Positions 1 through 34,241 of a DNA stretch of 34,241 nucleotides are shown here, one piece after another (the first letter of the stretch is position 1; every line of letters starts with the position of its first letter). Source of the stretch: Candidatus Stackebrandtia excrementipullorum (lineage in GTDB: Bacteria > Actinomycetota > Actinomycetes > Mycobacteriales > Micromonosporaceae). The notes below the pieces were generated by a model. That model saw only the letters and a program-made list of their open reading frames with translations, was not told the origin of the DNA and ran no database searches. The stretch is from positions 1-34,241 of the forward strand of contig DXGR01000090.1 of the NCBI GenBank assembly GCA_019113825.1, given 5' to 3'. A program made the translations under genes and the position numbers.

Positions 1-354
1 CACTTCCCATCTCAAGGTGAATTCCGGCGCACATCGCCACCGCCCCAAGGACTCCAGGCGAGGCCGGCAAGGCGCAACCCACGTGAAGAACGGGCGCCCC
101 GAAATGGGCTCCGACCTGGTACTTTGCCACCTTTGAGCCCACGAGAACCTCGACCCACAGGCAACGTCCACATTCGGACAAACCGCCCGTTCCCACAGGC
201 CAAAATCAACAACCTCAAAGGACTCAAAAGGGTTACAAGAAATCGAATAAACTGGTGTATATCGGCAATCGGCTCGTGTGCTCGAGCTCGCTACCATCAG
301 CCGTCGTAATGCCCGCACCACGAAACAGACCAGTGCATTGGAGAACCCGGAAGC
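1..354. other. upstream intergenic region, no supported gene
   Basis: I find no open frame here with convincing protein features. Short frames exist on both strands, but their translations are rich in Arg, Gly and Pro and look like chance. The stretch from about 190 to 265 is clearly more A+T-rich than the rest of the window, which is where I would expect the promoter of the long plus-strand operon. A loose -35/-10-like pair (TTACAA at 233-238, TATATC at 258-263, 19-base spacer) can be drawn, but it is too weak to call a promoter. Confidence 0.5.
340..345 (+). promoter_or_regulatory. ribosome binding site of the first operon gene
   Basis: GGAGAA lies nine bases before the ATG at 355 and is the best Shine-Dalgarno match near the start of the MFS gene. 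It supports the 355 start over the internal Met codons further downstream. Confidence 0.45.
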
Positions 355-1686
355 ATGTTTGTGCGACCCGCATGGCTAACACCGACGCGGACTTACCTGA
401 CTCAAGTCGGTTTCGCCTCCATGGCCTATGCACTGGCCGCCACGCTGCAGATCGTTTATCAAGTCCAAGTTGTCGGGTTGACCCCGATTCAACTCGTTCT
501 TGTCGGCACAGTCCTGGAAGCGACCGTCTTCTTCAGCGAGATCCCCACCGGCATCGTCGCCGACCAATATTCGCGACGACTCTCCATCATCATTGGTGCC
601 GTCCTGTCAGGACTGGGATTCATGATTCAGGGCTTCATCCCCACGTTCGCCGCGGCATTGGTGTGCTCCGTGGTGTGGGGTATCGGTTTCGCCTTCATCT
701 CCGGTGCCGGCCAGGCATGGCTGGTTGACGAGATCGGACGGGAGAACGCCCTGCCCGCGTTGACCCGTGCACGTCAGCTCGACATGGTCGTCACCATCGT
801 CGGTATCCTCATCGCCGGCACCCTCGGAGTGTTCTACCTCGGACTCCCGCTGATCATCGCCGGCGCGGTATTCCTCCTTCTCGCCGTATTCCTGACGCTG
901 TTCATGACCGAAAACGGCTGGTCCCCCACTCCACGCGAAGAACGCGAAACCTTCGCCGACATGGGCCGGCAACTGGTGACCGGAGTCCGCGCGATCCGCA
1001 ACAACCGCGTGGTCCTCACCCTGGTCGCCGTCGCGCTGTTCGTCGGGCTTTCGAGCGAAGCCTTCGATCGTCTGTGGACCGACCGCATCCTCACCGACTT
1101 CAACCTGCCACCGATCTTCGGCGTTGATCCCGACGTCGCCTGGTTCACCGGAATCGCGCTGGTCGGAACCCTGTTCTCCCTCATCATCTCCCTGACGGTG
1201 AACCGGGTCTCGAAACGAGCCATGAACGACAGACACCCCAACCGTCTCCTCGGGGGATTGATGGGCGTACAGGTTCTGGGAATCCTCTGCATGGGTGTGA
1301 GCCCGTGGCTGGGCCTGGCCCTCGGCGGCATGTGGCTGCGAGACGCCGCCCGTGACCTCGCCTACCCGGTGCAGACCGCGTGGATGAACCGTCACCTTGA
1401 AACCAATGCCCGGGCAACGGTCATGTCCATGTCGAGCCAGGTCGACGCTTTCGGTCAGGTGGCCGGTGGACCCTCGTTGGGTGCCGTGGGCAGCCGTTGG
1501 GGCCTCACCGCCGCCATCGCCGGTTCGGCCGCGGTGCTCACCCCGGCAATCCTGCTCTTCCTGCGACTGCGTCCACCGACGCGTAAGGAGAACAAGGCCG
1601 TCGAGGACGAAGCCGCCGCCGAAGGTGAGACTCCCGCCGTCGAAGGCGAGAGTCCCGCCGCCGAACCCGGTCGAACCGATGCATAA
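355..1686 (+). CDS. MFS transporter, probable product exporter
   Basis: This 443-residue protein has about twelve hydrophobic segments, the normal size and layout of a major facilitator superfamily drug/H+ antiporter. A motif-A-like loop, GIVADQYSRR, follows the second helix at about residues 66-75 (usual pattern GxxxDRxGRR). The tail after about residue 405 is hydrophilic and acidic, with imperfect repeats of the type AEGETPAVEGESPA. It is the first gene of the operon and its last eight bases overlap the next gene, so co-translation is likely. By position it should export the cluster product and give self-resistance; this is inference. The substrate cannot be read from the sequence. Confidence 0.88.
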   Translation: MFVRPAWLTPTRTYLTQVGFASMAYALAATLQIVYQVQVVGLTPIQLVLVGTVLEATVFFSEIPTGIVADQYSRRLSIIIGAVLSGLGFMIQGFIPTFAAALVCSVVWGIGFAFISGAGQAWLVDEIGRENALPALTRARQLDMVVTIVGILIAGTLGVFYLGLPLIIAGAVFLLLAVFLTLFMTENGWSPTPREERETFADMGRQLVTGVRAIRNNRVVLTLVAVALFVGLSSEAFDRLWTDRILTDFNLPPIFGVDPDVAWFTGIALVGTLFSLIISLTVNRVSKRAMNDRHPNRLLGGLMGVQVLGILCMGVSPWLGLALGGMWLRDAARDLAYPVQTAWMNRHLETNARATVMSMSSQVDAFGQVAGGPSLGAVGSRWGLTAAIAGSAAVLTPAILLFLRLRPPTRKENKAVEDEAAAEGETPAVEGESPAAEPGRTDA

Positions 1687-4600
1687 GGACACGCTCACGG
1701 CCGTCTGGGTGCGCCACCTGGGTGACGCGTCGGAGCATCGTGGATTTCTCGACCTGGGTGGTCATTCGCTCATGGCCGTACGGCTTGCCGCCGACATCCG
1801 GCGTGAGGCCGGTGTCACCGTGCCGGTCTCGCACCTCCTGCGCGGCAACCCGACTCTTGACGACATCCGGCGGACGGCCGCTTTCGACCCGGCCACGGCG
1901 GCCCCCGTCGCTCGGGCCGTTCGGCGGCGACGGCCCGTGTACAGCAGCTGGTCACCTCCCAACGTGCCGTCTGGACGGACCAACAACTCAGAACCGATCG
2001 CAACGCCTACGCCGTCATCGGTGCACTGGCCGTCCCGCAACGCGTGGATGTCGAAAGGCTCACCGAGGGAGTTCGGCGGCTCCTGAGGCATGACGCGTTG
2101 AGTGCGCACCTGGAGCTGTTCGCCAGCGGACCCGCCCTCGTATTCGGTAGGGCCCCCGACGCCGTCGACGTGAAGCGATTCGACACCTCGATCGACTTGA
2201 CGCAGGCCGTCGACGAACTGGTCGCGGAACTGGATCCGGCCAAAGCGCCACTGGGCGTGCTCCCGCGACAACACGACGACGTGGTGATCATCGTGTTGGA
2301 TCACCTTGTCGGTGACGCCGAGGCACTGGATGTTCTGTTCACCGAACTCGCCGCGTCCTACAGCGCCACAACGGGCGGCTGCACGACCTCCGAGTCCTCC
2401 CCCACGCCGTCTTTTGCCTCGTTTGTGGCTCGGCGGCGCCAACGGGAACTGGCCGAACGTGACACGGCGCTGGAACATTGGCGCCGGTTGTTCGACCCGA
2501 TCGACCTCACCGTCGATCTCCCGTTTCCGTCCACAGCCGGTCATCGCGAGACGCCCCTGACGCAGGTGGCCCGACATCGCATCGACGTCGACACCGCCAC
2601 ACGCCTGACCACCGGGCTTCGTGACCGACAAGCGACCGTCGCCTCGGCGTTGGTCTCGGCCGTCGGTGGGCCGTTGGCCCGTGCCCAGGGCCGGGAACAC
2701 TGCCTGCTGGGCGTTCCCTCAAGCCAACGGGTCGACGCCGAGGACGTCGACCTCGTCGGCATGGCGTTGGGTGTTCTCCCGGTCGTCGTCGCCGCCGAAG
2801 GCCCACCCGAACACCGGCTACGCGAGGCACGCGACGCCATGCTCACCGGTCGGGACTTCACCACGGTCGGTGTCGCCGAAGCGGTTCGTGCAGCGGGAGG
2901 GTCGGTCGCGGGGGGTTCACTACCCCTGGCGGCGTGGGTCAACGACCTCACCGGTCGTCGCGTCCCCGAGGGATTCGGTGACGGCGCCCACTACATCGAC
3001 CACGAGCTGGCGCGGCCACTTTTTCCACTCAGCTTCTATCTGCACCGGGTCCGGGACGAACTCGAACTGGTCGCGTTCACCGACGGCAGGCTGTTCACCG
3101 ATACGGGTTATCTGGAACACCTCGTCGGCCAGGTCGTCGACGAGTTGATGCACCTCGCCACCGGGACGTCCGTGCCCAAGGTGCCCCCGCCGGCGCCGGC
3201 CGAGCCCGCCCGTCCCGATGCGGCGCGGCTTCTGGCCGAGGCCCCCGGGCCCGGCGCCGTCGTCGACGCCCGGCATCACCGAACTCCCGCGGATCTGCGG
3301 CGTCACGCCGATGAGATCGAGCGGCTCTGGCGTAACACCACAACGGGGACCGGCGAGGTCGTGCTGGTGCGCGCCACTCGCGACATTCATCTGCTACCGA
3401 CTCTGCTCGGACTGTGGCAGGCCGGATTGACTCCCGCGATCGTCGACGCACTGGTTCCCGCGAACGCGCTCCTCCGACGGGCGGAGTCCGTTGGCGCCCG
3501 GTGGCAGGTCGACACCACCGCTGGTGCCCGGCCGATGGAGATTCCGTCGACGATCGATCGTACGGCCTCCGTCGCCCGCCCGATGGCAGGCGAGCACCAC
3601 ATCCTGTTCACCTCCGGTACAACCGGAGAACCCCGGCCCGTGGCGATGGCGTTGAGCTCCACGCTCGAGGCGTTGCAGGACCTTCTCGAATTCCTCCATA
3701 TCGGACCAAGCGACCGGATCGGGCTCACCAGCGGACTCGGCCACGACCCGATGCTGCGCGACCTGCTCATACCCCATCTCTCCGGCGCCGAGCTGCACAT
3801 TCCGGCCGCCGAGGTTCTCCGCAACCCACGAGCCCTGTCCGACTTCGTCGTCGACGCCGGATTGACTGTGCTGCACGCCACTCCCAGTCTCATGGAACTT
3901 CTACTGGCCGGCGCACCCGACGGCTTCGCCGCGCCCGGCCTGCGCGCCGTCGTCTGCGGCGGTGAACCGCTCAGTGCATGGCTTCTCCACCGCATCCGAA
4001 CCCGACTGCCGTCCGTCCGTGTCCTGAACGCATACGGCTGCACCGAGTCGGCACAGGTCGCCTCGCTACTGGAGCTGACCACAGAGGACGTCGAGGCGGG
4101 TGAACCTCCCATCGGAAACGCGTGCGGCGCCACCTCGGTGTGCGTACTGCGGGGCGATCACATGGCGGCGCCCGGCGAAGTGGGCGAGGTCGCCGTCATC
4201 GGCCCGCACGTGACCCCCGGCGTCCCAGGCGTTCATCGCACCGGCGACCGCGGACGGGTCGACACGAGCGGCCGTATCCATCTGGCCGGCCGATTCGATC
4301 GGCAGTTGCTGGTCGGCGGGTACCGGGTCGCCCCCGAGGCGATCGAGGCGGTCGCCCTGGCTACGCCCGGGGTGGCACAGGCGTGGGCGGGTTTCCACCC
4401 TCCCGAAAACGACACGCTCGTCCTCGCCGTCACCGCCACCGAGTCGGCGGACCCGCGTCCGGAGCTCACCCGCCGCCTCCACCGTGAACTGGAGCGGCAC
4501 GAGGTCCCGGCCCGGATCATGCTGGTCCACGACTTCGCGTTGAACGTTCACCACAAACGCATCGGCCCGGGGCGTCCCGTCGAGGACCCGCCACCCCCGA

Positions 4601-4959
4601 CCGCGTCGGCGAACCCTTCGACGGTCGAGGAGCGGATCATCGCACTCGTCGCGCGCACCGTGGGCCACACGGTTCGCCCGACGGAGAACTTTTTCGACGC
4701 GGGGCTGAGCTCTCTCCTACTTCTGCGGCTCCACGAAGCTCTCCAGAAAGAACTCGACGTCTCACTACCTCCGATCATCCTGTTCGAGCATCCGAATGTG
4801 GCTGCGCTGGCACGGGCGATCGAAAGCCCGAAGGAGCCATCTCCCTCGGTACCCCCGGACGTTCCACGCCGTCGGCGACCTCGAGTCCACAATGCAGGGC
4901 ACCGCAGTGCGCGACGGTCCATGCTCTACGTCGGCATCGAAAAGGACAGTCATGGATGA
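1679..4959 (+). CDS. NRPS, T-C-A-T (reading frame broken near 1902-1906)
   Basis: The ATG at 1679 opens a carrier domain (residues 1-70, LDLGGHSLMAV, phosphopantetheine Ser30). That frame runs on to a stop at 2084-2086 with no further homology. The next domain continues in the -1 frame, open from 1861. It starts as a normal condensation domain around 1945 (VTSQRAVW, then ALSAHLEL), well before the first GTG in that frame at 2044. One missing base would give a 1093-residue protein. The C-domain active motif is DHLVGDA (usually HHxxxDG), keeping the catalytic second His at 2302-2304. The A domain has LFTSGTTGEP (about 3604), NAYGCTE (about 4030), HRTGDRG (about 4234) and GRFDRQLLVGGYRV. Its A4 region is of the GLGHDPMLRD type. 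The final carrier reads FFDAGLSSLLLL, with the probable Ser codon at 4711. The gene overlaps the PKS gene by eight bases. Substrate not assigned. Confidence 0.85.
1902..1906 (+). other. likely frameshift site (C5 run) between T and C domains
   Basis: The carrier domain is in one frame up to about 1890 and the C domain is in the -1 frame from about 1940. The only homopolymer in between is CCCCC at 1902-1906. One extra base here would join both domains into one protein. No classical X XXY YYZ slippery heptamer is present. Confidence 0.5.
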
Positions 4960-7900
4960 CAACACGATCGCCGTGATCGGTGTGGCAGGCAGGTTTCCCG
5001 GCGCAGACTCCGTCGACGCGTTGTGGGAGCTCGTGGTCGGCGGCGGTAGCGGCCTACAACGAGTCGACGTCGACTCGACGATCCCGGGCCGATCACTTCT
5101 CGTCCCAGTGCACGGCACCGCTTCGGGGCTTGACCTTTTCGACCCCGCGGACTTCGGCATGACCTCCCGCGAAGCGGTGGACTGCGACCCCCAGACACGG
5201 TTGCTGCTTCAACTCGTCGAATCCGTCTTCCGCGACGCCGGATACGCGCCCGGCGGGCAGCCGGACACGGCCGTCTACGTCACGGCCGGACACAGCCGAT
5301 ACTCGGAGCTTTTCGGCCCGATCGACTGGGGCAGCAGCCGCGGCATGTCCCTGATGACCGGCACCAACACCGACTACACCTCGTCGATGCTGTCGTACAA
5401 GTACGGGTTCCGAGGCGCGTCGGTGACGGTTCAAACCGCATGTTCCAGTTCGCTCGTAGCCGTTCACCACGCGTGCCAGGCGCTGCTCGACGGGCACACC
5501 GATCTTGCACTCGCCGGTGGAGCGAACGTAGTCCTGCCTCTCGAAAGCGGGTACAGCTGGGAACAGGGCGGCCCCCTCAGCCGCTCCGGTGCATGTCGCC
5601 CCTTTGACGACGCCGCCGACGGAACCGTCTTCACCTCCGGTGGGGCGTTGGTCCTGTTGAAACGCCTCTCCGATGCGCGCCGCGACGGCGATCACGTCTA
5701 CGCGGTGATAGCAGGCGGCGCCGTCAACAACGACGGCGCTCACAAGGCCGGTTTCACCGCACCGTCGGTGATCGGACAGGCCGCCGTCATTGCAGAGGCC
5801 ATGATGGATGCCGGGATCGGACCCGACGACCTGGACGCGATCGAGGGGCACGCAACCGGGACGACCCTGGGCGACGCGATCGAATGGGAAGGCGTCCTTC
5901 GCGCCTTCGAGCTCGCAGGAGGACGGTCCGTCGGACCCTGTTCCGTCACGGCGGTCAAGGGGAACGTCGGTCACCTCGGCCACGCGTCGGGAATCGTTTC
6001 ACTGATCAACGCCGTTATGGCGGTGCATCACCAGCTGATACCGGCCATCGCGGGGTTCACGACACCGAACACCCGCCTGACCACCGCACCCGAACAACTG
6101 TCGTTGCCAACGACAAATCTCTCCGGCCCGGTTCGGCACTGTGGCGTGAGTTCATTCGGCATCGGCGGCACGAACGCACATCTCGTCGTCGGTGCGGCGC
6201 CCCACCACACCCCCGCTCGGGTCGAAGAATCACTCCGCGAGCCGGTTCTGTTGGGCTGGGCCGAAACCAGTGACATCCGCCGCGACGCCTACCGCGGCGC
6301 CCTGGCGGCGTCCCGGGACAGGAACGTCCAGCGAATCGCCAACAGTCTGGCCGAGATCAACACGCACGCCTCGCCGCGTTTCCGGCACCGTGCCGCAACG
6401 GTCGTCGAACCGCACGAGGACTGGCGCGCCGTTCTCGCCGCCGACCCCGCCGTCGTGCATCACGGCCCCGAAACAACCGGCCTCGGGTGGGTTTTCCCGG
6501 GCGAGGGAAGCCTCCCGGCGACCGGAGTCGCGGGGATCCCCGACAATCCACGCACGGCGTCCGCCTTCGCCGCCTGCGCCGACGCCTTCTCGGCGTCGGA
6601 AATCGACCTGGCGGAGTGTATGTCACGGTTCGCCTCCGGAAGCCGAGCGGCGGTCGTCACCGAACCGTTGATCCTTGCGACCTCCTACGCGCTTGGGGTC
6701 GCGTGGCGTGACCTCGGGTCCACACCCGACTTCGTCGCCGGCCGCGGCGTCGGTGAGTTCTGCGCCGGAGTCTTCGCGGACGTGCTCGACCTGGAGGACG
6801 CGTGTCGGCTGGTGGCGCACCGGGCGCGGGCCCTCGACGCCCTGCCACCGGTCCTCAGGCTCTCGATCGTCGGTCCCCGTGACCGGGTTAAACGGTTCCT
6901 GAGTCTCGACCGGGGTAACGCGATCATCGTCGTAGCCGACGACGACCTCGGCCGAGTGACCGTGGAAGGTGCTCCGGAAACTGTTGAGCCGCTTACAGAG
7001 CAGGCCGTCGCCGACGGGCTGCACATCCGGCTGGAGGACGGCGCTTACCCGGCGGGTTCGTTCCATGCCGCCGCCGATTTGACCGACGTCACGGTGTCGC
7101 CTCGACCCGGTTCGTCGACGGCGCCGACCCACTTGAGCCTGGCCGCTGTGGACGAAAGCCCCGGTCAGGCGTCGTACTGGTGGGCTATCACCGCCGCCGG
7201 TGTCCGCGACGATCGACTGGTGGAACGCGTCGACACCGCCGACGCACTGATGTTGGAGGTCGGGGCCGGCTCCACCGGCACCGCGCTGATCAACCGGCTG
7301 AAGCCGGGACGAGCCGTCGCCTCCCTTCCCGACGGCGCCGACCGACCCGACCAGGTCGAATATGCGCTCCTGCAGGCCGCGGCACGTGTGTGGGCCGCCG
7401 GTCACGACCTGGACTGGTCGACGCTGAGGAAGCAGGACGCCGGGCGTGCCCGCCTCCCGGGTCGCGCCGTGTCCGGCACTCGACACTGGCCGTCCACTCC
7501 GGCACCCGTCGTCGACACCACGGTGGTCCCCTCGATGACGCACGAACGCTTTCCGGGGCTGAAGACCACCACCCCGGGTTGGGCACGCGCGTTCGACGCC
7601 GAGTCCGCCTCACCGCCGTCCGGACGGAAAACCCTCGGCATTCTGATCGGCGAATGTGGACCCGAGCTGGAACGGGTTATCGCGAAGACCGCACCGACGT
7701 CCGCGCCCATGAGGCTTCCGCTATCCGGCGACCTCCGTGAACAGATCGTCTCGGTGATGAGGTCGCAGGCCGACGAGGGCCTCGATCACCTCGTGCTGGG
7801 GCTGGGCGCCTGCTCGAACTCGGCGACCGACACGGTGGCCGAACAGTGGCAAACGGGTTTCGGTGCCGTCGCGGCTGCCGGTGCCGGCCTGCATGCGGCG

Positions 7901-9182
7901 TCCCTGACCTCGTGTGACCTGACCGTGGTGACCACAAAAGGTATCGACGTCACCGGAGACGAGCCCCTCCTCCCGGGACGGGCCGCCGTCGGACCGCTGC
8001 TGCGCACCCTCGTGCAGGAAGGCTCCGTGGCACGCGGCGCATGGTGCGATGTCTCCAGCACCACGAGGCACGTCAACGTCCCCTACGTTCGACCGACCCG
8101 TGACGTGCCGTTCGTGGCGGTCCGTGGTCGTCGAATCTGGAGCGAACACCGGTCGACGGTCGGCCCCGGTCAGACGGTGGCGAAGACGCCGACGGGCGCC
8201 CACTATCTGATCACCGGGGGGACGGGGGCACTGGCGGGCGTTCTGGCACGTCACATCGCACGCCTCGACCCGGCGGCGCGCATCACGCTCATGGCACGAC
8301 GTCACCGTGAGCCGACCGAGGCGCATCGCGAAGCCGCGGCGCTGGGCGCGGACCTGAGGGTGGCCGTGTGCGACCTGTCCCGAATCGACTCGGTCGCCAC
8401 GGTCGTCGACGACGCCGTGACCGCTTGCGGGCCACTCCACGCCGTCTACCACCTCGCCGGCGCACCCGGAGCGGGCGTCACCGCGTTGGCCGACCATTCA
8501 CGGTCGGAGGCGGTCCAGGCGAAGGTGTACGGCACCGAGGCCCTTGTTCATGCGTTGGAACGCCACCGCCCGCCGTCTCTGCTCGTCGGCTTCTCCAGCC
8601 GCGCCGCCCTGACCGGTCAGCCCGGCGGCGGCGACTACGCGGCCGCGAACGCGGTGATGGAGGCTCTCCTGTCACGGGCGCCGGCCGAACGGATCGTCAA
8701 CATTGCGTGGGCGGCGTGGGCCGAGGTGGGCATGGCCGTGCCGTTCCTGCGCACCCCGCAGGGAGACGCGCGCGCCGCGATCTCGACCGCCGACGCGGAA
8801 GTTCTCCTGAACAGCCTGTTGACGGACGAGTTCCCCGACCGTGTGCTGGTCGAGGTCACCGACGAAGACGTCGCGGCGTCACCACCGAACAACATTCCTC
8901 CACAAGAGATGAGTGCTGGGCTCGATGTTCAGACCTCGACCGCCGACACCGGTGACGAATCGGTCGTGGACGCGCTGGCCGCGATATGGGGTGACCTGCT
9001 CGGGACGACCGAGGTCGACCTGGACGCCGACTTCTTCGAATCGGGGGGGCAACTCCCTGACCGCCGTCGAATTGTCGTCGCGGGTGGAAGACGAACTGGG
9101 GATCGAAGTCGACCTCGTCGATCTCTTCGAAGCTCCCACACTCCGGGGCCTCACCGCCTTGGTCGAGAAAGGCGGCGAATGA
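4952..9182 (+). CDS. type I PKS, KS-AT(inactive)-KR-ACP (frame broken at 9043-9049)
   Basis: The ATG at 4952 follows AAGGA at 4942-4946. The KS spans residues 1-415, with the triad Cys164 (TACSSS), His300 (GHATGTTLGD, where most KS domains have HGTGT) and His341 (GNVGHLGHASG). An AT-like region follows at about 505-760. The nucleophile motif GHSxGE is GRGVGE there (Arg598, Gly599), the first motif is VFPGEGS, and no HAFH-type motif is present, so it should not load an extender. The KR (about 1085-1260) has TGGTGALAG, Lys in AKVYG, Ser in FSSRAAL, and Tyr1229 and Asn in DYAAAN, so it looks active. The ACP begins at about 1335. Its FFESGG is in the main frame, but NSLTAVELSSRV continues in another frame after a G7 run. 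Removing one G gives 1409 residues ending at 9182. If the frame is not restored, translation runs into the next gene. Confidence 0.9.
9043..9049 (+). other. G7 run breaking the ACP reading frame
   Basis: The bases for ESGG are followed by seven consecutive G. With six G the frame reads SGGNSLTAVE, the classic carrier motif with its phosphopantetheine Ser, and ends at the TGA at 9180-9182. With seven, the Ser is lost and the frame fuses to the LanB-like gene. A single-base homopolymer error in the assembly is the simplest explanation. Confidence 0.75.
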
Positions 9183-11485
9183 TGGACCACCTCCCTCACC
9201 TGGTAACCGGTTGGCGTACCTGGCCGCGCTTCGTGGTGCGCCACGCCGGGTTCCCCGCCGCCCTGGCGTTCGCACTCAGCGACCCGGAGCTGGCGGAAGC
9301 GGCCGACAAACGGATCGGCGAAGACGGTCCCGTTCGGAACGCCGAGTTCGACGCCGCCTTCGAACGGGCCGCGACACGAATGACAGCGACGTTGCGCGAC
9401 AACGCCGCCGACCCGCGTTTCCGGGAGGCCGTCGGCTGGCAGAATCCCAAGCTGATCTCCACCTGCCTCGACAAGGTCGTTCGCGGTGAACCGCGGAATG
9501 TACGCGGCCGCAACCACGAGGCGACCGTGGCCGCCTATTCGCAGCGATACGGCCTGAAAAACGACACCATCGGGTTCTTCGGCCCGGTGGGGTGGGGTGA
9601 ATGGGGGCCCGGCACCGAACACGGGATCTCCTGGGCGGAGAACGCAACCGTCGGTGGTCGACGGGTGACCTATCACGAATGTTGGGCCATCGACGCGATC
9701 GCCGAGACCTTCTGTGCCGACCCGGCCGCCAGACCGTTCCTGGTGCCACGCCTGTCCGGCGCGGTTTCCGTGACGGGGCGGCTGGTCCGGGGCGGGCCGT
9801 CACTTCGATTCCTCAACGAGCGGGAACGTGCCGTCGTCGACGTCTCCGACGGTGACCGCGACCTGCGCACCATAGCCGGCCTGCTGGCGTGGGGCGTGCA
9901 CGCCGAGCTCGGCGACCTCGACCGGCTGTGGACGGTCGTTTCCCACCTGGTCGACACCGAGGTTCTGGAATGGACGTGGCTCGGCCCTATCGAGGCACGA
10001 CCGGAACGGCGGTTGCGGGCCCGGTTGGAACTCATCGCCGACCCCAAGGTCCGCACGGACCTCCTGGGCCGACTCGACGAGTACCTGCAATACGGGGCGG
10101 CCGTACACGATGCCGAGGGCGACGTCGAGAGGCTCGGCCAGGCCTTCGACGATCTGGGAAAGGCGTTCGAGCACATCACGGGGCGCGAGGCGTCACGACG
10201 CGACGGCCAGAACTACGCCGGACGAACCCTGGTGTACCAGGACATGCGGTCGGAGGTGAACGTTGTCGCCGACGAACTCCTCCGTAAGCACATGGAACCC
10301 CTCGGGACCGTCTTGGATTCGGCGAACTGGCTCACGGATCAGGTGGCCGAGCGTTACCGTCGACTCTTCGGCGACCTGTTCGACGGCGAGGCCGAAGACG
10401 GGCGACTTCCCTTGTCGGCCTTGCTGTCTCGGGCAACACCACACCTGTACCTGACGGTCCGGGACGTCCCGGCCCTCGTCAAGGACGCCCGCGCCGAACT
10501 CCAACAACGATGGACGCGGATTCACGGCGCCTACGACGGAGGCCCGGACGTGACGCTGCCCCTGGAAGAGGTTCGGGAACGCGCATTGCGGGAATTCGGT
10601 CCGCCCGGTGAACCGGCCTGGCCGACCGCCTACTGCCACAGTCCGGACATGATGGTCGCCGGGAACGGGGACGATCTGTCGACGGGACGTTCCCGGGTGG
10701 TGCTCGGGGAACTGCACGTGGCGGTCAACACCTTGGAAAGTCGTGTCTTCGTCGAACAATCCGGGGACGCCGACGCCATGGTGCGAGCCGCAGAACTCAG
10801 CAGCAACGGCACCCGCTACTACGCCGTCGCGGCGAAGAAATGGCCCTGGGTAACGTCGCGGCTTTCCCCGCCGACGGCCCTCCTGTCGCCACGGTTCCGT
10901 TACTGGTCGCTTCACGCGCCGAGCATCGAAGCCCCCGGAGGGTGTACCCCGGCGGCGGATCTCTCCGTGACGCGTGTGAACGGTGAACTGCGTGTCCTAC
11001 AAGGTGACGGCGAAGACTACGGCCCTTTGATACACGTCGTCGGCGAGCTGCTGGCGGCATCGGTGGCAAACGCGTTCTCCGTGGCTCCTCCGTGGCGGCG
11101 ACGCCCACGCATCACCGTCGGTGGCCTGGTTCTGGCTCGCCGCGGGTGGACCTTCGACGCGTCCGACATCCGATGGGCGGACATCAACGACGAGCGAACC
11201 CGTTTCGTCGAGATGCGACGGTGGCGTCGGGCCGAGGGCATTCCGGAACGCGCGTTCTACAAGGTCCCCATCGACGACAAGCCCCTCTACGTCGACGGAA
11301 GCAGCATCGTTTTCGTCAACACCCTGGCCAAGGCGATCAGACAGACCGCGGCCAAGAACGGCACCGTCACGTTCACCGAGATGCTCCCCGACGAGGGTGA
11401 GCTGTGGCTGGAACGCGGCGGGCGGCTCCATACCGGTGAGTTTCGCTTCGTCGCGGTCCCGGCCGAAGGAAGGCGGCACGTATGA
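9179..11485 (+). CDS. LanB-like (lantibiotic dehydratase N-terminal family) protein
   Basis: I start it at the tandem ATGATG (9179/9182), which overlaps the PKS stop once the upstream frame is repaired. The upstream in-frame sequence is only an artefact of the G7 run. The protein has about 768 residues. It shows the layout of the Lant_dehydr_N family: an N-terminal VRHAGFP, then NDTIGFFGPVGWGEW at about residues 130-144 where class I dehydratases have their STPFGLF-type motif. The C-terminal part contains PRITVGGLVLARRGW, then FYKVPIDDKPLYVDG, then VTFTEMLPDEGELWL. Family members use aminoacyl-tRNA: LanB uses Glu-tRNA to activate Ser/Thr, and PEARL enzymes add amino acids to peptides. There is no separate SpaB_C elimination domain and no precursor peptide nearby. 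A role on a carrier-bound or free intermediate is inferred. Family call fairly sure, function unknown. Confidence 0.75.
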   Translation: MMDHLPHLVTGWRTWPRFVVRHAGFPAALAFALSDPELAEAADKRIGEDGPVRNAEFDAAFERAATRMTATLRDNAADPRFREAVGWQNPKLISTCLDKVVRGEPRNVRGRNHEATVAAYSQRYGLKNDTIGFFGPVGWGEWGPGTEHGISWAENATVGGRRVTYHECWAIDAIAETFCADPAARPFLVPRLSGAVSVTGRLVRGGPSLRFLNERERAVVDVSDGDRDLRTIAGLLAWGVHAELGDLDRLWTVVSHLVDTEVLEWTWLGPIEARPERRLRARLELIADPKVRTDLLGRLDEYLQYGAAVHDAEGDVERLGQAFDDLGKAFEHITGREASRRDGQNYAGRTLVYQDMRSEVNVVADELLRKHMEPLGTVLDSANWLTDQVAERYRRLFGDLFDGEAEDGRLPLSALLSRATPHLYLTVRDVPALVKDARAELQQRWTRIHGAYDGGPDVTLPLEEVRERALREFGPPGEPAWPTAYCHSPDMMVAGNGDDLSTGRSRVVLGELHVAVNTLESRVFVEQSGDADAMVRAAELSSNGTRYYAVAAKKWPWVTSRLSPPTALLSPRFRYWSLHAPSIEAPGGCTPAADLSVTRVNGELRVLQGDGEDYGPLIHVVGELLAASVANAFSVAPPWRRRPRITVGGLVLARRGWTFDASDIRWADINDERTRFVEMRRWRRAEGIPERAFYKVPIDDKPLYVDGSSIVFVNTLAKAIRQTAAKNGTVTFTEMLPDEGELWLERGGRLHTGEFRFVAVPAEGRRHV

Positions 11486-12738
11486 CGGTACGTGTGGCCG
11501 GTGCCGGTGAACGCCAGTTCTGGGCTTACGAGCAGCTTCATGAGGACGGGGACGCCACTCTTCTGGTCGGCGCCTTCGAGTTGGACGGTGAACTGGACGT
11601 CTCGACGGTTCGCTTCGCGACGAAGACCCTCATCCAACGGCACGAGATTCTGCGCTCGGAGTTTCGTCGCGTCGGTGGCGACGTGACCGTGGTCAGGCAT
11701 GAGGCCGCGACCGTGCCCGTCGACGTCGACACGGTCGTCGCCCGGAATCGAGAAGAGGCGGTCGCCGTTGCACACCGGTTGGCGTCGCAGCCGGTCGCCC
11801 TGGACCGTCCACCGTTGTTGCGGGTGGCCCTGGTGTCGTGGACGCGTTCACGGCACATCCTGGTGCTGGTCTCCCACCACGCCGTTCTCGACGGCGCTGC
11901 CCTGGGCGTTTTGGCCGGAGAGTTCGGGCGGCTTGTCGACCCGACGTCGGAACCGTTGCCGGACCCGGTCTCTTTGAGCGAACTGCGGGCCGCAGAGGAG
12001 ACGAGACGCACCTCAAACGCTTGGCAACGCGACATCGACTACTGGTGTGACCAGCTCGCGCTCGTCGAGTCGGACCCGTCGGTCTCCGGTGATCCGTCCC
12101 GTCCCGCCGACAGCGACGACAAGTACATCGACACCGAATCGACGGATCGACTGCGCCGGCTGGCGAGTCGGCTGCGAGCCAGCCCCACGATCGTCCTGTT
12201 GGCCCTGTGGGCCGACCACCTGTTCGAGCATCGACGGGCGTCCGCGGTGGTGATCGGCGTCCCCGTATCCGGGCGTGCCGATCCACGACATCGAGCCGTG
12301 GTCGGGCTGCTCATGAACACGATTCCCCTGGTGGTACCGCACACCGAGGGGACCTTCACCGAACGGGTCGCCGCGGTGCGCCGTGTCTTTCTTCAGGGGC
12401 TGCGACACCATCGAGCGCCCCTGGTCGAGGTGGCCCGGGCGGCCAGACCGGGTCAAAGCCTGGAGGTCGCGCCGCTGTACTGGGCGATGTTCAGCCAGGG
12501 AGAGCAGTCCACTTTGACCTTCGGTGGGCACGCCGTCGAAAGGATGCCCATGGGCGGGGACACCACCGACGCGCCCGTGTCCTTCGTCATGGTCGAAGAG
12601 GCGTCGGGTGGTATCCGCACCTCACTGTCGATCGAGGATGGATTTGCTTTCGGGGACGGCGGCGCACGAGGACACCTGGAACGGTTCCACAGTCGTCTCA
12701 CCGAGGTTCTGTCCGGCGAGGAGGGGACGGCCTCATGA
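11482..12738 (+). CDS. free-standing NRPS condensation domain
   Basis: This 418-residue protein is one complete condensation domain and nothing else. It has the opening GERQFWAYEQL, then IQRHEILRSEFRR at about residues 51-63. The active motif HHAVLDG is perfect at about 132-138, and the later VGLLMNTIPLVV matches the usual VGxFxNT motif. The start ATG at 11482 overlaps the LanB-like gene stop (ATGA). In the family such domains form an amide or ester bond between a carrier-bound acyl group and a carrier-bound or free nucleophile. With several orphan carriers in this operon it probably joins two intermediates in trans. Which two cannot be told from the sequence. Confidence 0.88.
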   Translation: MTVRVAGAGERQFWAYEQLHEDGDATLLVGAFELDGELDVSTVRFATKTLIQRHEILRSEFRRVGGDVTVVRHEAATVPVDVDTVVARNREEAVAVAHRLASQPVALDRPPLLRVALVSWTRSRHILVLVSHHAVLDGAALGVLAGEFGRLVDPTSEPLPDPVSLSELRAAEETRRTSNAWQRDIDYWCDQLALVESDPSVSGDPSRPADSDDKYIDTESTDRLRRLASRLRASPTIVLLALWADHLFEHRRASAVVIGVPVSGRADPRHRAVVGLLMNTIPLVVPHTEGTFTERVAAVRRVFLQGLRHHRAPLVEVARAARPGQSLEVAPLYWAMFSQGEQSTLTFGGHAVERMPMGGDTTDAPVSFVMVEEASGGIRTSLSIEDGFAFGDGGARGHLERFHSRLTEVLSGEEGTAS

Positions 12739-13976
12739 GCGAGCCGGTCTCGTCCGTCGACGTGGCGCCCCGCCACGGTGGCTCGAACCCCGACGACCAC
12801 GCGGACGTCATCGTCGTCGGTGCGCGGTGCGCGGGCGCGCCGGTGGCGATGTTGCTGGCCGAGACCGGCATGCGGGTCATCGTGTTGGACGACTCTCCGC
12901 CACAAGCGGACCCGATGACGACGTTGCTGATCCAACCGCCCGGGGTCGAGCTGCTCGACCGATGGGGTCTGGGAGCTCGAGTCGCCGCGCTGAAAGCTCC
13001 ACCGATCACCCGTTACGTACACAGACTGGACGATCTGACGGTGGAGGGAACCGTCGGACCTCGGGGTCCCGCCCTCGCTCCTCGACGTCCCGCTCTCGAC
13101 GACGTACTCGTCGAGGCTGCTCGACTGGCCGGCGCGGAGGTGCACCGACGGGCCCGTGTGATATCGCTGAGTCGGGACGACGGCACCGTGACCGGCGTCG
13201 AAGCGCGATTCGCCGACGGGAACCGCATGTGGCTGACGGCCGACCTCGTCATTGGAGCGGACGGCATCAACTCCACAGTGGCCCGATTGGTCGACGCGGA
13301 GTCGCTGTGGGACGACGGCACGCTCAGCTGCGCCTACTACTCCTACCTGCCCGCGGTCGACTCGGCCATCCGGCTGCACGAAACCGACCGACAACTGGTA
13401 ACGCACCTGCCGACCAGCGACGGCGAAGCCGTCGTGGCCGTCTATCGGCCGAAAGACCTGTTCACGCGGCTACGTCAAGACCCACGACGGCACTATCTCG
13501 CAGCTTTGGCCGACACCCCCGGCCTGCAACATCTAGCCGAGCGCTCCCCCGCGGATCTGCCGGGGTTCACCGGTACCGGCAGACAACCCAACTACCTGCG
13601 CCGAGCGACCGGGCCCGGCTGGTTGCTGCTCGGCGACGCGGCACACAACCGGGACAGCATCACCGCCTGGGGCATCGCCCAAGCGTTTCGACAGGCCGAC
13701 GGCGTCGCCGACGTCATCGCGAACCATCTCGGGGGCCCCGAGCTCGTGACGGCACTCGAAACCTTCTGGGAAGCCGAGAGGGAACGGTTGGCCGGCCCAT
13801 ATCGGGCCACCTTGAAACTGGCACGTCTTCGAACCGACGACAGCCGACGCGCGTTCTTGGCCGGCGTCGTCGCGGCCGGTCACCAGGACACCTACGTCCA
13901 GGCACTCGTCTCGGGTAGTACGGCGGCGCTCCTTGACGGCGTCGTCGATCACGTATTCGCAGGAGGGCACGCATGA
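12735..13976 (+). CDS. FAD-dependent oxidoreductase/monooxygenase
   Basis: The start at ATG 12735 overlaps the C-domain stop, giving 413 residues. A FAD-binding Rossmann motif VIVVGARCAGAPVA is at about residues 26-39. This variant with VGARCAG is common in actinobacterial class A flavoprotein oxygenases. The middle has ADLVIGADGINSTVARL (GADGxxSxVR type, about 170-190). The second FAD motif, LLLGDAAHNRDSITAWG, is near 298-314. I see no WxWxIP motif, so it is not an obvious tryptophan-type halogenase, and no membrane segment. It probably hydroxylates or oxidises the peptide or polyketide intermediate in the cytoplasm. The substrate is unknown. Reductases of the geranylgeranyl type share the fold and cannot be excluded. 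Confidence 0.85.
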   Translation: MSEPVSSVDVAPRHGGSNPDDHADVIVVGARCAGAPVAMLLAETGMRVIVLDDSPPQADPMTTLLIQPPGVELLDRWGLGARVAALKAPPITRYVHRLDDLTVEGTVGPRGPALAPRRPALDDVLVEAARLAGAEVHRRARVISLSRDDGTVTGVEARFADGNRMWLTADLVIGADGINSTVARLVDAESLWDDGTLSCAYYSYLPAVDSAIRLHETDRQLVTHLPTSDGEAVVAVYRPKDLFTRLRQDPRRHYLAALADTPGLQHLAERSPADLPGFTGTGRQPNYLRRATGPGWLLLGDAAHNRDSITAWGIAQAFRQADGVADVIANHLGGPELVTALETFWEAERERLAGPYRATLKLARLRTDDSRRAFLAGVVAAGHQDTYVQALVSGSTAALLDGVVDHVFAGGHA

Positions 13977-16168
13977 CGTCGGCCACAACGGTTGTCACCA
14001 CCGTCCTCACGGCTCCCGACTCCTTCACCGCACGGCACGCCGCCGTGCGTCTACTGGAGGACACGCCGACTCTTCGTTCGCGTGTCGAACGCGTCGCCGA
14101 AGCCGGGGACCCGATCCTGTTCACCGTGGTCTCCGACGCGGCGGATCCGTCGATGGACAATACTGCGTGTGGAACGGTGTTCTGGTCCGAATCCAGGACG
14201 GCCGACGAGGTCGTCGGTGTCCTCGGTGTCGTCGTCGACGTCGGCACAGCGGCGGCGATATCGCACTCCTCCGACAGGTGGACCTCTCGCGACCCCGGCG
14301 GCCCGAACCAAGACGCCTCCCCCGCCCGTCTCGGAACGAAGGCACCGGGAGAGGACTGGGATGTCACGGATCTGCTGCGTGGCCCCGACGACGTCGTCGC
14401 CGTACAGGACGGCCGCGAATCCCTCCGTTATGGAGAATTGCGCGCGGCGGCCGAGGCGGTGGCCGCGGGCATCGTCGACAGCGGCCCGACCGGTCGCATC
14501 CTGATACGCGGTCGCCGCGACGTCCGGACGGTGGTGGCCATGCTCGGCTGCTGGTTGGCATCGACCGCGTGGTGCGCCGTCGACATCACGGCCCCTCGTG
14601 CACGCCGCGACGCGATCGAATCCGATGTGCGCCCCGATCTCGTCCTCGACTCGGCCGATGTGGAACTGCGAGGCACACCGAATTCTCCGGCGGTTCGAAA
14701 ACCGAGCCGGATTCCCGCAGACGCCGTCGGCTATCTCGTCGCCACATCCGGCAGCACGGGCCGCCCCAAAGTTTCCGCGCTACCCGCAGGCGGTCTGCGT
14801 CCACTGCTGCGAGCCTGGCGGCGTGAGTACGCGTTCACCTCTCCGCAACGGGTATGTCAGATCGGGAGCCTCGAAGGCGACGTCTTCATCGGTGACATGC
14901 TCAAAGCCCTGGACACCGCCGGCACCCTACACATCGTCCCGGATGAACAACGTGCCGATCCGGAAGCGGTCGCCGACCTCGTCGATCGGTACACGTGCAC
15001 CTTCATCGAATCGACCCCGGTGTTGGTCACGGCCGTGCTGCGCGAACTGGCTCGCGGCGATCTTCACCGACCGACCGTAACCGTCGTCGGTTCCGATGTG
15101 TTCCGCGCCAACGAGGCACGTCACCTCGTCGAGCTTGCCGCCGGCCGGACGCGCGTCGTCAACGGTTACGGCACCACCGAGTGCATGATCGAGTCGCTGG
15201 TATACGACTGCACCGAACTCCCCACAGACCATGAGGGACTGTGTCCGATCGGTAGGCCGCTCGACGGGACCGCGGTCACCGTTCGACGTCCGGACCACAC
15301 CGTGGCGGCCGTCGGCGAGGTCGGCGCACTGCACCTGGCGGCACCCGGGGCGACCCTCGGGTATCTGACGGCCGGGAAACTCACGCCCGTGGGCCCGGAA
15401 CTCGACACCGGGGACCGAGCGGCCGTCGACCCCTCCGGTTTCGTGGCCTTCCACGGCCGGGCCGACGCGATGGTCAAGGTACGTGGGTACCGGGTCGAAC
15501 CGGCCGAGGTCGAGGACGCGTTGTTGACCGTGGCCGGCATCGGGGAAGCCCATGTGACCTCCTTCCGACGCGCCGGAGCAACCGAGTTGGTGGCATTCGT
15601 TTCCGGGAGCAACGACATCGACGCTGCGACGGTGCGGTCGGCACTGCGAGGAATCCTCACCGAAGGTGCCATCCCGGCCCGAATACAGGTCATGGCACGT
15701 CTTCCGCGGCTCGAGACCGGGAAACTGGACCGGTTGGCGCTGGCCCGGGAGGCCGAACGGTACGAGCGGGACCCCCTCGCCCCGCGGCCGTCCCGGACGG
15801 AATCCGACGTGGAGGGCCCGGCGGGGTTGCGACAGACGGTCGCCCGATGTTGGGAAGCCGTATTGGGAGGTCCAGCCGATCCGTCCATCGGATTCTTCGA
15901 TCAGGGCGGAACCTCCGTATTGCTCATCGCCTTGGCCGAGGAATTGCGTACGGCGCTGGGCGCGAACCATCCCGTGGCGGTGGCAGACCTGTTCCGTTAC
16001 CCGAGCATCGACACCTACATCGGGATGATCGAGCGTCGACGCTCGACGAGATCGGTTCCCCCACCATCCGAACCGAAACCCGCCGATCTTGATCGTCGCG
16101 GCATTCTGGAGGCCGTCGCAGCCGGACGGATGTCGGTGGCGGAAGCCCGCCGCCTGATGGCGTCATGA
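13973..16168 (+). CDS. NRPS, A-T with N-terminal extension and C-terminal docking-like helix
   Basis: This 731-residue protein begins with about 120 residues I cannot assign; they may be a worn-down condensation-type fragment. The adenylation domain follows: VATSGSTGRPKV (about 254), NGYGTTE (about 397), LDTGDRAAVD (about 478), GRADAMVKVRGYRVEP and the A10 Lys in LETGKLDRLAL (about 579). Hand alignment to GrsA gives pocket residues D235, V236, G239, E278, T299, V301, G322, I330, E331 and K517. The two acidic residues point to a basic amino acid such as ornithine, tentatively. The carrier has FFDQGGTSVLLI (about 640). The last 25 residues, with ILEAVAAGRMSVAEARRLM, match the N-terminal helices of the two PKS proteins downstream. 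It overlaps both neighbours by four bases. Confidence 0.88.
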   Translation: MTSATTVVTTVLTAPDSFTARHAAVRLLEDTPTLRSRVERVAEAGDPILFTVVSDAADPSMDNTACGTVFWSESRTADEVVGVLGVVVDVGTAAAISHSSDRWTSRDPGGPNQDASPARLGTKAPGEDWDVTDLLRGPDDVVAVQDGRESLRYGELRAAAEAVAAGIVDSGPTGRILIRGRRDVRTVVAMLGCWLASTAWCAVDITAPRARRDAIESDVRPDLVLDSADVELRGTPNSPAVRKPSRIPADAVGYLVATSGSTGRPKVSALPAGGLRPLLRAWRREYAFTSPQRVCQIGSLEGDVFIGDMLKALDTAGTLHIVPDEQRADPEAVADLVDRYTCTFIESTPVLVTAVLRELARGDLHRPTVTVVGSDVFRANEARHLVELAAGRTRVVNGYGTTECMIESLVYDCTELPTDHEGLCPIGRPLDGTAVTVRRPDHTVAAVGEVGALHLAAPGATLGYLTAGKLTPVGPELDTGDRAAVDPSGFVAFHGRADAMVKVRGYRVEPAEVEDALLTVAGIGEAHVTSFRRAGATELVAFVSGSNDIDAATVRSALRGILTEGAIPARIQVMARLPRLETGKLDRLALAREAERYERDPLAPRPSRTESDVEGPAGLRQTVARCWEAVLGGPADPSIGFFDQGGTSVLLIALAEELRTALGANHPVAVADLFRYPSIDTYIGMIERRRSTRSVPPPSEPKPADLDRRGILEAVAAGRMSVAEARRLMAS

Positions 16169-16974
16169 CCACCCGACGTGTCAAGGCGTTCGAGCACGGC
16201 CTCGTCGTGAACCCGGACGCACAGGGCAACACGGTGATCATGCTGCACCACGCCGGAGCCACCGCGGCGTCGCTGCTCGCTCTGGCTCGCGGTCTTCCGT
16301 CGCACCATCGGGTCGTTCTCGTGGATCGCGCAGGTCGTGGGGTTCGATCCCGGGAGAAGCGCGTGGAGACGTTCGAGGGCGTCTCAAACGATTTGGTGAA
16401 CGTCGTCGCTCCGTTCACCGACCGGCCGACGATCCTGTTCGGGCACAGCATGGGTGCCATGCTCGCCCACGAGCTGGCAGTGGAACTCCTGTCGCGGGGG
16501 ACCCCGCCGTCGTCGGTACTGCTGTCGGGTACACATCCGACCCGCAGCGAACTCACCGATCTCGACCTGTCGGCGTCCCATGTGGTGGCCGATCGACTGG
16601 AGCGGCTCGGGGGCACGCCACCGGAGGTGTTGGCCGACCCGGCGCTGCTCGAACTCGCCGTCGAGATATTCACCGACGACCTTCTGATCTTGCGCACCTA
16701 TACCGCGCCCACCCCACTACCACCCGGCACCGGCATACGCCACCACCTGTGGTTGGGAGCCGACGACCCGACTCTGTCCGTCCTCGACGACGGTCTGTGG
16801 CGTGACCGCGCCGGCGTCGCCGCCGAGGTCACGCTCTTCTCGGGCGGACACTTCTTCCTGTTCGAAAACCCACGCGTGCCCGATGCACTGGCGCACTTCG
16901 TATCCACCGAAACAAAGCCACCCGAGAAGCGCCTTGCGACGACTCCCGAACCTCCGAAAGAGAGGCGACCATGA
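16165..16974 (+). CDS. type II thioesterase
   Basis: This 269-residue alpha/beta hydrolase is of the editing thioesterase family found in NRPS/PKS clusters. It has a strand and oxyanion loop VIMLHHAGATAAS near residue 28. The nucleophile elbow FGHSMGAML has Ser95, there is a late acidic position in LWLGADDPTLS, and the catalytic His is in SGGHFFLFE. These proteins normally remove wrong or stalled acyl groups from carrier domains. It sits between the A-T and KS-ACP genes with ATGA overlaps. It is one of three thioesterases in the operon and the most conventional of them. A product-release role is possible because no module ends in an ordinary C-terminal TE. Confidence 0.9.
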   Translation: MTTRRVKAFEHGLVVNPDAQGNTVIMLHHAGATAASLLALARGLPSHHRVVLVDRAGRGVRSREKRVETFEGVSNDLVNVVAPFTDRPTILFGHSMGAMLAHELAVELLSRGTPPSSVLLSGTHPTRSELTDLDLSASHVVADRLERLGGTPPEVLADPALLELAVEIFTDDLLILRTYTAPTPLPPGTGIRHHLWLGADDPTLSVLDDGLWRDRAGVAAEVTLFSGGHFFLFENPRVPDALAHFVSTETKPPEKRLATTPEPPKERRP

Positions 16975-19058
16975 AGGACCCGGTCTTGATCGTGATGGAG
17001 CTCGTCGCGTCACAGACGATCGGCCGTGACGACGCGCGTGCCCTTCTTGCCGCGCTTCGTTCGGACGCGACGGCACCGACCCGGCCGGAACCGCGCGGGA
17101 CCGATGAGCCTATCGCCGTCGTCGGGGTGGCCTCCCGGTTGCCGGAAGCCCCCACCTATTCCGACTTCTGGCCGGTTCTGGAGGAGGGACGCGACTGCAG
17201 CCGTCGGCTTCCACCCGCACGCCGCGATCTCTGTGACGTGATGGGGATCGAGAATCCCGAGTACCTCTTCGGCAGCTGGATCGACGACATCGACCAGTTC
17301 GATCACGAGTTCTTCGGCATCACCCCGGCCGACGCGTTCAGCATGGACCCGACCCAGCGTGTGTTCCTGCAAACGGCCTACCACTGCCTCGAAGACGCCG
17401 GTTGGGCCGGACGCATCCGAGGAACCCGGACGGGCGTCTACGGCAGCTTCGACGGCGGCGACTACCGTCTGGCCGTTCCGGCCGATTCGCCGTCCGATGT
17501 GCCGGGACGGATCGGATCGTTTGCGGCAAGCCGGTTGTCGTTCTGGCTGGACCTGTCCGGGCCCGCCTCGGTGACCAGCTGTACGTGTTCGTCCTCGGCG
17601 TTGGCCGTGCACCTGGCCTGCCAGGGAATCCGCTCGGGCGACTGCGACATGGCGATCGTCGGCGGTGCCAACATCCTCAGTTTCCCGGTGCAACGTCCCA
17701 GCCTGCTCGCCGACGCCTCGGGGATCATGGCCGGCGACGCGACGTGTCACCCGTTCGCGGCCGACGCCAAGGGCATCGGCCGAGGTGAGGGCGTCGCCGC
17801 CCTGATGCTTCGTCCCCTCTCGGCGGCGTTGGCGGACGGTGACCGCATCCGCGCGGTGATTCCGGCCTCGGCGGTCAACAACGACGGACACTCGGCGATG
17901 CTCACCGCCCCGGATCCCGCCGCGCAGGCCGAGTTGCTCATATCCGCGTGGGCCAAGGCCGGGTGGGACCCGAAGACCGTCGACTACATCGAGGCTCACG
18001 GCACCGGAACCCAGCTGGGGGATCCCATTGAGATAAAGGCCCTTCACGAGGCCGCCCGTGCCCATGATGTTCCGGCCCAGTCCATTGCGTTGGGCACGGT
18101 GAAGGGCAACATCGGTCACCTTCTCGACGGTGCCGCGGGTCTTGCGGGGATCGTCAAGGCGCTGCACGTCCTGGAACACCGGGAGGTCCCGCCGACGGTG
18201 AATCTGACCGAGCCGTCCCGCCACATCGATTTCCTGTCCGCTCCGGTGTTCATCCCGACGGAGCCGTGGGCCCTTCCCGTCACCGAAGACCGTCCGCTCC
18301 GTGCCGGAGTGAGCTGTTTCGGGTTCAACGGCACCAACGTCCACCTGCTCTTGGAAGGCGCGCCGACACAGGACACCGAGCCCGCGACGACCGGACCGGA
18401 GACGACACTGGTCCCGCTGTCGGCACGCTCGCCGGAAGCCCTCGAACGGCTGGTCGCCTTGATGGCGGAGCAGCCGATCAACCACACCGTTTCGGATCTT
18501 GCGTGGACGTTGACGGTCGGGCGTGAACAACACCCGCGCCGGGTGGCTCTTCTCGCCCGTACACCGGATGACGTTCGGCGGCTGTGTCACGCGCTTGCCG
18601 AGATGCCGTCGGATCAGTGGCACACGGTGTCGGGCGTCGTCACCGATTCCAGTCGCCCCGTCGACGGACAGGTGACCGACGCGTGGGAACGGGCACGCTC
18701 GTGGGTGGCCGGTGAAGACCTGAAACCCTCCGGAACCGGTCGGATCGTCGACGCGCCGCTATATCCGTTCGCGCGCAACAGTTTTTGGCCCCGACCGACC
18801 ACGGGCGAAGAGGGGACTTCACCGTCGCCGTCGTCTCCGATGGAAACGATCCTGAGCATCGTCGAAGACGTTTTGGGCATGGACTCCCTCACGCCCGAGG
18901 ACTCGTTCCTCGCCTTGGGCGGCAGTTCACTGGCCGCGATCAAGATCCAGGTCGAGGTTCGTCGCAATCTCGGGGTCGAGGTGGACATGGTCGACATCCT
19001 CGGTGCCGAAACCCTTGCCGAGTTCTATTCCGCGGTCGTCGAAGGACAAACACCATGA
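16971..19058 (+). CDS. type I PKS, KS-ACP, no AT (trans-AT type)
   Basis: The 695-residue protein opens with a short helix-like segment (VMELVASQTIGRDDARALL), a putative docking element. The KS spans about 43-470, with Cys206 in the unusual context SCTCSSS (normally DTACSSS), EAHGTGTQLGDPIE and KGNIGHLLDGAAG, so the catalytic triad is complete. After the KS there is a linker with VSDLAWTLTVGREQHPRR and a post-AT-like strip ending LYPFARNSFWP, but no acyltransferase between them. The ACP (about 620-690) has FLALGGSSLAAIKIQ. With no reducing domain it should add one C2 unit and leave a beta-keto group, using the free AT at 22794-23975. It overlaps neighbours by four bases on both sides. Confidence 0.92.
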   Translation: MKDPVLIVMELVASQTIGRDDARALLAALRSDATAPTRPEPRGTDEPIAVVGVASRLPEAPTYSDFWPVLEEGRDCSRRLPPARRDLCDVMGIENPEYLFGSWIDDIDQFDHEFFGITPADAFSMDPTQRVFLQTAYHCLEDAGWAGRIRGTRTGVYGSFDGGDYRLAVPADSPSDVPGRIGSFAASRLSFWLDLSGPASVTSCTCSSSALAVHLACQGIRSGDCDMAIVGGANILSFPVQRPSLLADASGIMAGDATCHPFAADAKGIGRGEGVAALMLRPLSAALADGDRIRAVIPASAVNNDGHSAMLTAPDPAAQAELLISAWAKAGWDPKTVDYIEAHGTGTQLGDPIEIKALHEAARAHDVPAQSIALGTVKGNIGHLLDGAAGLAGIVKALHVLEHREVPPTVNLTEPSRHIDFLSAPVFIPTEPWALPVTEDRPLRAGVSCFGFNGTNVHLLLEGAPTQDTEPATTGPETTLVPLSARSPEALERLVALMAEQPINHTVSDLAWTLTVGREQHPRRVALLARTPDDVRRLCHALAEMPSDQWHTVSGVVTDSSRPVDGQVTDAWERARSWVAGEDLKPSGTGRIVDAPLYPFARNSFWPRPTTGEEGTSPSPSSPMETILSIVEDVLGMDSLTPEDSFLALGGSSLAAIKIQVEVRRNLGVEVDMVDILGAETLAEFYSAVVEGQTP

Positions 19059-22000
19059 CCACATTGGAAGATCAAATTCTGTCTTTGGTCGCATCCGGAC
19101 GGCTCTCTCCGGACGTGGCCGACGAGTTGCTGTCCCAACCTCGGACTCGCCCGGTCGACGACATCGTCGCCACCGGCGCCGCCGTCCGACTCCCCGGCGC
19201 ATCGACCCTGGACGAGATGTGGGAGTTGCTGCTTCGGGCCGAACCGATCGTGGAACGTTTCCCCCGTCGTCGGCTCGACCTCGTCCTCTCGGCGACGAAC
19301 GCTCTGCGCACTCGATACGGACATCTGCGCGATGCCCTGGCCACAGGCGAACGCGGTCACGGAGCCTGGCTAACCGGCCTTGAGGAGTTCGCGCCCGAGC
19401 AGTACGGCATCAGCGATTTCGACGCCATGTTTCTCGGGCCGTTCGAACGGACCGTCCTCGACCTCGCCAGGGAGGCTCTCGAAGCGTCCTGCATCGACAC
19501 CGCGTCCCTTGCGGGAAGCCGAACCGGTGTCTTCCTGGCTCACAACCCGGACAGCTCACTGCCCTACACGCAGCTTTTCGACGACCCCGATGAGCGCACC
19601 ATGCTGTCCGGCCTACCCGCCAACGTCGCCTACCGTGTGGCCTACACCTATGGGCTCCACGGCCTGGTCATGAACATCGACACCACCTGCTCGTCATCGC
19701 TGGTGGCCCTGCACGTGGCCCGGCGCGCGCTTCAAAACGGTGACTGCGACACCGCGATCGTCGGGGGCATCAGCCTGGATCTTCTGCCGTTCCGTTTCGA
19801 CGACGCCACCAGCTTCGTCCTCAGCCCACGTCACATCTGCAACGTCTACGATGCCGCCGCCGACGGGACCGCTTGGGGGGAGGGTGCGGCGGTCGTCGTG
19901 TTGCGGCGACGCGCCGACGCGATCAACGATCACAACCCGATCCTGGCCGAGGTTCCCGGTTCGGCCGTCAACAGCGACGGGCAGTCCAACGGAATGATGG
20001 CCCCCAACCCGACCGCCCACACCGGAGCGATCCGCGACGCGCTCACCGAAGCCGGGATAAGCGCCGCCGAGGTCGGTTATCTGGAAGGCCACGGCGCGGG
20101 CACCATCCTCGGTGACCAGGTGGAGCTTGCCGCACTGGTGGATGCATTCCGCGCCGATACCGACGAGGTCGGGTATTGCAGCCTCGGGTCCGCCAAATCG
20201 GTTCTGGGGCATCTCAAGGACGCCGCGGGCATCGTCGGTTTTCTGTCGGCCGTTCTCCGTATACGGCACGGCACCCTGCCCGGGTTGGCTTCACTGGAGC
20301 GACCGAGTGACGTCGTCGAGTGGTCCACCGCGCCTTTCGTCGTCCACCCCCGGGCGCGGAAGTGGGACTCCCGGACACCGCGTACCGCCGGGGTGTCGTC
20401 GCTGGGGCTCAGCGGCACCAACGCCCACGTACTGGTCCGCGAGGACCTCGACGTGCCCTCGACCGACGACGGTTCCGAACTGCCCGTGTTGATCTCGGCC
20501 TCGTCGCGCTGGTCCCTGTGGGAGATCATGAATCGGCTCGTCGCGGGTGTACCCGGGCCCGCCACCATCGGTGCCGTCGCCTCGACGTTCGCCCGGCGTC
20601 CCCTCGGCCCGGCAAGGATCGCCGTGCGGGCACGCTCCGTGAACGACCTCCTCGAAAAGATTCAGCGGGTGACCGAGGTCCGCGCCTTCGACAGCATTCC
20701 GGTCCGGTTCCCGTCACAGGGGATTTTTGTCGCCGACAGCGACGACACCCGGGGCGCGAGCCTAACCGCGCTGAGCGGCGACGACCCGCACCGCGACCTC
20801 GTGGCGGCTTTCCTCCGGGGTGAGGAAACGACCGCCGCCTATCGTGAACTCACCGACCGGCATCGCCCCATCCCGTTGCCGGTGGCGCCGGCCGCGGCCC
20901 GGCGGATCTGGCCGGCCGCCGCAGCGGAGGCCGAAGACGTCGGTGATCTGTTGTTCGACGTCCGGTGGATCGAGGCTCCGCACTCCGACGAGCGGATCGA
21001 ACCGGCGACGGTGCTCGTCGTCGCGTCCGATCCGGAAACCGCAAACGCCTTCGCCGCCGAGGGTGGGCGCCGGGGAGTAGACGTGACCACTCTCCTGACC
21101 ACCGACGACGACCTCACACGGCGTGAAAGCCGTTACGCCTCGGCCTTCGCCGATGCCGCGCGTCCGTTCGACGCGGTCGTAATGGCCACGGGCCTGGGTT
21201 CGGAGCGCATCGAGACGGTCGAGCAGATCAAAGAAAACCAGCGACACGGAGTGCACTCACTCTTCTCGCTCGCTCGGTCCATGATGGATCTACCCGGCGA
21301 CCGCGCCTGCACCGTCGCGGTGGTTGCCCGCGAGGTCAACGAGATCGACGGGACCGAACACACGCACACGCCGACTCGTGCCACCGCGTTCGGTCTTCTC
21401 CGCGTCATGTCACAGGAGATTCCCCGGGTTCGGGAACTGTGCATCGACGTCGACGCGCCGACCGACATCGTCGACGTCGCCTCGCGCACCTTCGACGACC
21501 TCTCCGTCCCCGAGGAGGCCCGCCCGCACCACATCGCCTACCGCGGGCAACGACGGCTACGACGCATCATCGAACGACAAGGCACCTCCACAGTCGAACC
21601 CGTGACGCCACTGCCGGTAGCAGAGGGCAGCACGCACGTCATAGCCGGCGGAACCGGCAACCTCGGGCCGGAACTGGCACGTTTCCTGGCCGAACGTGGA
21701 GCCGGAACGGTCGTCCTCCTCTCACGCCGCGGGCTCCCTCCTGCCGCAGAACACGACGGCCTCGCCGACGACCCCGAGTGGGGACCACGGCTGGAGACGC
21801 TGCGCCGGGTTGCCGACCTGGGTTGCGAGGTCGTCGATCTGCGCTGCGACCTCACCGATCCGGTTTCGGTGGACGTGGCCTTCACCGAGATCGACCAGCG
21901 GGGACTGAAACCGGCCGGCGGCTACATGCTCACCAAACAGCTGTTCCACCAGTGGATCCGCGACCTTGACGTGACCGACTTCCAGGCCGGCATCGAAAAT

Positions 22001-22792
22001 CGGGTTTTGGGCACATTCCTCTTCGCGGAAGCCCTCAATAGGAGAAACTCCGACCATCTTGTGTTGTTCTCGTCGATCTCGTCGCTGAGCGGCACCAAGG
22101 GGGCCGCCGAATGCGCCGCGGTCAACCAGTACCTGGACGCGGCGAGCCCGTGGTTCACCGCTCGAGGTCTTCCCACCTACACGGTGAACTGGGCGCTCAT
22201 CCTCGCCGACCGCTCGCAGTACAAGTCACGGACCCCGATTCCCCCTATCGACCTCGTCGAGTTTCACGCCGCATTGGCACACGCCTTCGACGCCCCTCGC
22301 CGTCTGGAGGTGGTCGCACGACTGGATCTCGCCGAAGCCCACTACCTGCGCCCGGTCCTGCGTATCCCGTTGAGTGACGCCTTGTGGGAGGAGGCGCAGC
22401 GGCATTCCTTTGAGACCGTCTCGACCGCGCCGGTCGAAGCGCCCGCAGCCGACGTCGATCCGAGGGCCGCCGTGGCCACCGCCTGGGAGACCGCTCTCGG
22501 TCAGAAACCGGAGCCCCGTTCGCACTTCTTCGACGCGGGCGGCACCTCGCTGAGCGTCATTCGGTTCGTCCACCAGGTGGCCAAGCACATGGCTGCCAAG
22601 GACCACCTCGACGTCGCGGACGTTTACGCCCAGCCGACCTTCGACGCGCTGGTCGCAAAGGTGGAGGGATCGGCGAACGCGTCGGCGAATCCGACATCTG
22701 CCGATCAGGACCTGGACGACCTGTTCAGCCGGTTGCAGTCAGGTGACATCACACCCGACATGGCCGCCGACCTCATGGGAAAGGACCTTTGA
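19055..22792 (+). CDS. type I PKS, KS-KR(probably inactive)-ACP, no AT
   Basis: I chose ATG 19055 because it overlaps the previous stop (ATGA) and starts a docking-like helix, ILSLVASGRLSPDVADELL. The longer upstream frame lies inside the previous gene. The protein has 1245 residues. The KS spans about 35-460, with Cys212 (DTTCSSS), EGHGAGTILGD (usually HGTGT) and SVLGHLKDAAG. No AT follows. The KR fold (about 855-1050) keeps GGTGNLG and FSSISSLSG. However, the catalytic Tyr is Cys1020 (GAAECAAVNQ) and the catalytic Lys is Arg983 (ENRVLGT), so ketoreduction is unlikely. The ACP has FFDAGGTSLSVI (about 1158). The C-terminus ends in a second docking-like helix (LFSRLQSGDITPDMAADLM). It should add one C2 unit in trans-AT mode. 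Confidence 0.9.
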   Translation: MTTLEDQILSLVASGRLSPDVADELLSQPRTRPVDDIVATGAAVRLPGASTLDEMWELLLRAEPIVERFPRRRLDLVLSATNALRTRYGHLRDALATGERGHGAWLTGLEEFAPEQYGISDFDAMFLGPFERTVLDLAREALEASCIDTASLAGSRTGVFLAHNPDSSLPYTQLFDDPDERTMLSGLPANVAYRVAYTYGLHGLVMNIDTTCSSSLVALHVARRALQNGDCDTAIVGGISLDLLPFRFDDATSFVLSPRHICNVYDAAADGTAWGEGAAVVVLRRRADAINDHNPILAEVPGSAVNSDGQSNGMMAPNPTAHTGAIRDALTEAGISAAEVGYLEGHGAGTILGDQVELAALVDAFRADTDEVGYCSLGSAKSVLGHLKDAAGIVGFLSAVLRIRHGTLPGLASLERPSDVVEWSTAPFVVHPRARKWDSRTPRTAGVSSLGLSGTNAHVLVREDLDVPSTDDGSELPVLISASSRWSLWEIMNRLVAGVPGPATIGAVASTFARRPLGPARIAVRARSVNDLLEKIQRVTEVRAFDSIPVRFPSQGIFVADSDDTRGASLTALSGDDPHRDLVAAFLRGEETTAAYRELTDRHRPIPLPVAPAAARRIWPAAAAEAEDVGDLLFDVRWIEAPHSDERIEPATVLVVASDPETANAFAAEGGRRGVDVTTLLTTDDDLTRRESRYASAFADAARPFDAVVMATGLGSERIETVEQIKENQRHGVHSLFSLARSMMDLPGDRACTVAVVAREVNEIDGTEHTHTPTRATAFGLLRVMSQEIPRVRELCIDVDAPTDIVDVASRTFDDLSVPEEARPHHIAYRGQRRLRRIIERQGTSTVEPVTPLPVAEGSTHVIAGGTGNLGPELARFLAERGAGTVVLLSRRGLPPAAEHDGLADDPEWGPRLETLRRVADLGCEVVDLRCDLTDPVSVDVAFTEIDQRGLKPAGGYMLTKQLFHQWIRDLDVTDFQAGIENRVLGTFLFAEALNRRNSDHLVLFSSISSLSGTKGAAECAAVNQYLDAASPWFTARGLPTYTVNWALILADRSQYKSRTPIPPIDLVEFHAALAHAFDAPRRLEVVARLDLAEAHYLRPVLRIPLSDALWEEAQRHSFETVSTAPVEAPAADVDPRAAVATAWETALGQKPEPRSHFFDAGGTSLSVIRFVHQVAKHMAAKDHLDVADVYAQPTFDALVAKVEGSANASANPTSADQDLDDLFSRLQSGDITPDMAADLMGKDL

Positions 22793-22793
22793 G

Positions 22794-23975
22794 ATGGCAG
22801 TGAACGTGACCGGAACGGCCTGCGCCGTCGTCTTCTCCGGGCAGGGCGCTCAGACGCCGCACATGGGGAAACCGCACCATCGTCACCTCGAGGCGTTCCG
22901 GGAGACGTACCGACAGGCTCGCGACGTGCTCGGCCTCGACTTCCTCGCCATCGGTGAAGGTGGTGGCGGCGACTTCGAGACCCCCGAGATCGTCCAACCT
23001 CTTCTGGTGACCTTCGGCGTCGCCTCCTGGCGCTCGCTCGTGGAGATCGGAGTGAGACCACAGTGGCTTGCCGGACACAGCCTCGGTGAAGTTTGCGCGT
23101 TGGTCGCCTCCGGTGCCCTCGACTTCGAGTCCGCTCTCCACTTCGCCCGTGAGCGAGGTCGCGCCATGGCCGCGTGCCCACCGGGCGGGATGGCCGTCGT
23201 CGTAGGAGTGGACGCCGACCGGGTGAGCACCTGCTGCGACCAGGTCGGGAACGGTCGGGTGACCGTCGCGAACCGCAACCTTCCGGATCAGACCGTCATC
23301 AGCGGTGCGGCGGAGGCGCTACCCGAGGTCGCCGACGCTCTGCGTGCCGCCGGCGCCGTGGTGAAACCGGTACGGGTTTCGGTAGCGGCACACAGTCCCC
23401 TGATGGCCGACGCCGCGGCCCGCCTGGAAGCGTTTACGCAGGACCTGACGATCCGGGGCCCCGACATTCCCGTGGTATCCACAGTGACCGGTGAATTTCT
23501 CGGAGACTCCACTGCGATACGAAACAACCTGTCCCAGGCGGTAACCGGTTGCGTCGACTGGGTTTCGGTGATGAAGACACTCCGTGACAACGGTGTCGAA
23601 CAGGTTATCGAATGCGGACCGCGAACCGTGCTGCGAGACCTGTTCAGCACGACGGTGACCACTGTCTCCGCGGTCTCGGTTTCCGACCCCGAAGGCCTTT
23701 CGCTGCTCGGCATCGGCCATGAGGAAACCGACACGAGGGCGGGCGCACAACGGGCACTCCGACTGCTCGTCGGTACTCCCCGCCTGGTCCACGAAACAAC
23801 CGCGACGGAGGCGACCACCGCCGCCTACGCTCGCCTCCAAGAGATCGTCGATCGACCCGATTCGGTGAGCCCCGAAGACGTTCGGCGGCTGCTCGACGAC
23901 GGCCTGAGAGCAAAGGGGATCGACGAGGACACCCGCACCCGTCTCATCGGTCGCCGACAGGAGGTCGACCGATGA
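22794..23975 (+). CDS. free-standing acyltransferase (trans-AT)
   Basis: The start is at ATG 22794, eight bases after AAGGA at 22781-22785 and just past the previous stop. This is the only operon junction without an overlap. The 393-residue protein has VFSGQGAQ at the N-terminus, the nucleophile elbow LAGHSLGEVCAL with Ser96, the Arg in ARERGRAM, and VAAHSPLMADAA where extender-unit motifs HAFH (malonyl) or YASH (methylmalonyl) usually lie. The residues for catalysis look complete, but the specificity motif VAAH is not standard. The C-terminal 70 residues end in a helix-like stretch (QEIVDRPDSVSPEDVRRLL) similar to the docking-like helices of the PKS proteins. It is the only functional AT in the window and should serve the ACPs of all three KS proteins. 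Confidence 0.92.
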   Translation: MAVNVTGTACAVVFSGQGAQTPHMGKPHHRHLEAFRETYRQARDVLGLDFLAIGEGGGGDFETPEIVQPLLVTFGVASWRSLVEIGVRPQWLAGHSLGEVCALVASGALDFESALHFARERGRAMAACPPGGMAVVVGVDADRVSTCCDQVGNGRVTVANRNLPDQTVISGAAEALPEVADALRAAGAVVKPVRVSVAAHSPLMADAAARLEAFTQDLTIRGPDIPVVSTVTGEFLGDSTAIRNNLSQAVTGCVDWVSVMKTLRDNGVEQVIECGPRTVLRDLFSTTVTTVSAVSVSDPEGLSLLGIGHEETDTRAGAQRALRLLVGTPRLVHETTATEATTAAYARLQEIVDRPDSVSPEDVRRLLDDGLRAKGIDEDTRTRLIGRRQEVDR

Positions 23976-26900
23976 ACACCCACCGGACCTACCCGTTGTC
24001 GCCGGCTCAGGAACGACTCGTGTTCGTTCACGAGGTCAGCGGATCCGACGACGCCTACCTCTTCCCGCTCAACCTCCGATTCCGTGGACATCTCGAGGTC
24101 GGCCACCTCGAGACGGCGCTACGTGACGTGGTCGAACGTCACGAGGTTCTGCGAAGCCGAGTGACGACCGACGGAGAGTCTCTCCGCCAAACCGTCATGC
24201 CGGAATTCGACGGTCTCACGTTCACCGACCTGTCACATCACCCGCACCCTCGTGCACAAGAACTGGCAGAAGAGGCTGCGGCCAACGAGGCCACCACCGC
24301 GTTCGACCTCCGGGCCGGTTGGACACGTTTTCAGCTGCTTCGGTTGAGCAGCGAGGATCACGTACTTCTTGTCAGCGTTCACCACGTGGCCTTTGACGGC
24401 TGGTCGTGTCAGATTTTCCTGCGCGAAATCGCCCACGCCTACAACGCCCACGTCGGCGGGCAGCGCCCTACGTTCCCCGAACTCGGCGCCACCTACGGTG
24501 ACATCGCCCGATGGGAACGGGAGCGTCTGACCGAAGGCGTCGACGTGGCGGCGCGGGACTTCTGGACCGAACAGACGACCGACCTGCCCGACGACCTCCC
24601 TCTTCCCACAGACCTGCCGCGTCCCGACATCCCGTCGGGACGCACAGCACGGGTCTGGTGGCACCTCGGCGCGGAGGAGACCACGAAGGTGGAGACCGCC
24701 GCCCGTGAATACAGGGTGACCCTGTACATGCTGTTGCTCGCCGCTTTCGAGGCGACTGTGGCACGAGCGGCCGGAAGCCACGACTTCTTCATCGGCGGTG
24801 CCACCGCGGGGCGACACCATCCCGACAGCGGCGATGTGATCGGACTGTTCGTCAACGAGGTGGCGTACCGCTCGGACGTGGCACCCGATCAAACCTTCGC
24901 CGAGCTTGTCACGGCGGTGAAAAAACGGGCTCTGCGGGTGTACCAACACCAAAACCACCCCTTCGAACAGGTCGTGTCCATTGCCAAGCCTCCGCGGCGC
25001 ACGGATCGGCATCCGCTGTTCCAGCACGCGGTGAGTCTGCAACCTCGGGAGGGCGACGAGGTCGCCGTGTCCTTTGAGGGGGTGGAGGTCGAGGGGTTCA
25101 CCACTCAACCAGAGGGCAGCGCACTGGACCTCACGTTCAGCTTCCACTACGAGGACGACGGTCTTCATCTGGCGGTCGACTTCGCCACCGACCTGTGGCA
25201 CGAACCGACGATCGCAAACCTGACGGACAATTTCCGGACGGTCCTCCATGCACTGTGCACCGATCCGGCCGCTCGGCTCGACGACCTCGATCTTGTAACG
25301 CTGCACCGGATCGAGCACGAGCCGACGCTGATACGGAGTCCAGCGACACCACAGGTTCTCACCGGTACCGCCGAGTCGCAGGTCACGGAGATCATGCGGG
25401 TGTTCGCCGACCTGCTCGGTTCCGATGTTTCGGTCGACACCGACTTCTTCGACGCCGGCGGCGACTCCCTCCTGGCCATGCGCGCCGTCACCCGGCTGCG
25501 GTCGGCGGGTGTCACCGTCGCCATTCGCGACCTTTTGAACAACCCGACACCGCGACGGCTCGCCCTGTCGTCGGCCGAACGGTCGACGACGGCGGAGCGT
25601 CCCGCAGCGGTCGGTCACGTACGCCCGGACGGCCTCATGCCGGCGCTTCCCATGCAGGCGTGGTTCGAGCACTCGCGACCGTGGCCGAAGTTCTACAACT
25701 TCAGTGCACTGTTGCGTCACGAACCACAGCTCGATGCGCGACTGTTCTCTCGGGCGGTCGGAGTAGTCCTCAAACGACACGACGCGACCCGCATGAGGTT
25801 CAGCGACTCCGGTGGACGGCTGGAGGTGCGGCACATCCCCGGTGCCGGTCATCAACGCCTCGAAGTGGTCGACCTCAGTGGTCACGACCCCCACGAGGCA
25901 CTGAAGCAGCTCCACCGGCACACCGCCGAGGTCCAGGCGTCGCTGACCGTCCTGGGCACCGATCCGCTGGTCCGTACCGTGTTGTACCAGTGCCCCGACG
26001 GAGCCTCCCGTGTACTGATCGCCGCCTGCCATCTCGTCATGGACGTCGTCAGCATGCACGTCGTCATCGACGACATCCGGGAAGCCTATGCCGCGCTTGT
26101 GGAACGACGGCCCATCGAGCTTCCGGAACTCACCGTTTCGGCTCACACCTGGAGCGAGGAACTTCGACGCCGCGCGGCCGAACCCGCATCGGACGCTCGA
26201 GCGGCCGGCTGGGCGGTGGTCGAGGAATGCGCGCCGTCGGATCTGCCCGTCGACCACCCCGAAGCGCCCAATCTGGTGGCCGACGAACACACGACGTTCC
26301 ACCGCCTCTCCCCCGAGGAAACCTCGGCGGTGGGCGACTTCGTGGCCCGCACCCCCGGAGTCACCCACGAGTCCTTGATCCTGGCGGCCATCGGTGTCGC
26401 TCTGGGCGACCGTATCGGTGACCGCGGGATCATAATCGACCTGGAGCATCACGGCCGCAACGGTGAACACCTCGATCTGGACGTGTCGCGAACCGTCGGC
26501 TGGTTCACCAGTATTTTTCCGTTCCCGCTGCTGACCGGTGACGCCGCCGAAGGCAGGCGCGGTCTCATGCGTGTCACACGCGATCTGTTGACCGGTCGCG
26601 ACGAATGGGGAGAATATGCGGCACTCGCCGCGTCCGGCCGCGGCGAGTTCGTCGACCGCTCTGTCGCGTTCAGTCACGCCGGCGCCGGTTCACCACCGGT
26701 GGAGAGCGCGTGGCGCTTCGAGAATCTGGGGGCGCAGGACGCACGGCACCCCGAGATGCGGCGGCGCCACGCCCTGGAGGTCGACTCTCAAATCGCCGAG
26801 AAGATCCTGCGGGTCGGTCTCACGTATTCCCGTTCCCAGTTCGACCGCAGCAGTATCGACGGCCTCGGACGAAAAATCCTCGACGCGATCCTGGACGCGG

Positions 26901-28309
26901 CCGAGGTTCAACGGCCCAATCCCGGTACCGCGGTAATCTCTCGCGTCGGTGAGCGGGCACTGTGGCCGGCCGATCGGCCCGTGCCCGACGGCTGGTCGGT
27001 GGCGGCCCAAGAGCCGACCGTTGCCGCCGCGGAGCAGTGGATCGGGTCGCGTGTCACCGATCGCGAACTGGCCACACGGCTGGAGAAACTTCACGACGTC
27101 GAGAAGGTCTCCGTCTTTCGCGGCCGTGTCACCGTTGCCCTGACACCGGATGCGGTCCACCGGTTCAGCGCCGGCGAGGACACCCTCGAAGGGTGGGACA
27201 TCGTCTTCTCCGACCTGTACGAGGACACCGAGGACGAAACGGTCGGGTGGGTCGACTTCGTCACCGGTCGGCCTCACGACGTCGCGGCCATGCGCGACTG
27301 GGTCGACGCGACCGGTCGACGGCTGGAGTCGCTTCCGCGTCGGCGAGTGTTCGAGATCGGTTGCGGCACCGGGATGATCGCTCGCCGAGTGTTGGCGTCG
27401 GGAGGCACCGACGAGTACACCGCAACCGATCTGACCGATGTCGCGTGCCAGGCCGAAACGTGGCCGAGCCACGGTGCGACTGTCCGCACGATCCAGGCGC
27501 CCGCCCACGAGGCGGTCGGTCACGCCGAGTCGACGGATCTGACGATCCTTCACTCCGTCGTTCAGTACTTCCCCAGTACCGAGTACACCGCCGACGTCCT
27601 GGCCGCCGCGGTCGCCGCGACCGCACCCGGCGGGCACGTGTACATCGGCGACGTCAGGCACCATGGTTTCGACGATCTACTGCTCCGGCGGCGTCGACTG
27701 GCCGCACCCGGTGAGGCGCATGTCGGTGACGAGTCGTCGGTCGAGCTCGGTTTGGCTCCTGCGTGGTTCGAGGCCCTGGCGGCTCGCCTGCCCACGGTGA
27801 GTCGTGTCGATGTCGTACCCCGCTTGGGCTCCGTCGACACCGAGATGACCCGCTACCGGTTCGACGTGCTTCTCCATGTCGGGTGCGGCTCCGACGTCGG
27901 TTTGCCGCCGCCTCGCGAGGTGTCCGAGATCGACACGGCCACGTGGACGTCGATGCTTGAGGAGGGCCGAGAATTTCGGCTTCTGTTGCCGAACGGTTGG
28001 CACCACGAGCACGGACTGACTCCCGAGGAGCTGACGGCGGCGGCGAAGGACCGTCAAGGCTCTTTGAGTCTTCGCCCGTCCGACGACGGGCCGGACGCGT
28101 TTCTGGACGCGTGGTGGACCCCCTCGCAACGGACGCCGTGCGCGTGGGGGCATCAACGCCTACACGAGGAGTGGCGGGCGACGCCGGCTCTGGCCCCTCG
28201 GATACACGGACAGGCCCGTGCCGAGCTGCTGCACGCGGTCGGGGTGGCCGCCGACGATCTCGATCCCGCCGTCACAGTGACGCTCACCGATCTGCGAGGA
28301 CACCGATGA
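23972..28309 (+). CDS. NRPS, C-T-E-MT without an adenylation domain
   Basis: This 1445-residue protein starts at ATG 23972, overlapping the AT stop. Domain order: C (1-440, VHHVAFDGW near 136), T (about 468-535, FFDAGGDSLLAM), epimerisation domain (about 550-970) and methyltransferase (about 1070-1260). The E domain shows LPMQAWF, then KRHDATRMRF, then ACHLVMDVVSM where HHLVVDGVSW is usual (second His kept), then LEHHGR (Glu kept) and DVSRTVGWFTSIFPF. The MT has FEIGCGTG (about 1126), HSVVQYFPS and GDVRH, the signature of NRPS N-methyltransferases. Those normally lie inside an A domain between A8 and A9. Here only short flanks remain (residues about 985-1070 and 1265-1445). The carrier must be loaded by an A domain in trans, most likely the one encoded two genes later. 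Confidence 0.9.
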   Translation: MNTHRTYPLSPAQERLVFVHEVSGSDDAYLFPLNLRFRGHLEVGHLETALRDVVERHEVLRSRVTTDGESLRQTVMPEFDGLTFTDLSHHPHPRAQELAEEAAANEATTAFDLRAGWTRFQLLRLSSEDHVLLVSVHHVAFDGWSCQIFLREIAHAYNAHVGGQRPTFPELGATYGDIARWERERLTEGVDVAARDFWTEQTTDLPDDLPLPTDLPRPDIPSGRTARVWWHLGAEETTKVETAAREYRVTLYMLLLAAFEATVARAAGSHDFFIGGATAGRHHPDSGDVIGLFVNEVAYRSDVAPDQTFAELVTAVKKRALRVYQHQNHPFEQVVSIAKPPRRTDRHPLFQHAVSLQPREGDEVAVSFEGVEVEGFTTQPEGSALDLTFSFHYEDDGLHLAVDFATDLWHEPTIANLTDNFRTVLHALCTDPAARLDDLDLVTLHRIEHEPTLIRSPATPQVLTGTAESQVTEIMRVFADLLGSDVSVDTDFFDAGGDSLLAMRAVTRLRSAGVTVAIRDLLNNPTPRRLALSSAERSTTAERPAAVGHVRPDGLMPALPMQAWFEHSRPWPKFYNFSALLRHEPQLDARLFSRAVGVVLKRHDATRMRFSDSGGRLEVRHIPGAGHQRLEVVDLSGHDPHEALKQLHRHTAEVQASLTVLGTDPLVRTVLYQCPDGASRVLIAACHLVMDVVSMHVVIDDIREAYAALVERRPIELPELTVSAHTWSEELRRRAAEPASDARAAGWAVVEECAPSDLPVDHPEAPNLVADEHTTFHRLSPEETSAVGDFVARTPGVTHESLILAAIGVALGDRIGDRGIIIDLEHHGRNGEHLDLDVSRTVGWFTSIFPFPLLTGDAAEGRRGLMRVTRDLLTGRDEWGEYAALAASGRGEFVDRSVAFSHAGAGSPPVESAWRFENLGAQDARHPEMRRRHALEVDSQIAEKILRVGLTYSRSQFDRSSIDGLGRKILDAILDAAEVQRPNPGTAVISRVGERALWPADRPVPDGWSVAAQEPTVAAAEQWIGSRVTDRELATRLEKLHDVEKVSVFRGRVTVALTPDAVHRFSAGEDTLEGWDIVFSDLYEDTEDETVGWVDFVTGRPHDVAAMRDWVDATGRRLESLPRRRVFEIGCGTGMIARRVLASGGTDEYTATDLTDVACQAETWPSHGATVRTIQAPAHEAVGHAESTDLTILHSVVQYFPSTEYTADVLAAAVAATAPGGHVYIGDVRHHGFDDLLLRRRRLAAPGEAHVGDESSVELGLAPAWFEALAARLPTVSRVDVVPRLGSVDTEMTRYRFDVLLHVGCGSDVGLPPPREVSEIDTATWTSMLEEGREFRLLLPNGWHHEHGLTPEELTAAAKDRQGSLSLRPSDDGPDAFLDAWWTPSQRTPCAWGHQRLHEEWRATPALAPRIHGQARAELLHAVGVAADDLDPAVTVTLTDLRGHR

Positions 28310-29298
28310 CTCAATCCGCACTGGTCTACATCGCCGGCGCCGGTGGGGACGCCGCCGCTTTCAGGCAGTGGACGTCGATGCTGCCCGGCATCGAGATCAG
28401 AACACCGAGCAGACCGGGAAAGGCGTCTCGATGGGACGAGGCACCGTTGGACACCGTTGAGGCGATGGCGGAGGACGTACTCGGTCAGATCGCCGAGTGG
28501 GACGATCGTCCCCTGGTCATCGTCGGTTTCAGTCTGGGTGCTCTTGTCGGCTACGAGGTAGCGCTTCGGTTGGCCTCGACGGGGGGAGACGTGCATGCGT
28601 TGGTCGTTGCCGGTTCCCGTGCGCCCCACGACGCCGAGTACTCGCTCAGCGCCGAAGGCCTCGACGACGCCGCTCTGCGGGAGATGATCAGCGGCCTGTC
28701 GCCGGAAACACGTGTGGCGATGAGCGACGACGATTTGGCCGAGCTCATGTTGCCGGGGATACGAGCGGATCTACAGGCGGCCGCAGGTTACCGGCGCGAG
28801 ATCCCCCAAGAAGGCACTTTGGACATACCGATAACGGCCATGGCCGCCGACCGCGACGAGGTGTCGCCGCCGGAGATCTGCCGCCCTTGGCACCTCTACA
28901 CCACCGGCATCTTCGATTTCGTCACGGTCGGCGGCGGGCACACCTTCCTCGACAAGCCGAAGGAATCGGTCGCCCGTCCACTGCGTCGCCTGTTCGCCGC
29001 GATCTCGGGGGGACGAGACGACGTCCCGACCGCCGACGCCACGGCCACGCGGGGCCGGCCGAACGGCGCCGGAGCGCACGACGAGGTCAGAGCGGTGTGG
29101 GAGACGGTGCTCGGGCGGACCGACTTCGGCGACGACGTCGACTTTTTCTCCGTGGGTGGATCGTCGCTGCTGGCCGCGCGCGTGATCGCAACGGTCCGCA
29201 AGAAAACCACGGTCAAGGTGCCGCTGCGGCGGTTTCTTGCCGCTCCCACGGTCACCGGTCTGACCAACCTGGTCACGGAGGCGCAGGAACAGGCATGA
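28306..29298 (+). CDS. thioesterase-carrier (TE-T) fusion
   Basis: The ATG at 28306 overlaps the previous stop; the longer upstream frame is inside the C-T-E-MT gene. The protein has 330 residues. The N-terminal 235 form a type II thioesterase: LVYIAGAGGDAAAF, nucleophile elbow VGFSLGALVGY with Ser76, an Asp in MAADRDEVSP and His in GGGHTFLDKP. After a Gly/Asp/Ala-rich linker comes a carrier domain (about 258-328), DDVDFFSVGGSSLLAARVI, with phosphopantetheine Ser287. The order is reversed compared with normal T-TE endings. The carrier has no C, A or KS in the same protein, so it must be loaded by another enzyme, for example the A-MT-A that follows. The TE could edit or release that carrier's own cargo. 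Role inferred. Confidence 0.88.
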   Translation: MTQSALVYIAGAGGDAAAFRQWTSMLPGIEIRTPSRPGKASRWDEAPLDTVEAMAEDVLGQIAEWDDRPLVIVGFSLGALVGYEVALRLASTGGDVHALVVAGSRAPHDAEYSLSAEGLDDAALREMISGLSPETRVAMSDDDLAELMLPGIRADLQAAAGYRREIPQEGTLDIPITAMAADRDEVSPPEICRPWHLYTTGIFDFVTVGGGHTFLDKPKESVARPLRRLFAAISGGRDDVPTADATATRGRPNGAGAHDEVRAVWETVLGRTDFGDDVDFFSVGGSSLLAARVIATVRKKTTVKVPLRRFLAAPTVTGLTNLVTEAQEQA

Positions 29299-31571
29299 AC
29301 CCCCAGCTTGAATGGAACCGCACCGAGAAGCACTCCACGCGGCACCTGACCGTGCTCGACCTGTTCGACGAACAGGTTGTTGCCCGACCGGAGGCCACCG
29401 CGCTTCGGGATCACCGTGGACAGACGTGGAGCTACGCCGAACTCGACCGTTGGACGTCCGACGCGGCAGAACTACTCCGCTCCGCCGGAGTGCGCACCGG
29501 CGAACCGGTCGCGCTGGTCATCGACCGTTCCGCCGTCGGCTCAGCGCTGCTTCTGGCGGCTCTGCGCGCAGGAGCGCAATACGTACCGCTGGACCTACGG
29601 TGGCCGGTCGACCGGTTGGTGAGCCTGATCGATCAACTGTCGATTCGTCACATCGCCTGTGACCAGGGCGCGCTCAAGATCGCGCAGGATGTGCAGTGGC
29701 ATAGCGAACGTTCGATCAATATGGTGTGCCCCGAGCCGCGGCCGTCCACGGTGGGCTCCTCCGATGACGTCATCGACCTGTTCGAGGAACTCGCCCTCGA
29801 GGACGATCCTTTGGTGGCCAACGGCTTTGTTGTACGAGGCGACGAAGATTTCACCGTCACCGATATGGGTGTCTACCACCGCAGAGTGCGGAGCCTGCTG
29901 GAACCGTTGGCCGCCGACGGGGATCTCCGGTTGATCGATGTGGGCTGTGGCCCGGGGACCCTCACCGCCGGTATCGCCGACCTGACGACCTCGGTGGTGT
30001 GCGTCGACCCGTCATACGAATGTGTCCGACGCACCACGGACACCCTGACGGCTCGGGGAGCGTCGGCGATCGGTGAAGTCGCCGACCTCTTCGAACTGGG
30101 TCCGGAGGTTCTTGGTGATCGAACCGTCGCGCTCCTGGCGAGTGTCGCCCAGTTCCTCCCCGATCTCGAAACGTTCGTCGACGGCGTCGCTCACCTCGCA
30201 CGCGGCATGACGGGTAACACCGGTTCACGGCACATCGTCGTGGCCGACCTGTTGCCACCCGAAGCGGCCGATGGTTCACTCCTCGGGGTCCCGCGAGCGT
30301 TGGTGCGTTCGCTGCCGACACTGATCCCCCAGGTCACCGACGTCACCCTCCACGAACGCGACGAAGGCCACCCGCTCCTGCGGCAACGCTACGACGCCGT
30401 GCTGACGTTGGGCCCGGCACACTCACCGCAACAACCGTTGGTGCATCGGTCGATCGACGCCGACAAACCGACACCGTGGCTCCCGCCCTCCCCGGAACAC
30501 CTGGCATACGCCATCTTCACGTCGGGGACGACCGGCATACCCAAAGCCGTTCAAATCGATCACCGGTCGCTGACCGGCCTCGTCGAATGGATGCGGGACG
30601 AACACTCCATCGGCAGCCACGACACCGTCCTCTTCACGACCGCGTTCTCCTTCGACCTGTCGGTCTTCGACACACTCGGCATGTGGGCGCTCGGCGGCAC
30701 CGTACGTGTCGCCTCCAGAGAGGAACTGGACGAGCCCACCGAACTTATCGACGTGTTGGCCGCCGAAGACATCACCGTGTGGGACTCCGCCCCCGCCGCG
30801 CTCCAGATGCTTCTACCGTTTCTCGAACTTCACGAAACGACGGTGAGCACGACACTGCGGCGGGTGATGCTCAGCGGAGACTGGGTGCCGCTGACGATCA
30901 CCGACCAGATCCGGGACGCCTTTCCTCACGCGGAGGTACTGGCTCTGGGAGGGGCGACGGAATGCACGGTCTGGTCGAACTCTTATCCGATCGTCAAGCT
31001 CGACCCAAGGTGGCCAAGCGTCCCGTATGGACGACCGATGCCGAATTCGCGTTACTACGTCGTCGACACCGACGGCACACTGACCGAACCCGGCGTCGAA
31101 GGCGACCTCTTCATCGCCGGGCCGTGCGTCGCGGTCGACTACGCGCACTCTCCGGTGACCACCGCAGGAAAGTTCGGCCCCGACCCGTTCTCGGACCGCC
31201 CGGGCGAACGAATGTACGCCACCGGGGACCGTGCAGCATGGCTTCCCGAAGGGCTCGTCCAGTTCCGGGGCCGCAGGGACGATCAGGTCAAGATCCGCGG
31301 ATACCGGATCGAACTCGGTGAAATACAGGCGACCGCGGTCGCGGCCGGTGTCACCGATGCCGTGGCGATCACCCACGCCACCACCCACGAACAGTCACTA
31401 GCATTGTTCTATGTGGATCCAGAGTTGTCGCCGGAGGACGTGACCGAACGGTTGAGCAGGCTCCTGCCCCCCTACATGATGCCGACGGTCGTCCGTCGCA
31501 TCGACGGCATTCCGACAACGACCAACGGCAAGGTCGACCGAAACCTCCTACAAGGATTGATCGATGGCTGA
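29295..31571 (+). CDS. free-standing interrupted adenylation domain, A-MT-A
   Basis: The ATG at 29295 overlaps the previous stop. The 758-residue protein starts as an A domain (TWSYAELDRW, then LLAALRAGAQYVPLD at about 90-104). A SAM methyltransferase then interrupts it (about 150-375, LIDVGCGPGTLTAGIAD near 212). The A domain resumes at IFTSGTTGIPKAV (about 407), FSFDLSVFD, LGGATECTVWS, YATGDRA, GRRDDQVKIRGYRIELG and the A10 motif TNGKVDRNLL. There is no carrier. The insert is therefore between A2 and A3. In characterised A domains this position goes with side-chain methylation; TioN of thiocoraline S-methylates Cys. Hand-aligned pocket residues are D, L, F, D, M, S, L, V, W and K, close to the Cys code DLYNLSLIWK as I remember it. 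Loading of the T in C-T-E-MT or in TE-T is inferred. Confidence 0.9.
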   Translation: MNPQLEWNRTEKHSTRHLTVLDLFDEQVVARPEATALRDHRGQTWSYAELDRWTSDAAELLRSAGVRTGEPVALVIDRSAVGSALLLAALRAGAQYVPLDLRWPVDRLVSLIDQLSIRHIACDQGALKIAQDVQWHSERSINMVCPEPRPSTVGSSDDVIDLFEELALEDDPLVANGFVVRGDEDFTVTDMGVYHRRVRSLLEPLAADGDLRLIDVGCGPGTLTAGIADLTTSVVCVDPSYECVRRTTDTLTARGASAIGEVADLFELGPEVLGDRTVALLASVAQFLPDLETFVDGVAHLARGMTGNTGSRHIVVADLLPPEAADGSLLGVPRALVRSLPTLIPQVTDVTLHERDEGHPLLRQRYDAVLTLGPAHSPQQPLVHRSIDADKPTPWLPPSPEHLAYAIFTSGTTGIPKAVQIDHRSLTGLVEWMRDEHSIGSHDTVLFTTAFSFDLSVFDTLGMWALGGTVRVASREELDEPTELIDVLAAEDITVWDSAPAALQMLLPFLELHETTVSTTLRRVMLSGDWVPLTITDQIRDAFPHAEVLALGGATECTVWSNSYPIVKLDPRWPSVPYGRPMPNSRYYVVDTDGTLTEPGVEGDLFIAGPCVAVDYAHSPVTTAGKFGPDPFSDRPGERMYATGDRAAWLPEGLVQFRGRRDDQVKIRGYRIELGEIQATAVAAGVTDAVAITHATTHEQSLALFYVDPELSPEDVTERLSRLLPPYMMPTVVRRIDGIPTTTNGKVDRNLLQGLIDG

Positions 31572-32328
31572 ACAGGGCACATGGCTGGTCGAACTGACCG
31601 GCGACGGTCAACCCGTTTACGTGTTCCCGCACGGCGGGGCCGGGTCCGGTGCGGTCCGTGATCTCGCCGCCGCGTTGGAGGGCGACGCCCGGGTGGTGGC
31701 GGTCCGGTTGCCCGGCCGCGAGTCGTCGGCTCACCTGACGTGTGAGGTCGACACGGACGTGATCGCAGCGACGCTGGCCGCTCAGATCCACGCCGATCTC
31801 GGCGACACGACGACACCGCCGATACTGTACGGCCACTGCGCGGGCGCGATCTTCGCCTACGAGACGGCCGCACTGCTGGCCGCCGATCACCATGGTGCCC
31901 TGGTTATCTCGTCGCACGAGTCCCCCGACCGCATCCCCCGCCCGGGAGTGTGGACCTGGGACGACGTTCCGTTTCTGGAACGCGTCGCCGCAGACGGTTT
32001 CCTACCGCCCGAGGTCATCGAGGACGAGGAACTTCGAGAGATCTGTCTTCCACCGCTGCGAGCCGACTACCAGGCGATTGAGACTCACGAGTCTCTGTGC
32101 GAGGTATTGCCCTGGCCGATCACCGCACTGCTGGCCGACACCGACACACCCGTCGCCGAAGACGACATCACGTCTTGGGCCGACGTGACCGACGCCGGTT
32201 TCACACTGCGGCATGTCGCGGGCCCGCATCATCTCCTGACCGAGTCGACCGATTCGGTGGCCTCATGTCTGCGTGTTCTTCTATCCGAGGCCGCCGCGAC
32301 CGGCATCACGGGACAGGGCCGCGCATGA
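31564..32328 (+). CDS. type II-like thioesterase with Cys nucleophile
   Basis: This 254-residue protein starts at ATG 31564, eight bases inside the A-MT-A gene. It is an alpha/beta hydrolase of the NRPS thioesterase family: VYVFPHGGAGSGAV at about residues 18-31, LPGRES, the elbow YGHCAGAIFAYE where the usual Ser is Cys92, an Asp in LLADTDTPVAED and a terminal His in VAGPHHLLTE. Cys nucleophiles are known in some NRPS thioesterases that form strained or hydrolysis-sensitive rings, and they also occur in some editing TEs. It could therefore be the release enzyme or a carrier editor. It is free-standing, as are the other TE functions of the cluster. Confidence 0.87.
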   Translation: MAEQGTWLVELTGDGQPVYVFPHGGAGSGAVRDLAAALEGDARVVAVRLPGRESSAHLTCEVDTDVIAATLAAQIHADLGDTTTPPILYGHCAGAIFAYETAALLAADHHGALVISSHESPDRIPRPGVWTWDDVPFLERVAADGFLPPEVIEDEELREICLPPLRADYQAIETHESLCEVLPWPITALLADTDTPVAEDDITSWADVTDAGFTLRHVAGPHHLLTESTDSVASCLRVLLSEAAATGITGQGRA

Positions 32329-33572
32329 AGTACGTGTTGGCAGGTTTCACGTCGGGCATTCTGCGAGTACTGGAGCGGATGCTCCCCGAACGCAGCGTCG
32401 TCCTGCTGGAGGACCCATACATCGTCGAGCGTTCCGAAGTCTCCGACAAGATCGGCGCCTTCGGCTGCGTCGAACGCCTCGTCCCGACGCCGCTGCAGGA
32501 CGAGAACCGTGTCGAATCCGTTGTCGCGGCCGTGGAATCGGTCGGTGACATCGGCGCCGTCATACCCGGTCACGAATACGGTGTGCTCGCCGCCGCGGCG
32601 TTGGCGGAGAGGCATCGACTTCCCGGCGCGGGGATGCACGCGGCGAAGTGTCTGCGCGACAAGGCGAGCCTGCGCGCCGCCGCGACGACCACCGGGATCG
32701 CGCAACCCGATTGGGCGGTCGTCGACAGCCTCGAAGACGTATTGGCCTTTCCCCGTCGACCACTGGTGCTGAAACCCAGCAACCGTCAGGCTTCCGTGGG
32801 GGTCGAGCTCACCGAGCCCGGCGACGACGACGCGGCCGTCAGCGCCGCCTGGCACCGCACTCGAGCAGCCGACGAACCGATGATGGCGTCACCGGACGGC
32901 ACACCACCGCGTCATCTCGTCGAACACCGCTTGTCGGGCCGAGAGGTCAGCGTCGAGGCGCTTGTGGAACGCGGTCGAACGGTCTTCGTCAACCAGACCG
33001 CCAAAACGATCCTTCCCGGACCGCACCCGGTCGAGCTTGCCCACGTCGTACCGGCACCGGACCCCGTCGCACTGGACGGTGCCATGCGGCAACTCGTCGA
33101 AGCGCTCGACTTCGGAACCGGTGTGCTGCACGCGGAATGGATCCTCGTGGACGACGAACCCCACCTGATCGAGTGTGCGGGCCGGTTCCCCGGCGACGAG
33201 ATCGTGCCGTTGATAGATCTCGCCTACGGCGGCAGTCTGACAAAAGACCTGGTGACGCTACTATCAGGCCAGTCGGTGGAGCGGCGCGCCCAGGCGCGAC
33301 GTGGTGCGGCCGTTCGGTTCCTCACCGCCCCTCCCGGCCGCGTGCAACAGGTGACCGGGATCGGTGAAGCCCGGAAGGTTCGCGGTGTCCTGGGGGTCGA
33401 CGTGACAGCCGCGCCCGGTGACGTGATCGCCCCGGTGTCATCGTCGTGGGACCGAGTGGGCCGTGTCATGGCCATTGGGCGAACCGCATCCGCCGCCCGG
33501 GAAGCCGCCGATACCGCCGCGGCACAGCTAACCGTCACCACCGGAGACGATTCATCTCGCGACGTCTCCTGA
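32325..33572 (+). CDS. ATP-grasp ligase
   Basis: The start at ATG 32325 overlaps the thioesterase stop, giving 415 residues. It has the layout of the carboxylate-amine ligase branch of the ATP-grasp family: an N-terminal preATP-grasp region (MKYVLAGFTSG), CLRDKASLRAAATTTGI (about 105-121), the nucleotide-binding strand RPLVLKPSNRQASVGV (about 145-160), VEHRLSGREVSVEALV (about 200) and the metal-binding strand HLIECAGRFPGDEIVPL (about 281-297). These enzymes activate a carboxylate as acyl phosphate and join it to an amine. L-amino-acid ligases and carboxylases are relatives. As the last operon gene it may add an amino acid to the product, make a dipeptide building block or form an amide. The exact substrates cannot be told. 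Confidence 0.85.
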   Translation: MKYVLAGFTSGILRVLERMLPERSVVLLEDPYIVERSEVSDKIGAFGCVERLVPTPLQDENRVESVVAAVESVGDIGAVIPGHEYGVLAAAALAERHRLPGAGMHAAKCLRDKASLRAAATTTGIAQPDWAVVDSLEDVLAFPRRPLVLKPSNRQASVGVELTEPGDDDAAVSAAWHRTRAADEPMMASPDGTPPRHLVEHRLSGREVSVEALVERGRTVFVNQTAKTILPGPHPVELAHVVPAPDPVALDGAMRQLVEALDFGTGVLHAEWILVDDEPHLIECAGRFPGDEIVPLIDLAYGGSLTKDLVTLLSGQSVERRAQARRGAAVRFLTAPPGRVQQVTGIGEARKVRGVLGVDVTAAPGDVIAPVSSSWDRVGRVMAIGRTASAAREAADTAAAQLTVTTGDDSSRDVS

Positions 33573-33606
33573 CCAACCGGTCCCCCTGTGTTGGGCAGTC
33601 CGATGT

Positions 33607-33640
33607 TGCCTTGCCGGTTAAGGCATTGAGCCAAGGGCTC
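33607..33640 (+). terminator. two small hairpins after the operon
   Basis: Directly after the last operon gene there are two adjacent perfect inverted repeats: TGCCTT/AAGGCA (33607-33612 and 33620-33625, seven-base loop) and GAGCC/GGCTC (33628-33632 and 33636-33640, three-base loop). No T tract follows, as is common for high-G+C terminators. The stems are short, so this is only a candidate end of the operon transcript. Confidence 0.35.
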
Positions 33641-33707
33641 CCCCACCATGGCGAATTTGGTTCTAAAGATTAGGGTCTGGACGTAACGGCTTCGAAGCAG
33701 GATCCAG

Positions 33708-34116
33708 ATGAGTCCAGCGAGCCACGGCTTCGTCCGGGGAAACCGGCTCGCCGAAGACTACTAACGTACGGCGTGATCGGGCTCAGCGGGACAATTGGAC
33801 TGGCCCTACTGCTGACCTTCTGCGGTGCACTTCCCTCGCGACCGAACAACAGACGGAGCAACCCGCGTCGGCGTCTTTGCCATACCTACCCGTTGAACCC
33901 CCATGCGACCAGATCGATTGGTCGCCCATGACCAGCTTGACCAAGGAAGAACCCTCATTCGGTCAACGAACGGTTGGGACGCTGGAAGGCTTCGACCGTT
34001 CGCTCTCCTTTTGCACCGTCACTGTGAACGGAGACGAAAAATTCACGGCCGTATCGGTAGAAATCGCCGAAAGTTCAGAACTCGCGGACGAGTTTTTCAC
34101 GGACGCGCTTCAGTGA
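33708..34116 (+). pseudogene. frameshifted small secreted or lipoprotein-like gene
   Basis: The pieces of one small protein lie in three successive frames. ATG 33708 gives a basic start (MSPAKPRLRPGKPARRRLL). From about 33782 the next frame gives a hydrophobic stretch (LSGTIGLALLLTFCGA), like a signal peptide with a possible lipobox Cys. From about 33841 the third frame gives a Gln/Pro/Ser-rich linker (TEQQTEQPASASLPY) and a compact domain ending at the TGA 34114-34116. Two single missing bases would join them into about 135 residues, typical of small actinobacterial envelope lipoproteins. Either the gene is decayed or the assembly has indel errors. The last part alone (TTG 33877 to 34116, 79 residues) is an intact frame. 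I do not recognise the family. Confidence 0.4.
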
Positions 34117-34241
34117 GCCTTTCCGCGTAAGCTCTTGAGTGCGGGGAGTGGGCGGTTGTGTTCGATGTGGAGTATGACGAGTGCAGCGCGAGTGATGGCG
34201 CCGATGCGCCAGGGGTTGAGGCTGACACGGCGAAGGGCTTT
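34110..34241 (-). CDS. C-terminal end of a minus-strand gene, possibly a transposase
   Basis: Reading from the right edge on the minus strand, 43 codons run to a TGA at 34112-34110. Third positions are mostly G or C, as in real genes here. The translation includes LNPWRIGAITRAALVILHIE and ends LRGKAH. The helix-like IGAITRAALVILHIE reminds me of the C-termini of some insertion-sequence transposases, but the fragment is too short to name. It is convergent with, and overlaps by seven bases, the small broken gene to its left. A mobile element here would mark the cluster border. Confidence 0.4.
   Translation of the reverse strand, partial: KALRRVSLNPWRIGAITRAALVILHIEHNRPLPALKSLRGKAH

Follow-up and report, generated by a model that had tools for sequence, protein, structure and literature searches.

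Introduction

The closest described counterpart of the locus presented here is SnaE, from the sna (threopeptin) cluster of the related Stackebrandtia nassauensis, an enzyme required there for the attachment of Thr to a nonribosomal chain (Yu and van der Donk 2024, PMC11212132). The available sections of that paper infer for SnaE a PEARL-like mechanism that uses ATP and aminoacyl-tRNA, and describe a ureido-forming condensation (C) domain with the core EHHxxHDG that exposes the acceptor carboxylate in sna. They also put the number of NRPS/PKS clusters that carry a gene with lantibiotic dehydratase annotation at about two thousand, report fusions to thioesterase (TE) domains, and leave open whether SnaE acts on a bound or a free intermediate (PMC11212132). 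PEARLs themselves hydrolyse the tRNA ester, according to the available sections of three studies (PMC11212132, PMC11962472, PMC12945691).

Our searches of the literature on NRPS/PKS clusters with a LanB gene found one that has been worked out, the sna cluster of PMC11212132, and in the available sections of that paper we saw no such cluster worked out that lacks a ureido-forming C domain. The name threopeptin appears in the searchable literature in the 2024 paper and its preprint only. Among papers from 2024 on, judged by titles and the starts of abstracts, PMC11212132 was the only one on an NRPS-linked LanB, and a search linking LanB, C and A domains and Micromonospora found no paper. Here we describe a LanB-like gene in a hybrid NRPS/PKS cluster, using "the window" for the whole 34,241-nt stretch of DNA analysed. 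The original prediction for this DNA called it a candidate for a little-described system, a label that no longer fits given the 2024 characterisation of SnaE and the number of clusters counted in the available sections of the same paper.

Results

Gene content of the cluster

The genes of the window are collected in Table 1. For the MFS pump, the nearest NCBIfam models are tetracycline pumps, with scores far below their cut-offs. The C-domain cores of the window read LDHLVGDA, SHHAVLDG, VHHVAFDG and ACHLVMDV; none has the ureido-forming core EHHxxHDG, so ureido chain reversal as in sna is rejected for this locus. This lowers the probability that the window uses that reversal, not the probability that it works like SnaE. 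No reductase domain was found in Pfam scans of the window ORFs. The code DVGEVGGIE of the A-T protein presumably resembles those for Orn and other basic amino acids. The degenerate AT of the first PKS is common to the Streptomyces relative (GHGVG there, GRGVG in the window), and the stand-alone AT presumably works in trans. The KR of the first PKS is expected to leave a β-hydroxyl; there is no DH match, whereas the Streptomyces homologue has one.

Table 1 Predicted genes of the 34,241-nt window and the evidence for each.
Feature	Coordinates	Strand	Evidence
MFS efflux pump	355..1686	+	PF07690 1.1e-24
NRPS T-C-A1-T	1679..4959	+	A1 code DPRHVGAQV; C core LDHLVGDA; first T domain PF00550 2.3e-11; frame change ~1867-1933
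PKS KS-AT(degenerate, GRGVG)-KR-T	4952..9182	+	Frame change at G run ~9043-9049
LanB-like, predicted PEARL-type ligase	9179..11485	+	768 aa; PF04738, fold matches, main ATP and tRNA residues kept
Stand-alone condensation domain	11482..12738	+	PF00668 2.2e-42; core SHHAVLDG, not the ureido signature
FAD-dependent monooxygenase-like protein	12735..13976	+	PF01494 4.9e-24
NRPS A-T	13973..16168	+	Code DVGEVGGIE
Type II thioesterase	16165..16974	+	PF00975 1.9e-30
PKS KS-T, without AT match	16971..19058	+	Pfam scan
PKS KS-KR-T, without AT match	19055..22792	+	Pfam scan
Stand-alone acyltransferase, GHSLG intact	22743..23975	+	PF00698 1e-31
NRPS C-T-C and C-terminal methyltransferase	23972..28309	+	Pfam scan
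Thioesterase and C-terminal T domain	28306..29298	+	PF00975 3.7e-25, PF00550 6.8e-14
A domain split by methyltransferase	29295..31571	+	Code DLFDMSLVW
Third thioesterase	31564..32328	+	PF00975 5.9e-24
ATP-grasp L-amino-acid ligase-like	32325..33572	+	PF18603, PF13535; listed ORF from 32097, start chosen among several candidates

As sequenced, the PKS frame reads without a stop into the LanB gene, giving a single ORF at 4796-11485. The PKS carrier-protein domain shifts frame at a run of seven G (~9043-9049), and its second half continues in the other frame, where the stop codon (9180-9182) shares nucleotides with the LanB start codon. In the syntenic Streptomyces locus (L108) the PKS gene is separate and uninterrupted, so the single ORF appears to be an artefact of sequencing or assembly and not a true fusion. 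An in-frame PKS-LanB fusion was rejected on these two grounds. The translational coupling that had been proposed needs correction to this extent, that the frame as sequenced has no stop ahead of the LanB gene. A second frame change lies in the NRPS gene (~1867-1933), where the L108 homologue is again uninterrupted.

Our gene calls fill the window with coding sequence except at 1-354 and 33573-34241, which leaves no intergenic space for a precursor gene between 355 and 33572. This result covers intergenic DNA inside the operon and not overlapping frames or the contig flanks, the right one of which has small ORFs. The original prediction had likewise seen no such gene.

The LanB-like protein

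The ORF check places the ATG at 9179 and the stop at 11483-11485. Domain scans bear out the predicted position of the gene, with a PKS gene on one side and a stand-alone C-domain gene on the other. The predicted family is confirmed by an HMM search, in which residues 77-400 match Pfam PF04738 (Lant_dehydr_N) at 2.4e-16 and 59.5 bits, against a cut-off of 28; the elimination domain PF14028, expected to be missing, gave no match in the protein up to E 1. NCBIfam has no family for it up to E 0.01. An AlphaFold2 model (mean pLDDT 90, pTM 0.89) was compared with the PDB using Foldseek, and matched 11 chains at E ≤ 0.001, every one LanB-type: TbtB (6ec7, 2.7e-24), MibB, MadB, GodF and NisB. Searching solved structures with the LanB sequence gave two matches only, at E 0.25.

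The available sections of PMC11962472 name nine ATP-, substrate- and CCA-contact positions of BhaBC-Trp: R34, Y205, R208, D558, E575, R715, F755, E813 and R815. Their counterparts in the window LanB, mapped by order and spacing from the published numbers with no PEARL sequence in the alignment, would be R21, Y120, R123, D490, E511, R654, F693, E754 and R756. In a 27-sequence alignment that includes the window LanB and SnaE, seven of these nine (Y120, R123, D490, E511, R654 and the pair E754-x-R756) are each identical in 27/27; the remaining two are R21, found in 25 with 2 gaps, and F693, found in 24. A 47-row alignment gives 47/47 for R123, D490, E511 and R654, 46 with 1 gap for E754 and R756, 45 for Y120 and F693, and 38 with 9 gaps for R21. 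Of the tRNA CCA contacts, the Tyr-x-x-Arg pair is kept; the contacts R197 and Q201 named in the same sections have no conserved counterpart by spacing (window residues 112 and 116 vary). R429 of BhaBC-Trp may correspond to R349 (47/47), with a loose fit in spacing. The original prediction had named a nearby precursor gene with a matching leader, or loss of all tRNA- and substrate-contacting residues, as arguments against itself; we found neither, the operon interior having no intergenic room for the one and the main residues being kept.

A LanB paralogue on contig C148 of the same genome serves as an internal control. Its adjoining ORF carries the sole PF14028 match in the whole genome. The paralogue keeps the Tyr/Arg pair and counterparts of E754, R654 and F693, and reads VLNRTY for VLGELH and E-x-T for E-x-R, with a gap at D490. 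The contrast with the window LanB therefore concerns three positions, D490, E511 and R756, whose counterparts are absent from the paralogue. Because ligase-marking ATP-site residues are present in the window LanB, and three of them are missing from this elimination-partnered paralogue, dehydration is the less supported of the two activities originally proposed. The other, in which an aminoacyl-tRNA gives up its amino acid to a product of the assembly line, is the interpretation we favour, and we read the window LanB as a predicted aminoacyl-tRNA ligase, not a dehydratase.

The A1 domain and its pocket code

The module preceding the PKS contains an A domain, A1, with the pocket code DPRHVGAQV. 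We take this code to resemble those of side-chain-activating A domains (Lys2, iso-Glu), with the pocket residues D-P-R-H presumably shared with Lys2 and McyE and the remaining positions different; a literature text search, McyE terms included, found no paper giving the Lys2/iso-Glu code strings. The resemblance of A1 itself to Lys2 is modest: among NCBIfam models the one for Lys2, TIGR03443, ranks second for the A1 pocket, at 68.9 bits against 102.1 for the generic model, and a control A domain of different code reaches 60.7 bits with TIGR03443. For the DPRH domain of genome G009, TIGR03443 is the best NCBIfam match (149.1 bits against 121.8 for the generic model). At E ≤ 1e-40 there are 16 A1-like domains in 300 genomes, one per genome and the window's included, all of which read DPR[HQDN]. 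By these codes A1 may activate the side-chain carboxyl of an acidic residue of the Asp, Glu or aminoadipate type; the A1 sequence gives no reason to prefer Asp over Glu or aminoadipate.

Neighbourhoods of LanB genes in other genomes

A scan for close relatives using the single LanB sequence as query found nothing. The wider neighbourhood survey did find NRPS/PKS-linked members: 9 of the 15 other genomes with a DPR-type A domain carry it within 11 kb of a LanB gene. The baseline is 7/53 generic A domains within 25 kb, counted among the matches listed in the 12 related genomes that have listed LanB places. The exceptions among the 15 are G020 and G114, with no LanB match; G288, with LanB on another contig; G206, where the two are 43 kb apart; and G055 and G094, broken by contig ends.

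Among 105 LanB contexts, which are not all independent (L109/G057, L112/G172, L131/G026 and L134/G052 are very likely the same places) and in which named loci span at most 10 kb per side and reading was confined to the strand of the best LanB, 8 have the EHHxxHDG core, 12 a DPR A domain and 26 a DAR A domain; in none of them does the ureido core occur together with a DPR or DAR A domain. Arg at position 239 is found in 39 of the 217 A domains kept from these contexts for their readable code, as against 0/50 from a generic search. The 50 are the generic model's best scorers or picks from its list and hence favour common substrates, and L190 and L209 among them lie within 25 kb of a LanB. A DARL-type A gene is present in 25 of 75 named loci, taken as the best 80 of 413 candidate stretches matched by an alignment query, and in 24 it has LanB on both sides. 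TIGR03443 scores only 23.9 bits with the DARL type, which is not Lys2-like; the Arg is the one feature pointing to an acidic substrate there.

Genome G046 is taken as the sna locus because it has EHHLVHDG together with A-T-C-A-T, KS-AT-T, TE and LanB in the published order. In a quick tree of 58 LanB rows, with a midpoint root for drawing, its SnaE and the window LanB fall on the same side of a branch (29/58 rows, SH-aLRT 100). For 15/29 LanBs on that side, no ureido C domain and no DPR A domain is in view, L110 and L113 being examples close to the window LanB; the same is true of the G057/L109 LanB, with 41-43% identity to it. In Streptomyces sp. IBSBF 2953, 15 of 16 window genes are collinear over 33 kb at 36-62% identity.

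Discussion

Family, fold, the kept ATP site and main tRNA residues, the lack of an elimination partner in the cluster and the conservation of the cluster between genera, a basis of sequence and structural model, make it likely that the window LanB is a PEARL-type enzyme, forming an amide from an aminoacyl-tRNA with the help of ATP, and that a hybrid NRPS/PKS line has recruited it. A fuller scheme, with A1 as the source of a free carboxylate, is plausible but tentative. Here, A1 would act on an acidic amino acid through its side-chain carboxyl and leave the α-carboxylate exposed, so the free carboxylate would be supplied via A1, not via a ureido-forming C domain. This carboxylate, on an assembly-line intermediate or a product already released, would then be phosphorylated by ATP and attacked by an aminoacyl-tRNA through its amino group, and hydrolysis would free the tRNA. 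Growth of the chain would run counter to that of an NRPS, which is also the proposal for SnaE. Counting against the scheme are the modest Lys2 score of A1, the LanBs on the window's side of the tree with neither domain in view, and the genomes that have a DPR-type A domain but no nearby LanB.

It is rather unlikely, but the most credible alternative, that a PEARL-type ligase acts on an ordinary C-terminal carboxylate after TE release, as late tailoring with A1 unrelated. The cluster holds three thioesterase genes, and a TE domain is fused in frame to LanB in 5 of 30 family contexts (G188, G232, G036c, G062, G009), which fits release then extension; such fusions, and the bound-or-free question, also feature in the available sections of PMC11212132. 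However, in the window type LanB adjoins a PKS, not a TE, in a neighbourhood associated with A domains of the DPR type. A DPR A domain also accompanies G062 and G009, two of the five fusions, so the two readings are compatible.

We consider it improbable that Glu from tRNA instead esterifies the hydroxyl of a carrier-bound Ser/Thr or β-hydroxy acid, with another enzyme eliminating to a dehydrated unit. The modelled LanB fold and the β-hydroxyl expected from the upstream KR would suit such chemistry, but the conserved ligase-typical ATP-site residues would be pointless, and the genome's one PF14028 match lies on a different contig. Equally doubtful is that LanB is an inactive remnant of a decaying cluster, as the two frame changes, the degenerate AT and the altered LDHLVGDA core of the first C domain might suggest: LanB is intact with its conserved residues kept, the collinear relative has uninterrupted T-C-A-T and PKS genes and shares the degenerate AT, and the cluster has a further AT whose GHSLG is intact. 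Least probable is that the tRNA is a carrier, the chain being moved from the PKS carrier to an aminoacyl-tRNA whose peptidyl ester the next free C domain takes as donor; LanB placed directly between a T domain and a following C domain does recur in several architectures, including in-frame A-T-LanB then C-A-T, but PEARLs are reported to hydrolyse the tRNA ester, a thioester acceptor would make the kept ATP site needless, and no C domain is known to us to accept a tRNA ester.

Returning to the ligase fed by A1, it is possible, though more speculative, that assembly lines have a second, tRNA-fed growth direction that can be opened in several ways, either by a ureido C domain or by a side-chain-activating A domain (DPR-type, perhaps DARL-type) that leaves an α-carboxylate for a LanB-derived ligase, giving products branched at an acidic residue. 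If a side-chain-activating A domain is such a second entry, products would become predictable for many clusters that lack a ureido C domain, namely which residue branches and that a tRNA-derived proteinogenic amino acid is attached there, and nonribosomal scaffolds could be furnished with an extra amino acid by genetically simple means. Two distant actinomycete genera share the collinear cluster, and its Streptomyces copy, whose T-C-A-T and PKS genes are uninterrupted, offers an experimental handle.

Compared with known systems, the window LanB shares its overall fold with the class I lantibiotic and thiopeptide dehydratases NisB, MibB and TbtB (TM-score 0.61-0.64 on the query), but has neither elimination domain nor precursor, and keeps three ATP-site residues absent from the same-genome paralogue. 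Like the RiPP PEARLs (TglB, AmmB2 and the BhaBC enzymes, from the available sections of PMC11962472 and PMC12945691), it is a glutamylation-type LanB without elimination domain and has counterparts, by order and spacing, of the nine published contact positions; unlike them, it has no conserved counterpart of two further published tRNA contacts. Those enzymes extend the C-terminus of a ribosomal carrier peptide, and because the operon has no intergenic room for such a gene, the window LanB is not filed among them. A1 presumably shares the pocket residues D-P-R-H with Lys2 α-aminoadipate reductase and iso-Glu A domains and has the Lys2 model as second-best match, but differs at the remaining pocket positions, and Pfam scans of the window ORFs showed no reductase domain.

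In the sna cluster a ureido C domain (EHHLVHDG) is present and a DPR-type A domain absent, the reverse of the window. The window further differs in the stand-alone C domain that follows LanB, the degenerate AT of its first PKS and its stand-alone AT. The two LanB proteins nevertheless belong to the same family and fall together on one side of a well-supported branch, with 36-40% identity over two segments, and share an NRPS/PKS setting, the lack of a precursor peptide and the same nine mapped residues. The tRNA-dependent addition described in 2024 is apparently fed here in a different way, and what we infer to be new relative to SnaE is the source of the carboxylate, A1.

Family, fold and conserved residues of the LanB-like protein

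The original prediction was of a LanB-like, tRNA-dependent enzyme in an NRPS/PKS operon without a precursor peptide, perhaps adding an amino acid or dehydrating. Family membership was borne out by a profile search, in which the 768-residue protein matched PF04738 at 2.4e-16; a Pfam scan of the protein did not find the elimination domain PF14028. An AlphaFold2 model built from 47 sequences gave a pLDDT of 90 and a pTM of 0.89, and its PDB structure matches at E up to 0.001 were 11 chains, exclusively from TbtB, MibB, MadB, GodF and NisB.

PMC11962472 lists D558, E575, R715, F755, E813, R815 and R34 as the ATP and substrate residues of BhaBC-Trp, and R197, Q201, Y205, R208 and R429 as its tRNA contacts. 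Matching by order and spacing gave, in the same order, D490, E511, R654, F693, E754, R756, R21, Y120 and R123 in the window protein, the first six being spaced by 21, 143, 39, 61 and 2 positions, versus 17, 140, 40, 58 and 2 in BhaBC-Trp. Seven of these nine were invariant across 27 aligned sequences that include the window protein and SnaE, the LanB of the sna cluster. In a 47-row alignment, R123, D490, E511 and R654 were invariant, E754 and R756 were present in 46 rows (with one gap) and Y120 in 45. R349, invariant in all 47, is a possible counterpart of R429, with looser spacing. The main tRNA- and substrate-contacting residues are kept at the nine mapped positions; R197 and Q201 lack conserved counterparts in the 47 rows.

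The only PF14028 match in the window's own genome lies on contig C148, outside the window, where it adjoins a 946-residue LanB paralogue in a separate, split LanB system. Aligned to the family profile, this paralogue retains the tRNA-helix Tyr and Arg together with residues equivalent to R654, F693 and E754; it has VLNRTY versus VLGELH, E-I-T versus E-x-R, and a gap at D490. At sequence level, an ATP site apparently lost in the C148 dehydratase and present in the window protein is the contrast expected between the two reactions. We consider it probable that the window LanB is a tRNA-dependent amide ligase of the peptide aminoacyl-tRNA ligase (PEARL) type, acting on a nonribosomal acceptor.

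Cluster layout and synteny

Contig C75 (34,241 bases) is the entire window and belongs to a draft genome totalling 4.17 Mb. In our gene calls, its stretch 355-33572 is packed with sixteen plus-strand genes that have zero intergenic gaps. The order is MFS pump, T-C-A1-T, KS-AT-KR-T, LanB, stand-alone C, FAD monooxygenase, A-T, thioesterase, KS-T, KS-KR-T, stand-alone AT, C-T-C-methyltransferase, TE-T, methyltransferase-interrupted A, thioesterase and ATP-grasp ligase. Because the internal AT of the first PKS has GRGVG in place of GHSxG and the stand-alone AT has GHSLG, loading is likely to occur in trans. The homopolymer runs at or within the two frame changes in the NRPS/PKS genes suggest assembly errors.

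Locations of features in the window and in related loci
Feature	Location	Strand	Remark
LanB-like gene	window 9179-11485	+	
Packed gene cluster	window 355-33572	+	
Frame change	window 1867-1933		stretch contains a run of five C
Frame change	window 9043-9049		at a stretch of seven G
A domain interrupted early by methyltransferase	window 29295-31571	+	code DLFDMSLVW, presumably close to cysteine codes
LanB paralogue plus adjoining PF14028 protein	L189:4945-8936	-	contig C148
Small ORF between LanB and C-A gene	L032:18205-18630	-	
Small ORF between LanB and C-A gene	L036:9509-10054	+	
DARLxSQMT loci	L139, L140, L143, L145, L146, L150, L151, L155, L158, L160, L162-L164		
DARLxSQMT loci, continued	L166-L170, L172-L176, L179, L182		

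The nearest relative is locus L108 of Streptomyces sp. IBSBF 2953 (LanB identity 46%), in which 15 of the 16 genes are collinear with the window over 33 kb at 36-62% identity; the ATP-grasp gene alone went unmatched across the 50 kb that were compared. The T-C-A-T and PKS genes of L108 are uninterrupted, and its PKS has a DH domain, whereas the window PKS gave no DH match.

A DPR-type A domain accompanies LanB

The pocket code of A1, upstream of the PKS, is DPRHVGAQV. The same extraction from 50 background domains returned codes such as DVWHVSLID and DFWNVGMVH, which we take to be those for Ser and Thr; D-P-R-H we take to be the code start of Lys2 (aminoadipate, activated at its side chain) and of the microcystin synthetase iso-Glu domains. 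Full-text literature searches did not return Lys2 or iso-Glu code strings. Among NCBIfam models, TIGR03443 (Lys2) ranked second for the window A1 (68.9 bits versus 102.1 for the generic model) and first for the DPRH domain of another genome, G009 (149.1 versus 121.8). Controls with different pocket codes reached 60.7, 28.5 and 23.9 bits, with one further control lacking a listed TIGR03443 match. Given the higher generic score and these controls, the Lys2 signal for the window A1 itself is modest.

A1 would leave an alpha-carboxylate free on the nonribosomal acceptor, and the LanB ligase would join a tRNA-delivered amino acid to it, forming an amide. We advance this full chain, with A1 as the most likely source of the carboxylate, tentatively. 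The main alternative is that LanB extends a carboxylate freed by thioesterase release, for which in-frame thioesterase-LanB fusions in five other contexts can be cited.

At E up to 1e-40, A1 matched 16 of 300 family genomes including the window's, once per genome, and all 16 domains have a DPR[HQDN] code. LanB matches were present in 13 of the 15 other genomes, against a background of 122/299 (hypergeometric p 2.6e-4), and in nine of the 15 LanB lies on the same contig, 1.4-10.5 kb from the A1-like domain. For generic A domains, a LanB was no more than 25 kb away in 7/53 cases, versus 9/13 for DPR domains (Fisher p 1.4e-4). G020 and G114 have an A1-like domain and no LanB match; the two are on separate contigs in G288 and 43 kb apart in G206, and contig ends cut the neighbourhoods in G055 and G094. 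The order A(DPR), KS...T, LanB recurs in the window, loci L108, L111, L112 (the G172 place), L114 and L129, in genome G282 and at one of the two loci of G158, spanning named Streptomyces, Micromonospora and Salinispora besides the window's genus.

Survey of LanB contexts

Among 75 named loci (from the best 80 of 413 stretches, up to 10 kb each side), a ureido-type C domain was seen in four, a DPR A domain in six, a DAR A domain in 25, an A-LanB fusion alone in three, other NRPS/PKS genes in 28 and no NRPS/PKS in nine. For 30 family contexts, window included, the counts were ureido-type two, ureido-type with fusion two, DPR six, DAR one, fusion only eleven, other six and none two. The ureido route therefore covers one minority and the DPR route another, and many contexts show neither.

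In the 25 DAR loci, the A gene adjoining LanB has the code DARLxSQMT; 22 are from Streptomyces, and LanB flanks both sides in 24. In G182 (L047) and G001 (L048), LanB and a ureido-type NRPS share one reading frame, A-T-C(EHHFxHDG)-A-T-LanB, and C-A-T comes next. In the Micromonospora-type relatives L032 and L036, a small ORF encodes an A-domain end (AMP-binding_C from position 42) and a T domain, and the A domain of the next C-A ORF ends at position 37-38 of that model; the A domain is apparently split and its order permuted. A partial A match also directly follows LanB in L112, L114, L119 and L122. In L109 (Phytohabitans suffuscus) and the Streptomyces loci L113 and L118, the LanB relative has few NRPS domains, or none, inside 10 kb; the LanBs of L109 and L113 are 41-43% identical to that of the window.

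Comparison with the sna system

PMC11212132 showed that SnaE of Stackebrandtia nassauensis is required for attaching Thr to a nonribosomal chain, and inferred a PEARL-like mechanism that uses ATP and aminoacyl-tRNA. It reports around two thousand NRPS/PKS clusters with genes of the SnaE kind, and notes thioesterase and thiolation fusions. Genome G046, which shares the window's genus code, has on a contig of 6,841,557 bases a cluster of A-T-C(EHHLVHDG)-A-T, KS-AT-T, TE and LanB, taken here, by published motif and gene order, as the putative sna locus of Stackebrandtia nassauensis. The sna C domain has the core EHHLVHDG, whereas none of the window C domains carries the ureido signature EHHxxHDG. 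In a quick tree, a branch with support 100 sets apart 29 of 58 rows, the window LanB and SnaE among them; nine of these rows are labelled DPR, five ureido-type and 15 neither. In kind, the window system is already known.
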